From Phycisphaera sp. (GTDB lineage Bacteria; Planctomycetota; Phycisphaerae; Phycisphaerales; Phycisphaeraceae): a stretch of 64,000 bases of DNA. The stretch covers positions 1 through 64,000 of the forward strand of contig JANQPR010000154.1 of the NCBI GenBank assembly GCA_028285385.1, in the 5' to 3' direction. The stretch's first letter is position 1. Every line of letters starts with the position of its first letter. The notes under the pieces are model-generated. The model was not told the DNA's origin. It did no database searches and saw only the letters and a program-made list of their open reading frames with translations. Position numbers and translations under genes: made by a program. Below, in pieces: positions 1 to 64,000 of this stretch.

Positions 1-151
1 TGTTGCCCAGGTTGATGCCGACGCCCATGGCGGCGGAGGCGTCGACGGCAGAGATGGGCGTGTCGGCGGGCGCGCTCTGGGCCGGACGCGTCGCGAGCAC
101 AAGCGTGAACAACACCAACGGGAGCAGCAGCAAGAAGTGAATAATGCGCAT
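1..151 (-). CDS. Secreted glycoside hydrolase family 5-like enzyme, N-terminal fragment
   Basis: Reading the minus strand from an ATG at 151 gives about 50 residues before the window ends. A short basic start (MRIIH) is followed by a leucine-rich hydrophobic stretch and a likely signal peptidase region around ATRPAQSAPA. The mature part then begins with AMGVGINLGN at roughly residues 41-50. A glycine-rich G-x-N-L-G-N motif at the mature N-terminus is characteristic of GH5 endoglucanases and mannanases, which hydrolyse beta-1,4 glycans by a retaining mechanism. Neither catalytic glutamate is inside the window, so substrate cannot be inferred. The gene is divergent from the ABC exporter at 700. 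Identification rests only on the signal peptide and this motif. Confidence 0.6.
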   Translation of the reverse strand, partial: MRIIHFLLLLPLVLFTLVLATRPAQSAPADTPISAVDASAAMGVGINLGN

Positions 152-444
152 CTTGAGCTCCGGGGCTCTACAGAACGAAAGGATACGGCGCGCGTCGAAT
201 CGAGGTTGCTGGTGCGGGAAGCGAGAGCGTTGCTGCTGCAGTTTTCACAGTGAGCCGGATCCGACGGATGACGGTGCGGCAGCCAACCCGCCTTTCCCGA
301 ATGCGTCCAAGCCCCGGAGATCTTCCCATAAGCCTTGGACCGGTTTTCAGGGGGCGGGTCAATTCTCCACGATCCTCAATATCGGTGCTTGATTGGTCTG
401 CATGTCAGCACTAGCCTTGATGCGACTAACAAGGAAATCACTAC

Positions 445-552
445 ATGCACATCCGCGAAACCTACATTTCGACGAAGATGCCGATGACTCTCGGCCTCTT
501 CACCGGCGTCAACGAGCAGGCCGCGGGTGATGTACTCCTCAACTACGGGTAA
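445..552 (+). CDS. Possible small ORF of 35 codons upstream of a terminator
   Basis: Between 152 and 699 there is no long gene. The only candidate is an ATG at 445 that runs 35 codons to TAA at 552, with AAGGA at 431-435 about nine bases upstream as a weak ribosome binding site. The predicted peptide (starts MHIRETYISTK, ends DVLLNYG) has no membrane segment and matches no family I recognise. A good hairpin with a following T-rich tract starts 26 bases after the stop, which suggests a short transcript really ends here. It could equally be a noncoding RNA or the tail of a decayed gene. Confidence 0.3.
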   Translation: MHIRETYISTKMPMTLGLFTGVNEQAAGDVLLNYG

Positions 553-577
553 CTCCGAGTCTCCATCGAGGATCACG

Positions 578-618
578 ACAGCACCCGCTTCCCTCCGAGC
601 GGGCTGTTGTGTTGTTCT
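578..618 (+). terminator. Rho-independent terminator-like hairpin
   Basis: CCCGCT (584-589) pairs with AGCGGG (598-603) across an eight-base loop. Flanking ACAG (578-581) and CTGT (604-607) extend the stem with a two-base bulge. The right arm runs into TGTGTTGTTCTCT. It lies just before the ABC exporter gene at 700, so it would separate that operon from upstream transcription. Confidence 0.5.
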
Positions 619-699
619 CTCCCCACGCGTATCCGTGGCCCGACAGCAAGCCGTTCGGAAAACCTCTTCCTGAACCGTGCTTTCTTTTGAGCTATCTCT

Positions 700-2511
700 A
701 TGCGTTGGACTCACAAATACCTGATGCTTTGGCGGCAGATGGCCGGGCAGCGGATGCGGTACGCCGCGGCTCTGGTCGCCCTGGCGTTCGCGATCGGGCT
801 CACGTTTCTAGCGCCTCTGGTCATCGGCATCGCGATCGACCACGGCCTCGGCGGGAAACCGATCGACCGCGCCTGGTTGTCCGCGCTGGTCTCTGCGGAA
901 ACCCTCCGCGACGGGCTGTGGTGGATCGGCCTCCTCGTCGTAGGGCTGACCGTGTTCGCCTCGTTTTTTATGTTCGTAGAAGGCGTTCTGGCGAACCAGG
1001 CGTCGGAATCGATCGTGCGCCGGCTGCGTGACCGGCTGTTCGACCGGTTGCAACACTTGACCTGTGCCTACCACGACCAGGCCGAGGCCGGGGACCTCGT
1101 GCAACGGTGTACCTCGGACGTGGATACGACGCGTGCGTTCCTCGCGACCCAGGTGATCGAGATCGTCCGGGCGCTGGCGAACCTGTTCATCGCGTTGCCG
1201 GTGCTGTTCTGGCTCGACTGGCGGCTCGCCCTGGTTTCGACGTGTGTGCTGCCGTTCCTCGTGGGCTTTGCGCTGGTGTTCTTCCGCGTGGTGCAGTTCA
1301 CGTTCAAAAACATGGACGAGGCCGAGGGCGCGCTGACCGCCCGGCTGCAGGAAAATCTGACGAACATCCGCGTGGTCCGAGCGTTTGCGCGGCAGGCGTT
1401 CGAACAAGAGAAGTTCGACGCGCGGAACTCCGACCACCGGGCCAAGCACTGGACGCTCTACCGGGTGTTCGCGGTGTACTGGTCGGTATCGGACTTCCTG
1501 GTGTTTATACAGATGGGACTGGCGCTGTTCGTGGGAGCGTCTTTCGTGGCTTCCGGGAAAATGCCCGTGGGTGAGCTGGTCACGTTCTGGTTGTACGTGG
1601 GCCTGATGGTCTGGCCGGTGCGGCAGATGGGTCGAACATTGTCGGAGCTTGGCAAGGCGCTGGTGGCGTTGCAGCGGATCGACGAGGTACTTTCGGCTCC
1701 GGTGGAACAGGATGCGGCGGACGCCCCCGTATCGCTGCCCGAGCGATTCGCCGGTCGCATCGCCCTGCGTGACGTGGGGTTTGGACACCAGGACGACCAA
1801 TCGATCTTGGATGGTCTGTCGTTCGACGTGGAACCGGGGCAGACGCTGGCTCTTCTCGGTCCGTCGGGCAGCGGCAAGTCCACGATCGTCAACCTGCTGC
1901 TTCGGTTCTACGACGCCGATTCCGGCGTGATCGAGATCGACGGCCACGACCTCGGCCGGCTTCCGCGGAAGGTCGTCCGCTCGCAGATCGGCGCGGTGAT
2001 GCAGGAGCCGTTCCTGTATTCCAAGTCGCTGCGGGACAATCTGAAGCTCGGCCGACACGAAGCGCCGGACGAAGACATGATCGACGTAGCCAACTCGGCC
2101 GCGGTGCACGACGCCATCGAACGGTTCGACGAGGGCTACGACACGATGGTCGGCGAGCGCGGCGTCACGCTGTCCGGCGGCCAGCGGCAACGCGTCGCCA
2201 TCGCCCGCGCGCTGCTGCAGGACAAGCCGGTGATGATCCTCGACGACGCGTTCTCCGCGGTGGACACCAAGACCGAGGCGATGATCGTCAACTTCCTGCG
2301 CCGACGCCGGGGACGAGCCACGACGATCCTGATCGCCCACCGGCTGTCCACGCTGATGCACGCCGACCGCATCCTAGTGTTAGAGCACGGCCGAGTGACC
2401 CAGCAGGGCACGCACGACCAGCTCCTCGAAACCGAAGGCTTGTACCGCCGACTCTGGCACATCCAGACGGCACTCGAAGACGATTTGAAACAAGAAATGA
2501 CCGCCGTCTGA
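700..2511 (+). CDS. ABC exporter half-transporter, subunit with degenerate Walker B
   Basis: A 603-residue membrane-domain plus ATPase half-transporter of the MsbA/LmrA/BmrCD class, expected to sit in the cytoplasmic membrane and export a lipophilic or peptide substrate. The N-terminal ~300 residues hold the transmembrane helices. The ATPase shows Walker A GPSGSGKST (387-395), a canonical signature LSGGQ (from 491) and an IAHRLS H-loop (about 545). Walker B reads VMILDD (511-516), so the usual catalytic glutamate is aspartate 516. That substitution is typical of the degenerate nucleotide site of heterodimeric exporters. The partner gene follows after 35 bases on the same strand. Substrate is unknown. 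Confidence 0.93.
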   Translation: MRWTHKYLMLWRQMAGQRMRYAAALVALAFAIGLTFLAPLVIGIAIDHGLGGKPIDRAWLSALVSAETLRDGLWWIGLLVVGLTVFASFFMFVEGVLANQASESIVRRLRDRLFDRLQHLTCAYHDQAEAGDLVQRCTSDVDTTRAFLATQVIEIVRALANLFIALPVLFWLDWRLALVSTCVLPFLVGFALVFFRVVQFTFKNMDEAEGALTARLQENLTNIRVVRAFARQAFEQEKFDARNSDHRAKHWTLYRVFAVYWSVSDFLVFIQMGLALFVGASFVASGKMPVGELVTFWLYVGLMVWPVRQMGRTLSELGKALVALQRIDEVLSAPVEQDAADAPVSLPERFAGRIALRDVGFGHQDDQSILDGLSFDVEPGQTLALLGPSGSGKSTIVNLLLRFYDADSGVIEIDGHDLGRLPRKVVRSQIGAVMQEPFLYSKSLRDNLKLGRHEAPDEDMIDVANSAAVHDAIERFDEGYDTMVGERGVTLSGGQRQRVAIARALLQDKPVMILDDAFSAVDTKTEAMIVNFLRRRRGRATTILIAHRLSTLMHADRILVLEHGRVTQQGTHDQLLETEGLYRRLWHIQTALEDDLKQEMTAV

Positions 2512-2546
2512 TCGCCATCGACGGCTGAAACGATAGGACCAATTCG

Positions 2547-4397
2547 ATGTCTCAATCTACGTTCGCTGAAGACGAACACGCCGCCCACACCCACTTCGAC
2601 TGGGCGCTGTGGCGGAAAATCCTAATGTTCGGCCGACCCTACGTAAAACTGTTCGCGGCGCTGGCGGTCGTGGCGGTGATGGTCGCGGCGTGCGAGGTCA
2701 CGATGCCGCTGTTGGTTGGCGCGGTGATCGATCACGTGACTCAGAACGGTATCGATGCCACGCTATGGCCCTACGCGTCCGGGTTCGCGGTGCTGTCGGT
2801 GGTGTTCGCGGCGCTGATCTACAGCTTTATCGCCTTGGCGGGGAAGCTGTCGATCGCGATCTGCTACGACATCCGCGAGGCCTCGTTCCGCCACCTCCAG
2901 GAACTGCACTTCGGCTACTTCGATGAGCGCCCGGTGGGCTGGCTGATGGCCCGGCTGACGAGCGACTGCAACCTGCTATCGCGGATCATGGGCTGGTCGC
3001 TGCTGGACGTGGTCTGGGGGGTGTGCATGTTGGCCGGCATCAGCGTGGCGATGTTGGTCCTCAACTGGAAACTGGCGCTGCTGGTCCTGGCGGTCGTGCC
3101 GCCGCTGGTGCTGGTCGCCCGGTGGTTCCAGTGGCGGTTACTCGGGGCGTCGCGCAAGGTTCGCAAGGCCAACTCGCACCTCACGGCCGGCTTCAACGAA
3201 TCGATCCAGGGCGTGCGGACGACCAAGTCCCTGGTCCGTGAGGAGCGCAACCTCGAGGAGTTTCAGGAAATGACCGACACGATGTACCTGGACTCGATGC
3301 GTAACGCGGTGTACACCGCGGCGTTCTGGCCGGTGCTGCTGACCCTCTGCTCGGCGGCGACCGGAGTGGTGCTTTGGTACGGCGGACTGAACGTGCTTGA
3401 GGGCACGCTCACCGTTGGTCAACTGGTGATGTTCATTGGTCTGGCGACCCAGTTCTCTAACCCGATCCAAGAGATGTCGCGAACCGTAACGATGATCCTG
3501 AGCGCGCAGGCTTCGGCCGAGCGGATCCAACAGGTGCTCGAAGTTCAGCCGGCCATCCGGGACTCTGAGGAAGTATCGCAGCGTATCGAAGCGAACGTCG
3601 AGTTGAGTCCCGATCTGGCGGACGACGGCATGGGTTCTGCGATCAGCGAGGTGTGCTTCCGAGACGTCGAGTTTGCCTACAACCCCGAGCAGCCGATCCT
3701 GCGCGGCTGCTCGCTGACGGCCGAGGCAGGGGAAACGATCGCTTTGGTCGGCCCCACCGGGGGTGGCAAATCGACGATCGTTTCGCTGCTGTGTCGTTTC
3801 TACGAGCCGCAGCGGGGCCGAATTCTTTTAGACGGCACCGAGTACCGAGATCGCTCGTTGGCTTGGTATCAGTCTCAACTCGGCATCGTACTGCAGGTGC
3901 CGCAGCTCTTTAACGACACGATCCGTGAGAATATCCGCTACGGCAATCTCGACGCTAGCGATGAACAAGTGGTTGAAGCGGCCGAGTGGGTCAACGCCCA
4001 CGGCTTTATCGAAGGGTTGGCCGAGGGCTACGACACCAAGGTCGGGGAGGGCGGGAATCAACTCTCGACCGGCCAGAAGCAGCTTATCGCCTTGGCCCGG
4101 GCGGTCTTATCCGACCCGCAAATATTCGTCATGGACGAAGCCACGTCGAGCGTGGACACCGAAACCGAGGGCCTGATCCAGGCCGCGGTCGATCGTGTGA
4201 TGGAAGGGCGTATCGCTTTCGTGATCGCCCACCGGCTCTCGACCATCAAGAACGCGGACCAAATCCTGTTCATCGATCAGGGTCGGATTGTCGAGCGTGG
4301 CACGCACCAAGAATTGATCGCCCGTCGGGAACGTTACTTTGAGCTCTATACAAACCAGTTCACCGAGGAGCACGAAATGCAGATGCTCCGATCTTGA
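2547..4397 (+). CDS. ABC exporter half-transporter, partner subunit with catalytic glutamate
   Basis: A 616-residue half-transporter with the same architecture as its neighbour: about six membrane helices then an ATPase domain. Walker A is GPTGGGKST (from 402) and Walker B ends VMDE (528-531), keeping the catalytic glutamate E531. The signature is altered to LSTGQ (506-510). Combined with the upstream subunit, one composite ATP site (this Walker A/B with the partner LSGGQ) is complete. The other (partner D516 with this LSTGQ) is degenerate. TAGGA at 2535-2539 is a plausible ribosome binding site for the ATG at 2547. The two genes almost certainly form one operon and one heterodimer. Confidence 0.93.
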   Translation: MSQSTFAEDEHAAHTHFDWALWRKILMFGRPYVKLFAALAVVAVMVAACEVTMPLLVGAVIDHVTQNGIDATLWPYASGFAVLSVVFAALIYSFIALAGKLSIAICYDIREASFRHLQELHFGYFDERPVGWLMARLTSDCNLLSRIMGWSLLDVVWGVCMLAGISVAMLVLNWKLALLVLAVVPPLVLVARWFQWRLLGASRKVRKANSHLTAGFNESIQGVRTTKSLVREERNLEEFQEMTDTMYLDSMRNAVYTAAFWPVLLTLCSAATGVVLWYGGLNVLEGTLTVGQLVMFIGLATQFSNPIQEMSRTVTMILSAQASAERIQQVLEVQPAIRDSEEVSQRIEANVELSPDLADDGMGSAISEVCFRDVEFAYNPEQPILRGCSLTAEAGETIALVGPTGGGKSTIVSLLCRFYEPQRGRILLDGTEYRDRSLAWYQSQLGIVLQVPQLFNDTIRENIRYGNLDASDEQVVEAAEWVNAHGFIEGLAEGYDTKVGEGGNQLSTGQKQLIALARAVLSDPQIFVMDEATSSVDTETEGLIQAAVDRVMEGRIAFVIAHRLSTIKNADQILFIDQGRIVERGTHQELIARRERYFELYTNQFTEEHEMQMLRS

Positions 4398-5036
4398 AAT
4401 GTACTTTCGCTCGATAGAGAGATAGGAGTCATTTCTAAAGGCAGGTCAGTTCGGCGAGGCCGAGCAGGCGCTCCTGCGGAAGCTCGAGAGCGTCACCGTC
4501 GCCCGGATGCACCGCGAGGTGCGTAGGCGGTTGAAGTCGGGGCGATGAACGCACGCCCGGAGGCCTGCGCTTCGTCGGGCGTAATGTGTGCGGATGGTGT
4601 GCACCCGCCACCGGCCTTCGGTGGCCCGGACACGGCGGCAAGTTGCTTTCGGGTACAGCGTGTTGAGGGCGCGTCCCAAGGCAGTGGTGTGTGGAGATGG
4701 CGGCTCGGTGAGGGCCGGCTTCGGGCCCGCGATACTGGCGTGTCGTGTTGCGGTCGGGAGGAACGGGCGTCGCGCGTTTCAGTCCGGCTTGTTCGGCGTG
4801 TTCTGGCCGGGGTGAGTGTTCTCTTGAGTGAAGCGCAGGGTGTTGCGGAATGGATCGGTGACGAGCATCTCGGTGTTGCCCTACGGCCAGTTTGATAGGA
4901 CTGCAAGGCGGCCGTGAACAGCGCGTGGCTCTGTGCGGCTTCGGCCGGGGTTACGCAGCGGGAGGGCTGACGCATCTGTCCGTGGTTTTCATCGTCGTCG
5001 CTTGCGGAAAGGAAAGAGAGGGATCGGGAACACACG
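4398..5036. other. Gene-poor, decayed intergenic stretch
   Basis: About 640 bases without a convincing intact gene. A plus-strand open stretch from about 4425 to 4547 reads like protein (ends VARMHREVRRRLKSGR) but has no start and no family I recognise, so it may be the tail of a lost gene. A glyoxalase-like scrap lies at 4779-4880. Open frames of 100-200 codons here overlap each other on both strands and have arginine/proline-rich shadow composition, so I do not call them. Confidence 0.5.
4779..4880 (-). pseudogene. C-terminal scrap of a glyoxalase/bleomycin-resistance-like protein
   Basis: Minus-strand codons immediately after an in-frame TAG (4881-4883) read GNTEMLVTDPFRNTLRFTQE and then a short polar tail ending in a stop at 4779. 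The TDPFxNxLRF pattern resembles the last strand of vicinal-oxygen-chelate proteins (typically TDPFGNRLRF). Nothing recognisable precedes it in frame, so it would be a nonfunctional remnant. The match is short and could be fortuitous. Confidence 0.35.
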
Positions 5037-5789
5037 TCAAGGGCCGTTGCCCGCCCGCACGACTTCACGAGGCAGGCCGGCGGTCGCCACGTCCGCGCCA
5101 TCAACCACCCACACATCGATCTGATCCCACGCCGCGAACCGCACAGGCGCGGGCGCGTTCCACTTTTGGGAGTCGGCTACCAACACCGTGCTTTCTGCCG
5201 AGGCCATGGCGGATTGCTTGGCCGTCGCGTCGTGCAGGTCGGCGGTGCGCGGCCCCGCGTCGTCCAGCCCGGAAGCGCCCAGCACCGCGACATCAAACCG
5301 CAGGTCCGCCAGCCACCGGCTCGTGACGCCGCCGAAGAGTGACTGGCTCCGGGGCCGAACTTGGCCGCCGACGCAGTTCACCACCGCCCGTGCGTTCTCC
5401 GCCTCGGCGAGCAGCCGGATCGAGTTGGTCCAGATCACGGTCTCCGGTCGGACAAGCAGCAACCGGGCCACCCGAAGACACGTCGACCCGCCGTCTATGT
5501 AGATGTGGCCTTCGGAAGGCAGCCGCTCCACCGCGGCCTCGGCGATCGCCTGCTTGGCCCGCACCGACCGCTGTTGCTTTCGATCGAACGTGGGTTCGTG
5601 GTAGCCGGCCCCGGAACGGACCACCCCGCCGTGAACCCGCAACACCTCGCCGGCCGCTTCGAGATCAATCAGGTCACGCCGCAATGTCGACCGTGACACG
5701 CCGAGGCGCTCCTGCAGGTCGGTCACGCTCTGCCGGGGGCGTTGGTCGAGCGCTTCGAGGATGCGGGCAACCCGCTCTTGAACAAACAT
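5037..5789 (-). CDS. DeoR/GlpR-family transcriptional repressor
   Basis: About 250 residues. Residues 1-60 form a DeoR-type winged helix (SVTDLQERLGVSRSTLRRDL) and the rest is the DeoRC sugar-phosphate sensor domain, with YIDGGSTCLRVARLL matching the family's phosphate-binding DGGTT-type loop. Such repressors usually control a sugar kinase or catabolic operon and are released by a phosphorylated sugar. The ATG at 5789 is preferred; the frame also opens with TTG at 5795, inside the operator. The divergent neighbour is a broken PfkB-type sugar kinase, the classical partner gene, so this regulator may have lost its local target. Confidence 0.9.
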   Translation of the reverse strand: MFVQERVARILEALDQRPRQSVTDLQERLGVSRSTLRRDLIDLEAAGEVLRVHGGVVRSGAGYHEPTFDRKQQRSVRAKQAIAEAAVERLPSEGHIYIDGGSTCLRVARLLLVRPETVIWTNSIRLLAEAENARAVVNCVGGQVRPRSQSLFGGVTSRWLADLRFDVAVLGASGLDDAGPRTADLHDATAKQSAMASAESTVLVADSQKWNAPAPVRFAAWDQIDVWVVDGADVATAGLPREVVRAGNGP

Positions 5790-5825
5790 GAACAATATTG
5801 CATCATATGTTCAGATGGCTGTCAA
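5787..5825 (-). promoter_or_regulatory. Promoter and operator of the DeoR gene, apparently leaderless
   Basis: On the minus strand TTGACA (5820-5825) is followed after 17 bases by TGCAAT (5797-5802). That would place the transcript start within a few bases of the ATG at 5789, with no Shine-Dalgarno sequence present. An inverted repeat TGAACA (5789-5794), N13, TGTTCA (5808-5813) covers the -10 and start region and is a natural autorepressor site. The -35 matches perfectly; the -10 matches four of six. Confidence 0.5.
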
Positions 5826-6188
5826 CGCGTGCTTGGACGACGTCACCGCCGTGGTTGCCATCAAGCTCGGCGACCGCGGCGTGTACCTGTGCACCGGCCA
5901 CGCGGCGGCGCGACTAGCCGGGCTGATCGGCAGCGCCGACCCTGACCACTGGAACGACCGGGAGCGGTACGCGCTGTGCTGCCGCTGCGGCTTCGTCGGC
6001 GGCGCCGTCGCGGGAGGCACGGGGTCGAGGTGGCCGACGCCACGAGCGGTATCCGGCCGCGGGCCGAACTCCAGTAACGGATCGCCGCGGGCTGGGAGCA
6101 GCACGACCCGATCACCTGTTTCGCGGGCTGGCCCCACGGTTCGCACGGTGTCCGCAGCGTCCTCCAAGACTCGAAACCGAAGGGATAG
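5815..6188 (+). pseudogene. Broken PfkB-family sugar kinase remnant
   Basis: The plus strand reads VVAIKLGDRGVYLCTG and then GSADPDHWNDRERYALC, the pattern seen in the C-terminal half of PfkB/ribokinase-type kinases just before the GTTGAGD catalytic loop. After a frame change the downstream text reads VEVADATSGIRPRAELQ, a TAG, then RIAAGWEQHDPI, which resembles PfkB C-terminal ends. The N-terminal substrate half is missing, the catalytic loop is unrecognisable, and there is at least one frameshift and one nonsense codon. Divergent pairing with a DeoR repressor is typical of such kinases. Activity is not expected. Confidence 0.55.
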
Positions 6189-6496
6189 GAGCGATACCGA
6201 CCGGTCGATCCCGAGCCGCCGTGCACCATTTCCCACAGCCGTTCCATCATGGCCGCACGGCGTGCCGCCAGTTCCACCCAGGGAGGTCTCCGGAGAACTG
6301 CGTGGACCGCGCCGCATCTCACCGTTTTGCCAAGCCCAGACCTCGACGGTGAAGCTACGTCGAGTATGCCAAACTCACGGGTGGATCAATGACTTCCTCA
6401 AGAAGTGGTATGGCCGTACTGATGCCTGCCTGATTCAAGCGACCACCGGCCTGACTAATTCACTGAATCAAACCATCGTGCCCATGGAGCAGCCAT
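6189..6496. other. Non-coding spacer upstream of the symporter
   Basis: About 300 bases between the kinase remnant and the symporter start. I see no intact gene and no clear terminator. Open frames on both strands are shadow-like. Confidence 0.4.
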
Positions 6497-8605
6497 TTGA
6501 ACCTTAGCCTCATCGACTGGCTGATCATCGGCGGGGTGTTTGCGCTCGTGATCGGGTCGGCGATCTACACACGACGGTACACCCGGAGTGTCGCAGACTT
6601 TCTGTCGGCAAACCGGTGCGCGGGCCGGTACCTGCTCACCGTTGCTCAGGGGATGGCGGGGTTCGGCGCGGTGACCATCGTGGCGTGGTGGGAGCAGTTC
6701 TATCAAGGCGGGTTCGGCGCCATCCACTGGGGCATGATGCTCCTGCCGATCGGGCTGGTGCTGGCGTTGTCGGGTTGGGTGATCTATCGGTACCGCCAGA
6801 CGCGTGCGCTGACACTGCCGCAGTTCCTGGAGCTGAGGTACAGCCGGCGCTTCCGGGTCTTCGCCGGGGTGATGTGCTTCACGTCGGGCGTCTTGAACTA
6901 TGGGATCTTCCCCGCGGTCACCGGGCGTTTCCTGATCTACTTTATGGACCTGCCCGTCGTGGCCACCTCCGTGCCGGGGCTGGGCATCGAGTTGAACTGG
7001 ACGCTGGGGCTGGTGATGGCGCTGCTGTTGTCCGCGGCGTTGGCGGTCACGCTCAACGGCGGGCAGATCGCGGTGATGGTCAGCGACTTCGTTCAGGGGC
7101 AGGTGAGCAACATCGGCTTCCTGGTCCTGCTGGGCGCGCTGCTGTGGCTGGTCCCGTGGCCCGACCTGATCGCGACGCTCAAGACCGCGCCGACCGGCGC
7201 AAGCAAACTCAACCCGTTCGACCAGGGCGAGCTGCCTGATTTCAGCCCGATGTTCTTCGTGATGATGTTGGTTCTGCAGGTCTACACCTACCGGGTCTGG
7301 CAGGGGAGCCAGGGCTACAACGCGTCGGCCCGCAGCCCACACGAAGCCAAGATGGCGACGGTGCTGGCCGAGTTCCGCGGGATGATCACCTTCCTGTTGG
7401 TACCGCTCGCGGCGATCGTCGCGTGGGCGGTGCTGAACGGCGAGGTCCGCCCCGACGAGGCCGCGATGGCGCAAGCGACGCTCGACCGGTTCCAAGCCGC
7501 CGGCGACGAGCAGCTGGCGAACCAGATCACCACGTCGGTCACGATGAGAGAGCTGCTGCCCGGCGGCGTACTGGGCCTGCTGACCGCCGTCATGATCATG
7601 GCGGCGGTTTCGACCGATTCCACCTACTTGCATTCCTGGGGTTCGATTTTCGTTCAGGACGTCCTGAGCCCGATCCGGCAACTCCGCGGCAAGCCGCGCT
7701 TGTCGCCCGAGGCTCACCTGCGCTGGCTGAAGCGGGCGATTTTCGGCGTCGCGGTGTTCGGGTGGGTGTTCTCGATGTTGTTCCCGGTTCAGGAGTACAT
7801 CCTGATGTACATGATGGCGACCGGCGCGATCTTTACCGGGGGCGCGGGGGCGGTGCTGATCGGCGGGTTGTACTGGCGGCGCGGGACGACAGGCGCGGCG
7901 TGGGCCGCGATGGTCGTCGGGTCGGCGCTTTCGGTCACGGGGGTTTTAACGATCAATCTTCTGTGGCCCTGGCTGGTCGGCGTGCTGCAGGGGAACTACG
8001 CCGACAAGGCCTGGGTCCGGAACCTGCCCGAGAAGTTCTGGCTCAACGGCGTGCAGATGGGGTTCACCGTCTCGCTCATCGCGATCGCCACCTACGTGAT
8101 CGTCTCGTTGCTTTCGAAACGGTCCGAGGTGGATTTTGACCAGATGTTTCACCGTGGCCGTTACGCCGTGGAGCCCAAAGAGGGCGAGCCGGACTACGTG
8201 CCCAAGACCGGCCGGGACGCGGTGCCCCGTTGGCTCCGCAAACTCGGGGTCACTGAAGAGTTCACCACGGGCGACAAGGTGATCTTCGGGCTCAAGTACC
8301 TGTTCTTTTTCTGGCAGTTCGGGATCGGGTTTCTTGGCCTCTCCATCGCCTACGCGGTCTTCGGCCTGATGCGTAGCGACGACTCGTGGGCCAACTGGTG
8401 GACGATCTACCTCTGGGTGACCGTCGCCGCGGGCACCACGACCACCGTCTGGTTCCTGGTGGGTGGCATCCGCGACTTGTTCAAGCTGTTCGGTCAGCTT
8501 AAACAGATCCGGCGCGACGCCGAGGACGACGGCACGGTCACGCAACACTTCGGACGGCCGCAAGACGACGCCCCGACCGCTTCCGAGCCATCCGCTGACA
8601 ACTAA
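6497..8605 (+). CDS. Sodium:solute symporter (SSS family)
   Basis: A 702-residue inner-membrane transporter with about 13-15 hydrophobic helices. The N-terminus (DWLIIGGVFALVIGSAIYTRR, then SVADFLSANR) is the family's first helix and the loop after it, and FGAVTIVAWWEQFYQGGF follows. SSS proteins couple Na+ entry to uptake of sugars, sialic acid or other polar solutes. The start is TTG at 6497, with GGAG at 6486-6489 seven bases upstream. At ~700 residues it is longer than the ~530-residue core, with an extra hydrophilic stretch (about 545-590) and further helices near the C-terminus. It is the only secondary sugar-type importer seen in the left half, but substrate cannot be read. Confidence 0.92.
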   Translation: MNLSLIDWLIIGGVFALVIGSAIYTRRYTRSVADFLSANRCAGRYLLTVAQGMAGFGAVTIVAWWEQFYQGGFGAIHWGMMLLPIGLVLALSGWVIYRYRQTRALTLPQFLELRYSRRFRVFAGVMCFTSGVLNYGIFPAVTGRFLIYFMDLPVVATSVPGLGIELNWTLGLVMALLLSAALAVTLNGGQIAVMVSDFVQGQVSNIGFLVLLGALLWLVPWPDLIATLKTAPTGASKLNPFDQGELPDFSPMFFVMMLVLQVYTYRVWQGSQGYNASARSPHEAKMATVLAEFRGMITFLLVPLAAIVAWAVLNGEVRPDEAAMAQATLDRFQAAGDEQLANQITTSVTMRELLPGGVLGLLTAVMIMAAVSTDSTYLHSWGSIFVQDVLSPIRQLRGKPRLSPEAHLRWLKRAIFGVAVFGWVFSMLFPVQEYILMYMMATGAIFTGGAGAVLIGGLYWRRGTTGAAWAAMVVGSALSVTGVLTINLLWPWLVGVLQGNYADKAWVRNLPEKFWLNGVQMGFTVSLIAIATYVIVSLLSKRSEVDFDQMFHRGRYAVEPKEGEPDYVPKTGRDAVPRWLRKLGVTEEFTTGDKVIFGLKYLFFFWQFGIGFLGLSIAYAVFGLMRSDDSWANWWTIYLWVTVAAGTTTTVWFLVGGIRDLFKLFGQLKQIRRDAEDDGTVTQHFGRPQDDAPTASEPSADN

Positions 8606-8709
8606 CCCAGCATGACGCACGTTCACATTTTGCATCCATCCGTTTGAATGTATTGAAACGCGGTCATCTCCGCCCTGCATCGCGCGGAACCCGGACACAG
8701 AGACACGCC

Positions 8710-9492
8710 ATGGGGATCATCAAGCACTGCTCGATCCGAGGGGTTGACATCCTGATCGACGTCGATTCCGAGGACGAGGATCGGTCGGTCAGAAACTATG
8801 AGATGTGGCGTATCGGCCACTACGCCGACAACGAACCGGACACGCTCGACTGGATCGACACGAACATCCGGCCCGGAGACACGGTCTACGACATCGGCGC
8901 CAACATCGGGCAGTACGCGCTGTACGCGGCGAAGCGTCTGGGGGGCGAGGTGCGGGTCCTGGCGTTTGAGCCGGAAGCCCTGAACTTCGCGAAACTGAAC
9001 CGGAACATCGTGCTCAACGGCCTAACGGAAACCGTTGTCGCCTACCCGATCGCCATCTCGGACCGCACGGCCGTCGACACCTTCTACACCAAGACGTTCG
9101 CCGCTGGCGCCTCGCTCCATGCACTGGGCCGGCCGGTGACGCAGGGCGAGGTGGCCTTCGAGCCCCGGAACCACCAGGGCACCGTGTCGATAACCCTCGA
9201 CGACATGCTCGACCGGTTCGGGCTGCCGGTGCCTGGGCACCTCAAGGTGGACGTCGACGGCCATGAGGCCGAGATCGTCAACGGGGCCAGGAACCTACTG
9301 GGTCGCCCCGAACTCAAGAGCGTGCTGATCGAGGTCTTCATGCACGGTGATGCCGCGACACGCATCCGGGCGGCGTTCGAGGACGCGGGCTTTCGGCTCT
9401 GTGGGGGGGCGAATGCGGATATCGCGCCCGGGACCGTGCGGAACCTGGTTTTCACACGGCCGCAGCCTCGGCCCCGACCTCCAGGCAGATGA
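8710..9492 (+). CDS. FkbM-family SAM-dependent methyltransferase
   Basis: About 260 residues from the ATG at 8710. The frame can extend to a TTG at 8644, but the upstream part looks non-conserved. The SAM-binding motif I is VYDIGANIGQYALYAA, followed by acidic motif II (VLAFEPEALNFAKLNRN) and a KVDVDGHEAEIVNGA segment, all characteristic of FkbM O-methyltransferases. These methylate hydroxyls on sugars, polyketides or glycolipids in the cytoplasm. No biosynthetic cluster accompanies it: it sits alone between the symporter and the LacI regulator, so its substrate is unknown. Confidence 0.88.
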   Translation: MGIIKHCSIRGVDILIDVDSEDEDRSVRNYEMWRIGHYADNEPDTLDWIDTNIRPGDTVYDIGANIGQYALYAAKRLGGEVRVLAFEPEALNFAKLNRNIVLNGLTETVVAYPIAISDRTAVDTFYTKTFAAGASLHALGRPVTQGEVAFEPRNHQGTVSITLDDMLDRFGLPVPGHLKVDVDGHEAEIVNGARNLLGRPELKSVLIEVFMHGDAATRIRAAFEDAGFRLCGGANADIAPGTVRNLVFTRPQPRPRPPGR

Positions 9493-9686
9493 TTCGCCGA
9501 CTCCGGCGTTCTGGATACCCCGCCCCCCCCACTCAGTGCGCAGCTGGAGTGAAATGGGGCATATCCAACGCAACGGCTGATGATGGCTCGGCCGTTCTCA
9601 CGCACCGTCCGAAACCTCGAACCGGGACGCATCGCGAACGGCGGCGGCTCAAGCCTGGACGACGCCGAGCCTCGTTCTGAGGACGG

Positions 9687-9740
9687 TTGTCGATTTATCG
9701 ATCAAACTTCGATATTCTCGCTAGCATTATCGATAAAGCA
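9687..9740 (+). promoter_or_regulatory. Twin operators and weak promoter of the LacI gene
   Basis: Two related palindromic boxes lie upstream of the regulator: TTTATCGATCAAA (9694-9706) and the perfect palindrome TTATCGATAA (9727-9736). Their centres are about 32 bp apart, roughly three helical turns. A weak promoter TTGTCG (9687-9692), N18, GATATT (9711-9716) would put the first box between -35 and -10 and the second just past the transcript start. This suggests autoregulation by the downstream LacI protein. The 12-mer ATCGATAAAGCA of the second box recurs at 20964-20975. Confidence 0.5.
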
Positions 9741-9776
9741 TTGATGCGGGGACGGCCCCGGACTATGATGCAAGTT

Positions 9777-10799
9777 ATGGCGGTCACGCTCAAAGACATC
9801 GCAAAAAAGGCCCAGGTCACCGAGCAAGCGGTGAGCATGGCCCTCCGCGGGCATTCCCGTATTAGCAAAAAAACCAAGCAGAAGATCCGCAAGATTGCCC
9901 GGGAAATGAACTACCGGCCCAATCTGCACGCCCGCAGCCTCCGGCGGCAGAGCAGCAAGGCCGTGGGGTTCATCTTCCCCGACATCACGTATTCGTACGC
10001 CCAAGAGATCGCCGAAGGGGCCCGGTCCCAGCTGAATGAACACGGGTACGTCGGCCTGATCGGACTGTCGTCGTGGAACGCCGACCAAGAGATGCAGGAA
10101 CTCGAGCTGATGCTCGGGTTCCAGGTCGAGGCCCTGATCTGCACCCCGATCGTGGGCAGCGAAGCCACCTACGCCAAGGCCGTTGACGCCGGCGTGCCCC
10201 TGGTGTTTGCCGGCAACGGGCTGTCCATCCCCGGGGTCGCATGCGTCGGACTCGATGGCTACGACGCCGGACAGAAGGTGATGCGTCACCTGCTGGCGTT
10301 GGGACACCGCCGCATCGCGTTCATGGGCACCGAGTCGATGGCCGGCTCACAGTTCTTGTCCCCCATCCGCGAGGCGTACTTCCACACGATGGAACAGGCG
10401 GGCGTGCCGGTGCAAGACCACATGGTCTGTTACTCGCAGGTCGGCAACCAGGACAGCATCGAGTCCATCGTCGATCAGCTGATCGACTTGGAGCAGCGGC
10501 CGACGGCCATCTGCTGCGTGACCGACGCGATCGCTTACCTCGTGATGAACCGGCTGATCCAACGCGAGGTGCGGGTCCCTCAGGACATCTCCGTGACGGG
10601 CATCGGCGGGCTGCATTCTTCGAGCCTGGAGATGATCTCGCTGACCACCGTGACCGAAGACGCGTTCCGCGTTGGGTCGCTGGCGGCTCAGAGCCTACTG
10701 GAACTGATGGAAGAGCCAGACACCGAGCCCGACCGCCGCTTGGTCAGAGGAGACCTGATCGCACGGAAGAGCACGGCCCCGCCTCCGCAGCGGCGCTAA
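9777..10799 (+). CDS. LacI-family transcriptional regulator
   Basis: About 340 residues from the ATG at 9777 (MAVTLKDIAKKA); ATGs at 9765 and 9768 are also in frame. Residues 1-50 form the LacI helix-turn-helix (VTEQAVSMALRGHSRISKKT) with hinge helix, and the remainder is a periplasmic-binding-protein fold (GFIFPDITYSYAQEIAEGA onward) for an inducer sugar. Regulators of this class normally repress adjacent sugar-catabolic genes. Candidate targets are the oxidoreductase/aminotransferase pair immediately downstream and the minus-strand operon beginning at 20779, which carries a related box. Confidence 0.93.
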   Translation: MAVTLKDIAKKAQVTEQAVSMALRGHSRISKKTKQKIRKIAREMNYRPNLHARSLRRQSSKAVGFIFPDITYSYAQEIAEGARSQLNEHGYVGLIGLSSWNADQEMQELELMLGFQVEALICTPIVGSEATYAKAVDAGVPLVFAGNGLSIPGVACVGLDGYDAGQKVMRHLLALGHRRIAFMGTESMAGSQFLSPIREAYFHTMEQAGVPVQDHMVCYSQVGNQDSIESIVDQLIDLEQRPTAICCVTDAIAYLVMNRLIQREVRVPQDISVTGIGGLHSSSLEMISLTTVTEDAFRVGSLAAQSLLELMEEPDTEPDRRLVRGDLIARKSTAPPPQRR

Positions 10800-10984
10800 C
10801 CGATCTCGAATGATGTTGCCGGGCGACTCGGCTCATCCCGTGTGCAAGACCTTTCCATGTGCTTTCGCCTCACCGGGTTGGCTGACCTTGTTCTCTCGTT
10901 TCCGGCCCCACGTTCCTAGTCGGCTTCGCGGGTGACGGCCACCCCCCGGGTTCGCGCCACGGCTTGTTAAGGATGTCTGTTTCC

Positions 10985-11926
10985 ATGAGTCAAGCGGTCA
11001 CCATCGGCATGATCGGGCTCGACACCTCGCACGTGCCGGTGTTCGGCAAGCTGCTTCACGACGCGGACGACCCGCACCACGTCCCGGGCGGGCGGATCGT
11101 CGCGGCCTACCCCGGGGGGGCGGCGGACTGGCCGGCCAGCATCGACCGGGTGCCCGGCTACGCCGCCGAGTTGGAGAGCCAGTACGGGACCAAGATCGTC
11201 GACCGCCCGGAGCAGGTCGCCGACGCCGCCGACCTCGTGTTCATCATGACGATCGACGGCCGCTGCCACCGGGAGCTGCTCGAACGCGTCCTGCCGGCGC
11301 GGAAACCCGTGTTCGTGGATAAGCCGTTCGCGGCGTCGACCACCGACGCCGGAGCGATGATCGAGATGGCGCACGAGGCCGGGGTGCCTCTGATGAGTTG
11401 CTCTTCGCTGCGTTACAGCGAAGCGCTGCTCATCGCACAACAGGCGTTGGAAGGCCAGGCAATCACCGGCGCCGAGGTGTTCACCCCGCTCACGTTTCAG
11501 GACGCGTTGCCCGGTTTGTTCTGGTACGGGTGTCACGGCATCGAGATGATCGTGTCGGCGCTGGGCGTGGGTTGTGAACGGGTCACCGCGATCAACGGCG
11601 CCGACCACGAGTTGTTCCTGCTCGACTACCCCGACGGTCGGCGGGCCGTGTACCGCGGCTTCACGAACGACGCGTTCTGGCACTACGGGGCGGTGCTGAA
11701 CACCGCCACGGACTACGCCATCGCCGACGTCAGCGGCCACACCCGGCCGTACTACGCCAACATGCTCGAAGCGATCCTCGGTCACCTGCCCCAGGGCCGC
11801 AGCCCGGTCGCGGTCGGTGAGATGTATGAGGCCGTGCGGGTCATCGAGGCCTGCAACGCCGCCCGGCAGCGCGGCGAAGTCGTGCTGGACGATCTCTCGG
11901 AACCCTTAAAAGGCTCGTTGGTATGA
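10985..11926 (+). CDS. Gfo/Idh/MocA-family NAD(P)-dependent oxidoreductase
   Basis: About 313 residues. It has an N-terminal Rossmann domain (TIGMIGLDTSHVPVF) and a KPVFVDKPFA segment, where the lysine of the family's EKP motif is kept as DKP. These enzymes oxidise or reduce hydroxyls of sugars and inositols with NAD(P). AAGGA at 10969-10973 precedes candidate ATGs at 10973 and 10985; I chose 10985 for spacing. The stop overlaps the start of the DegT gene by four bases, implying translational coupling. An oxidoreductase paired with an aminotransferase is the arrangement used to swap a sugar hydroxyl for an amine, or the reverse. Confidence 0.88.
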   Translation: MSQAVTIGMIGLDTSHVPVFGKLLHDADDPHHVPGGRIVAAYPGGAADWPASIDRVPGYAAELESQYGTKIVDRPEQVADAADLVFIMTIDGRCHRELLERVLPARKPVFVDKPFAASTTDAGAMIEMAHEAGVPLMSCSSLRYSEALLIAQQALEGQAITGAEVFTPLTFQDALPGLFWYGCHGIEMIVSALGVGCERVTAINGADHELFLLDYPDGRRAVYRGFTNDAFWHYGAVLNTATDYAIADVSGHTRPYYANMLEAILGHLPQGRSPVAVGEMYEAVRVIEACNAARQRGEVVLDDLSEPLKGSLV

Positions 11927-13212
11927 AGCCCACCGTCGCCCCCGCGTCACCGGCCGTCGATGCCGACCCCCGCGACGAAGCCCTGTTTCATTGGCCGATC
12001 GTGACCGAGGAGGACGAGGCCGCGGTGCTCGGCGTCCTGCGATCGGGCACGATGAGCGGCAACGACATCTCGAAGAAGTTCGAGGCCGAGTTCGGCCGGT
12101 GGCAGAACCGCGTGTTCGCCCTGACGCACCCCAACGGGACGGCGGCGCTGCTCGCGGCGTTCTGGGCCTGTGGCGTCGGTGCCGGAGACGAGATCATCTG
12201 CCCGTCGATGACCTACTGGGCGTCGGCCCAGGGGGCGCTCCAACTCGGGGCCACGGTCAACTTCGCCGATGTCGAGCCCGACTCGCTCTGCCTCGACCCC
12301 GACGACATCGAGCACCGTATCGGCCCGCGCACCAAGGCCATTGTCGTCGTGCACTACTGCGGCCACCCCTGTGACATGGACCGCATCTTGCCGATCGCCC
12401 GCAAGCACAACCTGAAGGTCATCGAAGACAACAGCCACGCCGTCGGCTCGCAGTACAAGGGCCGCAAGTGTGGCGCGCTCGGCGACGTCGCCGCGATGAG
12501 CATGATGGCGGGCAAAGGCTTCGCCATCGGGGAAGGCGGCATGCTGGTCACCGACGACCGATCGATCTACGAACGCGCCGTGGCTTTTGGCGTCTACGAG
12601 CGCACCGGCGGCGCCAGCCGCTACGCCCACGGTGCCGACATCACGGACCCGGAGCTGCTCCGCTTCCGCGGCCAGCCGATCGGCGCGTTCAAGCACCGGA
12701 TCAACCAGACCGCGTCCGCCATGGGCCGCGCCCAACTCAAGCACTTCGATGCGCGCGTCGAACAGATGCAACTGGCGAACCGCCGCTTCTGGTCCTTGCT
12801 CGACGACGTGGCCGGGTTGAGCCCCCACCACGCCTCCTGGCTCACCGCCGACTGCAGCCTGGGCACGCACTACTTCGCCCGAGGGTTCTTTGACGCCGAC
12901 GCCTTCGGCGGAACGGTCCGCGACTTCTGCGCAATCGTGGCCGAAGAAGGCTGGGCCGCCTGTACGCCGGGGTCGAACGCGCCGTTGCACCTGCACCCGG
13001 TCTTCCACGAGGCCGACATCTTCCGCCAGGGCCGGCCCACCGCGGTCGCCTTTGGTCAGCGCGACGTGCGCCAGGGGGCCGGCGCGCTGCCGGTCAGCGA
13101 GGCCGTGGCCGACCGCACCTTTGCCGTGCCGTGGTTCAAGCACGACTGGCCCGACCGCATCGAGAAGTACGCGGAGGCTTTTCGCCGCGCGGCCGAACGG
13201 CTCCGCGCCTGA
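11923..13212 (+). CDS. DegT/DnrJ/EryC1/StrS-family PLP aminotransferase
   Basis: A 429-residue fold-type I PLP enzyme. Landmarks are THPNGTAALLAAFWACGVG near residues 66-84 (cofactor-phosphate region), DNSHAVGSQYKGRKCG (the aspartate contacting the pyridine nitrogen) and MAGKGFAIGEGGMLVTDD with lysine 198 as the Schiff-base residue. Family members transaminate keto-sugars (often nucleotide-linked) using glutamate or glutamine. The four-base overlap with the upstream oxidoreductase suggests the pair make or break an amino-sugar together: a keto intermediate from one enzyme would be the substrate of the other. Direction and substrate are inference. Confidence 0.9.
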   Translation: MKPTVAPASPAVDADPRDEALFHWPIVTEEDEAAVLGVLRSGTMSGNDISKKFEAEFGRWQNRVFALTHPNGTAALLAAFWACGVGAGDEIICPSMTYWASAQGALQLGATVNFADVEPDSLCLDPDDIEHRIGPRTKAIVVVHYCGHPCDMDRILPIARKHNLKVIEDNSHAVGSQYKGRKCGALGDVAAMSMMAGKGFAIGEGGMLVTDDRSIYERAVAFGVYERTGGASRYAHGADITDPELLRFRGQPIGAFKHRINQTASAMGRAQLKHFDARVEQMQLANRRFWSLLDDVAGLSPHHASWLTADCSLGTHYFARGFFDADAFGGTVRDFCAIVAEEGWAACTPGSNAPLHLHPVFHEADIFRQGRPTAVAFGQRDVRQGAGALPVSEAVADRTFAVPWFKHDWPDRIEKYAEAFRRAAERLRA

Positions 13213-13283
13213 TCGCCGGTCGGAAGCCCCACCCCGCCAAGACGCCTCACGAAACTTCGGTAGGCCCGAAGCGCAACGCCGTG

Positions 13284-16200
13284 CTACCCGTCGCTCGGGT
13301 GGCGGGCACTCGCCTGTTCGTTACCGCTTGGCCCGGGGCCGAACCACAGGAAGCGGCAGCCCCGCTTGATGTCCTCTGTGACCATCACCAGGCAGGGCAA
13401 GATCAACAGGATCAGCACGCTGGCCGAGACCAAGCCCATGGCGATGGAGATCGCCATGGGGACGAGCAACTGCGCCTGCAACGATCCCCCGAGAATCAGG
13501 GGTGTCAGCCCGATCGCCGTGGTCAGTGTGGTCAGCAGGATCGCCCGCAGGCGCGCCCGCCCCGCGGTGATCAGGGCCAAAGCCACGGGCCGACCGGCGC
13601 GTCGCTGCGCGTTGTAAAACCCGACCAGGATCAGCGAGTCGTTGACCACGATCCCGGAGACCGCGAGGAAACCGATCAGACTAAGAAACGTCAGGTCGTA
13701 GCCAAGCGCGACGTGGCCCCAGACCAACCCGATGAGCGAGAACGGGATCGTGCAGAGGACCAAGACGGGTTGCAGGTAGCTCGAAAACAGGCAGGCCAAT
13801 ACGCCGTAGATCATGAGCGCGGCCGCGCAAAAACCGTAGGGCAGCGAGCGGAACGCGTCGGACATCTGCCGGTGCCGCCCCGAGAACCAGACCTCCAGCC
13901 CCGGGTACTCGGCCCGGATTTCGTCGAGAACGCTCGGAGCGCCGGCAAGCCCCGACCGATTCAACTGGCCCGTGATCGACTCCGGGCTCACCCCCGGGGC
14001 CACGCCGGCCGTGATGGAAACGGCCCGTCGGCGGTTGACCCGGCGGATCGTCGCATCGGCCTCGCCCTCCTGTACTTCGGCGATCTCGAGCAGCGGCACC
14101 GCCTGCCCCGTCGGGCTAACCACCCACGCGCTCTGCGTCGCGGTCAGGCTGTGTCGGGTGGCCTCATCCAGCCGGACCCGGACGTTGACGTCTTCCTCGT
14201 CGCCCGCAAAGACATGGGCGTCGATCCCGTAGAGGGCCCCGCGTACCTGTTCCGCCAAGTCTTCGGCGGTGAAGCCCAACGCCGCGGCCCCGGCCCTGAG
14301 CCTGAGCCGCAGTTCGAGTTGGCCACCGTCACGGCTGTCTGACACGTCACGCACGCCCCGGAGACCCGCGAGTCGACACGTGATCCGGTCCACCGCGCGG
14401 CCAAGCTGTTCCCGGTCCGCGCCGGAGACATTGATCGTGATGTCGGCGCCGGTGGGGCCGCCGTTGATCTCCGTAAACCCGATCCGCTCTGCCGAGCCGA
14501 GCCTGCCGCGCACCGAATCGCGGATCGAATCGATGACCTCCGAGGAAGAGCGGCTGCGCTCCTCCGCGGTCGACAACTCCAGGAAGAGCTGTGCGATGTG
14601 CGAGCCAGTCGCATCGACCCGGCCAGTATCAAGGTTGGAGGTGCGGCCGACCACCGTCGAGACGCCGCGGACCTCGGGCTGATCGGCGGCGGCCTCTTCA
14701 AGCACACGCACCGCCGCGTCCGTCTGCTCCACCGAAGCGCCGACGGGCAAACGAACGGCGACGACGACCGTCTCCGCGTCGTTGCTCGGGAGGAACGTGA
14801 AGCGGAGTTGCCCGCCGGCCACCAGCCCCAGCGACGCGATGAGCACCGCACAAGTCACCGCGATGGCGAGGAAGCGGAGGCGGAGAAGCCGTTCAAGGAG
14901 CCAACCGTAGCCGTGCGTCAACCGGGGCAACACCGCGCGGTCACGCCACCGCTCCGCACAACGAACCCAAGCGGACAGGCGCCCGCCCGAGGACCGGTCG
15001 CGCCGGCTCAGCGTGTGGCCGATGTGCGCCGGCAGGATCACCAACGACTCGAGCAGGCTGAGCAGCAACGCGAACCCGACGACGATCGGCAGCGCCGCCA
15101 GCAAGTCGCCGATCCGCCCGCGGATGAACGTCAGGGGCAGGAACGCAACGACGCTGGTCATCACGGTGGCGACGACCGGCCAGAAGACCTCACGCGTGCC
15201 CCGGACCGCGGCGTCCAACGGTTCTTCGCCACGATCATGACGGGCCTGGATGTTCTCCGCAACGACGATCGCGTCATCGACGAGCAGCCCGAGCACGACG
15301 ATCAGACCGAACAGGGTGACCTGATTGAGCGTGATCCCCGCCGCCGCCATGAGCACGAAGACACCCGTCAGTGACACCACCAATCCAACGCCGACCCACC
15401 AGGCGACCCGCCCGTTCAGGAACAGCAGCAACACGAGGAAAACTAGGCCGGCGCCGTAGAGGCCGCTGCGCGCCAGCGTGTCGATTCGGGCCTCGACGAA
15501 CCGCGCCATGTCGGTGTCGCTGGTGAGCGATGCCTCGGCGGGCAGCGCGTGCGGTGAGTTGATGCCGACCCGCCAGGCGCGCATGCGCTCCGACATCAGA
15601 CCTTCTTGTTGCCCCACGGGGGGCCCGGCGCGCAAACGGTCCACCCCGTGCGGGATGAACGCTTCACCCCGCCGACCTTGAAGGTAGGCCCGCACCGCCT
15701 CCGCCGTCCTCACTACGTCCTGCTCGCCGACCGCGAACACGATCAGGCCTGCGGCCGGCTCACCGTTGTACCGGTGGATCACGCGTTCATCCGTAAACGA
15801 CTCGGTCACCGTCGCGATATCGCCGACGCGGATCACCCCGCCCCTCGCGTCGCTCTTGAGCACGATCTCTCGTATGGCGTCGGGTCGCTCGGCAGAGCCA
15901 ACCACCCGCACGCGCACGTGGCCCGTCTCGCTCTTGACCGTCCCTCCCGGGATGTCGCGCATCCACGAACGGATCACCCCCGCCACCTTCGGCAGACTCA
16001 ACCCTGTCGCCAGCAAAGCCTCCTGACGCACGTCGACCCGGACCTCGTCCTCGCGCACACCCTCCAAGAGCAGTTCGCCCATCCCGGGCATCCTGCTTAA
16101 GTCGTCCCGGACCTTGCGGATCGTGTCCTTGAGCGCACGCGCATCCATCGCCCCGTGCACCACCACCCGGATTACCGGCTGGCGCGGCCGCAACAAGGAA

Positions 16201-16580
16201 ACTCGGATCTCTTCGGCCCCCTCGGGGAGGTCGCGCAGCGAATCGACCGCACGCTCCACCTCGTCCCGCGCTTCGTGTGGATCGACGGCCTCATCAAACC
16301 GGACGCGGATACCGCCACCGCCATCGCCGATGGTAGTGGTGAGTTCTTCGATCTCGTCGAGTTCTACGAGTTTGTTCTCGACCTTGATCGCCAGCGTCTG
16401 CTCGATCTCCGTCGCCGTCGCCCCGGGATACGGCAGGGATACCAGCGCGGTGTCTGGTTCTGTCGACGGGAAAAACTCTCGCCGGAGCGTGAGGGCCGCC
16501 GCGACGCCCGCGATGACCAGCCCCACCGCCAGCAGGTTGATCGGAACCGGGCGGCGTACCCCGAAGCCCACTAGGCTCAC
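13284..16580 (-). CDS. RND-family efflux permease (AcrB/HAE1-like)
   Basis: A 1098-residue inner-membrane pump with the duplicated RND layout: helix 1 (PVPINLLAVGLVIAGVAAAL), a large periplasmic domain, a central helix bundle, then a repeat of the pattern. GLLVDDAIVVAEN near residue 430 carries the paired aspartates of the proton relay in helix 4. The start is GTG at 16580 and overlaps the adaptor gene's TGA by four bases. RND pumps use proton motive force to export drugs, detergents or metals through a trimeric complex. No outer-membrane channel gene lies nearby, so one must come from elsewhere. Confidence 0.94.
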   Translation of the reverse strand: MSLVGFGVRRPVPINLLAVGLVIAGVAAALTLRREFFPSTEPDTALVSLPYPGATATEIEQTLAIKVENKLVELDEIEELTTTIGDGGGGIRVRFDEAVDPHEARDEVERAVDSLRDLPEGAEEIRVSLLRPRQPVIRVVVHGAMDARALKDTIRKVRDDLSRMPGMGELLLEGVREDEVRVDVRQEALLATGLSLPKVAGVIRSWMRDIPGGTVKSETGHVRVRVVGSAERPDAIREIVLKSDARGGVIRVGDIATVTESFTDERVIHRYNGEPAAGLIVFAVGEQDVVRTAEAVRAYLQGRRGEAFIPHGVDRLRAGPPVGQQEGLMSERMRAWRVGINSPHALPAEASLTSDTDMARFVEARIDTLARSGLYGAGLVFLVLLLFLNGRVAWWVGVGLVVSLTGVFVLMAAAGITLNQVTLFGLIVVLGLLVDDAIVVAENIQARHDRGEEPLDAAVRGTREVFWPVVATVMTSVVAFLPLTFIRGRIGDLLAALPIVVGFALLLSLLESLVILPAHIGHTLSRRDRSSGGRLSAWVRCAERWRDRAVLPRLTHGYGWLLERLLRLRFLAIAVTCAVLIASLGLVAGGQLRFTFLPSNDAETVVVAVRLPVGASVEQTDAAVRVLEEAAADQPEVRGVSTVVGRTSNLDTGRVDATGSHIAQLFLELSTAEERSRSSSEVIDSIRDSVRGRLGSAERIGFTEINGGPTGADITINVSGADREQLGRAVDRITCRLAGLRGVRDVSDSRDGGQLELRLRLRAGAAALGFTAEDLAEQVRGALYGIDAHVFAGDEEDVNVRVRLDEATRHSLTATQSAWVVSPTGQAVPLLEIAEVQEGEADATIRRVNRRRAVSITAGVAPGVSPESITGQLNRSGLAGAPSVLDEIRAEYPGLEVWFSGRHRQMSDAFRSLPYGFCAAALMIYGVLACLFSSYLQPVLVLCTIPFSLIGLVWGHVALGYDLTFLSLIGFLAVSGIVVNDSLILVGFYNAQRRAGRPVALALITAGRARLRAILLTTLTTAIGLTPLILGGSLQAQLLVPMAISIAMGLVSASVLILLILPCLVMVTEDIKRGCRFLWFGPGPSGNEQASARHPSDG

Positions 16581-17977
16581 GGCTGCGTCTCCGGAGACGG
16601 AAGTGAATCCGCACCCGTCGCGCGGCGCCCGCCCCGGGCCGCTAAGTCGCCGGTCGCCTCGCTCCCATTCGGCAAGACCGGCGTCACCGCACCGCCATCA
16701 CGCAACGCCTGCGACGCGCTGACGAGCACCAGCTCCCCCGCGGCGAAAGAAGGCTCACCCGCCAACACCGCCCAATGATCGTCCGCCAGCCCAAACCCCG
16801 GGAAACCGCGCTCGACCACAAAATCGATCGTCACGGGCTCGGACACAACGACGCCGCCCCGAACCATACGGACATGGCCCTTTCGGATCGACCGCCGCGG
16901 CACAACCCATCGGTCTTCCGTTTCGTCGCTGACGACCGTGCCGGCGACAAACACACCCGGGGGCAGGGCCTGAGCGCCGGCAGCGTCTCCCCACTGCGCG
17001 TTGGCGTTGGGCTGGCGGACCACCAGGTAGACCACGACGGTGCGGGTCGCGGGATCGTCGACCGGCGCAATGCGCTCGACCGTCGCGGCGACCCGGCGCC
17101 CGCCGCCGCTCACCGATTCGAGCGTCGCGGAATCGCCGACCGAGCAGTCCCGTCGCGCCCGCGCCGGCAGCCGCAGGGGAACCTCGATCCGATCCAGGCT
17201 GACGACCCGGGCGACCCGCTTCCCCGCGAGCAGCTCCTCGCCGAGGTCGACGTCCACGCTGTTCAACACCCCATCGATCGGGGAGGCGATCGTTGTGCGC
17301 TCAAGGTCTTGTTGAGCCAACGCGAGTGAGGCTTCCTTCGACTTCAACTGAGCCTGGAGCCGCTGCCGGCTAGGCTCGACCCGGTTCGCCGCCTCGACGG
17401 TCGCCACCACACGCCGCTCCGCGGCGATCAACTCCCGGCGGACGCGATCCACCTCTTGCGGGTTCGACGCGCCGCCCGCCTGGATCTTCTGGACGCGTCT
17501 CCACTCGGTGCGAAGCAACGCCGCGTCTTCTTCCTCCAGAGCGAGCCGCTCGACCAGCCCTGCGTGTTCAATGTCCAGCAGCACCAGCGCCGACCGCAGT
17601 TCCGCGACGGATTGCTCCGCGATTTCTACCTGCCGCTCGAAGTCCTCGCCGTCGAGTCTCACCAACGTCTGCCCCGCCACGACCCGACGGCCCGGGACGA
17701 CGTCGTCCGGGATGTGGATCACGGTACCGCCGACCCTGGCGGAAACATCCGCGGCATCCATCGCCGTAGCCGTGCCGTAGCCGCTCCACACCCGACGGAC
17801 GGACACCCGCGTAGCCGAGAACACCGGCGCCTCGGGGGGGCGCGTCGAGACCTCCGGCAAGACCGGCGGCACGGTCGCTACCAGGACGTAAGCCAACCCA
17901 ACGGCCGCTACCAACACCGTAATCCCGACCAACAACCGGACGACACGGGTCAAACAAGAATGCAACCGATCTGTCAC
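16577..17977 (-). CDS. RND efflux periplasmic adaptor (HlyD/AcrA-like membrane fusion protein)
   Basis: A 466-residue protein with an N-terminal membrane anchor (LLVGITVLVAAVGLAYVLVA), a barrel-sandwich/lipoyl region (SARVGGTVIHIPDDVVPG and its partner ASPIDGVLNSVDVDLGEELLAG), and a coiled-coil hairpin between them (about residues 125-225). It bridges permease and outer-membrane channel in the periplasm. The start is GTG at 17977, with AGAGG about eight bases upstream on the minus strand. It is first in a two-gene operon with the permease. Nothing in the sequence reveals the exported compound. Confidence 0.92.
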   Translation of the reverse strand: MTDRLHSCLTRVVRLLVGITVLVAAVGLAYVLVATVPPVLPEVSTRPPEAPVFSATRVSVRRVWSGYGTATAMDAADVSARVGGTVIHIPDDVVPGRRVVAGQTLVRLDGEDFERQVEIAEQSVAELRSALVLLDIEHAGLVERLALEEEDAALLRTEWRRVQKIQAGGASNPQEVDRVRRELIAAERRVVATVEAANRVEPSRQRLQAQLKSKEASLALAQQDLERTTIASPIDGVLNSVDVDLGEELLAGKRVARVVSLDRIEVPLRLPARARRDCSVGDSATLESVSGGGRRVAATVERIAPVDDPATRTVVVYLVVRQPNANAQWGDAAGAQALPPGVFVAGTVVSDETEDRWVVPRRSIRKGHVRMVRGGVVVSEPVTIDFVVERGFPGFGLADDHWAVLAGEPSFAAGELVLVSASQALRDGGAVTPVLPNGSEATGDLAARGGRRATGADSLPSPETQP

Positions 17978-18008
17978 GTCACAAGCCTCTGCCCCGCGTC
18001 CATCCCGA

Positions 18009-19559
18009 TCAAAACGCCCGACCCCTTGAGTCCGAGAGGCGTTCCACGGGCGGCTCTACCCCGACGCACTCAAGCCCGAGTAACTCCGCGGTCTTCTCGA
18101 CGCTGCGGCGGTGGTGGCCCACCCCCAACGCCACGTGATGCGTCGGGCCCTGCCGGCACCAAAGGTCCATCCATGCGCTCACGTCGAACGGGTCATCCGG
18201 GCCTTCGGTAAAGCGGATGCGCGAGTTGGTGTTGCCGATGCGGAGTGTCGCACCGGGCAACGACCAACCCTGGGCACAGAGCCACTTCAGGTTGCCACGC
18301 CGCGTCTGGGTCAACCCGGCGATGGTCACCGGGCCCTGCCGAACCTGCGCCTCCACCGACACGCCCGAGCCCCGCTTGCCGTGGTAGAGGCCCAGCCCTC
18401 GCAGCACCGGCTTGCCCTCGGCGATACGAAGGTGAAACGGCCCGTCGTGCCCCATCAGGATCAACCGATCGGCGAAGTCCATGGCGTACAGCTCGGTGAA
18501 ACTGCCCCCGGCACCGAGTGTGTCCATCACCTTCATCGCGATGCAGTTCTTGAGGTCGCCTTCGCCGCTGCACGGCACACCCCGCGCCGTTAGCAAAGAA
18601 CAACCCAAGATCAGGCCGGCACCGAGTCGCTCGTACGTGTTGCCGTCGACCCCGCGGTGGTAATACGCCAACCCGTGCAAGTCGAAGTCCTCGACCAGCC
18701 GGTCCAACCCCGCCGCGACCCGGCAGGACCACTCGACGGCTTCGGGAGTCGGTGCCTTGGCCAGCGGGTCGCTCGGGCTGTCCTCGCTGACGGTGAACAG
18801 GCCCAGCGTTTCGCCCCGCTTCCGCTCGACCTCCTCCGCTGTCACGGCGTCGACCCTTGCTTCGAGGTCGTCCATCTCGAGCACCTCGAGGTGCACGCCG
18901 AGTTGCCCGGTGTGCTGCGTGAAGTCGCTGTACATGTCGAGCATGCCCGGGTAGGGATGCCCGAGGAATCCGATCCGGCTGCGCGACAGCGTGCGTGCCA
19001 CCCGCGCCGCGGCGACCCAGTCTTCGACCGCCGCCCAAGCCCGCTGTGCTTCGGCGTGCCCGGAGGTGACTTCATCCGCAACGGCGTCGGGCGTCGGCTC
19101 ATCCAGCCCGAGCAGCCCGGTGACCGTATCGAACCGGATCCCGCAACGCTCGAAGGCACATGCGATCTCGGGCACGCAGCAAGCCTGGCAGTTCGCCAGC
19201 CACTCGCCCGTGTCGGTTAGGGCGTACGCCAACTGCGCGGTGGGTTGCAGGTTCAGGATCAATACAGGTCGACCGACGCGCTGCACCGCGGGCACGACCT
19301 GGCTGCTGGTCGAGTATGTGGTCACGTAGCAGACGACCGCGTCCACGCCCTCGCGGATGAAGCGGTCGGCGGCGGCCTGGGCCGAAGGCTGGTCATCGAC
19401 CATGCCAACGTCGACGACCCCGGTCCCCATGCCGCAAAGACGCTGGCCGACGAAGCGCCCGTACCCCACAAGGCGCTCCCTCAGACCGGGGAACTGCGGC
19501 CAGTACGCGGCCAAGCCGATCGAGAACAAACCGACCTTCAAGGGGTAACACGTGGTCAT
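18009..19559 (-). CDS. L-fucose/L-arabinose isomerase-like protein
   Basis: A 516-residue protein. The N-terminus (KVGLFSIGLAAYWPQFPGL), the LILNLQPTAQLAYALTDTG and LANCQACCVPEIACAFERCG segments, and a later GEGDLKNCIAMKVMDTLGAG stretch match the AraA/FucI-like sugar isomerase superfamily common in Planctomycetes and Actinobacteria. Superfamily members interconvert aldoses and ketoses with Mn2+ in the cytoplasm. The ATG at 19559 overlaps the stop of the upstream gene by four bases (ATGA), so the two are co-translated. Whether it isomerises fucose, arabinose or another sugar cannot be read. Confidence 0.82.
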   Translation of the reverse strand: MTTCYPLKVGLFSIGLAAYWPQFPGLRERLVGYGRFVGQRLCGMGTGVVDVGMVDDQPSAQAAADRFIREGVDAVVCYVTTYSTSSQVVPAVQRVGRPVLILNLQPTAQLAYALTDTGEWLANCQACCVPEIACAFERCGIRFDTVTGLLGLDEPTPDAVADEVTSGHAEAQRAWAAVEDWVAAARVARTLSRSRIGFLGHPYPGMLDMYSDFTQHTGQLGVHLEVLEMDDLEARVDAVTAEEVERKRGETLGLFTVSEDSPSDPLAKAPTPEAVEWSCRVAAGLDRLVEDFDLHGLAYYHRGVDGNTYERLGAGLILGCSLLTARGVPCSGEGDLKNCIAMKVMDTLGAGGSFTELYAMDFADRLILMGHDGPFHLRIAEGKPVLRGLGLYHGKRGSGVSVEAQVRQGPVTIAGLTQTRRGNLKWLCAQGWSLPGATLRIGNTNSRIRFTEGPDDPFDVSAWMDLWCRQGPTHHVALGVGHHRRSVEKTAELLGLECVGVEPPVERLSDSRGRAF

Positions 19560-20779
19560 GACTCGCCGTGGGTTTCTCGGACGACGCCCAGGGTTTCACG
19601 CAGCAGGTGCTCGGGGACGTAGTGACCGTACGTGTCGTTGGCGAAGAAGCTGATGCCGTGGCAGTCGCCGCCGTAGCGGCGGTAGAGCTCCCGCTGGTAG
19701 AGGTAGATCCGTTTGTCTTCCTGGAACGAGCGGTACCAGTACCAGGGGTCGAAGAAGTCGAACGAGAAGAGGTTGGCCGGCCGGCCGCCGAGTTGTTCCG
19801 TCGTCCGCAGGCGGCTCTCGATGTTCGCCGCCATCATGTTCTGCTGCACGATGACCGCGAAGTTGGAGATCATGACCGCGTCCAGGTCGGCGTAGTTCTC
19901 CAGGGTCATCGCCCACTTCTCGACCTCGACGTCCACCGGCCAGTAGGTGTCCATCCAATACACCAGCCGGGTGCCCATGGCCTGACGCAGGCTCCGGAAA
20001 AACCGCGTCACCCCGGCGCGCCGCTCCGCTGTCGGCACCGGGGCCTTGTCCGGCTCCCAGAAACCCGGCAGCGCGAACTGGTTGCCCAGATACACGCCAT
20101 CGAGCCCGAAATCCCGGGTGTAGTGATCGACCTGACTGATAATGAACTCACCCACGTTCATCCCTTCCGGGATGCCGCCCGGGCAGCTTGCGTACCGGCG
20201 ATCATCGGCGTGCAACGCGTTGAGCACGTCGATCGGTCCCTGATGCACGATCGCACCGGGGAAGTCGATCGGAGCGGCCGAGGCCTCGGCGTGGCGGACC
20301 TTCCAGTCGGCGTAACAGAACTCGGGGCCGGGGTCGAGGTACTCCAAGAGCTTGAAGTTCAGACCCCGACGCCCCGCTTCTTCTCGAAGCGCGCGGTAGA
20401 TTCCCGCCAGCTTGCGGTAGCTCATCGGCTCGTCACTCAGGATCAACGACGGGCCGGTCTGGAAGGGGTTGAAGCTGCAGTCCGAGCCGTCGCGCACCTG
20501 CCGAATCCATTCGAGGTTGTAGCTCCGACGCTTCGCGTTGTCGCCGACATAAGCGGTGTACCGGGCCCAATCGAACGTGTCGTCCATTGCCCCGTCGCCC
20601 GAATAGTTAAGGATCTGATCGCCGCTGCAGGCGCAGAAGTTGACGACCACGGCCTCGAAGACCTCGAACCACTCCGCGTAATGGTCGAAAAACTGCCGCG
20701 CCCCGTCGGCCGGTTCGCTCAGGTGATCGAAGATCTTGGGCGTGAGCCAGAGGCAGATGACACGCTGATCAATTTTCAT
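19556..20779 (-). CDS. Uncharacterised protein, possibly TIM-barrel glycosidase-like
   Basis: About 407 residues from the ATG at 20779 (MKIDQRVICLWLTPKIFDHL); the open frame continues upstream but looks non-coding. I do not recognise the family. It has no signal peptide, is rich in aromatic residues, and contains barrel-like segments such as FGLDGVYLGNQFALPGFW and TRLVYWMDTYWPVDVEVEKW, with acidic residues at strand ends as in glycoside hydrolase barrels. It is translationally coupled to the sugar isomerase (ATGA overlap) and lies downstream of an amidohydrolase, so a role in processing an unusual sugar or lactone is likely. Function is inference only. Confidence 0.75.
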   Translation of the reverse strand: MKIDQRVICLWLTPKIFDHLSEPADGARQFFDHYAEWFEVFEAVVVNFCACSGDQILNYSGDGAMDDTFDWARYTAYVGDNAKRRSYNLEWIRQVRDGSDCSFNPFQTGPSLILSDEPMSYRKLAGIYRALREEAGRRGLNFKLLEYLDPGPEFCYADWKVRHAEASAAPIDFPGAIVHQGPIDVLNALHADDRRYASCPGGIPEGMNVGEFIISQVDHYTRDFGLDGVYLGNQFALPGFWEPDKAPVPTAERRAGVTRFFRSLRQAMGTRLVYWMDTYWPVDVEVEKWAMTLENYADLDAVMISNFAVIVQQNMMAANIESRLRTTEQLGGRPANLFSFDFFDPWYWYRSFQEDKRIYLYQRELYRRYGGDCHGISFFANDTYGHYVPEHLLRETLGVVRETHGES

Positions 20780-20924
20780 GTCTGTGGCATTCCGCGAACA
20801 GCATCGGAACGGCGAGGCGGGCGATCTCCCCTCAATCCGCCGAGGGGCCTTCTCTTGATCCGCCGGGGCCAACCTGGGCTCGCCCGCACCGCCTTCACCG
20901 CGGCTCAGGGGGCGATTTGGCGAC

Positions 20925-20975
20925 ACTATGACAGCGGGGTTCGGGCAGGTCAAGCTTTATTTAATCGATAAAGCA
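20925..20975 (-). promoter_or_regulatory. Promoter and LacI-type box of the 20779-18009 operon
   Basis: On the minus strand TTGACC (20948-20953), N17, CATAGT (20925-20930) is a reasonable sigma-70 promoter. Just upstream of its -35 lies TTAATCGATAA (20961-20971) inside an inverted repeat GCTTTA (20954-20959), N9, TAAAGC (20969-20974). The 12-mer ATCGATAAAGCA (20964-20975) is identical to one upstream of the LacI gene at 9777, so the same regulator may act here. Confidence 0.45.
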
Positions 20976-20982
20976 GTCCGGG

Positions 20983-21882
20983 CTAAATCTCGCCCGTCGG
21001 GAGCAGGCGTTGTGCGTTCCCGCACATGACCGCATCCCAGGTCGCAGTGGAAAGCCCCAGCCCACGCAGACAATCCATCAGCTTGCCGCCGTAGTAATCC
21101 CGCGCGAACAGGAACCGGTCCGGGTGGCGCTCGAGCAGCGCACGGGACTGCTCCGGATCCCGCTGCAACGCGCAGCGCGCGGAGGCGGCGGACAGGTCGG
21201 CGTAGAGGTTGGGGTGCTCGTGCAGCATCGCGTCGATGCGCCCGCCGGGAACGATCGGGCCCTGGGGGTACTGCGACGGGTCTTGGTCCGCGTCGCCACC
21301 GATCTCCCGCCAGAAGCCCGGCGCGTGACCGATGAACACCGTGTCGGGGCACGCCCGAAGCGCGCGCCCGAGGTTGGCCACGGTGCCCCCGTACCACTCG
21401 TCCTGATAGATCGGCGGGCCACCCTCGGGGTCAACCAGGTATGGCACGTCGAGATGAAGCACCACGGGCATGCCCAACTCCCCCGCCTTACGGAACAGGT
21501 TCAGGCAGCGCGGGTCGTCGAACAACATCCGGAACTTCCACTCCCCACAAACGCGTACACCGTGCATGCGGTGAGACGCCTCGAGGATCGCCGGCGCGTC
21601 GTCGTGAACCGGGTGCGGGCAATACCCCAACACGAAGCGGCCGGGGTAACGGTCTCGGGTACGGATAAGGTCCGACAAGGGAACGCCAGAGTGCGTGCCG
21701 TCGAAGTGTCGGTGCTCGGGGTTCAGCACTCCGTGGTACGGACGCATGTGCACGTCTTCGAGAGGTGAAAGCTCCCAGGTCAACAGCCAAGCAAGATCGA
21801 CCCCGTTCTCGTCCATGTCAGCGATCAAGCCGGCGTCGTCACGGTAATGCCAGAAAACGTGTTGGTGCGAATCAATCAGCAT
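20983..21882 (-). CDS. Amidohydrolase-family (PF04909-type) hydrolase
   Basis: About 299 residues from the ATG at 21882. It opens with LIDSHQHVFWH, the HxH metal-binding start of amidohydrolase-2 proteins. HLDVPYL, IGHAPGFW and FARDYYGGKLMD supply the later strand-end histidine and aspartate positions of the metal-dependent TIM barrel. Members include sugar lactonases and decarboxylases acting in the cytoplasm. The neighbouring isomerase-like gene suggests hydrolysis of a sugar lactone. The open frame continues 117 bases upstream of the ATG without recognisable similarity. Confidence 0.82.
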   Translation of the reverse strand: MLIDSHQHVFWHYRDDAGLIADMDENGVDLAWLLTWELSPLEDVHMRPYHGVLNPEHRHFDGTHSGVPLSDLIRTRDRYPGRFVLGYCPHPVHDDAPAILEASHRMHGVRVCGEWKFRMLFDDPRCLNLFRKAGELGMPVVLHLDVPYLVDPEGGPPIYQDEWYGGTVANLGRALRACPDTVFIGHAPGFWREIGGDADQDPSQYPQGPIVPGGRIDAMLHEHPNLYADLSAASARCALQRDPEQSRALLERHPDRFLFARDYYGGKLMDCLRGLGLSTATWDAVMCGNAQRLLPTGEI

Positions 21883-22105
21883 GAGAAGAGTTCCCGGTGT
21901 GAGAAAGACGTGGTATGCACAGGGGTGCCGGAGAGGTTCTCGATGACGATCCCGTACGAGGCAACCGCGTCGACAAGGTTGGAAGCGAGTTGTGTGCAAG
22001 TCGAGGCGAAGAGCCGAGCACGACCGGTCGCGCGCGGTGCCGGACCGGCGCGGGGAGCATACCGGCTAAGTACGGGACGTGGGGACGACTCCACTCAGGG
22101 CCCGG

Positions 22106-23323
22106 TCAACGCGGAGCCGTCGCGTCGGCCCGGGGCGGCCGACACCGTTCCCGGAACTGGCCCGGACTGACCCCCATGATCTCGCGAAAGACGCGGCTCA
22201 AGACCTCGCGGCTATTGAACCCGCTGGCCGGGGCGATCCGCTCCAGCGACTGGTCGCCGACCTGGAGCAATACGGCCGCCCGGTCAACGTGGGCGCGTTG
22301 GATTTGGCGGTAGAGGGTGTCGCCCATCGATCGGCGGAACCGGGTCTCCAGATTGCGACGCGATACCCCCGTCGCCGCCACGACATCGCTCACCTGGATC
22401 GGCTCGTCGGCGTGCTGGCGGATGAAAACCAGGGCTCGGTTCACCCACGGATCGTCGCTGGCACGGAACTCCGTGGACTGCCGGGTCATCACCCCCAGCG
22501 GCGAAAGCAGGTGGATTCCGTCGGGTCTGTCGTCGCCGCGCAGCCTCGTGTCGAGCAGTCTCGCAGCCTCGAAGCCGATCCGAACCGAAGGGACCCGGAT
22601 GCTCGACAGCGCCGGATACATCATCTCGCAGAGCATGGTGTCGTCGTCGACGCCCAACAGCGCCACGTCGTCGGGCACACGGATACCCGTCTCCCGACAG
22701 ACCTCGCAGAGCAACATCGCCAACGGGTCGTGCGCCGCGAGCAAGCCGACCGGCTTCGGCAGCCCAACGATCCACCGGCGAATCGCACCCGAACCCGTCG
22801 ACCAACGCCAGCCCGCCGCGTCCAACAGACGGGGCGAGCGTGTATCGGAGTACTCAGCCGGCGCAACGCCGGCCTCTCGAGCAAACCGCGAAAATCCCAA
22901 CGCGCGCATCTGGCTCGACAGCCGCGCAGATTCACCGCAATACGCAAGACCGGTGTAGCCCCGCTCCAAAAAGTACCGAGCGGCCGTCGCTCCCACGGCC
23001 TCGTTGTCCAGGCAGACTCGATCGACCCCGGGTGAATCCAGATCGCTGCTGCAGTTGACGAAAGGCACCCCGAGATCACGTAGTCGCCTTTCCAGCGCCC
23101 CGTCGAACACGGAAGCGATGATGCCTGCCGGCCCCCAGGCACGAAGCCGCGCTACCGCTTTCGTGTGCGGCAAGGACAAGTGAAACAGCCAAGGCCGAAG
23201 CGGCCGGGCGTAACGGCTGATCCCCTGGAACAGACCGCGCCCGTGCGCTTCGGCGGGCGACATGACCAGACCGATCCGGCGCGCCGGAAGGGCCGCGTCG
23301 GCGTGGTCTCGGGTGGACGGCAT
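22106..23323 (-). CDS. XylR-type AraC-family regulator with LacI-like sensor domain
   Basis: About 405 residues from the ATG at 23323. The N-terminal ~280 residues are a periplasmic-binding-protein-like sugar sensor (RRIGLVMSPAEAHGRGLFQG; VALLGVDDDTMLCEMMYPAL). The C-terminus is a double AraC helix-turn-helix (VSDVVAATGVSRRNLETRF; GFNSREVLSRVFREIMG). This is the architecture of E. coli XylR, which activates on binding a sugar and recognises direct repeats about two helical turns apart. It is divergent from the oxidoreductase-NagB-NagA operon at 23444 and is its most likely regulator. It is also one of two AraC-type candidates for the duplicated element at 37806 and 39626. Confidence 0.92.
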   Translation of the reverse strand: MPSTRDHADAALPARRIGLVMSPAEAHGRGLFQGISRYARPLRPWLFHLSLPHTKAVARLRAWGPAGIIASVFDGALERRLRDLGVPFVNCSSDLDSPGVDRVCLDNEAVGATAARYFLERGYTGLAYCGESARLSSQMRALGFSRFAREAGVAPAEYSDTRSPRLLDAAGWRWSTGSGAIRRWIVGLPKPVGLLAAHDPLAMLLCEVCRETGIRVPDDVALLGVDDDTMLCEMMYPALSSIRVPSVRIGFEAARLLDTRLRGDDRPDGIHLLSPLGVMTRQSTEFRASDDPWVNRALVFIRQHADEPIQVSDVVAATGVSRRNLETRFRRSMGDTLYRQIQRAHVDRAAVLLQVGDQSLERIAPASGFNSREVLSRVFREIMGVSPGQFRERCRPPRADATAPR

Positions 23324-23443
23324 GCTGCGTAAATTATCACACAATTCTCCTCAAATCATCCTTGCCCGGAAGGAGCGTGGCATCAATTATTTGTTCAGAA
23401 CGGAAAAACCGCAGGCTTTGCCGGTAGCCCCCAAGGACCCGAA

Positions 23444-24568
23444 ATGCGCAAAATACGGATCGGTTTTGTTGGTGCCGGGTGGATGGGCAGCGAGCAGATG
23501 CGTCGGATCGCCGCGCGGAACGACGCAACCGTCGCGACGCTGTGCGAGGTCAATACCGAGCGCGGCCGGGCCGTGCTCGGGGAGATCGGCCTGACCGAAA
23601 CACGACTAGTGGATCGATACGACGCCATCATTGGAGACCCGGAGATCGACGCTGTCTGGCTGGTGAGCCCCAACGCGCACCACGGGCCTCAGTCCATCGC
23701 CGCCCTTGAGGCGGGCAAGCACGTGTTCTGTGAGAAGCCGGCCTCGACCACGTTCGACGATCACCTGCGTCAGGTTGAACTGGCCCAGGCCAACCCGCAC
23801 CTGAGGACATTCGTCGACTACATCCTCTACTTCGACACTTTTGAGCAACGCCTGCGCGAGATGATCGCCGACGGTGCGTTTGGAAAAGTCACCCAGATTC
23901 AGGTCAACTACCGGCACGCCGTGAATATCGCGGGTGACAAGGCTTGGAAGCTTAAGCGTGAAGTCATGGGAGACGCGATCGGGATGGGGATTAACCATGC
24001 GGTCTCGGTGTTGCTGTTCGCGATGGCATCCCAGGCCAAACCGGACAAGGTGTACGCGACCTCGATGCCCGCACAGGTCCGGCCGTTCGAGGCCGACCCG
24101 ATCTGGAGCCTGCAGATTACCTTCGACAACGGCGCGTGCGGCTTCGTGTTTGGGGATATCGACGGGGGCAACGGCTATGACGCGTACCACAACGTCAAGG
24201 GCACCGAGGGCGGGCTGATCTTTGATTCGCAGCTCGACCAGGCCCAGAAGCTACGCATCTGGAGACATGGCGTCGCCGATGACCGCTGGGTCTACCCGCT
24301 CGACGGGGCGCGGTGCCAGACCGACGGCGTCGAGCCTTGGCCGGCGGACACGACCACGCCCGACTCGGGCGATGTGATCGAGCACCAGACCGGTGCCGCG
24401 GTGGATCACTTTCTCGACTGCATCCGGAACGAGAAGCCGTCGCCGCTGGGTTTCGATCACAGCGCGGCCGTGGCCGAGGTTGGCTGGGCGGCGCAGGTCT
24501 CGGCGCTGACCGGCCAACCGGTCGCGCTACCCCTGGACACAAAACAGACTCGAACCGCACTGACCTGA
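23444..24568 (+). CDS. Gfo/Idh/MocA-family oxidoreductase
   Basis: 374 residues. The N-terminal Rossmann motif is [17 protein letters not shown]. The catalytic EKP motif appears in [14 protein letters not shown], and the C-terminal sheet domain carries [17 protein letters not shown] and [10 protein letters not shown]. It oxidises or reduces a sugar or sugar derivative with NAD(P). AAGGA (23433-23437), six bases before the ATG, is a good ribosome binding site. It heads an operon with NagB- and NagA-like genes and is divergent from a XylR-type regulator, so its substrate is probably an amino-sugar derivative or related glycan monomer. Confidence 0.92.
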
Positions 24569-24605
24569 TCTCGACAGGAAGTCACTGTTCACGGAGCGCC
24601 GCACG

Positions 24606-25370
24606 ATGCAACTCAATGTGGCTACGGACAAGGCACGGATGGGCCGGCTTGCCGCGGTGGATGGGGCTGGGTTAGTGCGAGCCGCGGTCAAACGCCGCGG
24701 AGAGGCGAACATCATTGTCGCCACGGGGGCGTCTCAGTTTGAGATGCTCGGGGCACTGATCGCCGAGCCAGATATGCCCTGGGACCGCGTGACGGTGTTT
24801 CACCTGGATGAGTACGTGGGCCTGCCGATCACCCACCCGGCGAGCTTCCGCCGGTATCTCTGGGAACGCTTCCACCGCAAACTGCCCCTACCCGTCCGGG
24901 CGTTCCACTACCTCGACGCGGAGCTCGACCCGCATGCCGAAGCCAACCGTGTCGGCGAGGTCTTGCGCCGGCACCCGATCGACGTGTGCTTCTGCGGCAT
25001 CGGAGAGAACGGGCACTTGGCGTTCAACGACCCGCCGGCCGACTTCGACACCGACGAGCCGTACCTCGTCGTTGATCTCGACGAAGCCTGCCGGCGGCAA
25101 CAGCTGGGCGAAGGCTGGTTCCCCACCCTCGACGAGGTTCCCGAACACGCGATCTCCATGAGCGTGAAACAAATCATGAAGAGCAAGGCGATCGTCTGTA
25201 CGGTGCCGGACGAACGCAAGGCCGAAGCCGTCCGCAAGACGGTCGAGGGCGCGATCACGAACGCCGTGCCCGCCAGCATTCTGCAGGATCACGCCGATTG
25301 CACGATCTACACGGACCCGCCGGGCGCTTCCCTGCTTGCGGGCCCACCACAAGGAGCCGGTGAGGCATGA
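24606..25370 (+). CDS. nagB: Glucosamine-6-phosphate deaminase (NagB) homologue
   Basis: 254 residues. [13 protein letters not shown] contains the general-base aspartate region and [15 protein letters not shown] matches the family GxGxxGHxAFNxP active-site loop with its catalytic histidine. A second conserved block is [20 protein letters not shown]. NagB converts glucosamine-6-phosphate to fructose-6-phosphate plus ammonia in the cytoplasm. The stop overlaps the NagA gene start by four bases. Conservation of the core motifs supports a true deaminase. No GlcNAc kinase or phosphotransferase is present in the window. Confidence 0.9.
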
Positions 25371-26293
25371 GTGGGCCTGGGAACTTCGTTGACCTCCAGG
25401 TCAACGGTTACGCCGGCGTCGACTTCAACGCCGACGGTCTCGAGGCAGACGACCTGCACCGTGCCTGCTCCGCGATGCAACGCGACGGCGTACGCGGTTG
25501 TCTCGCCACGTTCATCACCGACCACCCCGAGGCCATGACCAGCCGGGTCCGCCGGCTCGTTCGGTTGCGGGCCGCAGACGATCTCGTTCGAAAGCAGGTC
25601 GTCGGGGTGCACATTGAGGGGCCGTTCATCCAGCCGAAACAAGGCTATGTCGGGGCACACCCGGCCGACGCCGTCATGCCCGCCGACCCCGACGTGATGA
25701 GCCGGCTGCTGGACGCCGGCGAAGGGCTGACCCGCCTCGTGACCCTCGCGCCCGAATGTGACCGGGGCCTCACGGTCACCCGTCTGCTGACGCGCGAGGG
25801 CATCGTGGTTTCGGCCGGGCACTGCAACCCGTCGCTGGATGAACTCGACGCGGCGATCGACGCGGGGCTCTCGATGTTCACGCACTTGGGCAACGGCTGC
25901 CCGATGCACGTGCAGCGACACGACAACGTCATCCAACGCGCACTCGCGCGTGCCGACCGGCTTTGGCTGTGCTTCATCGCGGACGGTGTCCACGTCCCGG
26001 TGTTCGCGCTGAAGAACTACCTGAAGTTGGCGGGCGATCGCGCGATCGTCGTGACCGACGCCATGGCCGCGGCGGGCCTAGGCCCGGGCCGCCACCGACT
26101 CGGCCGGTGGGAGGTCGACGTGGACGCCGACCTCGCCGCGTGGGCCCCCGACCGAAGCCACCTGGTCGGTTCGGCGATGACGATGCAACAGGCCGCCGCC
26201 AACCTTGCCGACCGGGTTGGCCTGGGCCCAGATCAGATCGACCAACTCACGCGCCGCCGGCCCGCCGCCGTCCTGAGGACCTGTTTGGATTGA
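25367..26293 (+). CDS. nagA: N-acetylglucosamine-6-phosphate deacetylase (NagA) homologue, short form
   Basis: 308 residues versus about 380 in E. coli NagA. The start falls almost at [14 protein letters not shown], the barrel's metal loop, so the N-terminal part of the small beta-sandwich domain is missing. Metal and catalytic features of the barrel remain: [10 protein letters not shown] (glutamate ligand), [10 protein letters not shown] (histidine), [10 protein letters not shown] (histidine) and [11 protein letters not shown] (catalytic aspartate). It would deacetylate GlcNAc-6-phosphate to feed the coupled NagB (ATGA overlap). The short N-terminus makes assignment to GlcNAc-6-P versus a related N-acyl sugar less certain. 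Confidence 0.88.
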
Positions 26294-26387
26294 CTTCACA
26301 TCAGTTCGACACGGTCGGCGTCGTGTCCGGATACCCGCACGCAAGGACCGACCGAAAGGGCATGGCCAGTCAAGACGCCGAGCGCAT

Positions 26388-26963
26388 TCAATCGCTGGTG
26401 TCGTCACTGCCGTCAGCCGGCGGGACAGCAAACGAGGCAAAGAACCGCCGGTTGTCCGCGGCGCGCCAGGTCCCTTTGCTTCCGGCACAACTCAACTGAA
26501 AGACCCGGTTTTCATGAAGAACTACCTGGAAACTCACGAAGCCGGCAGACTCACCTTCCCCGGTCTCCAAGATGACGAAGCGCGCCGGTCGACCGTCCAC
26601 CTCCAAGGCCCGATCGTGAATCAGTGTGCCACCGGTCCGACTGATCTTCTCCGCCACCGCGCCTTCGAGAATGAGTCGGCCGTCTCCCAGGCCCGAGACC
26701 AGATCGACGGGCAGGTCGTTGAACGCCACGGTAAAGACCGTGCCGTTTGAGCCGAACGTGGCCGTGCGCGTGTTCATCTGGATCGGACCGATGGGCGTCA
26801 TCCGTTGACGGGCTTGGCGTTCCACGGTGCCGGGGAACTCAACGACGAACCGGCCTTCCTCCGACGCATAAGGGGCCCAATCCACCGGCGCCGACTCGGC
26901 AGGAATTGGGTTGAGCAGAAAGAGCATCACGACGGAGAAAACTAGAAGTTGGATCAAACGCAT
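26388..26963 (-). CDS. Hypothetical secreted protein
   Basis: About 191 residues from the ATG at 26963 (MRLIQLLVFSVVMLFLLNPIPAESAP), with a clear signal peptide and cleavage near AESA. The mature part starts WAPYASEEGRFVVEFPGTVE, a pattern seen in many uncharacterised bacterial secreted proteins, and is otherwise beta-rich without catalytic motifs I recognise. It converges with the NagA gene and lies just downstream of the DUF4838 gene on the same strand, so it may be the last gene of that set. No function assigned. Confidence 0.75.
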   Translation of the reverse strand: MRLIQLLVFSVVMLFLLNPIPAESAPVDWAPYASEEGRFVVEFPGTVERQARQRMTPIGPIQMNTRTATFGSNGTVFTVAFNDLPVDLVSGLGDGRLILEGAVAEKISRTGGTLIHDRALEVDGRPARFVILETGEGESAGFVSFQVVLHENRVFQLSCAGSKGTWRAADNRRFFASFAVPPADGSDDTSD

Positions 26964-27040
26964 GAGGAGGGCCTTGTTGGGGTCGCGCAACTCAGAATCA
27001 CCACGACACCGTGGCGATTAACGATCGTCATGTAAATTGT

Positions 27041-29053
27041 TTATTCGGTTGGTTTTTCGTCATCCAGTTCCCGCCAACTCGCGGGCTCGTGTCGCCTGAG
27101 GTATCCGAGGTCAGCCACGCCGTTGCCCTGTATCTCAAGCCGGTAATCGTGGAGACGACGAAACGCTTCAGCCAGCCGTACTTCGTCCACGCGATCGGCT
27201 TTGTGCGCCCGCAAGGCTTCCAAGACCCGTTCGGCGTGAGTCAGCCCTTGGTCAAGAAACACGACGCGTGCCAAGGCCTTCGTGTCACCATGGGCGGCCT
27301 TGCCGGCGGCCGTGAGTCGGCGACGCCCCTCCGCCATTACCTCCGGCGTAAAGACCCGGTCGGCGATCAGCACCCAGTTGCGGTGACCGCCGGCACCACC
27401 TGCCTCGTAATGGAACAGGTTCATCGCGTCTTCGTCGAGAGCCGCTCCGACGCTCCGCCAATGATCGAAGTAGTGCTGTACGGCGGCGGACGCGGGGCCG
27501 AATGCCGCGTAGTACTCACCCATGATCTGTTCCGGCGTCAGGTCCGGGCGGTGGACGGCCCGGCCAAGGGCGTAGTAGGTCGGCCCCTGCGTCGCCCAGG
27601 AACCGATCAGCAGGTCGAAGTGCATGCCGACGGCACCGGTCCGGTGGAAGTACCGGATGTCGCGCATCAGTGGCCGCCCGTACTGGATCGGGAACGCGTG
27701 CCCGGCGTGCGTCAGGTTGGGGCGGAACATGACACGGGCTCCCGTCGCACGCCAGCCGTCCCACTCCCGGCGCGCGTCCCGGCTCATCCGCTCCGTGTAG
27801 GGGTACCATAACGGGGGCACAAAACTGATCAGGATTTGATCGTGTAAGCGGGTTTCTTTCGGTGCACGCCAATAGTTCGCGTAGCCGTAGCCCGCAACGA
27901 TCACGTCCGGCTCGAGCTCGCGGGCATGTTCCTGAACTCGGGCGTAAAACCGGGCGTACCGATCGGACAAGGAAGGCGCGTTGTTCAACCGGAACACCCC
28001 GCCCCAGGCGGCGCTGTCGCCGGCAAGCCCGCTCTCGGCGGCGAACCGCGTGAACCGCGACGGCACCTGCCCGCCGGCCCAGTACGGCGACGTGTAGAAC
28101 CGCCAGTCAGGGGCGTCCCACGCGCGGCAGCGCTCGCAAGTGCACATCCCCGGGGTGTCGTTCTCGCCGACCTTCAGCACCGGGGGCCGGCCAGCGGTTT
28201 CCCAATCCCGGATCGCCTGCTCCCACAGGCCCGGCTCCGAGACGCAGAGCGTGACGTAGGTGCCCGCCGGGTCTCCGGCCAGTGGCGCCCGCTTGCCGTC
28301 GGGCAAGAGGCTGAAGAACTCCGGGTTCGACCGGCCGAACCGCACCCAATAGTCGGGGAAGTTGTGGCTGGGCCGGAAGTCGTACGTGATGGTGAACCCC
28401 ATCCGTTTCTTCCACACCGCCTGGTCACGGGTGAAAGCTTCGCCGGCCGCGGGGTCGGGCCAGTGTTCGTGACGCGGGATGATGCGCCACGTGCTGAGCC
28501 CGAGGACCGGCGAGCCGTCCCGGCGCCAACGCTCAACCCGGATCGTGGCCCGCGCCGGGATCACTTCACCCAAGGCCCCGGGCCAAACCCACCGCACGCC
28601 CAGGTGCTGCTCGAGGAAGTCGTACACGCCGAAGAGCGTGCCGTTGACGCCGTCGGCCAGCGGGTCGCCGTCGGCGTCGTCGCCGAAGATGAACAGGCCC
28701 GCTTCGGTCAGCCGGGCTCGGAAGCTGTCGGGTGCGAGGGTTTCGAGATCGAGGCCGGCCGCTTTCGTGGCTTCACATGAGCCGAGGTAGACGCGGGGGG
28801 TGACGTCACCGGCGAGGTCGCCCTCGCGGACGATCGGCAACTCGGCGCCGCTCGCTTGGCGGACGTGGTGTTGCAGTTCTTCCGCGGCGTACTCCACCGA
28901 AGGAAACGGATAATCGGGAACCACCACGACCGCAACGGGCTCGCCGTCGATGACCAAGTCGAACGCCGACGACCTGCCGACGACCGACGCGACCAGGAGC
29001 AGCAGCGACACCCGCAACGCACGGCGGGCGAAGTAGTAGACGTGGTACTGCAT
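27041..29053 (-). CDS. Secreted DUF4838 protein, candidate exo-glycosidase
   Basis: 670 residues. A basic start and a hydrophobic stretch (ALRVSLLLLVASVVGRSSA) form a signal peptide. Residues ~30-150 resemble the beta-hexosaminidase-type N-terminal alpha/beta domain (VEYAAEELQHHVRQASGAELP; LFGVYDFLEQHLGVRWVWPG). The central part (SHNFPDYWVRFGRSNPEFFSLLPDGKR in outline, GENDTPGMCTCERCRAWD) is typical of DUF4838 proteins near alpha-glucuronidases. ENDTPGMCTC contains conserved acid and cysteine residues, but the catalytic pair is not established for the family. Four upstream genes for amino-sugar-type chemistry suggest it releases an amino-sugar or uronic residue outside the cytoplasm. Confidence 0.85.
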   Translation of the reverse strand: MQYHVYYFARRALRVSLLLLVASVVGRSSAFDLVIDGEPVAVVVVPDYPFPSVEYAAEELQHHVRQASGAELPIVREGDLAGDVTPRVYLGSCEATKAAGLDLETLAPDSFRARLTEAGLFIFGDDADGDPLADGVNGTLFGVYDFLEQHLGVRWVWPGALGEVIPARATIRVERWRRDGSPVLGLSTWRIIPRHEHWPDPAAGEAFTRDQAVWKKRMGFTITYDFRPSHNFPDYWVRFGRSNPEFFSLLPDGKRAPLAGDPAGTYVTLCVSEPGLWEQAIRDWETAGRPPVLKVGENDTPGMCTCERCRAWDAPDWRFYTSPYWAGGQVPSRFTRFAAESGLAGDSAAWGGVFRLNNAPSLSDRYARFYARVQEHARELEPDVIVAGYGYANYWRAPKETRLHDQILISFVPPLWYPYTERMSRDARREWDGWRATGARVMFRPNLTHAGHAFPIQYGRPLMRDIRYFHRTGAVGMHFDLLIGSWATQGPTYYALGRAVHRPDLTPEQIMGEYYAAFGPASAAVQHYFDHWRSVGAALDEDAMNLFHYEAGGAGGHRNWVLIADRVFTPEVMAEGRRRLTAAGKAAHGDTKALARVVFLDQGLTHAERVLEALRAHKADRVDEVRLAEAFRRLHDYRLEIQGNGVADLGYLRRHEPASWRELDDEKPTE

Positions 29054-29067
29054 AGCGAACTCGAGCG

Positions 29068-30006
29068 TCAGTGCATCTCCACGTCAACGGTGCCGATGCC
29101 GCCGCGGTAGTAGCTGAAGGTGACGTCGGGGTGATCCGACAACAGAGACATCGGCACCGCGGTGTCCGCCAAACCTTTGCTGATCATCAGCGCCGAGAGA
29201 CGGATGCCGAAGGGGTTGTCGTGGTGGCCGGGGTGGTAGATGCTGACCCGCTCGGCCTTCCACGTCTCGACCGGGCCGACGGTGCAGGCACGGGTCGGCA
29301 CACTGGGGACGTAGCCCCCGCCGGACGTCCGTGCGTTCTGGATCACCGTCATCGGGTGCAGGTCCGTCACGCGGGTGCCGAGGCGACGGTACACCTCGGG
29401 CGGCGGCGGCGCGTCCACGTAGTCGCCCTCGCGTTTCGGCGGGTCGTTGAACGCCCAGTGCTTGATCTCGCCCTGCCCGCCCTGCATCACCACGCAGCGG
29501 ATGTCGTCGTAGCTACGGCCGTACGCGTCGAGGTCTCCGGTGGGAAAGTGCAGGTTGGCCGAGGGGATCGCCAGCCCCGGCTCGATCCGATCGAAACAGA
29601 GCTCCTGATCAGCCTTGGCGAAACTGAGCGGGAACTCTTCGGGCACCGGGCGGTCGTGCTCGTCGACCCACTCGTCCATGCCCCAGAAGTGCGCGTCGTG
29701 TTTGCCGAGGTCCAGCCCCAGGGCGTTGACCATCCGGGCGACCAGCGGGAGCTGTTCGGTGGGGCCGATCGGCCCACAGATGCCGGCGGGGTTGTCGGGC
29801 GTCGACTGCTTCCAGGCGTCGATGTACTCCAAAGCCTCAACGCAGTAGAGCTCTTCGAGCGTGTCGTAGATGCGCACCGCAAAACCCGGGCGACTCAACT
29901 GCAGCAGGTCGCCGGGGGACAAACGAGCCGCGTCCTCGAGCAGGTCGGGCTCGAGTGTCGTGTAGTCCCACCAGTCGGGGGCGACTTTGCTGAGCGGGCG
30001 CGCCAT
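29068..30006 (-). CDS. Divergent glucosamine-6-phosphate deaminase/isomerase-like (NagB-like) protein
   Basis: About 312 residues from the ATG at 30006, preceded by AAGGAG six bases upstream. It keeps the NagB skeleton with altered motifs. FWGMDEWV stands where NagB has LDEY, and [16 protein letters not shown] stands for GxGxxGHxAFNxP, with the histidine retained. [20 protein letters not shown] parallels the later conserved block. It is about 60 residues longer than the NagB at 24606. It probably isomerises or deaminates an aldosamine related to glucosamine-6-phosphate, or a non-phosphorylated analogue. The operon context (deacetylase, isomerase, oxidoreductase) supports amino-sugar chemistry. 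Confidence 0.78.
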
Positions 30007-30031
30007 CGGGTCTCCTTTCGATCCGTCTGCG

Positions 30032-31057
30032 TTAAGCGAGTTCGGGCTTGACCGGCCCGCCTTCGCGGACACTCCGGGCCTCGGCCTCGACGATGGCGAC
30101 CGACACGGCGGCGTCGCGCACGGTGACCCGCTGCGGCTTCTTCCCGCCGACGACGCAGCCCAGGAAGTAGTCGATCTCGTGCTGGTAGCCCATCCCCTCG
30201 GCCAGCTTTACCGGTTCGGTTTCACCGGCGCGGATCAGCCGGAGCACCGGGTCGCCCGCGAGGTCAAACACCGCCGTCGCGTCGTCGAAGTTCACGGTGA
30301 ACTGCATCTCGAAGCCGAAGCCTTCCTGGTACGCCCAGCCGCCTTCCGCGGTGACGATGGCGGGGGCGTGGTCACTTTTGTAGTGGTACGAGGTGACGAC
30401 GTGGTCGATCCGGTTGGTGAGCTTGTCGTAGCCACGGCTGAGCACCCTCGCCGGCGGGCCGAAACACCACTGGATGAAGTCCGTGTCGTGGACGTGCAGG
30501 TCGAGGATGGCGCCGCCGCACTGGTCGCCATTGAGGTAAAACTCCCCGCCGGGGTGTGAGGTCACTCGGCGGAAGTGCGCGGCCCTGACCTTGCCGTAAC
30601 GCTGCTCGTCGATGGCGGCCTTGAGCCAATCCCAGCCGGGCCAGAAGCGCATACACATAGCCGGCATCACCACCTTGTCGCTGCGCTCCGCGAGTCGGGC
30701 CAGCGCAAACGCCTCCGCCCCCTGCGGGGCCAGGGGCTTCTCGACCAGGACGTGCTTGCCCGCCTCGATCGCGGCCCGCGCGAAGGCGGCGTGCAGATGG
30801 GTCCAGAGGCAGATGTCGACGACGTCCACGTCGGGGTCGGCGATGAGCCTCATGCCCTCGTCGTACCGCCGGGCGGCGGAGAGGTCGGCCCCGCCCTGCG
30901 CCTGCCCTTCGATATTCCCGCCGGCCTTGGCTTTGCCGGAGAGGCGGTCGCGGTCGATGTCCGCCACCGCGGCGACGTTGACGTCGTCACGGGCCCCGTA
31001 CACGTCGAGATGTGTGTTGCCCATCATCCCCAGTCCGATGACGCCGACGTTGATCAT
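30032..31057 (-). CDS. Gfo/Idh/MocA-family oxidoreductase
   Basis: 341 residues with Rossmann motif [17 protein letters not shown], catalytic [14 protein letters not shown] and a C-terminal domain containing [20 protein letters not shown]. The LHVHDTD segment supplies the usual catalytic aspartate/histidine pair. AAGGAG precedes the ATG at 31057. It lies third in a tightly spaced minus-strand operon between a sugar isomerase/epimerase and a NagB-like protein, and probably oxidises or reduces the same amino-sugar-derived intermediate. It is one of four such oxidoreductases in the window, each beside a different partner set. Confidence 0.92.
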
Positions 31058-31082
31058 GCCAGGTCTCCTTGGTCTCCGCGGC

Positions 31083-31952
31083 TCAGGCGGCGAGGATCGC
31101 GTCCATGTCGCGGCTGACCTGATCGAGCAGGCCTTCGCTCCACGGCATCATCTCGGCCACCAGGGTTTTTTCGTAGCCGATCGCGCGCAGCGCGGCCATC
31201 GTCGCCGCCCAAGGCACGTCGCCCTCCATCAAGCCGCAGAACGCATACGAGCCATCGAAGCCGAACGACTCGCGGTACCCCTTGATGTGGACCCGTTTGA
31301 TGCGGCCGCTCAGCAGCTCGATCCAGTGCTCGGGCCGTTGCTGGTAGCCGAGCACGTTGCCGACGTCGAAGTACACGCCCAGCCGGTCAGAACCGAAGCT
31401 GTCGATGAAGTCTCTCAGCTCGAGCGGCGAATAGAACAGGCCGTTCCAGACGTTCTCGAGGCACAGGTCCACGCCCACACGTTCGGCGGTCTCCAACAAC
31501 CGGGAGACCCCGTCCCGGGCTCGATCGACCGCGGTGTCGTAGCGGACGTGTTCTTCCGGGGCGATCGGGCTGTTGACGACGCCGGGCACGTAGAGCATGG
31601 CCCCGCACCCGAGCCACGCCGCGCGTTGCAACGCGGCGGCATGGAGTTCGATCGCCCGCTCGCGGACTGCCGGGTCGTCGCTGGTGGGGTTGAAGGCCCA
31701 GGTCATGCCGCTGGCGATCGTCGAGCAGTGCAGGCCCGTGGCGTCCAGCCGAGCGCGGACGGCGACGCAGTCGGCTTCCATGGTCTCGCTGGTGAGCCCA
31801 CTCCGGAGCGGGTCGGCGGGTGCCGGGCCGGGACCGATACACAGCTCGATGCCCGCGAAACCGGCGGCCTTCGCCTGATCCAGCGCGTCGTCGATCGGGT
31901 GGGTGTTGGCGAGCCCGTCTCGCATCGACCAGTAGGTGGCGCACTTGATCAT
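31083..31952 (-). CDS. Sugar phosphate isomerase/epimerase (xylose isomerase-like TIM barrel)
   Basis: About 289 residues from the ATG at 31952 (MIKCATYWSMRDGL). The AP-endonuclease-2/xylose-isomerase-like barrel is visible in AAGFAGIELCIG, VDLCLENVWNG, LGVYFDVGNVLGY, RIKRVHIKGY and CGLMEGDVPW. The glutamate, aspartate and histidine positions are the divalent-metal ligands of this family. Members epimerise or isomerise keto-sugars, often next to Gfo/Idh/MocA enzymes. The open frame extends upstream into the deacetylase gene, so the longer start is rejected. It is separated from the deacetylase by about ten bases. Confidence 0.9.
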   Translation of the reverse strand: MIKCATYWSMRDGLANTHPIDDALDQAKAAGFAGIELCIGPGPAPADPLRSGLTSETMEADCVAVRARLDATGLHCSTIASGMTWAFNPTSDDPAVRERAIELHAAALQRAAWLGCGAMLYVPGVVNSPIAPEEHVRYDTAVDRARDGVSRLLETAERVGVDLCLENVWNGLFYSPLELRDFIDSFGSDRLGVYFDVGNVLGYQQRPEHWIELLSGRIKRVHIKGYRESFGFDGSYAFCGLMEGDVPWAATMAALRAIGYEKTLVAEMMPWSEGLLDQVSRDMDAILAA

Positions 31953-31962
31953 GGCTTGATCC

Positions 31963-32733
31963 TCACGACGAACCCAGCAGGCCGGCCAACAGATCATCTT
32001 CGGGGAACGCGTGGCCACGGTGCTGTGTAAACGACTCGGCATACTCCGAGCCGATCAACCCGCCGCGGAAGGCCCCGTGGCGGCGCATCGCTTCGATGTA
32101 CTCGTCCATGCCGTGGTGCTCACGCAGCCATTCACGCTGGGAGGCGTGTAGCGCCAGCATCTCGGCCTTGCGATCGATCACGCCCGTCACGTCGATGGTC
32201 GTGGTCGGCGTGACGGGCAGACCCGAGTAGGGGTCGCGCCCTTCGATCGGGTCGGTGTAGTAGAGGTGCGGGATCGCCGCGCCCGCGGGCAGGGGCAAGG
32301 CCGACGCGTTGGGAATCGGGTAGGAGAACGACGCGGATCGCGCCAGCAGGTGAACCTGCTCGTGGTCCAGCATGTAGTCGAACCGGGGGTGAGTGAGCAC
32401 CAGCGAAGGGGCGAGCCGACGGAACAGATCGATCGCCTTGCGGTTCGACGCGTGATCGAACGCCACGTCCACGTCGGATTCTTCGAGGCAGTGGTAGCTC
32501 GCGCCGATCAGCGCCGCCGCTCGACGCCCCTCCTCCCGCCGGAGATCGGAGATCGCGTCGCGCGAGAGTGTCGCGCTGCCACAATCCCCGGCGGTCGCGG
32601 TGGCGATATGCACGTCCCACCCCAGGCCCGCCAGCCGGATCAACGTACCGCCGCACAGGATCTCGGCGTCGTCGGGGTGAGCAAAGAACGCCAAGGCAAC
32701 CCTGCGCGAAGACGAAGACGGCACATCAGACAT
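31963..32733 (-). CDS. PIG-L/LmbE-family N-deacetylase
   Basis: About 256 residues from the ATG at 32733. ALAFFAHPDDAEILCGGTL carries the AHPDD zinc-binding motif and FDYMLDHEQVHLL supplies the later histidine (HxxVH) ligand. Relatives remove acetyl groups from GlcNAc in GlcNAc-PI, mycothiol precursors, bacillithiol or chitobiose. As first gene of a five-gene minus-strand run ending at 27041, it would generate a free amine on the sugar that the NagB-like enzyme then handles. Substrate not determinable from sequence. Confidence 0.9.
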   Translation of the reverse strand: MSDVPSSSSRRVALAFFAHPDDAEILCGGTLIRLAGLGWDVHIATATAGDCGSATLSRDAISDLRREEGRRAAALIGASYHCLEESDVDVAFDHASNRKAIDLFRRLAPSLVLTHPRFDYMLDHEQVHLLARSASFSYPIPNASALPLPAGAAIPHLYYTDPIEGRDPYSGLPVTPTTTIDVTGVIDRKAEMLALHASQREWLREHHGMDEYIEAMRRHGAFRGGLIGSEYAESFTQHRGHAFPEDDLLAGLLGSS

Positions 32734-32847
32734 ACGCAGATCAATCGGTGGTCGGTCTGGCGGAGTGTGGGCCTTCCCACATGCACTGGCGAATACGGCC
32801 GCCCCGCGCACGGCCCGTGCGAAGCATCGCGGTCACGAGCCGATTAC

Positions 32848-33636
32848 CTACTCCCACAGGATGTTTTCATTGATCAGATCGGGCCCACGGTTCGCGACGT
32901 CTAGATACCCGCCGTCGCCGGGGTTGCCCATCGTTTCACTGTGGCCGTCGACGAAGCCCACGTTCGCCCCGTCCGAATGCCGATACCGGACCGAGAACAG
33001 GGAGCCGCCCCCGGGATTGGTGCGCGCGATGAAGTGGATCATGCCGCCGTAGCCGTACGAGCCGTCGATCATGTACAGCGTCTCACTGGCCTTCTTGACG
33101 GCATCGATGTTCCGCGCGAGCTGCTCTTCCTGGTGCACCACGCCGCCGTTGATCCAGGGGCTCAGGTCGCCGTTGATCAAATAGTCCGGGCGGAAGTCGC
33201 CGTCGGGAGCCGACGTGTAGGTCGGGGGCCCTTCGCCGAACTTGGTCGGGCAGTTCTTGTAGGTCTCGTTGCTCGTGCGGTCGAGCATGAAGCCGGGCTT
33301 GTCCGGGTCTTCCTGCACCGTAGAGATGTAGTAGGCCAGCCGGTCGAACCAGTAGGGCGAAGTCGCGGCAAAACGCGCGGTCACGAACTGCCCGTCGTAG
33401 TCCTGGGAGTACATCTTCAACGCCAACGTCCACTGCCGCGTCTGGCTGAGGCACTGAACGGTTTGGCCTTGCTTCCGGGCGGCCGACAATGCGGGCAACA
33501 GGATGCCGATCAGCACGGCAATGATACTGATCACAACGAGCAGCTCGATCAGGGTGAAGCCCAGACGACGCGACGTGCCCTCGACTGAGGAACGTGCGCC
33601 CGGAAGGGCCACACGATTGATTGGCTTTCTTGTCAT
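32848..33636 (-). CDS. Pseudopilin-like protein with prepilin cleavage/methylation segment and H-X9-DG ending
   Basis: About 262 residues from the ATG at 33636. A basic leader is followed by [19 protein letters not shown], the type IV pilin/type II secretion processing site with hydrophobic helix; cleavage is expected after the glycine, with glutamate at +5. Near the C-terminus VRYRHSDGANVGFVDGHSE is the planctomycete H-X9-DG signature. Planctomycete genomes hold many of these, often next to carbohydrate genes. They are thought to form periplasmic or surface pseudopili, but their role is unknown. A palindrome AAACCGGTTT lies about 80 bases upstream. Confidence 0.9.
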   Translation of the reverse strand: MTRKPINRVALPGARSSVEGTSRRLGFTLIELLVVISIIAVLIGILLPALSAARKQGQTVQCLSQTRQWTLALKMYSQDYDGQFVTARFAATSPYWFDRLAYYISTVQEDPDKPGFMLDRTSNETYKNCPTKFGEGPPTYTSAPDGDFRPDYLINGDLSPWINGGVVHQEEQLARNIDAVKKASETLYMIDGSYGYGGMIHFIARTNPGGGSLFSVRYRHSDGANVGFVDGHSETMGNPGDGGYLDVANRGPDLINENILWE

Positions 33637-33716
33637 GCCGAAACTTTCTTGAGCACACGGCTCAACAGAGACGTACACAGGCCGTTACGGGCGTGACGGC
33701 GTCGCCTGCCGTCAGA

Positions 33717-33726
33717 AAACCGGTTT
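33717..33726. promoter_or_regulatory. AAACCGGTTT palindrome upstream of the pseudopilin gene
   Basis: A perfect ten-base palindrome with the same AACCGGTT core found twice in the promoter of the LacI gene at 53668. It overlaps the stop codon of the upstream secreted-protein gene and lies about 80 bases before the ATG at 33636. The core is short enough for one or so chance occurrences in this window, so operator status is tentative. Confidence 0.3.
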
Positions 33727-36322
33727 AGTCGTTGACCTCCGCGATCACCATTCCGTCTGCGGGCACGGCGACGTCCAGAACACCATCGGCACCAATGTCG
33801 ACGCGGGGGAGGTGGTTGCGGTCCATCAGGTCGCCGTTCTTGTCGTAGCGGTAGAGCGTTACCTCGACGGCGCGACCGGGCCACGCGTAAGCCCCCGAAC
33901 GCGTCGCGATCAAGCGTTCCTCCGCCTTGATCACTCCGGGCCCCAACGCTTGAACCGTGATGGGGTACTGCTTACTGACAAAGTTGTCGGGCCCGTCGAG
34001 GACGAGGTTGCATTCCTTGGGCGAGTAGACGCAGCCGTTCTCGATCACGGCCTTGACGGACTGGAACACGCCCCGGCGGGTCGTGCCTTGGTCGCCGAAG
34101 TTGCCCAGGATCAGCGGGACGGTCGCCAGGTGTGCGCCGGCCCACGCGCCCACCCCGTTCCCGCCTTCGCGGAACCGCAGCGCCCGCAACTCGTTGACGC
34201 TCCGCAGCGCCGCGTTGCCGTTGGCGATGAAGTACTTCCCGCGTTCCCGGGCGGCCCGGAACATCTTGAGCTGCGTGGCTTCGGAGGTGTACGCGTTGTC
34301 CGATTTGAGACGGACCACGTTGCCTCGCTCGTCGAGGTCCGCGGAGTACCCGTCGGACTGGGCGTAGTCGTACCGGCTGTACCCACGGGTCGGACCCTCC
34401 CAGCTGAACTCGTCGACGTAGACGCCGTCGCCGTTGGCCTCGTCCAGGCTCCGCTCGACGTCCCGGAGCGTGATCGACTGGTAGGGCGAGCCGTCGCGGG
34501 GGACGTTGTAGGTCATCTGCCAGCCCTTGGCCGCGGTTTCGCCGAGAAAGGCTCGCGTGTAATGCGGGCTGTTGAACAACTCACCGTCCGGGCCCCGCAA
34601 CGCCTCGCCGTCGTGCGGCCAACGGTCCGCCAGCGGAAGGTAGACCGCCTCGATGCCCGGGTGGGTCATATGCACCAGTTGCGCGTCGGGCAACGCCTCA
34701 CGCAGCACCTCCACCCGCGCCGTGTAGTCCGCCCAATACGGCTCGCGGTGAGCGAAGGTGAGGTACGCATCCACGTCCAGGTCCGCCATCGTCCCCGGCG
34801 TGCGCGGCGCGCCGGGCGAGAGCCGTGGGTACTGCCCGGTCTCGAGCAGGTGAAGGTCGTAGCCCATCCGCATCCAGGGGTGCGTCGTCTGCCAGGAGGA
34901 AACCGCGATCTTGCCGAGGTGGCCGAACGCCTTCTGCCATGCTTCGGGCGTCATACGGCCTTGCCGGCCCGCCCAGTTCCAGAAGAACGGGCGCTCGGCG
35001 GTCCCGCCGTTGACGCCCCAGCGTTCACGGACGCGGTTGATGAACGTCCAGTAGCCGCCGTCTTCAACCGGCGTCACCGTGTAAACAAAGTCGATGCTGT
35101 CGCCCGGCTGCAGCGACGCGTGCAGCGAATAGACCTCGCCCAGGCCGCCCGACTGCCTCAGGCCCGACAGCAGCCGAAGCCAGTCGCTCTCCAGCGTGAC
35201 CCCGAAGCCGCTGCCGAGTTTTTCCTTCGACCCGAGGTAGACCGTCGGGTTGGTCGCGGACGACGCAAGGTGGTTGATGGTCGAGTCGCCGCCCAGCCGG
35301 AAGCTCGACAACTCGTCCCGGAGAAACACGCGTTGCTGATAGGGCAAGCCGACCACGGCGTCGCCCGTATTGGTCCACGTCTCGGTCCAGTGCAGCAACC
35401 CGTCTCTGATCTGCAACGCGCGTTCAAGCACCACGCCGTTTGCCCAAGCCGCCCGCAACTCGAAGTCGGCTTCCCCCGCTTCGTCCGTCGTCCGGACTTC
35501 GACCCCGTTGGACTCGGCGTCTTCGGCGATCAACTGAGACTCGGCCTGACGATCCGCCGACAGCCCGGTCTCGACCAGCAACTCCACGCCGCCCGGCCCA
35601 ACCAGGGTGAAACCGCCGCCCGCCGCCTGGGCCAGCGACAAGCCGTCACGCGACACCGCGCCACCGATCGCTGCGCGCTTGGGCGTCCGGTCGGGGAGCT
35701 TGGGCAGCAGCGATTTGTCCAGCCAGCCAACCTCGATGTCGGTAACGATCAGGTCGCGGTCGGGGTCCGTGCTTGCCGTGCGGCGCATGTTCGAAAGCCG
35801 CAGCAGGTTGCCGTCGACACCCCGGGCCACGTCCGAAATATTGAAGGCGAACGAAGCGCCTTGGCCATCGGGGATCATGGCGTCCCCGGTGTCGGCGTCG
35901 GGCGCGTACATCGTGCGGATCATGAAGCCCGAGAACAACTGCCAGTCCCGGCCCCGCGCGTGGTACACCGCGTCTCGGCCGATGAGCCGCGGGTCACCGG
36001 CGCTGGTGTGGCGTTCGAGTGCGTTGCCGTTGAGCGAAAACTTCGCGTTGAAGTTCCAGCCGCCCGGCGTGGGATTGTACGACACCGCCCGAAACCGCAG
36101 CACGGTCACCATGTTCGGACGCGGCGTCAACGGCGGCAGCGCAACGTCCACCTCCTCCGCGTTCACGAGCACCTGATCGTCAAACCTGATCACATCCTGC
36201 AGCGGCAACTCCGCGACGGTCAGCTTCTTGTCTGGGCGCGCCTCCGCGGCGTGACCGTGCGGCAAGAGGGTCAGAAACGAAAGCGCCACCCCGAGCAACA
36301 CGGCTTTCATTGCACTTGCCAT
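33725..36322 (-). CDS. Large secreted protein of unknown function, possible carbohydrate-active enzyme
   Basis: About 865 residues from the ATG at 36322; the frame also has a GTG at 36358 and an ATG at 36310. A signal peptide (AVLLGVALSFLTLLPHGHAA) is followed by a beta-rich half. The C-terminal half looks like a TIM-barrel glycosidase: SWQTTHPWMRMGYD, TMADLDVDAYLTFAHREPY, NGDGVYVDEFSWEGPTRGY and KYFIANGNAALRSVNELR. GVYVDEFSWE has the D-x-x-W/E geometry often found at a catalytic strand end. I cannot assign a GH family. It may act on the same polysaccharide as neighbouring secreted proteins. Confidence 0.82.
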   Translation of the reverse strand: MASAMKAVLLGVALSFLTLLPHGHAAEARPDKKLTVAELPLQDVIRFDDQVLVNAEEVDVALPPLTPRPNMVTVLRFRAVSYNPTPGGWNFNAKFSLNGNALERHTSAGDPRLIGRDAVYHARGRDWQLFSGFMIRTMYAPDADTGDAMIPDGQGASFAFNISDVARGVDGNLLRLSNMRRTASTDPDRDLIVTDIEVGWLDKSLLPKLPDRTPKRAAIGGAVSRDGLSLAQAAGGGFTLVGPGGVELLVETGLSADRQAESQLIAEDAESNGVEVRTTDEAGEADFELRAAWANGVVLERALQIRDGLLHWTETWTNTGDAVVGLPYQQRVFLRDELSSFRLGGDSTINHLASSATNPTVYLGSKEKLGSGFGVTLESDWLRLLSGLRQSGGLGEVYSLHASLQPGDSIDFVYTVTPVEDGGYWTFINRVRERWGVNGGTAERPFFWNWAGRQGRMTPEAWQKAFGHLGKIAVSSWQTTHPWMRMGYDLHLLETGQYPRLSPGAPRTPGTMADLDVDAYLTFAHREPYWADYTARVEVLREALPDAQLVHMTHPGIEAVYLPLADRWPHDGEALRGPDGELFNSPHYTRAFLGETAAKGWQMTYNVPRDGSPYQSITLRDVERSLDEANGDGVYVDEFSWEGPTRGYSRYDYAQSDGYSADLDERGNVVRLKSDNAYTSEATQLKMFRAARERGKYFIANGNAALRSVNELRALRFREGGNGVGAWAGAHLATVPLILGNFGDQGTTRRGVFQSVKAVIENGCVYSPKECNLVLDGPDNFVSKQYPITVQALGPGVIKAEERLIATRSGAYAWPGRAVEVTLYRYDKNGDLMDRNHLPRVDIGADGVLDVAVPADGMVIAEVND

Positions 36323-36504
36323 CGCTGATTTGGTCCCATGGATCGATTGGGCGGGCACGACAACGCTTGGTCCGTTCTCTCCACCGTTCTGCCGGAAGGG
36401 CTGACGGGGGCGTTAACCCCCGCCAACACGGGTCGGGTCTATACGGAGTTCGAACACGGGCAAACGTTCACCGCTGCCCTGTCTGTGTCTCGACTCCCCC
36501 ACAC

Positions 36505-37551
36505 TCAACGGCGGCGCAGGAAGGCCACCGCCCCGCCCAGCGCGAGCAACGCGGCCGACGCGGGCTCGGGCACGATGGTCAGCACGGTCGCGTCGGCGAA
36601 CTCACCGCTATCGAAGTACTCCAGGGTGTAATCCACGTTCTGGACGCCGTTGGTGATGTCGTCGAAGATCGAGCCATTCCAATACTGGATCCGCCCGTTG
36701 GCGCCGCCGGGGCCCGCGCCGGCGTTCACCGCCTGGAGGAAGGTGTCGATGTCGGCGGAGAGGTCCATGTCGTCGGTGAACAGGGCGAGACGCGTCCCGT
36801 TGTCGCGCAGGTTGACGAAGCTGTCGCTGACCCCGCCGTCGAAGTTAATCGTGAGGCCGCCTTGGCCGACGAAGACCAGGCCTTGGTTCTGGATCGTCAG
36901 CGTGGCGGCCGCGTTGGGTGTGTTGCCTCCGACGAGGAGGCCACCCAGATTCGTCCGCAGCTCCGAGCCGAGGCCGTCGACCAAGACCGAGCTGCCGCCC
37001 CCGGCGTCCGAACGGGCGATCTCGAAGTTGGGTGTGCCCGCGGTGGTATGGGAGTTCACCACGCCGCCGTTAAGGATCTGCAGCTCAGCCGGGCCGTTGT
37101 TGCCCACCCAGAAGAAGCTGCCGGTTCTCCACTCCGAGTTAGGACCGTCGACGGTCAACCGCGCGGTGCCGGCCGCCGTAACACCTGCGTTCACGCCGGT
37201 CGCCGTGTCGATGGTGCCGTTGGTGATGGTCACGATCGCGTCCGCGCCCCAGCTGAGGTTGGCGGATTGGTGCGTCAGCGTCCCGTCCTCGACCAAGAGC
37301 GTCGAGGTCAGCCCGCCGCGCGAGATCCGCAGCTCATTCGCCACTTCGTTGTTGCCGTTGATGATCCGGGCGGTGCCGCCGAGGCTGAGGTTCGCGATGT
37401 CCGCGGCCGTGGGCTCGGCGGCCGGCGATGACCAGTTGGTGTCGTCGGACCAGTCGCCGTCCACGTTGTTGAAGTTGCCCGCGTAGGCCGGCGCAACCGT
37501 CGCCGAGACGGCAAAGGCCAGAAGTCCGGTCGTCCCAAGGATCTTTCTCAT
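36505..37551 (-). CDS. PEP-CTERM surface protein with repetitive beta-strand body
   Basis: About 348 residues. It has a signal peptide (MRKILGTTGLLAFAVSATVAPAYA) and a body of short beta-strand repeats resembling autotransporter passenger repeats (LLVEDGTLTHQSANLSWGAD; LTVDGPNSEWRTGSFFWVG). It ends in VPEPASAALLALGGAVAFLRRR, a textbook PEP-CTERM tail recognised by exosortase for surface anchoring. It is a paralogue of the protein at 38062-39342, with matching segments such as GLVFVGQGGLTINFDGG. The two genes also share an upstream promoter/activator element. Function unknown, likely envelope or matrix. Confidence 0.9.
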   Translation of the reverse strand: MRKILGTTGLLAFAVSATVAPAYAGNFNNVDGDWSDDTNWSSPAAEPTAADIANLSLGGTARIINGNNEVANELRISRGGLTSTLLVEDGTLTHQSANLSWGADAIVTITNGTIDTATGVNAGVTAAGTARLTVDGPNSEWRTGSFFWVGNNGPAELQILNGGVVNSHTTAGTPNFEIARSDAGGGSSVLVDGLGSELRTNLGGLLVGGNTPNAAATLTIQNQGLVFVGQGGLTINFDGGVSDSFVNLRDNGTRLALFTDDMDLSADIDTFLQAVNAGAGPGGANGRIQYWNGSIFDDITNGVQNVDYTLEYFDSGEFADATVLTIVPEPASAALLALGGAVAFLRRR

Positions 37552-38005
37552 GCGATGGCTCCGTTTCTCTCGAGAAGGTGCAGAAGTGAATCGCCCGACA
37601 ATGGGGCTCAGAAAAGCAGGCGGCAGGTGTCGTCGTCCGGGAGCGGCACAGGTCTTGCCGAGAGCACGGCGTTCGCAGACATGACGCGGTGAAACTCCTT
37701 GCGCAAGGGTCCTGCCCATCAAGCTGGCCACTTCATGTTCATGCCGAAGGTCCACCGAACCTGAAAAAGCAAGCCAGCCAAACGGTCACAGACGGCGACC
37801 CGTCAAAAGTACCCTCAGACCACCCTACCGTCAAGTGCTTACACGATAAAACATAATAGTTTTCATGTTAAAGCGAGTCTCCGGCCGGGCGCAAACCGGC
37901 CGATCCCCACGCCCGAAACCTACGAACTGGCCACAGATCAAATGGCGTGCCCCCTCATCTCAGACCAGACCATTGCGTCCAACGGGCCAGCGCGGCTCGT
38001 ACATG
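37552..38005. other. Long upstream region of the PEP-CTERM gene
   Basis: No gene seen. It contains the promoter-proximal element at 37806-37875, and the predicted 5' leader from there to the ATG at 37551 is about 255 bases. Confidence 0.45.
37806..37875 (-). promoter_or_regulatory. Promoter with direct-repeat activator site, copy 1
   Basis: On the minus strand TTGACG (37829-37834), N17, TACTTT (37806-37811) forms a weak promoter. Two bases upstream of the -35 lies the first half-site, GCTTACA on the plus strand (37837-37843), and 22 bases further the second, GTTTTCA (37859-37865). The block 37843-37875 is 28/33 identical to 39662-39694. Direct repeats two helical turns apart that abut the -35 are the arrangement used by AraC/XylR-type activators. 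A XylR-type and an AraC-type regulator are both encoded in this window. Confidence 0.5.
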
Positions 38006-38035
38006 AAAAGGGCCGCGTCCGGAAGAACGCGGCCC
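38006..38035 (-). terminator. Rho-independent terminator of the dockerin/PEP-CTERM gene
   Basis: On the minus strand GGGCCGCGT and ACGCGGCCC (plus-strand arms 38010-38018 and 38027-38035) form a perfect nine-base-pair stem with an eight-base loop, followed by TTTT (38006-38009). It begins about 26 bases after the stop of the gene ending at 38062. Confidence 0.8.
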
Positions 38036-38061
38036 CCTGCAAATGGGTTGGAGAATGGAAC

Positions 38062-39342
38062 CTAACGCAGCCAACCGTCTCGACGACGCAGAACCAACAG
38101 CCCCACGGTACCCATCACGGCGGTGACCGCGGGCTCGGGGACGGCACTGCCGGCGAAGTCTGGCGCGGCGGTGCTGCCCCAGTTCTGGAGGACGCCGTCG
38201 AGTTCGTTCTGGTCAACCGTGCCGTCGAAGGGCCCGCCGCCAACCAGCGCGGCTTCGTCACCGGTGAAGGTGCCAGTGCCCCAGTTCTGCAGGACGATGT
38301 CGAGGTCGCCCTGCTCGACTTGGCCGGAGGTGTCGTAGTCGCCGGTGATGACGCCGCCATCGATCAGCGTCAGGACGTTCGCTCCAGCGAGCTCACCGGC
38401 CTCGAAATACTCCAACGTGTAATCGACACCCAACGTCGCGTTGGCGATGTCATCAAACGCTGAGCCGTTCCAGTAACGGATGAGGCCGTTAGAGTTCCCC
38501 CCTTCGGCAGCGTTCACCGAGGCCAGGAACGTGTCGAGGTCGGCCGACTGATCGTTGCCCGTGCGTAGCGCCAACCGAGAGCCGGAGTCCTTCAGGTTGA
38601 CGAAACTGTCGATCGTGCCGCCGTCAAAGTTGATGTTCAGTGCGCCGTTGCCAACCAGGACCAACCCTTCGTTCTGGATCGTGAGCTCGCCGGCGCCGAA
38701 CAAGCCAACCGCCAAGCCGCCCATGGTCGTGTTCAACATCGATCCTGGGCCGTCCACAAGAACCGTGCTGCCGGAGGCTCCGGCTTCGTTTGCCACCTGA
38801 AAGTTTCGGACCGACGGCACCGTCACGGAGGTCGAAAACACCGTTGCGCCGTCGAGGATCTCGAGCGAGCCCGGGGCTTGTGAGCCGACCCACCAGAAGT
38901 TGTCCGACGTCCAAGAGGTGCCGGCGCCGCTAACCGTGACTTCACCGGTCGCCCCCACGAGGGCACCCACATTCACGGAAGTCGATCCCACAATGGTCGC
39001 GCCGCCGGAGAGGCTCACCGTGCCCGCCCCGCGTTCACCGATATTCGCGGGGGTGCCACCCAGGTCCAGGCTGCCGCCGGTCATCTCAAGCCCACCACTA
39101 AAGCCGGCCGACGTTGCGACCCGCAGCGTCGACGAGACGGCGTTTCCGGAGGAAATCTGGGCCGTGCCATCGTTGCTGATCAGTACCTGGTTGGCAGCCG
39201 TCGGGGGGACGCCGGTATCCCAGTTGGCGCCATCGAACCAGTCGCCGGTCGTCCCGGTCCAGACATTTGATGAAAACGCTGGTGTCCCCAAAAGGGCCAA
39301 GGCCGGCAACACCATTCGCAATAACCTAGGGTTCTTTCTCAT
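38062..39342 (-). CDS. PEP-CTERM surface protein with dockerin-like repeat pair
   Basis: 426 residues. It has a signal peptide (RLLRMVLPALALLGTPAFSS), a beta-strand repeat body with TVSLSGGATIVGSTSVNVGA and VDGPGSMLNTTMGGLAVGLF, then GDYDTSGQVEQGDLDIVLQN and a second copy FDGTVDQNELDGVLQNWG. The first has the D-x-D-x-S-G calcium loop of type I dockerins. The tail VPEPAVTAVMGTVGLLVLRRR is a PEP-CTERM anchor with extra residues after the basic cluster. It is paralogous to 36505-37551, which lacks the dockerin part. The ATG at 39342 is preceded by AAGG. It may display or bind cohesin-bearing partners; none is seen here. Confidence 0.9.
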   Translation of the reverse strand: MRKNPRLLRMVLPALALLGTPAFSSNVWTGTTGDWFDGANWDTGVPPTAANQVLISNDGTAQISSGNAVSSTLRVATSAGFSGGLEMTGGSLDLGGTPANIGERGAGTVSLSGGATIVGSTSVNVGALVGATGEVTVSGAGTSWTSDNFWWVGSQAPGSLEILDGATVFSTSVTVPSVRNFQVANEAGASGSTVLVDGPGSMLNTTMGGLAVGLFGAGELTIQNEGLVLVGNGALNINFDGGTIDSFVNLKDSGSRLALRTGNDQSADLDTFLASVNAAEGGNSNGLIRYWNGSAFDDIANATLGVDYTLEYFEAGELAGANVLTLIDGGVITGDYDTSGQVEQGDLDIVLQNWGTGTFTGDEAALVGGGPFDGTVDQNELDGVLQNWGSTAAPDFAGSAVPEPAVTAVMGTVGLLVLRRRDGWLR

Positions 39343-39625
39343 GTCATCCCTTCATGTCTGAGAGTTGGCAAGCCACAAAAATCACCATTCAAGCCCCTAC
39401 CGCCCGGCGGAACTTCGCTGAGATTCTCGTACAAACATGCAGAAACAGACGCATTCGATCAGCCGCCAGCACGCTCCCGCAACCCATGTCGAACCCGCCA
39501 CGCGCGATGGGGACACCCCAAGCCGGGCATCGAGCTGTACAGCACGACAACCCCTCGAATCACCGCCTAGCCTTCTGAGTCGGACTTAAGCCATCAGGCA
39601 CCGCTAGTCACCTCCTGCCAGACTC

Positions 39626-39694
39626 AATATACCTGGATAGCTCAGTACCGCAATAGTTTTCACGATAAACCATACATGTTTTCAAGTTAAAGCG
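39626..39694 (-). promoter_or_regulatory. Promoter with direct-repeat activator site, copy 2
   Basis: On the minus strand TTGCGG (39648-39653), N16, TATATT (39626-39631) is the likely promoter. Plus-strand half-sites GTTTTCA (39656-39662) and GTTTTCA (39678-39684) repeat exactly at 22-base spacing, and the first lies two bases upstream of the -35, as in copy 1. The extended block 39662-39694 matches 37843-37875. Predicted 5' leader to the ATG at 39342 is about 284 bases. Confidence 0.55.
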
Positions 39695-39712
39695 GTTTCT
39701 GGCGATCTGTTC

Positions 39713-39774
39713 CAAAGTTCTGGCGCTCGGAAGTTTCGGTCCTGAAGCCGTCTTTTGATGACCAGTTTCGTTCT
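39713..39774 (-). mobile_element. Possible extra end fragment of the same insertion sequence
   Basis: TGTTCCAAAGTTCTGGCGC here resembles the presumed insertion-sequence end TGTTCCACAATGTTGCCGC at 39775 and CGTTCCAAAGTGTCGGCGC at 63359. Only this end-like motif and about 40 further bases are present, so it would be a remnant of an older insertion. Very tentative. Confidence 0.25.
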
Positions 39775-40380
39775 GTTCCACAATGTTGCCGCGTCGCCGC
39801 GACTTTCGTTTGATCGCAACTCGTACCACTGATGTAGGCAACGTTCGCCGCCATGACCAGCGCCGTCCAACAGCAATGCGTCACACACCCGTCGGTACGA
39901 CGAGATCACTGGCGTGTTCCCATGGCACGCGTCCCCATTCTTCGACAGTTGAACACCCCGCGAAGCGGATCACCGAGTTCAAGCCGCCCGACGGTAGTAG
40001 TGCTTCAGCACGCCGCCGAGTTCGGATCGGCAGCCGATTGTGCCAACGGCGTCCCGGATTGGCTCTGTGGTCTATCGGAGTTGCGTTCGCTCCCCAAGCA
40101 CTCGGTTGCCGAGGCTCTGGTGCGGCCGATCCCGGTTGTAGTAAGCCACGTGGGTCTGCACCATGTAGTCGAGGTGCCGGAGGCCGAAGCACCAGAAGCG
40201 ATCCAAGCACTCCCGTCGCACCGACGCGATCCAAGACTCGGCGTAGGAGTTGGCGTTAGGAGCCATGAACGGCGACTTGACGATCCGGATCCCGGCCGTG
40301 CCCAGCAGCCGGTCGAAGCCCCGCGTGAACTTCGTGTCGCGGTCGTGGATGGCGGACGGATTTTGGGGGTAGCGGAAAGT
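39775..40380 (-). mobile_element. Truncated insertion-sequence remnant, copy A
   Basis: The plus-strand left edge TGTTCCACAATGTTGCCGC and the following TTTGATCGCAACTCG recur at 63359 in slightly diverged form, each about 200 bases beyond the transposase C-terminus, so they mark a common element end. The other end is lost: similarity to transposase stops near 40370 next to the AraC gene. The element cannot move by itself. Confidence 0.5.
39979..40380 (-). pseudogene. Integrase-core transposase fragment (DDE/rve type), copy A
   Basis: Minus-strand text reads IHDRDTKFTRGFDRLLGTAG, then KSPFMAPNANSYAESWIASV, RRECLDRF and HVAYYNRDRPHQSLGNR, the C-terminal half of an IS3-like integrase domain with the catalytic glutamate region (AESWIASVRRECLD). 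The frame stops at TAG after ERTQLR, while the expected ending (CRSELGGVLKHYYRRAA) continues in another frame to a stop at 39979. The N-terminal half, including the first catalytic aspartate, is absent. Similar to copy B at the right end of the window. Confidence 0.75.
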
Positions 40381-40381
40381 C

Positions 40382-41338
40382 TTACGCGTACTCGGGGATG
40401 GGTGTCGGGGGTAGCAGCTTCTGAGCGGGTGTGCGGCCGGTGGCGTCAGGCGCGTTGTTCCGCCGGAAGGCTAGGGGCGATTGGGCAAACTCTTGCCTGA
40501 AGGCGCGGTGGAAGCTGGACGAGGTGGAAAAGCCGCTGCGGCGGGCGACCTGGGCGATGGGCAGGTCCGTCGAGCGCAGCAACGCGGCGGCGGTCTGGAG
40601 GCGGCATTGGCGCAGGTAGGCGCGCGGGGTGGTCTGCATGATGCGTTGGAACTGGAGTTGGAAGTTCCGCAGGCTCATGCAGCAGCGGTCGGCCAGTTCT
40701 TCGATGCGCCACGCTCGCTGCGGGTGTTGAGTGATGGCGTCGAGGGCGGCCACGATCGGGAGCGGGGCGGGCGGGGTGAGGACGGAGCCTTCGTCAAGGG
40801 GCGGGAGCGTGTCCGGACGAACGCGGTCGTGTAGCCGGTTGAGCAGCAGCAGCAACAGGGCGCGGATCGAGGTCTGGCGGCAAGGCGATCGGCCCTGGAA
40901 CTCGGCGGCGGCATCTCGGAGGATCGGCGCAAGCGTCGGCGCTTGATCGGGCGTGAGGACGTTGGTGAAACCCGGGCCGGCGTACCAGCGCGGGTTGTAC
41001 GTCAGGTGGGCGGGGCCGAGCGGCGCCAGCAAGCGCGCTGGATCAAAAAAGAACCAGTGCCATGCGCTGCGTGTGCCGGGCGTACTGCGGCAGCGGTGCC
41101 ATTCCAGCGGCGTGAGGACGGTGACGTCGCCGGCACGGAAAGGCAGGATCTTGGGGCCGACGTAGAACGTGCCCGACCCCGTGGTGCAAAGCCCCAGTTC
41201 GAGGACATCGTGGGCGTGCAGCGCATCGATGGGCTCGCCGTCGCGGGAACCCTCTACGACGACCCGTAGCGGGAACTCGGCATCGAGCGGGATCGTCACG
41301 TGGCGAACCAGAGCCGAGATTTGCGCGTTATGCGACAT
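40382..41338 (-). CDS. AraC-family transcriptional regulator with cupin-type sensor
   Basis: About 318 residues from the ATG at 41338; a TTG at 41350 is in frame upstream. The N-terminal cupin/jelly-roll sensor (LHAHDVLELGLCTTGSGTFY; PFRAGDVTVLTPLEWHRC) binds a small ligand, often a sugar. The C-terminal helix-turn-helix pair is RIEELADRCCMSLRNFQLQF and LPIAQVARRSGFSTSSSFHR. It is divergent from the oxidoreductase gene whose start is at 41461, which it probably controls. The 3' end abuts the transposase remnant but the C-terminus looks complete. Confidence 0.92.
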   Translation of the reverse strand: MSHNAQISALVRHVTIPLDAEFPLRVVVEGSRDGEPIDALHAHDVLELGLCTTGSGTFYVGPKILPFRAGDVTVLTPLEWHRCRSTPGTRSAWHWFFFDPARLLAPLGPAHLTYNPRWYAGPGFTNVLTPDQAPTLAPILRDAAAEFQGRSPCRQTSIRALLLLLLNRLHDRVRPDTLPPLDEGSVLTPPAPLPIVAALDAITQHPQRAWRIEELADRCCMSLRNFQLQFQRIMQTTPRAYLRQCRLQTAAALLRSTDLPIAQVARRSGFSTSSSFHRAFRQEFAQSPLAFRRNNAPDATGRTPAQKLLPPTPIPEYA

Positions 41339-41460
41339 TGTTTGCGTCAAACGTTAACAAAACTGTGGGAAGCGCCGTTAGCATCCTCCGCTCGTTCCAA
41401 GCGGAAGGCTCAATCGGTGTGGGTGAGGCCTTCCGGCTCACTCCTGACTTTGGGTTCGGT

Positions 41461-42564
41461 ATGGCCACGGCTCCCATAAACGAAACGAACCCGAGCTTTG
41501 ATCCGTCGCGGACGGGGCCGGCCCCGCTGCCCGATCCCGTGCGTGTCGGCGTGCTGGGCCTGGGGCGGATCGGGTGGCTGCACCACGCGGCCACGGCGGC
41601 GTGGCACGGGGGCTTCCGCCTGGCGGCGGTCTGCGACACGGAGGCGGCGCGAGTGGAAGAGGCGACGGTGGGCCGAGACGTCGCGGGGTACACCTCGTAC
41701 GACGCGATGTTGGCTGACGACGTGGTCGAGGTGGTGGTCGTGGCGTCGCCGTCGATGCAACACGGAGCGCACACGATCGCGGCCGTGCGGGCGGGGAAGC
41801 ATGTGGTGTGTGAGAAGCCGGCCTGTCGGGACGTGGCGGCGTTCGACCGGATGACCGCGGCAGCCGAACAAGCCGGTCGGCACCTGCTCGTGCATCACAA
41901 CCAGCGGTTGTACCCGGACTGCCTGGCGGTTCGAGAGGTGCTGGCTTCGGGCCGGCTCGGCTCGGTGTTCCGGATGCGTAGGGTGGTGACCGACTTCCGG
42001 CGGCGTGACGATTGGCAAACGCTCAAGAAGTATCACGGCGGCGTGCTGAGCAACTGGGGCACGCACCTCGTGGACCAGCTCTTGTATCTGTCGGATTCGC
42101 GGGCCGCCGAGGTGTTTGCGGACGTGTCGCGACGGATCAGTCCCGGCGATGCCGAGGACGACGTGCGGGCCGTGATCCGCTGCGAGAACGGCGTCTTGTT
42201 GGAGATCGAAGTCAGCGACGCGGTGGCGGCCCCGCAGCCGGCGTGGGTGGTTTGCGGCGATCGCGGCTCACTGTGGATCGAAGGGGGCCGTCTGCACCTC
42301 AAAGTCACCGAGGGTTCGTGGGCTGATGTGGAAGTGCGTGACACGCCGTTGGCGGCTGGGCGGAAGTACGGAGCGACGGACCCGAACAACCAACTCAATT
42401 GGGTGCATGAAACCCGCGATGCGGTGCCGCTTGAACCGATCGACGGATTCTACGACTGTCTCTACCAAACGATTCGCTTGGAGCGTGCGCCGCTGATTTC
42501 GTCGCAGAGCGTTCGTCGGACGTACGAAACGTTGGGCCAAATCCGCGCGGGGACCGGCTTCTAG
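41461..42564 (+). CDS. Gfo/Idh/MocA-family oxidoreductase
   Basis: About 367 residues from the ATG at 41461; the open frame continues to 41338 but that part overlaps the divergent promoter. Rossmann motif VRVGVLGLGRIGWLHH, EKP motif in GKHVVCEKPACRDV, and C-terminal domain GGVLSNWGTHLVDQLLYLSD with the conserved histidine/aspartate. It would oxidise a sugar or inositol with NAD(P). A drug/metabolite-type transporter follows 19 bases downstream on the same strand, so import and oxidation of one compound is a reasonable guess. Confidence 0.9.
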   Translation: MATAPINETNPSFDPSRTGPAPLPDPVRVGVLGLGRIGWLHHAATAAWHGGFRLAAVCDTEAARVEEATVGRDVAGYTSYDAMLADDVVEVVVVASPSMQHGAHTIAAVRAGKHVVCEKPACRDVAAFDRMTAAAEQAGRHLLVHHNQRLYPDCLAVREVLASGRLGSVFRMRRVVTDFRRRDDWQTLKKYHGGVLSNWGTHLVDQLLYLSDSRAAEVFADVSRRISPGDAEDDVRAVIRCENGVLLEIEVSDAVAAPQPAWVVCGDRGSLWIEGGRLHLKVTEGSWADVEVRDTPLAAGRKYGATDPNNQLNWVHETRDAVPLEPIDGFYDCLYQTIRLERAPLISSQSVRRTYETLGQIRAGTGF

Positions 42565-42583
42565 GCGCCATTTTGATGCACCA

Positions 42584-43501
42584 GTGAGGAATGGCTTGTC
42601 GTCAATTCTCGAGAAGAGCTATCTGGTCTTTCCGCTTCTTTCGGCGATGGCGTATGCCTTTGCGGCGGTCGCCCTCAATGCTTCGTCGAATCGCGGTTTT
42701 GGTCAGCGGCGGACGATTGTCGCGTGCAACGTTTGTGTGATGTTGGCGTTCTCGTCGTTTTACGATTGGTCGACGTTTCCGCAGTGGGCCGACCCGTGGT
42801 GGCCGAGCGTGGTGTTGGGCGGGCTGTTCATGGCCGGGCAGGCGTTCACGGTCGTCGCGCTGTCGCGGGGAGAGGTATCGAGCGTCGCGCCGGTTTTTGG
42901 GGTCAAGGTAATCTTCGTGGCGGTGCTGGCGTCGACGATGCTGGGCGAACCGATCGCGCCTTCGATTTGGTTCGCAGCATTTCTGTCCACCGTTGGAATC
43001 GCCTGCCTGCAAACCACAGATCAGCCTTGGCACCCGCGGCGGAACCTCAGCCCGATGGCGTTAGCGGGGATGGCCGCATTGAGCTTCGCGGCGTTCGACC
43101 TAGTGAATCAGCGGTGGAGCCCGGTGATTGGCTTCGGCCGATTGGTTCCACCAGCAATGGCGGTCGCGGCGTTGCTAAGCCTGCTGTTGTTGATTCATGA
43201 ACCAGTGGCCAAGGTTCCAGCAAGGAAGTCGATGCGGTCGGCAATCTTCTTTCTAACCGTAGGTGCCGTATTTTTTGCGCTGCAGGGCGTTCTGCTTATC
43301 CGCGCGATCGGCGTGTACGGCGATGCCACGGGAGCCAACATTGTTTATGGCACTCGAGGGTTGTGGGGCATCGTGATGGTCTGTCTCTTTGGAACCTGGT
43401 TCGGAAACCGTGAGTTGTCCGCGCGGGCACCTCAGGTGCTGTGGGCACGAATCTTCGGTGCCGTACTCGTTACCATTGCGATGGTTCTGGCCTTCGTTTG
43501 A
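42584..43501 (+). CDS. EamA/DMT-superfamily membrane transporter
   Basis: About 305 residues with roughly ten hydrophobic helices in two five-helix halves, as in DMT transporters. The end of the first half (VVALSRGEVSSVAPVFGVKV) and of the second (GVYGDATGANIVYGTRGLWG) show the family's internal symmetry. The annotated start is GTG at 42584. A TTG at 42596, with GAGGA at 42586-42590, has the better ribosome binding site, giving a protein four residues shorter. Substrate unknown; the preceding oxidoreductase suggests a sugar or polyol derivative. Confidence 0.82.
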   Translation: MRNGLSSILEKSYLVFPLLSAMAYAFAAVALNASSNRGFGQRRTIVACNVCVMLAFSSFYDWSTFPQWADPWWPSVVLGGLFMAGQAFTVVALSRGEVSSVAPVFGVKVIFVAVLASTMLGEPIAPSIWFAAFLSTVGIACLQTTDQPWHPRRNLSPMALAGMAALSFAAFDLVNQRWSPVIGFGRLVPPAMAVAALLSLLLLIHEPVAKVPARKSMRSAIFFLTVGAVFFALQGVLLIRAIGVYGDATGANIVYGTRGLWGIVMVCLFGTWFGNRELSARAPQVLWARIFGAVLVTIAMVLAFV

Positions 43502-43760
43502 CATTTGGTCATGCGTCTAGCCGGAGAATACGTGCCAATCAACGCGAGTGGAATGTAAGACAGAGAAGGAACACGTCCGGGATCAAACAACACGGCTTCC
43601 CGCCATCGTTCAAAGAAGCGGGGCCATTTGGAACTAGCCAGAACGTTCACGCGGCAGATGCCGCCATTGACATCTGGCGGTGAGTTGAAAAAGCATCCTT
43701 TCGAGAATGATGCGCCGAGCCGCCATCGGCCGGCCAGGCCTTGGACCGCGGTAAAAGGGG

Positions 43761-45497
43761 TTAGACCTCAGACCACATGCGGCATAGGGTATGCGCCGCC
43801 AACTTGGGGTTTCGGTCCCGGGTAAAAACACCCTTGCGGTTCATCGTCACGCGTTTGGGTGATTGAGCGGTTTGGAAGTCGGCAAAGTTCCAAACGTGGG
43901 TTCCGATCACATAGGGCTTGGTTTCTGCGACGCGGGTCTGCGTTTCGATAATCGCAGCCTGGTATTCCTCGCTGAACAGTTCGTCGCCGAAGCCGTGCAA
44001 ACCCGCCACGGCGTCCGCGCCGTACTCCGCGAGCAGGATGGGCTTGCCGCAAGCCGAGTGCATCTGGTCGAGGTAGCGGCTCAACGCTTCGGCCGAATGC
44101 TCGAGTTGGCCGAGTTCTTCGTACCAGCCGAAGTATTTGTTGACCCCGATCAGGTCGAAGTGGGTCATCCCGCGGTTGTTGGAGGTGTCGCCGTGGGCCA
44201 CATACATCACAGGCCGGGTCGGGTCGGCGCGGCGAGCGGTGTCCGCGAGTTGCTCGAAGAACCCCGCGCCCCGTTCAGAGCGGACGTTGGGTTCGTTGGC
44301 CACCGACCAGGTGATCACGCTGGGGTGATTCGCGTCCCGCTCGATCATCTGCCGCAGGATGGCGCAAGCGTCGCGAAGCTGCTCGGGCCGCTCAAAGAAG
44401 CGTTCTTCCAGTCCGACCAACGAGGTTTCGCCGACCACCAAGAATCCAAGCCGGTCGGCCAAGTCGAGGGTCTCTTCAGCGTAAGGGTAGTGGCTGGTTC
44501 GGAAGCTATTTGCTCCGATCCAACGCATCAGGTCGAAGTCGCGGACGATCAGCGACTCGCACAGGGCTTTGCCGATCACGGGGAAGTCTTCGTGCTTGCC
44601 GAAGCCACGGAGCCGGATCGGATCGCCGTTGAGCAGCAGTTGGCCGTCGGCGACGCGCACGCTGCGGAGGCCGAAGGTGACGGGCGATCGATCGACGACC
44701 GAATCTCCGCGGAGCAGTTGCACCTCCCCGGTGTACAGATGAGGGTCGTCGGGGCACCATCGCCTGGCTTGAGGGAATGCCATCGTCAGGGTCGCTTGAC
44801 CGCCTACCTCGATCGGCGATTGAGCGGTTCGGCCGTCCACCACAAGCCGAGCAACATCCGCCTGATCCCCTTCGACCTCGACGGTGGCGACGAGGCGAAA
44901 CGAATGATCATCGTCGGTCGGCGTCGCCACGGCGACGTTGCGGATATGAGTTCTAGGCAGGGCGTACAGCGTGACGGGACGATGGATCCCGCCGTAGGGG
45001 AAAAAGTCGTAGGCCACTGCGGGTTCGCTGTCCCAGAATCCGGCCCGCCCTTCGCCCTGCCGCAAGCGTGCCGGGGGCAACGCCCAGGGGTCGATCGGCA
45101 TCTCCACCGCCACCGTGATCCTGTTGTCCTGCCCCCATCGGATCGCGTGTTCACATCGGCCCTCGAAAGGCAGATGCCCGAACTGTTGCTCCGCGATGCA
45201 ATATCCGTTGACGTATACCTTCGCGCTCTGGTTCGCCGCGCCCACCCGCAAGAACACGGCCTGTTCCCGCCAAGCATGTGGCACACGGAAGACTCGGTCG
45301 TAGCGTGTGAGCCCGAAGTAGTTTTTCAGGTCGCCGTATTGCTCGGCCCACGAACCCGGGACCGCCATCGGCCGGGCCGGCCCGCTCGAGGACTCGGGGC
45401 GAAAGTCGCTAAGCCGTTCTCCCGGCAGCGGCGTAAAGTCCCAAAGCCCGTTGAGGCCGACGTGATGGCAGAACATATGGTGGCGGATGTGTCTCAC
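43761..45497 (-). CDS. Beta-glucuronidase (glycoside hydrolase family 2)
   Basis: 578 residues, no signal peptide. The jelly-roll domain (GLNGLWDFTPLPG) and immunoglobulin-like domain precede a TIM barrel with GFGKHEDFPVIGK, NSFRTSHYPYAEE, acid/base glutamate 402 in WSVANEPN and nucleophile glutamate 491 in LLAEYGAD. The ending VWNFADFQTAQ and TMNRKGVFTRDRNPK matches E. coli GUS, including the N-x-K motif that holds the uronate carboxylate. It should release glucuronic (or galacturonic) acid from oligosaccharides in the cytoplasm. The start is GTG at 45497. It begins the polysaccharide cluster. Confidence 0.93.
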   Translation of the reverse strand: MRHIRHHMFCHHVGLNGLWDFTPLPGERLSDFRPESSSGPARPMAVPGSWAEQYGDLKNYFGLTRYDRVFRVPHAWREQAVFLRVGAANQSAKVYVNGYCIAEQQFGHLPFEGRCEHAIRWGQDNRITVAVEMPIDPWALPPARLRQGEGRAGFWDSEPAVAYDFFPYGGIHRPVTLYALPRTHIRNVAVATPTDDDHSFRLVATVEVEGDQADVARLVVDGRTAQSPIEVGGQATLTMAFPQARRWCPDDPHLYTGEVQLLRGDSVVDRSPVTFGLRSVRVADGQLLLNGDPIRLRGFGKHEDFPVIGKALCESLIVRDFDLMRWIGANSFRTSHYPYAEETLDLADRLGFLVVGETSLVGLEERFFERPEQLRDACAILRQMIERDANHPSVITWSVANEPNVRSERGAGFFEQLADTARRADPTRPVMYVAHGDTSNNRGMTHFDLIGVNKYFGWYEELGQLEHSAEALSRYLDQMHSACGKPILLAEYGADAVAGLHGFGDELFSEEYQAAIIETQTRVAETKPYVIGTHVWNFADFQTAQSPKRVTMNRKGVFTRDRNPKLAAHTLCRMWSEV

Positions 45498-45548
45498 GGA
45501 CGCGTTTCCTCGATGCGTAAGGATGGGCTGGCGTGAAACCCAACACGA

Positions 45549-46880
45549 CTACGCCCCTAGAAGCTTGCTTAAGTCCGCCAAGTAGACCCGGCGGGTTCCG
45601 CCCGCGAAGGCGTTGAAGGCGACGAACCGCCAATCACGGCTCCACGCGGGGTGTGGGTCGACCCGCAGGGCGTTCTGGCCGGGTTGCAACTGGTGCGGCG
45701 TCCGTGTCGGGAGGCGGGCGATGGTCGTCTCTCGGCCGGCCCGATAGTCCACCCAGCGCAGCGGCGTGGTCCCGTCGTCATTGGCCATCGGTTCAGTGCT
45801 GTAGGCGTCGGTGAGTAGGTGTCGTCCATCCGGGTGAACGCTCGGATGGCCGGACCCGAGGACCGCTTCGGTCATCGGCTCCAAGTCTGCCCCGTCCTCG
45901 CGGCAGCGTACGAAACGGAGGTCCCGGTCCAGGGTGAGGTTCATCGACAGCCGACGGCCGTCTGGGAACCAGTTGATGTGGTGCCCGATCTTGGTCCAGC
46001 GGGAGGTGGGCACGGCGTTAAAAACTTTGCGACCGTCGGCGGATACGGTCATCACCGTGAACTTCATCGGCGGGCTGCCGCTGATACGGTTGAAAACCGG
46101 CTGACCCTCGTGGGGGAAGAAACGCAGCGTAAAGATCAGTCGGTCGCCCGTCGGCGACCACTTCGCGTGGAACCCGTAGATTTCGTGATGCTCGGGACCG
46201 TCGATCTCGAAACGGGGCGTCGCGCGGCAGATCGCGTCGTGGATCGAGAGCAGTAGTTTCGCGTCGCCGGTCCGTGTGTCGGTGATGGTCAAGCCGTCGT
46301 CGTGCACCGGCCCGAGGCGGTGTGGCACGTGCTCGCTTGGAAGGGTGACGCCATAGCCCAACTGCGTGCGGACCATGGCCGCGAGATTCGCCGAAGCCGC
46401 GTGTGTGCCGTCGGGGCTGACGTGGTAGATCGTCCCGCCCAGCCGGGTACGGCGGCCGCGATGGGGATCGAATCGGACGCCGTAAGGCTTCCACTCGCAC
46501 GGGTCCACGTCGTTGAAAAGCAGCGAGCGGTCATCGACCCCCCAGTTGAGGTTGCAGCCCAACTGAGTTTCCCAGCCCCGGGTTTCGGCGACCAGGCGCT
46601 GGCGGCCGGTTTGCAGATCGACCAGACCGACGTGCCCGACGTCGCCCGGCTTTGGCAAGCGGTCCTCAAAAGGGAGTTTGAAGAACGCGAGGTAACGGCC
46701 CGACGGGCTGATCGGGCAGGTGTCGAAGAACCGGTGGATGGCCCCGGATTGGTCGGGAGTGACGCACCAGATCGGCACCTCCGGGTTACAGTCGCGGTAT
46801 TGGGGAAAAAGCCGATCGAGTTGCGCCGGGTCGAGCGGGGACGCCGCCGGCTGGGGAACAGGAGTGGTCGCTTGAGCCAT
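45549..46880 (-). CDS. TolB/WD40-like beta-propeller protein resembling oligogalacturonate lyases
   Basis: 443 residues with repeated blade segments (ISPSGRYLAFFKLPFEDR; HVSPDGTHAASANL; AKWSPTGDRLIFTLRFFP; NWFPDGRRLSMNLTLDRD; HPSVHPDGRHLLTDAY). Conserved histidines, as in HEIYGFHAKW and IGHHINWFPDGR, recall the metal-binding propeller of oligogalacturonate lyases, which cleave unsaturated uronides. No signal peptide. The ATG at 46880 is preceded by GAAGG. Location beside a beta-glucuronidase fits a uronate-oligosaccharide role, but family assignment is by pattern only. Confidence 0.75.
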   Translation of the reverse strand: MAQATTPVPQPAASPLDPAQLDRLFPQYRDCNPEVPIWCVTPDQSGAIHRFFDTCPISPSGRYLAFFKLPFEDRLPKPGDVGHVGLVDLQTGRQRLVAETRGWETQLGCNLNWGVDDRSLLFNDVDPCEWKPYGVRFDPHRGRRTRLGGTIYHVSPDGTHAASANLAAMVRTQLGYGVTLPSEHVPHRLGPVHDDGLTITDTRTGDAKLLLSIHDAICRATPRFEIDGPEHHEIYGFHAKWSPTGDRLIFTLRFFPHEGQPVFNRISGSPPMKFTVMTVSADGRKVFNAVPTSRWTKIGHHINWFPDGRRLSMNLTLDRDLRFVRCREDGADLEPMTEAVLGSGHPSVHPDGRHLLTDAYSTEPMANDDGTTPLRWVDYRAGRETTIARLPTRTPHQLQPGQNALRVDPHPAWSRDWRFVAFNAFAGGTRRVYLADLSKLLGA

Positions 46881-46956
46881 ACGGAACCTTCACGTTTCAC
46901 GGGGCTTCCGGCCGCACTTCAGGCCGGATCAAACCTTGATCGCGATCGCGCAGTCA

Positions 46957-48003
46957 TCACGCCCTCTCCGGGCGCCGACACAAGTCCAGAGCGGGTGATA
47001 CCTTCCGCCGACGCCTACGCGAACACCGCAGCGGTCCCGCGCTCAGCAGGAGCAGCGCCCCCATTGAAGGCTCGGGGTTGATCAGGGGCTGGTCGTTGCG
47101 TTTGTAAACGCGCACCCAATCGACCTCGAAATAGCTGTTCGTCGACCGGTCGTTGTACGAGCCGTACCCCCCGCTGGGCACGTCCCCGGCCCAGCCGCCG
47201 TCTTTCATGCCCATACTCAAAGTAATGAACTCGGGTGTATTGGAGATCGGCACCTGGTTGCCGGTCCACCAAACCTGCTGTTCGTCGAGGAAGATTTTGT
47301 AGTGGCTCCCGGTCCATTGCAGCCCGTAGACGTGCCAGTCCCACGGGTCGTCATTGGGATACGCGGTGGTCTTGGGCTGCGTCTGCTGGTCGGCGCCGTA
47401 GCCGTCCCAATGGAAGGTGCTGCGGAAAGAATCGCCGATGTATTGGTTGTTGCCGTTGACCCGGCGGTGTTCGATCACGTCCATCTCGACGCCGTCCTGC
47501 TCGGCGGGGGTCGGCGGATTGGCCGCGACGTTTTCGCCGTTGAGCCAGAACGCGCCCCACGTCCCGGGCTTGGTGTGGAACTTGATGCGGGCTTCGAAGT
47601 AGCCTTTGTTCCAAGCGTCGCCTTCCTCGTTGAACCGGGTGGTGATGTAGCTGCTGGCGTGGTCACCGGCGGGGGTCGTGTAGGTCAGTACGCGCAGCTT
47701 GCCGTCCCCGGCGTTGCCGCGGCTGGTCACGAAGTGGGCCCCGGTTTTGTAGAGCATGTCGTTGCCCGAGTCGGCGGTGCGGGTGTTGTTGGCAAACCGG
47801 CTCTGCCACTTGTCGGGGTTAGGCTTCCCATGGACGACGCTGCTCAACTCGAAGTTGTCCTCCCACACTTTGGTGTAGCCGGACGTAAACGGGATGGCCC
47901 CCGCCGAGCTCACGTGCCACACAGCCACAACGCCGAACACGACGATTGGCAAAGGATTAAAACCAAGAGAACGACAGAGATACGTAGAAAAAGAAGGAGG
48001 CAT
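46957..48003 (-). CDS. Secreted GH16 endo-glycanase with PEP-CTERM-like tail
   Basis: About 348 residues. The ATG at 48003 is chosen because AAAGG lies eight bases upstream; ATG 48009 and GTG 48012 are alternatives. A signal-like segment (IVVFGVVAVWHVSSAGA) precedes a GH16 beta-jelly-roll. The catalytic motif is GVEMDVIEH, with E173, D175 and E178 in the E-x-D-x-x-E arrangement, followed by FHWDGYG and FFEVDWVRVYKR-type core strands (YFEVDWVRVYK). GH16 enzymes include agarases, porphyranases, carrageenases and laminarinases. The C-terminus NPEPSMGALLLLSAG with a basic tail suggests PEP-CTERM anchoring. A galactan substrate is likely given the cluster. Confidence 0.92.
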   Translation of the reverse strand: MPPSFSTYLCRSLGFNPLPIVVFGVVAVWHVSSAGAIPFTSGYTKVWEDNFELSSVVHGKPNPDKWQSRFANNTRTADSGNDMLYKTGAHFVTSRGNAGDGKLRVLTYTTPAGDHASSYITTRFNEEGDAWNKGYFEARIKFHTKPGTWGAFWLNGENVAANPPTPAEQDGVEMDVIEHRRVNGNNQYIGDSFRSTFHWDGYGADQQTQPKTTAYPNDDPWDWHVYGLQWTGSHYKIFLDEQQVWWTGNQVPISNTPEFITLSMGMKDGGWAGDVPSGGYGSYNDRSTNSYFEVDWVRVYKRNDQPLINPEPSMGALLLLSAGPLRCSRRRRRKVSPALDLCRRPERA

Positions 48004-48140
48004 CGCCATCACCTTTCACGAGATAAAGACCAAGGCCGGGCAGACGGCACGGGACGAGACATGACCGTCTGGCACAGGATTGCTTGGCGACCCAAGGAGA
48101 CTTGCGGAACGTGACGAACAAATCAGAGCGGCCGCAAAAA

Positions 48141-50069
48141 TCATTCAGGCAGCGTCACGACGATGCGCTGGTGATCTTTGCCGGGCGCGATAAGGGTGCT
48201 AGCCGTGGTCTTCCGGTCGCCGAGCGAGGCGGTGAGCGTGTAGTCGCCGTGGAAGCCGCGGAACCGTGTCTGGCCGGTCGTGTCGGTCTCGGCCGACTCC
48301 TGCGTCCACCACTCGTCGAACAGCAGGCCGCGGTAGGCGTCGACCATGGGTTTGGGCGACCAGTCGGCGCGGAACATTGCGGCCTCGGGCTTCCAGTGCC
48401 GCTTCTCCCAGAAGCCCCACATCAGGATCGCGTCCATCGCGGGATGGCTGAACGCCATCGTGTAGAAGTCGCGGAGGAACGCGGCCTGGACCGACTCGTC
48501 GGGGATCGCCACGTCGAACTCGGTGACCGTAAGGCGCAGACCAGTCTCGGCAAACTCATCGAGGATGGCCTTCATCTTTTCCATCCCCACGAGCGTGCTA
48601 CCGAAGTGGCACTGCATCCCCAAACCGTGGATCGGGGCGCCGCCTTCGATCAGGAATCGGATGTTGTCCATCGCCCGCTGTCGCGCTTTGTAGTCCACAG
48701 CCCCGCCGGAAAGGATGGTGTTCTCGTTGTAATACAACTCGGCGTAGGGGTCGGACTCGCGGGCCCACTTGAACCAGTCGATCATGGCGTCGCGGCCGAC
48801 TACGTCGATGACCTCGTGGTTGCGGACCGCCTCATTGATCACGTCCCACTCGGTGACGCGGCCGGCGTAGAGCTCACCCACATGGCGGATGCGCTGCTCG
48901 ACCTCGCGGGCCAGGGTCTCGGCGTCGCCGGCGTCGGCGACGGGCTTGAGCCGGGGCGGCGTGTAGTGCCACCGGCCGCTGCCCCAGCCGGGCCAGACCA
49001 TCGTGTGGCCGCGAACCTCGAAGCCGTGCTCGTGCAGCCAGTCCAGCGAGTCGCTGACCCGTTCGTGCAGCCGCTGCTTGTCCGCGTCGCTGCCGCGGTC
49101 CATCCGCACCCACTTCATCTCGCCCTCGTAGACCGCGGTGTTGAAGTTGGCCAGCAGGTGCTCGCGGAAAAGCTCGTCGTCGGCCTCGTCGTCCAGGATC
49201 TCCTGCGGCCGCAGGCAGGTCCCGAAGCCGAAGGCGTGGCGCGTCATCTCCAGAGACACCGCCGCGCCCGGCACCGGCTTGCCGTCGGGCCCCTGAATCA
49301 CCACGGTCAGGTCGCCCTTGCGGTACCGCTCGATCCGCGCCGCCGCCCCGGCTCGCCAGGGCGCATCCGCCTCCATCCCCTCGTAGGTGATCACCGGCTG
49401 GGGCATGTCGGCCAAGTCCACCGTTTTGCCGTAACTCATCAATACCGGGGCGGCGAGCTCGATCGTCTGCTTCTCCATCCCCACGTTGAAGCTGACCTGC
49501 AATGCGCCGGCCTGGTAGGCGTGCTCGGGCTTGGGACCGACCCGGGCCGGCAGCGGGCAGAACGTCCATTGCTTGCCGACGGTGATGTCGGCCTTCATCA
49601 GCGGGGTGAACGGAGCGTGCGACTGCTGCAACGCGATACGGAACTTGCCCTCCTGCGTCTCGTTTTCGCCCTCGATCACCCGGGCCCAGACCCCCGCCAG
49701 CAGCACGTCCTGCGGTGCGATCGCACCCGTGGCCACCCACTTCACCTGCGTGTCCCAAGGCTTGTCCGGCAGCCGGGCGAGCGTAAACCGCAACGCTCGG
49801 TCGAACCCCGGACCGTCGACCGCGACCCACTCGGCCCGCCCATTCGCAGCAGTTTTCGACGACACGACCGCCGAAGCTTCGATCGACTCGTCCAGCAGAC
49901 CGACGCCGCCCGGGGGCCAGGGCTCGGCCCCATCCGCTGCGGGTTCGGCAGCGCACAGCCCAACCAGACACACAAGCGCAATCAGGACGCCGCAAGCAAC
50001 AATCAACGGACGTTGCTCGACACACGAATCGTGGCCGACGCGAATCACCGATTCGGAATGGATGAACAT
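48141..50069 (-). CDS. Secreted GH10 endo-1,4-beta-xylanase
   Basis: About 642 residues from the ATG at 50069, with AGAGGTG upstream. A signal segment (LIVACGVLIALVCLVGLCAA) follows a 25-residue start. Residues ~35-280 hold a carbohydrate-binding-like beta region. The GH10 barrel has GEMKWVRMD, RGHTMVWPGW, WDVINEAV with acid/base E413 and LTVTEFDV with nucleophile E517. GH10 cleaves beta-1,4 xylan or mixed-linkage xylan of red algae and plants. It lies between GH16 and a pseudopilin-like gene on the same strand and would act outside the cell. Confidence 0.94.
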   Translation of the reverse strand: MFIHSESVIRVGHDSCVEQRPLIVACGVLIALVCLVGLCAAEPAADGAEPWPPGGVGLLDESIEASAVVSSKTAANGRAEWVAVDGPGFDRALRFTLARLPDKPWDTQVKWVATGAIAPQDVLLAGVWARVIEGENETQEGKFRIALQQSHAPFTPLMKADITVGKQWTFCPLPARVGPKPEHAYQAGALQVSFNVGMEKQTIELAAPVLMSYGKTVDLADMPQPVITYEGMEADAPWRAGAAARIERYRKGDLTVVIQGPDGKPVPGAAVSLEMTRHAFGFGTCLRPQEILDDEADDELFREHLLANFNTAVYEGEMKWVRMDRGSDADKQRLHERVSDSLDWLHEHGFEVRGHTMVWPGWGSGRWHYTPPRLKPVADAGDAETLAREVEQRIRHVGELYAGRVTEWDVINEAVRNHEVIDVVGRDAMIDWFKWARESDPYAELYYNENTILSGGAVDYKARQRAMDNIRFLIEGGAPIHGLGMQCHFGSTLVGMEKMKAILDEFAETGLRLTVTEFDVAIPDESVQAAFLRDFYTMAFSHPAMDAILMWGFWEKRHWKPEAAMFRADWSPKPMVDAYRGLLFDEWWTQESAETDTTGQTRFRGFHGDYTLTASLGDRKTTASTLIAPGKDHQRIVVTLPE

Positions 50070-50187
50070 AACGACACCTCTGACAACCCTGGGGAGCAGG
50101 CAACGGAAGGGAGATAGCGGGCAAGGACACCGGAGGGACGGCATGAAAGATGGAGGGTGAGGTTCGGTCGGGTCACCTTCCCATCAC

Positions 50188-50997
50188 CTATTGAGTGCGA
50201 AACCGATCGATGTAGATGTTCCGCAACAGAATGCCTTCGCCAATCGGGCTGTTGCTGGCGTGCGAATCGAGATACAAGAAGTTGGCGTTGGTGTCGGAGT
50301 TGTGCCGCCAGCGAATGTTCCCGTTGGCGAAGGGAATCGTGGCGTCGTCGGTGTTCGGCCCCGCAAAGATTGGATCGTTGCCGGCTCGGCCCGCCACCGG
50401 CAGGTCCGAGAGAAGGCGTGGATAGACACCCCCCGGCTGATCCATCGCCCAAGCCGTGGCGGATGCCGATCGGGTCAGGCCGTTGGTCTGTGAACCTTCG
50501 ACCACGGCGACCAGTTCCGACGTGCGCGACTGCGATTCGAGCATGACCGGCAGCCTGCCCGTCGAACCGGTGACATCCGGCATGAGATTGGGATGCGCCG
50601 AGTAATGCCCGGTGGCCTCGAAGGCGCTTTCGGACTCGATGCCGCTGGGGCAACGGATGGTCTCGCCGGTCTTGTTATCACTGGTCACCGTGTCCCAAGC
50701 CACCCCTTCGTAGGCACCGACCACGAAGCGGACCCAGTGCGGCTGCGTGCTTCCGACGGGTTGCCCCCAGTCGGCCGGGTTGCCAAAACCCGGGGGCAGG
50801 ATGCCTTGATGGTCCTCGGCATAGACCGCTAAACCGATGCCCATCTGCCGCATATTGGCCAGACACTGGACCGAGCGGGCCGTCTCGCGGGCCGCGCTCA
50901 GGGCCGGCAGCAGGATGCCGATCAGCAGCGCGATGATCGAGATCACCACGAGCAACTCGATGAGCGTAAAGCCGTAGCCCTTCGGACGTGCGTTCAT
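50188..50997 (-). CDS. Pseudopilin-like protein with prepilin cleavage/methylation segment
   Basis: About 269 residues from the ATG at 50997; AAAGGA lies nine bases upstream, and the longer frame to 51303 is rejected. The N-terminus [18 protein letters not shown] continues into a hydrophobic helix typical of processed prepilins. The C-terminal region [18 protein letters not shown] is a variant of the planctomycete H-X9-DG ending, with S replacing G. Of the same class as 32848-33636. It sits inside the glycan cluster, suggesting a pseudopilus role in polysaccharide handling. Confidence 0.9.
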
Positions 50998-51058
50998 GAC
51001 CAAATCCTTTCCGACGCTGTCGGCTCTGTGGCCAGGGCTGAAAACAGCGAGTTCAACG

Positions 51059-51803
51059 TCACTCAGATTCAGGCGCGGCCGGTTCCACGACGACGCGGTC
51101 GAGGGACACGGCAACCGCGTCCGATGTTTCTTCCGGCACCTTCTGGCTCTGAAGCACCAACGCCGCGGCCTCGCCTCCCCAGTCGGCCGGGGCCAGCCCG
51201 GGCCCCTCGTCCACGAAACGCCCTGATAGAGATTCGATCGCTCCGTCGGGCATCTCGGCTCGGACGACAAAGCCGTCGGCGTCGAGCGTGAGCTCCAGGG
51301 CATCGGGGGCCTGGTCGAGTTGGACGGCGGCGATGAGATGGACGCTGGTCGGATCGATCTTCGGCCGGTTGATCTTGTAGCCGAGGGTCAGGTAGCCCAC
51401 GGCGTTGAGCCGGAGCATCACCCCGGTCGAAGCGATAAAAGCAGGCTTGGCGTCCGGCGTGAACGACAGGCGGAAGGTCGATTTGCGGCTTTGGCTATCG
51501 ATCTGCAGGCCTTCGACGCGGACGGTCAATGGCCGCTTGAGGAAAGCGAGTCCCTCCAGCGGCCGCGTGATCAGATGGGTGTTCGCATAGCCCTCACCGG
51601 CGGCGGTGAGCACGAGCCGCCCCTCGGACTCGGCGACCGCATCGGCCCCGCCGCCGTGTTGGGTCCACACGCGTTCGCCACCGATCGCAAAGGGTTGCCC
51701 GTCGTCGAACCCGTCTTCGAACACGGGTTCTCCGGCGCAAAGCGGTGCCGTCATCAATCCGGCAGCGACGAGCAGCGTGTTTACGAGACGGGGGCGAGGC
51801 ATG
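51059..51803 (-). CDS. Hypothetical secreted protein, beta-sandwich-like
   Basis: About 247 residues from the ATG at 51803 with signal peptide ([20 protein letters not shown]). The mature part begins [14 protein letters not shown] and alternates beta strands ([32 protein letters not shown]), which resembles a concanavalin/laminin-G-like sandwich used for carbohydrate binding. No catalytic motif was seen. It lies between the pseudopilin and a PEP-CTERM protein, all on the minus strand. Function unknown. Confidence 0.75.
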
Positions 51804-51848
51804 TCGATAACACGGTGAGGGAGAAAACTAACGGTGATCAATAAACAA

Positions 51849-52550
51849 TCAGACGCGATGGCGGCAAAGCAACATCGCGCCGCCGAGGCCGATCAGGGCC
51901 AGCGAGCCGGGCTCGGGCACCGTCTCGATTACGAGCGACGCAGACGAAGCGTCGAACTCCACGCGTCGAAGCGGAGACGTGCCCAAGTCACGATCCGCGT
52001 TGACTCGGAAAAAGACTTCGGACTGGTTGGGGGTCGTCCCGGTGTAGAGCGAGTTGAGGAACGCCACCAGCGTGATTCCGCCAGCTTCTTCCAGACCCGT
52101 GGTCTCGAAAGCACCGTTGGTGGTGAACTCGTCCTCGATGAGGGTCTGAGCCCCGTCGAGTGCGCCCTCGAAGTACAGACTCGTGCCGGTTCCGTCCGGG
52201 TTGGTCGTGCTCAGGCCGTAAAGATCAACTTGGAAAAAACTGTCCGAACGACGATCGGTCACCACCATGCCGAACGTCGCGTCGAGGATCGGCGCGTCCA
52301 GCACCGGCAGCGTGAAACCGATGACGGTGTTATAGATGTCGCGGGAACCGACGCTGCCACGGACACCGACCGTGCCCGCGAGTCCGCTGTCGGCCAAGTA
52401 GGCGGGCGTGCCGATATCCGACTCGCCGAGGATCGCGTCCTGGGAGTTCAGGGTGGCGTTAAAGATCGCGGCCGAGGCCGAGCCGGTCGCGACAAGCGAG
52501 GTGGTCGCGGCCAAAGACAAGAGCAAGGATCTGGAAGCGTGACGGGACAA
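51849..52550 (-). CDS. PEP-CTERM protein of unknown function, TTG start
   Basis: 233 residues. The start is TTG at 52550, fixed by a perfect AAGGAGG six bases upstream and by the signal peptide it gives (SRHASRSLLLSLAATTSLVA). The body is beta-rich (VGSRDIYNTVIGFTLPVLDA; TLIEDEFTTNGAFETTG). The C-terminus VPEPGSLALIGLGGAMLLCRHRV is a PEP-CTERM tail. It follows a LacI regulator by about 77 bases and is transcribed in the same direction. Probably surface-anchored; role unknown. Confidence 0.88.
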   Translation of the reverse strand: MSRHASRSLLLSLAATTSLVATGSASAAIFNATLNSQDAILGESDIGTPAYLADSGLAGTVGVRGSVGSRDIYNTVIGFTLPVLDAPILDATFGMVVTDRRSDSFFQVDLYGLSTTNPDGTGTSLYFEGALDGAQTLIEDEFTTNGAFETTGLEEAGGITLVAFLNSLYTGTTPNQSEVFFRVNADRDLGTSPLRRVEFDASSASLVIETVPEPGSLALIGLGGAMLLCRHRV

Positions 52551-52556
52551 TGTAAA

Positions 52557-52563
52557 CCTCCTT
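52557..52563 (-). promoter_or_regulatory. Perfect Shine-Dalgarno for the TTG-started PEP-CTERM gene
   Basis: AAGGAGG on the minus strand, six bases before TTG at 52550. It decides the start, because no ATG lies near the signal peptide. Confidence 0.85.
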
Positions 52564-52627
52564 GAAGAAACAGGAAAAGAACCAGAAAACCGACGCATCC
52601 ACCGGCCGAGCGGCCGGTGACTCACCG

Positions 52628-53668
52628 TCACCCGCCGTCGGGGGGGACGACGGACTGACGGGAAATCAACTCGACGGGCAGTTCGGTCACGCGCGGCGGC
52701 GTTTCGTCGGACTTGGCGAGCAGACGCATGAGGTAATCGACCGCGAGCCCCGAGAGCCGGTCCCAAGGCAGGGCGACGGACGTGAGCGCCGGGATCATCC
52801 GGTCGCCGTTCGCGTCGTCGTTGAACGTGACAAAACTCAGGTCGCGCGGGCACATAACGCCGCGGTCGGCGAGTTCGTGCATCAGGCTCATCGTTGTGTG
52901 CTGGGCGTAGCCGACCACCGCGGTGGGACGCTCGGCGGGGTCGGTTTCGAGCAGCCGCCGGCACCACTCGGGCCGTGCCAGCTCCCAGACCTGTCCCTCG
53001 CCCAGCCCGGCCTCGCGCATCTGATCGCGGTAGCCACGCAGCCGATCCCGGTAGCTGTAGTGGTCGAGATCGCCGATGCCCGGCGGCAGGTAGAAGACGA
53101 TCCGGCGGTGGCCGTGCTCGAGCAAGTGCCGGGTCGCCGACCGGGTCCCGGCGTATTCCTCGAACAGAATCTGAGGCAGATCCAACTCGGAATCGAGGTT
53201 CAACAGGACCAGCGGCAACCCGGAGTTGGCAGAGAACTCGTCTAAGCCGAGCGGGCTGGGGGCGATGGCGAACGCGCCGTCGATCCGCCCGTCCAGCAGC
53301 CGGGCGCTCCAATCTTCACAAGGCCCCAGGGCCGGCGTCAGCATCATGTCGTGCCGACAGCTCTGCAGGGCCTCGGCGATCATTGAGGCGTTCCGCATGT
53401 CTTGGGAGAAGGGGGTGACCCGGTTGTAGAGGAACGCGACGCATTGGGTTCGGTTGTTGGCAAGCATCCGCCCGCGCCAGTTCGGCCGGTACCCCACACG
53501 CTTGGCCTCCCGAATGATGCGTTGCCGCGTCTCTTCACGGAGCGGACAGTTTTCGGGACCACGGCTCAAAGCCAGACTCACCGCACCTTTGGACACGCCA
53601 CAGGCCGCAGCAATTTCCGCCTGGGTGGACATCGCACGACTCGAGTTTGGAGCGGAGGTTTCAAGCAT
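52628..53668 (-). CDS. LacI-family transcriptional regulator of the glycan cluster
   Basis: 346 residues from the ATG at 53668; an in-frame ATG at 53632 (MSTQAEIAAACGV) is equally plausible. The helix-turn-helix is AEIAAACGVSKGAVSLALSR and the sensor domain has QCVAFLYNRVTPFSQDMRNA and VVGYAQHTTMSLMHELADRG. It would repress until a sugar is bound. A consensus promoter with AACCGGTT operators lies immediately upstream. Related AACCGGTT-core sites occur before the pseudopilin gene (33717) and the sulfatase gene at 61251, suggesting a small regulon. Confidence 0.93.
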   Translation of the reverse strand: MLETSAPNSSRAMSTQAEIAAACGVSKGAVSLALSRGPENCPLREETRQRIIREAKRVGYRPNWRGRMLANNRTQCVAFLYNRVTPFSQDMRNASMIAEALQSCRHDMMLTPALGPCEDWSARLLDGRIDGAFAIAPSPLGLDEFSANSGLPLVLLNLDSELDLPQILFEEYAGTRSATRHLLEHGHRRIVFYLPPGIGDLDHYSYRDRLRGYRDQMREAGLGEGQVWELARPEWCRRLLETDPAERPTAVVGYAQHTTMSLMHELADRGVMCPRDLSFVTFNDDANGDRMIPALTSVALPWDRLSGLAVDYLMRLLAKSDETPPRVTELPVELISRQSVVPPDGG

Positions 53669-53693
53669 GGGACATGAATCGGCAAGTGATTTG

Positions 53694-53751
53694 AACCGGT
53701 AATCTTGATTACTAACCGGTTTAATTATACACTATCCGTGACTTTTGTCAA
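53694..53751 (-). promoter_or_regulatory. Consensus sigma-70 promoter with overlapping LacI operators
   Basis: On the minus strand TTGACA (53746-53751), N16, TATAAT (53724-53729) matches consensus at all twelve positions. The start of transcription would fall near 53717, inside AACCGGTT (53714-53721). A second AACCGGT (53694-53700) lies 20 bases downstream, and between them GTAATC (53699-53704) and GATTAC (53707-53712) form another inverted repeat. The repressor-like placement over the start predicts tight autoregulation. Confidence 0.75.
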
Positions 53752-53878
53752 GCCGACACGCATCCACGATGTCGAATCTGCTGCGTCTCCCCGAGTCCGG
53801 GGTTTCGGCTGCGAAATGGCCGTGAACGCCGTTCTTGGCTGATGGCGACGGCAAGACTCTTTGAGGGATTTCTGAGAC

Positions 53879-54979
53879 ATGACCCAACCGGCCGCGTTGA
53901 GTTCCGGGCCGGAGGCGCCGAGCGGACCGCCGAGCGGCATCCAGCAGCCCGCCGCACAAACGATGGACCGGGAGGCAAATCCCATCGATTGGCCTGACGC
54001 CCGGTTGCTCTGCCCCGGAGATATCTGGCGGGATACGTCCGGCGAGGTCATCCAAGCCCATGGCGGCGGAATCCTTCGGCACGGCGGCGCCTACTACTGG
54101 TTCGGCGAGGACAAGTCCGGCCCAACCACGCTCAACGCGCGAAACGCAGCCCGGGTGCCATTCCGGGGCATCCGGGCTTATCGCTCAACCGACCTGGTGG
54201 CGTGGCACCCGCTGGGTACCGTGCTGCATCCAGCTGACGACGATCCGTCGCATCCGCTGCATCCCTCAAAGGTCGTGGAACGCCCGAAGGTGATCTACAA
54301 CGACGCCGGCGATCACTTCGTGATGTGGTTCAAGGCCGGCGGCGCGGATTACGAATACATGCACCTGGGCGTGGCCACCAGCCGGGCCATCGCCGGGCCC
54401 TACCAGTTTCGCCACGCCGGGCCGCCCAACGGCCTGCGAGCGGGCGACTTCGCGGTGCAACGCGACGCCGACGGCTCGGCGTACCTCATCCACCCCAGCG
54501 ATCGCTTTTCGGTCATGATCGTGGCCCGGCTCAACGACGCGGCGACGGGTGTCAGCGGGGAACTGAGCCGGGTCTTGCGCTCGTCGGGCGGGTACGAGGG
54601 GCACGAAGCGCCGGCGGTGTTCCAACGGGACGGGCGCTGGTACATGATCACCTCGCGAGTTTCGGGCTGGGCCCCCAATCCTTGCCGCGTGTGTGTTGCC
54701 GAGCGGCTGACCGGGCCATGGGAAGTCATGGGCGAGCTTTGCGACCCACAAGAAACATCCGATACGTTCGCTTCCCAGCCGGCCTGCGTGCTCCAGCCCG
54801 ACACGCGGAACGGTACGTGCATTTACGTGGGCGACCGCTGGAGCCGCGAATCGCTGGGCGATTCGCGCTACGTCTGGCTGCCGCTGGTTTGGGAGGGCGA
54901 TCGACCTTGGTTACGGTGGCAGGAACGCTGGTCTCCGCATGACCACACCATCGGAGTCGATTCGCTTGGCTGCCCGTGA
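53879..54979 (+). CDS. GH43-like glycosidase, possibly exo-galactanase type
   Basis: 366 residues with no signal peptide. The five-bladed propeller pattern is visible in AHGGGILRHGGAYYWFGEDK, RGIRAYRSTDLVAWHPLG, VERPKVIYNDAGDHFVMW, GGYEGHEAPAVFQRDGRWY and TSDTFASQPACVLQP. IQAHGGG in place of the usual D-P base motif recalls the GH43 groups related to exo-beta-1,3-galactanases, which lack the standard catalytic aspartate. ERPKV and HEAPAV carry candidate glutamates. Its 3' end overlaps the sulfatase start by 41 bases, so the two are co-expressed. Galactan-side-chain removal is inference. Confidence 0.85.
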   Translation: MTQPAALSSGPEAPSGPPSGIQQPAAQTMDREANPIDWPDARLLCPGDIWRDTSGEVIQAHGGGILRHGGAYYWFGEDKSGPTTLNARNAARVPFRGIRAYRSTDLVAWHPLGTVLHPADDDPSHPLHPSKVVERPKVIYNDAGDHFVMWFKAGGADYEYMHLGVATSRAIAGPYQFRHAGPPNGLRAGDFAVQRDADGSAYLIHPSDRFSVMIVARLNDAATGVSGELSRVLRSSGGYEGHEAPAVFQRDGRWYMITSRVSGWAPNPCRVCVAERLTGPWEVMGELCDPQETSDTFASQPACVLQPDTRNGTCIYVGDRWSRESLGDSRYVWLPLVWEGDRPWLRWQERWSPHDHTIGVDSLGCP

Positions 54980-56438
54980 TGTCTCAATCCGTCCGACGCA
55001 CGTGCTGTTGATCGTCATCGACGACCTGGGCTGGGCCGACCTTTCGTGCTACGGGAGCAGCTTCTACGAGACGCCCCGGCTCGACGCACTGGCGCGCCGC
55101 GGCGTGCGATTTACGGACGCCTATGCGACCAGCCCCGTTTGCTCGCCGACCCGTGCGTCGATCCTCACCGGGCGCTACCCCGCGCGCGTAGGCATTACCA
55201 ACTGGATACCCGGCAACCCCTGGGGCCGGCTCGTGGGCGCGCCTTTCTTCCACGCGCTGCCACGATCCGAGGTGACGGTTGCAGCGGCCCTACGCGACGC
55301 GGGCTATCGCACCGCCCACATCGGTAAGTGGCACCTGGGCGGCGATGGCCACGGGCCCCGCGACTTCGGCTTCGACCTCAACGTCGGCGGGTGCCACCTC
55401 GGCCACCCCCCTTCCTACTTCAGCCCGTACCGGAACCCGGCCCTAAGCGACGGACCGGACGGCGAATATCTCACCGATCGCCTGACTGATGAAGCTCTCA
55501 CCCTGCTTGCCGAACACGCCGATGGCGGGCCGCATGACGACGAGCCGTTGTTCCTGAACCTGTGGCACTACGCCGTGCATACGCCGATCCAAGCCCCGGC
55601 CGACCTGATCGAGAAGTTCCGGCACAAAGCGGTGTCACTCGGTCTCGACTCTGACGCGGCCCTAGTCGAAGGCGAAGCGTTTCCCTGCCTGCATAAAAAA
55701 GACCAACGCCTCATCCGCCGAATCGTGCAGTCCGACCCTGCTTACGCCGCGATGATCGAGAACCTCGACATCAACATCGGCCGCTTGCTTGATGGTTTGG
55801 CGCAACTCGGCTTGGCCGACGATACGATCATCCTTTTCACCTCCGACAACGGCGGGCTGTCGACCGCGGAAGGCTCGCCGACCTGTAATGCGCCGCTGAG
55901 CGAGGGCAAGGGTTGGATGGCCGAAGGAGGCAACCGCGTCTGCCTGCTGGCGGCCGGGGCGGGGGTCACCGCCGTCGGCTCGACCTGTCGCACCGCCGTA
56001 ACCAGCGCCGACCTAATGCCCACAATGCTCGAGGCCGTCGGCGTTGACCTACCTGAGGGTGTCCTTCTCGACGGGCGCTCGTTCCTGCCGGCCCTTCACG
56101 GCGACACGCTCGATGACACGGCCATCTTCTGGCACTACCCGCACTACTCCAACCAGGGCGGTACGCCGGCCTGCGCGATCCGCAGCGGGGAACACAAACT
56201 GATCGAATACTTCGAAGACAGCCGGCCCGAGTTATTCCACCTCCCCAGCGACCCCGGCGAACAACACAACTTGGCCCCCACCGAGCCGGCCCAATGCCAA
56301 GCCTTGCACGACCAACTGCGGCGGTGGAGGACGAACCTCGAAGCCCATATCCCCGGACATAACCCGTTCTACCACGAGATGCTTAAGGGTAGCCGGCCTT
56401 GCCCTGACGACTACGGCCATTTGCCGGGTGACGATTAG
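54939..56438 (+). CDS. Formylglycine sulfatase, arylsulfatase A-like
   Basis: 499 residues, no evident signal peptide. VLLIVIDDLGWADLSCYG carries the N-terminal metal aspartates. VCSPTRASILTGRYP is the sulfatase signature with cysteine 68, to be converted to formylglycine. HIGKWHLGG and LFTSDNGGLSTAEG supply the lysine, histidine and late D-N metal ligands. It hydrolyses sulfate esters, here presumably from algal galactan oligosaccharides. Overlap with the GH43 gene and the following beta-galactosidase form a plus-strand trio. The needed maturation enzyme is not in the window. Confidence 0.94.
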   Translation: MTTPSESIRLAARDVSIRPTHVLLIVIDDLGWADLSCYGSSFYETPRLDALARRGVRFTDAYATSPVCSPTRASILTGRYPARVGITNWIPGNPWGRLVGAPFFHALPRSEVTVAAALRDAGYRTAHIGKWHLGGDGHGPRDFGFDLNVGGCHLGHPPSYFSPYRNPALSDGPDGEYLTDRLTDEALTLLAEHADGGPHDDEPLFLNLWHYAVHTPIQAPADLIEKFRHKAVSLGLDSDAALVEGEAFPCLHKKDQRLIRRIVQSDPAYAAMIENLDINIGRLLDGLAQLGLADDTIILFTSDNGGLSTAEGSPTCNAPLSEGKGWMAEGGNRVCLLAAGAGVTAVGSTCRTAVTSADLMPTMLEAVGVDLPEGVLLDGRSFLPALHGDTLDDTAIFWHYPHYSNQGGTPACAIRSGEHKLIEYFEDSRPELFHLPSDPGEQHNLAPTEPAQCQALHDQLRRWRTNLEAHIPGHNPFYHEMLKGSRPCPDDYGHLPGDD

Positions 56439-56559
56439 TTTCCCGCGAGACTGCAACTCCCTCGCCCCATGAACCAACCGATTGACTCGTTGAACACGCT
56501 CGGACGCAGAAGAAGCCAACCCCAAGGTCAGTTCGGTTTTACATCTGGCCACCAAGTAG

Positions 56560-59805
<3,246 letters not shown>

Positions 59806-59880
59806 GAGCGCAGGCCCATTTGTACAGCGTGTCGAGGAGGCATCCGGTGCTACGGACTCCACCGAAAAGTGGCGCTTCTT

Positions 59881-61251
59881 CTAAGTGATTGTGCTCGATG
59901 CGGTGGATGAAGCCGAGGTCGCGGATGTGGCGGGTGGCGGCGGGATGGTGCCGGTCAAGAAGGGGTCGTCAAGCTCTCTCATGTGCTCGAAGAGCTTGTT
60001 TTTCAAGGTAGACAGAACCATCTGGTGCTCGGCCGACTCCGCCAGGTTATGGGCCTGGGCCGGATCAAACCAAAGGTCATAAAGCAAGTCTTGGCCGACG
60101 GGCGATCGGGCGTATCCGAGATCGCAGAGCCAGTTGTTGGTCGGACCCGGATCGACAATCCGCAGGTAAGGCCCCGGGCCACGTCGGGTATAGCGATAGC
60201 GTTCGGTGCGGATCGACCGCTGAGGGTCGGCCGTCAAACAGTGATACCCCTGCTCGCCGTACACCGCATCACGCAAGCTGCCAGCTTCATTCTGCAGTAG
60301 CGGTAAAAGCGACACGCCGTCGAGGTCGCTCGGCGGCTCGATCCCGGCCAGTTCGCATATCGTCGGGTAGAGGTCCAGGTGTGAAACCAAAGCATCCGAC
60401 ACCCGCCCGCTGTTCCAGGTCACGCCTTCTGGCCCCCGCAGCAGCAGCATGACGCCTAACCCCTGGTCGGTCAGGTTCCCCTTAGCGTTTGGCCACGCCA
60501 AGCCGTGGTCGGTCGTCAAAATGACAAGTGTGGTTTCAGCAAGCCCGGCCTCGTCGAGCGCATCGAGAACCCGGCCGACTTTTTCGTCAAGCCGCTCGGC
60601 GCCGCGACACAGATTCGCGGCGTCGGCACGGGTGATCGGAGTGTCGGGGATGCCTGGCGGCGGCTGGCAATACCGCCCATCGGCGTGCTCGGCCTCTTCG
60701 ATCAGGTCGGGGTCGTAGCCGTGGGCGATGCCGCCGTGGGCGTTGTCGCGGTGGGTTTCGCCGAAACCCACGGAGAGAAAGAACGGCCGATCATGAGCAT
60801 TTCGATTCAATAAAAAGTTCACCGCAGCATCCGCAGTGGTGGCGGGTTGGTGCCCCCCCTGATCATCGTGATTCAGCCAGTGGTCATACCCCAACTCGGC
60901 GATCGGGTCTGCCCAAGGTGGCCTCGCGACGTGTTGCATACCCGCGAGTGCTGTTTCGTAGCCTCGGCCGCGGAAAAACCTGGGCAGGTAGCGTGAGTAG
61001 TCGTGGAGGGTATAGCCGTACTGAGTCGACGCCAGCCCGTGCATCCCGCAGCGGTGCGGGTACTGACCGGTCATCAGCGCCGCCCGGCTGGGCGAACAGG
61101 TCGGGGCGGCACAGAAAGCCTGACGAAAAGTGACGCCCTGCTCGGCGAATCGCTGGATCGCGGGCGTGGAAACCGAGAAACCATACGGCTCGACGTAGCG
61201 CCCCGTGTCGTGGGAATGTAAGTAGAGAATATTCAACTGACACAGATCCAT
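59881..61251 (-). CDS. Formylglycine sulfatase, heparan N-sulfatase (SGSH)-like
   Basis: About 456 residues from the ATG at 61251; the longer frame to 61401 is not supported. ILYLHSHDTGRYVEPYG replaces the usual double-aspartate start, and APTCSPSRAALMTGQYP is the signature with cysteine 52. GMHGLASTQYGYTLHDY and VILTTDHGLAWPNAKGNLTD resemble N-sulfoglucosamine sulfohydrolases, though other S1 subfamilies share these. A LacI-type box (ACCGGTTAA) overlaps its likely -10. It is convergent with the beta-galactosidase and probably removes sulfate from oligosaccharides inside the cell. Confidence 0.92.
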   Translation of the reverse strand: MDLCQLNILYLHSHDTGRYVEPYGFSVSTPAIQRFAEQGVTFRQAFCAAPTCSPSRAALMTGQYPHRCGMHGLASTQYGYTLHDYSRYLPRFFRGRGYETALAGMQHVARPPWADPIAELGYDHWLNHDDQGGHQPATTADAAVNFLLNRNAHDRPFFLSVGFGETHRDNAHGGIAHGYDPDLIEEAEHADGRYCQPPPGIPDTPITRADAANLCRGAERLDEKVGRVLDALDEAGLAETTLVILTTDHGLAWPNAKGNLTDQGLGVMLLLRGPEGVTWNSGRVSDALVSHLDLYPTICELAGIEPPSDLDGVSLLPLLQNEAGSLRDAVYGEQGYHCLTADPQRSIRTERYRYTRRGPGPYLRIVDPGPTNNWLCDLGYARSPVGQDLLYDLWFDPAQAHNLAESAEHQMVLSTLKNKLFEHMRELDDPFLTGTIPPPPATSATSASSTASSTIT

Positions 61252-61697
61252 TCTTTGATATCGGGGTTGATAAATGGGGCAAGGAACGAGACTCTCCGGC
61301 GACGCTACTATACCGGTTAAGTGCCCCAAAACCCCCTTTTCGTTCTTTACTACCATGCCTTGGAGCGCGTACTGGAACTTGCCCCAGCCGCCCGTGTGCA
61401 TCCGGAAGTCGCGCGAGCATCAAGAAAACGAATACGACGAAGTGCAGGCCCGCCAGCGTCGCGGGGCGGACGGCGATAGCGGGAGGCACAGGCGAAGCTG
61501 CGTTGCACCAATCAGTGATTGGGAGCCGACGAGGGTCAGGCTGGAACCGGCTCGACTCTGCGGCTACGGCGGATCGCGATCATTTTTTGAGTTGCGGTTT
61601 TTTCGCTCGACGGCTCGATCAACCCACCTGCGGCCGAAGTATCTAGCAAGCTCGAGCGCTGCGTCACCGAGGAAGCTAGTTCACCCCAAGGCCACAC
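61252..61697. other. Divergent promoter region between two sulfatases
   Basis: No gene supported. A regulatory box lies at 61307-61320. A/T-rich runs around 61583-61610 (two blocks of six or more T) may hold the promoter of the plus-strand sulfatase, but I could not settle on one. Short open frames here have shadow composition. Confidence 0.4.
61307..61320 (-). promoter_or_regulatory. -10 element with overlapping ACCGGTTAA box
   Basis: On the minus strand TATAGT (61307-61312) is a good -10 for the sulfatase at 61251, with TTAACCGGTA (61311-61320) overlapping it. The box shares the ACCGGTT core of the LacI operator at 53714. The -35 is poor. Confidence 0.4.
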
Positions 61698-63305
61698 ATG
61701 CCGAAACCCATGACCGACACTGCACGGCCGAACCTGCTCCTTATCACTTCCGATCAGCAACACTGGTCGACGCTCGGGACGCTCAACCCGAAGATTCAAA
61801 CGCCCAACCTCGACCGCCTCGCGGCGGTGGGCACGAGTTTCACAAGGGCCTATTGTCCCAACCCGACCTGCACGCCGACGCGTGCATCGATCATCACCGG
61901 CCAGTACCCCAGCACCCATGGAGCCTTCACGCTGGGCACCAAACTGCCCGAAGACGCGCTCACGCTTGGTGACTACCTCCGGCCCCTGGGCTATCGCAGC
62001 ACGCTGATCGGTAAGGCGCACTTTCAGCCGTTGCGGTCCACCAAGGACTGTCCGAGCGTCGAGGCTTATCCAACGCTCCGGGATCTGGATTTTTGGAAGA
62101 CGTTCAACGACACGCACACGCCTTGGTACGGCTTCGACCACGTTGAGCTGACGCGGAACCACGGCGACGAGGGCCACGCCGGGCAGCACTACGCGATCTG
62201 GCTCGAACAGCAAGGGGTTTCGGATTGGCGCGCCTACTTCGAGCCGAGGCGAGACGGCGTCGCCGAGTCGGACCGCGATGGAGCTTTGGCGCCGCCCCAC
62301 GAAAAGGGGCCCGAATACGGCTGGCGTTCCGATATGAGCTGGAAGCTGCCCGAAACCTATCACTACACGGCCTGGACCGGGCAACGCACGATCGCCGCGA
62401 TCGAAGACGCTCAAAGACAAGGCGTGCCGTTTTTTGTCTGGTCGAGCTATCACGACCCGCACCCGCCGTACTGTGTGCCCGAGCCTTGGGCATCGATGTA
62501 CGACCCAGCCGATATGGACGTGGGCCGCTACGCCGCGGGCGAGTTCGACGACATGCCGCCCCCACACCGGATGACGCGCGACCCCGAAGCAGACTTCCAG
62601 GGCTTCAACCTCGACCACCGGGGCAACCATGGCTACACCCCGCATGTTGGGGTCTCCGAGGACAGGCTCAAGCGTTGCCAAGCCGTCTACTACGGGATGA
62701 TTTCGTTCATGGACCACTGGATCGGTCAGACGCTCGACCGGCTCGAGTCGCTCGGCATCCTGGACAACACGCTGATCGTGTTCACCTCCGACCACGGGCA
62801 CTTCCTAGGGCAGCACGGTTTGGTGGCCAAAGGCCCGTTCCATTACGAAGACGTGATCCGTGTGCCGATGCTTGCCGCGTTTGGAGACCGGATTCCTCGC
62901 GGTGAAACGACGACGAACCTGCAATCGCTGGTCGACTTGGCGCCGACGTTTCTAGACGCGGCCGGCGCTTCAAAGGTCCCCCGGGCGATGCAGGGCCGCA
63001 GCCAGCTCGCGGCGTGGATGGGCGACCGGCCTGAGAAGCGAAGAGCGTGGGCGATGATCGAAAATCATCACAACGATTCCGACGCGGTGCACCTGCGGAC
63101 ACTGGTGACCGACCGCTACAAACTCACGGTGTACCGCGGACGGTCTTGGGGCGAGTTGTTCGATCTGCACGAAGACCCGCACGAGCTCCGCAACCGCTTC
63201 GACGACCCCGGCTATGGCCAGGTGCGTGCCGCGATGATGGAGCGGCTCGTGCAGGCCGACCTGGAGCGCGAGCCCGCGCCGATGGAACGCGTTTCCGGAG
63301 CGTGA
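61698..63305 (+). CDS. Formylglycine sulfatase, choline-sulfatase/Ids-like
   Basis: 535 residues with no signal peptide; AAGG lies about seven bases before the ATG. NLLLITSDQQHWSTLG is the metal-binding start typical of the DQQ-type S1 sulfatases. NPTCTPTRASIITGQYP is the signature with cysteine 58 as the formylglycine precursor. LIGKAHFQP and VFTSDHGHFLGQHGL provide later active-site residues. The substrate is probably a sulfated sugar. It is divergent from the SGSH-like sulfatase and ends the glycan cluster before the transposase scar. With 54939 and 59881 it makes three different sulfatase types in one cluster. Confidence 0.94.
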   Translation: MPKPMTDTARPNLLLITSDQQHWSTLGTLNPKIQTPNLDRLAAVGTSFTRAYCPNPTCTPTRASIITGQYPSTHGAFTLGTKLPEDALTLGDYLRPLGYRSTLIGKAHFQPLRSTKDCPSVEAYPTLRDLDFWKTFNDTHTPWYGFDHVELTRNHGDEGHAGQHYAIWLEQQGVSDWRAYFEPRRDGVAESDRDGALAPPHEKGPEYGWRSDMSWKLPETYHYTAWTGQRTIAAIEDAQRQGVPFFVWSSYHDPHPPYCVPEPWASMYDPADMDVGRYAAGEFDDMPPPHRMTRDPEADFQGFNLDHRGNHGYTPHVGVSEDRLKRCQAVYYGMISFMDHWIGQTLDRLESLGILDNTLIVFTSDHGHFLGQHGLVAKGPFHYEDVIRVPMLAAFGDRIPRGETTTNLQSLVDLAPTFLDAAGASKVPRAMQGRSQLAAWMGDRPEKRRAWAMIENHHNDSDAVHLRTLVTDRYKLTVYRGRSWGELFDLHEDPHELRNRFDDPGYGQVRAAMMERLVQADLEREPAPMERVSGA

Positions 63306-63358
63306 TCGGGCCTTGTGGAATAGCGGAGGGCAAGCGGTTTGTGGTGGCCGATCTCGAT

Positions 63359-64000
63359 CCGTTCCAAAGTGTCGGCGCATCATTGTGATTATCGCTTGTT
63401 CGCAACTCGCGACCTGATTTGCCCAAAGCGTGTATTTCTGACAAGCAAAATGCAACACGAATGCAGCCCAGCAAACCCCGTAGAATACGACTGCACCCTT
63501 CCCTGAAGGCATGCAACCGGCTCCCTGACAACTGACTCAATCAAGCTTCCTTAGCAGAGCGCCAGCATTTTAAAGCCGCGAGCCGGTCGTATTACTTCAG
63601 CACCCCACCGAACTCAGACCGGCAGCCGATCCAGCCGGTAGAGTCCCGGCGTGAATCGATCGTCAACCTAAGTTACGTGGCTGATTCTTGCTGCACCCGG
63701 TTTCCCAGGCCCTGGTCCGGACTGTGCCAGTTGTAGTAGTGCACGTGGGTCTACACCAGATGGTCGAGGCGCCCAGGCCCGAAGCGCCGAAGATGATCGA
63801 GACATTCCCGTCGGACCGATGCGATCCACGGTTCCGCGTACGCATTGGCATCGGCGTTGGGCGCCATGAACGGCGACTTGACGGTCCGATTGCCCGCCGT
63901 GCCCAGCAGTCGATCAAAACCCTGCGCGAGTTTTGTGTCCCGGTTGTGGATGAGATGGGTGGCCCGAGTCGCTGATCTTGCAGCCACATCAGGAAGTTAC
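63359..64000 (-). mobile_element. Insertion-sequence remnant, copy B, running off the window
   Basis: The left edge CGTTCCAAAGTGTCGGCGC and the following CTTGTTCGCAACTCG match the corresponding end of copy A at 39775, at the same ~200-base distance from the transposase C-terminus. The rest of the element continues past 64000. Both copies lie in the same orientation. Confidence 0.5.
63592..64000 (-). pseudogene. Integrase-core transposase fragment, copy B
   Basis: Minus-strand text reads LIHNRDTKLAQGFDRLLGTA, KSPFMAPNADANAYAEPWIA, SVRRECLDHL, then a TAG where copy A has glutamine (VQTHV versus V-stop-THV). It continues in frame as HVHYYNWHSPDQGLGNR. Another frame change precedes CRSEFGGVLK followed by a stop. 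With these lesions the gene is dead. It matches copy A through the whole shared stretch, so both derive from one family. Confidence 0.75.

Follow-up and report, generated by a model that had tools for sequence, protein, structure and literature searches.

Textbook bacterial amino-sugar catabolism has a fixed order, with phosphorylation first and deamination last. The chitin route of Thermococcus consists of a PIG-L-type diacetylchitobiose deacetylase, GlmA, GlmD and a GlcN kinase. The GlcN kinase step of that route has been described (PMC6520443). In haloarchaea, fructose is degraded by a ketohexokinase and then a fructose-1-phosphate kinase (PMC11519228). A NagB-type deaminase is joined to PIG-L in a known fusion protein (PRK02122 / NF002557, glucosamine-6-phosphate deaminase-like protein), and the locus considered here likewise brings together a NagB-like protein (NagBL) and a PIG-L protein. 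It lies in a window of 64,000 nucleotides of Phycisphaera sp. DNA and has five minus-strand genes, transcribed in the order PIG-L, AP2, Gfo/Idh/MocA, NagBL and DUF4838. These and the neighbouring features are as follows.

31963..32733, minus strand: PIG-L family N-deacetylase, 256 aa (PF02585, 8e-24; AHPDD and DH zinc motifs)
31083..31952, minus strand: AP_endonuc_2 protein (AP2), a xylose-isomerase-like TIM barrel, 289 aa (PF01261, 4.7e-39)
30032..31057, minus strand: Gfo/Idh/MocA oxidoreductase, 341 aa (PF01408, 2.6e-22)
30009..30022, minus strand: ribosome-binding-like site of NagBL, AAAGGAGA (from the sequence)
29068..30006, minus strand: NagBL, 312 aa, the core of the system (from fold and family conservation)
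27041..29053, minus strand: DUF4838 protein, 670 aa, with an N-terminal signal-like segment (PF16126, 8e-23)
24606..25370, plus strand: ordinary NagB-type glucosamine-6-phosphate deaminase, outside the operon (PF01182, 3.6e-20; NCBIfam nagB models to 3e-38)
25367..26293, plus strand: NagA-type N-acetylglucosamine-6-phosphate deacetylase, outside the operon (TIGR00221, 2.4e-48)

The original prediction of five closely spaced genes from these families has been borne out. All five are coding, and the gaps between them are 10, 25, 25 and 14 bases in the order of transcription. NagBL contains both the MDEW motif and a second motif of 12 residues. Its start is the ATG at 30006, behind the ribosome-binding-like site; a longer reading frame from a GTG at 30072 runs into the upstream gene. 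The ordinary NagB and NagA genes, on the plus strand 3 kb from the operon, had been overlooked.

NagBL belongs to a tight family. Its orthologues, 99 sequences from about ten phyla, are 62-85% identical to the window protein and form one clade in a quick tree (SH-aLRT 99), which serves solely to make that point. NagBL has no match in Pfam up to E=10 or in NCBIfam at 1e-3, and it scores under the cut-offs of the NagB profiles PF01182 and TIGR00502. This large and strongly conserved family, with roughly 600 loci, has no model in either collection, which leaves its members without a curated functional name. Kinship with NagB emerges when profiles are compared with each other (hhalign 98.7%, E 5e-16). 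A phmmer search of the PDB with NagBL returned no match. An AlphaFold2 model built from a diverse alignment of 63 rows reached a pLDDT of 96 (one built from ten close orthologues reached 56 and was set aside), and Foldseek matched it to GlcN-6-P deaminases with E about 1e-15 and TM 0.75 (for 7lqn, E 1.1e-15 and TMt 0.74), which places it in the NagB fold. 6-phosphogluconolactonases trail the deaminases at 4e-9, and this far poorer match makes that function less likely for NagBL. A further NagB-like family, more divergent at 25-36% identity, also adjoins PIG-L.

NagBL departs from NagB at the phosphate site. D111, E112, K182, H183 and D188 are invariant in all 99 sequences, and R226 is conserved in 98. 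Among the invariant residues are the equivalents of the NagB catalytic pair, Asp72 (D111) and His143 (H183). However, only 4 of the 99 have any Lys in the stretch matching K208, and the loop opposite TGGTP reads IGPTEQ, with the Glu in 96 of the 99. Thus NagBL lacks the Lys208 and TG[GS]TP loop of NagB, these equivalences being drawn from profile alignment and not from superposed coordinates. One MAFFT alignment suggested that two residues are deleted from the phosphate loop, but this was discarded because the profile alignment is gapless there. On sequence grounds NagBL is a family separate from NagB with an altered phosphate site, and it seems to have lost its grip on phosphate. Nevertheless, R226 matches the phosphate-contacting R172 and T83 matches a loop Thr, and with both retained phosphate might yet be bound through other residues. 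The original prediction had guessed at a non-phosphorylated or oxidised sugar as a possible substrate, and the distinct family and changed phosphate site agree with this.

The link between NagBL and PIG-L has been corroborated. PIG-L is in the same operon as NagBL at 60 of 103 loci, as against 4 of 781 other flanking genes. Both a tree and a gap in identity place the PIG-L proteins of NagBL operons in one dedicated subfamily, and the other PIG-L genes of the window's genome fall outside it. Three genomes without an adjacent PIG-L encode a member of the subfamily elsewhere (57-75% identity). NagBL is patchily distributed (24 of 294 genomes), and the subfamily co-occurs with it in 22 of those 24, where 4.3 would be expected (Fisher p 1.3e-16). 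At a cut-off of 1e-25 PIG-L was not found in the NagBL genomes G276 and G299, and in about 40% of NagBL loci the operon is without it. Neighbourhood, subfamily and co-occurrence all uphold the idea that the two proteins work together. The window PIG-L scores 85 bits against PF02585 (cut-off 28.2), and its zinc-site residues H19, D21, D22 and H124 are invariant among 37 members. By E-value the first match in the PDB is a hydratase (4-oxalmesaconate hydratase, 5cgz), followed by diacetylchitobiose deacetylases, with BshB-type deacetylases also matched; hence membership of the family is not enough to pin down the reaction.

The rest of the set is looser. The five genes had been proposed as one system, but among 103 other loci they are not conserved together, and DUF4838, recurring in just one operon, drops out of the conserved system. 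It is a single-copy gene in the window's genome, scores 81.5 bits against PF16126 (cut-off 26.6) and is taken to be a local recruit, secreted and probably a glycosidase. We take DUF4838 to be the GH163 (endo-beta-N-acetylglucosaminidase) domain. GH163 cuts GlcNAc-beta-1,2-Man (PMC10154615). A phmmer search of the PDB matched the window's DUF4838 protein to no solved structure. AP2 and Gfo fare better as members, being recurrent but optional. Gfo is present in 25 of the 103 other operons and AP2 in 10, each time with Gfo, and in these ten they join PIG-L and NagBL in shuffled orders. Other accessory genes encode SSF and ABC transporters, GHL10, GlcNAc 2-epimerase, UxaE, and DeoC and class II aldolases, a set that fits catabolism. 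NagA is in none of the 103.

How might these proteins act together? We infer the reactions, their order and the substrate as follows. PIG-L, to judge from its family, would take the acetyl group off an imported N-acetylated amino sugar. NagBL would then open the ring and, by means of D111 and H183, deaminate and isomerise the free 2-amino sugar to a 2-ketose and ammonia. It would do so without a phosphate handle, as suggested by the loss of the K208-type Lys and the acidic residue in the phosphate loop. Finally, the ketose would be phosphorylated by a PfkB or ketohexokinase-type enzyme, encoded next door or elsewhere depending on the species. In favour of this step, a PfkB kinase is downstream of NagBL in 7 of 103 operons, a share of just 7%. 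At L082, from Cerasicoccus frondis, PIG-L and NagBL are followed by a protein without a family match, by a kinase with a match (4e-47) to the prokaryotic ketohexokinase family of Pfam and, further on, by another PfkB. However, the PfkB family is large, and other sugars (e.g., KDG) are possible substrates for its members. The protein of 340-350 aa beside the kinases (L082, L068, L070, L103, L077) has no Pfam match; a hint of an LsrF-type aldolase is weak (E 0.13) and is not relied on. Where Gfo and AP2 are present, they may supply the pair from a less common amino-sugar glycoside, which they would oxidise, epimerise or cleave. Candidate substrates are hexosamines, hexosaminuronates and 6-deoxy-hexosamines. 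That a free N-acetylated amino sugar is deacetylated, then deaminated and phosphorylated last is, on balance, marginally probable.

A narrower form of this explanation keeps the same core reaction and holds that the substrate has no phosphorylatable C6. It could be a hexosaminuronate, which would yield fructuronate or tagaturonate, or else a sugar of the 6-deoxy-hexosamine type, e.g., fucosamine or quinovosamine. At L034 the gene directly upstream of PIG-L is UxaE (tagaturonate epimerase family, 2e-124), an enolase-superfamily (MR_MLE) gene is directly upstream of NagBL at L090 and L114, and at L031, from the same genus, PIG-L comes after a class II aldolase of the rhamnulose-1-P type and a protein with a weak fucose-isomerase C-terminal match. 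Moreover, a carboxylate could be held by K182, which is invariant and adjoins the catalytic His. However, each of these neighbours is rare, and the ketohexokinase match at L082 suits a neutral ketohexose equally well. This narrowing is possible but on the unlikely side.

What if NagBL instead deaminates GlcN-6-P or GalN-6-P in the ordinary way, its phosphate site having been rearranged? PIG-L would then deacetylate GlcNAc or GlcNAc-6-P, and the phosphate would come from an ROK or other kinase encoded elsewhere, as in the Thermococcus chitin route. The conserved fold and catalytic Asp and His, and the match of R226 to R172, are consistent with this. So are the kinases of the window's genome. 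The original prediction had noted no kinase, which is true of the window's operon but not of the seven NagBL operons with PfkB. Elsewhere in the window's genome there are two ROK genes and about eight for PfkB, and a NagB-PIG-L fusion (L179) adjoins an ROK kinase. Against an ordinary deaminase are the near-universal absence of the K208-type Lys, the Glu in the phosphate loop, and the absence of ROK from the 25 Pfam families listed for 130 operon partners. Furthermore, the nearby NagB-NagA pair and the fusion beside ROK mean that a phosphorylated route already exists separately in this genome. We regard an ordinary deaminase as doubtful.

An oxidative cleavage of glycosides is improbable. Gfo would form a 3-keto glycoside, AP2 would cleave or epimerise it and NagBL would act on a keto-amino sugar, a scheme favoured by the constant pairing of AP2 with Gfo and by Gfo's distant kinship with the 3-oxidase DgpA. 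Levoglucosan dehydrogenase-like chains are also among Gfo's distant relatives. However, 90% of NagBL operons are without AP2 and 75% without Gfo, so NagBL must work without them. A role of the pair in biosynthesis or detoxification (e.g., of a thiol cofactor or an aminoglycoside-like product) is suggested by the PIG-L relatives BshB1 and MshB, but is very improbable given the patchy spread, the transporters, glycosidases and LacI regulators alongside, and the position of the genome's separate PIG-L genes outside the subfamily.

Returning to deamination of the free sugar, a broader and more tentative proposal, which we hold at slightly less than even confidence, is that NagBL is a new family deaminating free amino sugars and forms, with its dedicated PIG-L, a widespread 'kinase-last' route for N-acetylated amino sugars in Planctomycetota, Verrucomicrobiota, Chloroflexota, Armatimonadota and relatives, the more divergent NagB-like family being a would-be second branch. 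If true, a family that deaminates the free sugar would turn the textbook order around and would explain how uronic and 6-deoxy amino sugars, with no C6 open to phosphorylation, can be used. Nothing on a NagBL system came up in searches of the open-access literature on DUF4838, on PIG-L together with NagB and on deamination of unphosphorylated glucosamine. Since Cerasicoccus isolates have NagBL, it is already within reach of genetics and enzymology.

How does the locus compare with the known systems? NagB (PF01182, TIGR00502; PDB 1dea, 5hj5, 7lqn, 3hn6) has the same fold as NagBL (TM about 0.75), and NagBL keeps its catalytic Asp (MDE) and His (HxAFN) and the Arg of the NxR motif. However, identity is only about 20-23%, the equivalents of D141, G142 and K208 are replaced, the IGPTEQ loop is present, E148 is a D, and there are 40 additional N-terminal residues. 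In the NagB-PIG-L fusion, Pfam recognises its NagB domain in the deaminase half, which also has the usual Lys, whereas NagBL is encoded as its own chain, comes from another family and goes with another PIG-L subfamily; against NF002557 the window PIG-L scores 21.6 bits and NagBL has no match. The Thermococcus route also has PIG-L deacetylation ahead of deamination, but there GlcN is phosphorylated and then acted on by an SIS-family deaminase, whereas here the enzyme has a NagB fold and apparently no kinase precedes it. Lastly, the ketohexokinase-type PfkB kinases downstream of NagBL in L082 resemble those of haloarchaeal fructose degradation, although here an amino sugar would be the source of the ketose, in place of the sugar alcohol there.

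The five genes at 27041-32733 lie on the minus strand in the order originally predicted, with gaps of 10, 25, 25 and 14 bases and, again as predicted, no kinase among them. The genes for the PIG-L deacetylase, AP_endonuc_2 (AP2), Gfo/Idh/MocA oxidoreductase (Gfo) and DUF4838 proteins have strong Pfam scores. For the NagB-like protein (NagBL, 312 aa) Pfam yields nothing even with the cut-off relaxed to E = 10, and an NCBIfam search was likewise empty. An ordinary NagB/NagA pair lies nearby, accompanied by a second Gfo gene and a LacI/AraC-type regulator. The window features are:

29068-30006, minus strand: NagBL, starting at ATG 30006 and preceded by AAAGGAGA
24606-25370, strand opposite to the operon, about 3 kb off: ordinary NagB (Pfam and NCBIfam)
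25367-26293, strand opposite to the operon, about 3 kb off: NagA (NCBIfam)
43761-63305: cluster of GH2, GH10, GH16 and three sulfatases

The regulator (22106-23323), which adjoins Gfo, NagB and NagA, is a fusion of a LacI-type ligand domain with an AraC-type HTH (HTH_18) at the C-terminus. Upstream of the operon region, 33725-36358 encodes an 861-877 aa protein without a Pfam match that looks like a secreted glycosidase. Because of the glycosidases and sulfatases further right, the window is a polysaccharide-use region, with 43761-63305 serving sulfated polysaccharides.

The predicted structure of NagBL (mean pLDDT 96, from a diverse 63-row alignment) has GlcN-6-P deaminases as its top PDB matches (E about 1e-15, TM about 0.75 normalised by target) and 6-phosphogluconolactonases as weaker ones (4e-9). 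Profile-profile comparison with canonical NagBs gives a probability of 98.7%; its E. coli NagB row is consistent with the PDB alignments. NagBL is a separate family within the NagB fold. The family is tight, with 99 sequences at 62-85% identity to the window protein and then a gap to the next relatives (at most 36%), and it forms one clade in a quick tree (SH-aLRT 99). One scan found at least 574 stretches encoding NagBL. The 80 top-scoring, named loci fall in Planctomycetota, Verrucomicrobiota, Lentisphaerota, Kiritimatiellota, Chloroflexota, Armatimonadota, Omnitrophota and others, although several come from metagenome bins whose labels may be wrong. Among the genomes searched, the nearest relative (85%) is in a different planctomycete family (G257) and that of the same genus (G001) reaches only 79%, which fits a mobile catabolic module. 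In G031, NagBL is split over two overlapping frames (L039:9400-10328), and so is frameshifted or carries a sequencing error.

Alignment with true NagB shows that the catalytic Asp and His are kept and that the phosphate loop and the K208 position are altered. In the profile alignment Asp72 and His143 correspond to D111 and H183 (both in 99/99) and R172 to R226; D141 becomes Val or Ile, G142 an invariant Lys (K182) and E148 Asp. In place of the TGGTP phosphate loop NagBL has IGPTEQ, whose Glu is present in 96/99. The stretch matching K208 has Lys in just 4/99, a residue kept in the window's canonical NagB and in the NagB half of a NagB-PIG-L fusion from the same genome. We take the functions of these E. 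coli residues to be those generally assigned. On this reading of the sequences, NagBL would keep the isomerisation/deamination chemistry, with phosphate recognition weakened or lost.

What, then, is conserved around NagBL? Neighbourhoods at 103 non-duplicate loci were counted from home-made gene calls, an operon being same-strand genes with gaps of at most 250 bases; the two genome collections overlap, and after removal of three duplicate loci others may remain. PIG-L is within the NagBL operon at 60 of the 103, whereas the 781 other flanking genes include four PIG-Ls. At several loci without it, a contig end truncates the neighbourhood or PIG-L lies slightly further off. The linked PIG-Ls are one subfamily: each shares 52% identity or more with some other member, while PIG-Ls of these genomes outside the subfamily do not exceed 37%. 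Three genomes whose NagBL has no adjoining PIG-L (G222, G215, G188) carry a subfamily member elsewhere. Across 294 genomes, 22 of 24 with NagBL also have PIG-L (cut-off E up to 1e-25) against 4.3 expected; the Fisher p of 1.3e-16 should be taken as indicative, since genomes are not independent. The conserved unit is the PIG-L/NagBL pair.

Of the five families, conservation together holds for this pair and, as a recurrent extension, for Gfo (25/103) and AP2 (10/103, Gfo present every time). It fails for DUF4838, a local addition found in one other operon (L191). The four-gene set of PIG-L, AP2, Gfo and NagBL recurs in ten other operons of Planctomycetota, Verrucomicrobiota, Chloroflexota and Kiritimatiellota, and L039 has the same genes with one wider gap. 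Since gene order is shuffled into several arrangements, the set appears to be kept for function and not just by common descent. NagA occurs in 0/103 operons. UxaE, a GlcNAc 2-epimerase, and DeoC and class II aldolases occur in single operons, as do transport-type proteins (SSF, ABC or DUF6785). In ruminant-gut Thermoguttaceae (L124, L127, L135) a GmrSD-type restriction protein lies immediately downstream of NagBL.

A second divergent NagB-like group (G045, G049, G203, G252, G262; L056, L058), about 25-36% identical to NagBL and with GRACHIAFWEPH in several members, also adjoins PIG-L, so the pairing spans more than one NagB-like family. A further group with GPGWTGHLAFVEPD (L046, L047, L055, L057, L059) has operons encoding a NagA-like protein, class III aminotransferase, DeoR regulator, FGGY kinase and ceramidase-like protein, possibly another undescribed amino-sugar pathway.

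The likeliest function of the PIG-L/NagBL pair, we infer, is one in which PIG-L would first remove the acetyl group from a free N-acetylated amino sugar, NagBL would then deaminate the free amino sugar, and phosphorylation would come last. The substrate might be a plain hexosamine, a hexosaminuronate or a 6-deoxy amino sugar. Could NagBL instead be a further ordinary GlcN-6-P deaminase? Elsewhere the window's genome has two ROK and several PfkB genes, including this arrangement on contig C28:

L179:6746-8749, minus strand: NagB-PIG-L fusion, 667 aa
L179:8927-9964, plus strand: ROK kinase, divergent from the fusion

Since this fusion beside a ROK kinase and the window's NagB-NagA pair already provide for the phosphorylated routes, such a deaminase is less needed, though possible. 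PIG-L matches inside 630-680 aa ORFs of the relatives G001, G023, G035 and G257 are apparently the same fusion.

Late phosphorylation by the proposed route has candidate enzymes in 7/103 operons, where a PfkB kinase follows NagBL. In Cerasicoccus frondis (L082) PIG-L and NagBL are followed by an unassigned 350-aa protein, a kinase that matches the ketohexokinase family of prokaryotes (4e-47), then two small proteins and another PfkB. The 350-aa protein (L082:11062-12111) has relatives of 340-350 aa adjoining NagBL and kinases in L068, L070, L077 and L103; this conserved protein has no Pfam match, shows a FLKIPY motif and a weak LsrF-like aldolase hint, and is possibly a sugar-phosphate aldolase.

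Two parts of this picture resemble known systems. The 667-aa fusion has a known architecture (NF002557), and the two C. frondis kinases are reminiscent of a pair demonstrated in Haloarcula, ketohexokinase plus fructose-1-phosphate kinase (PMC11519228).
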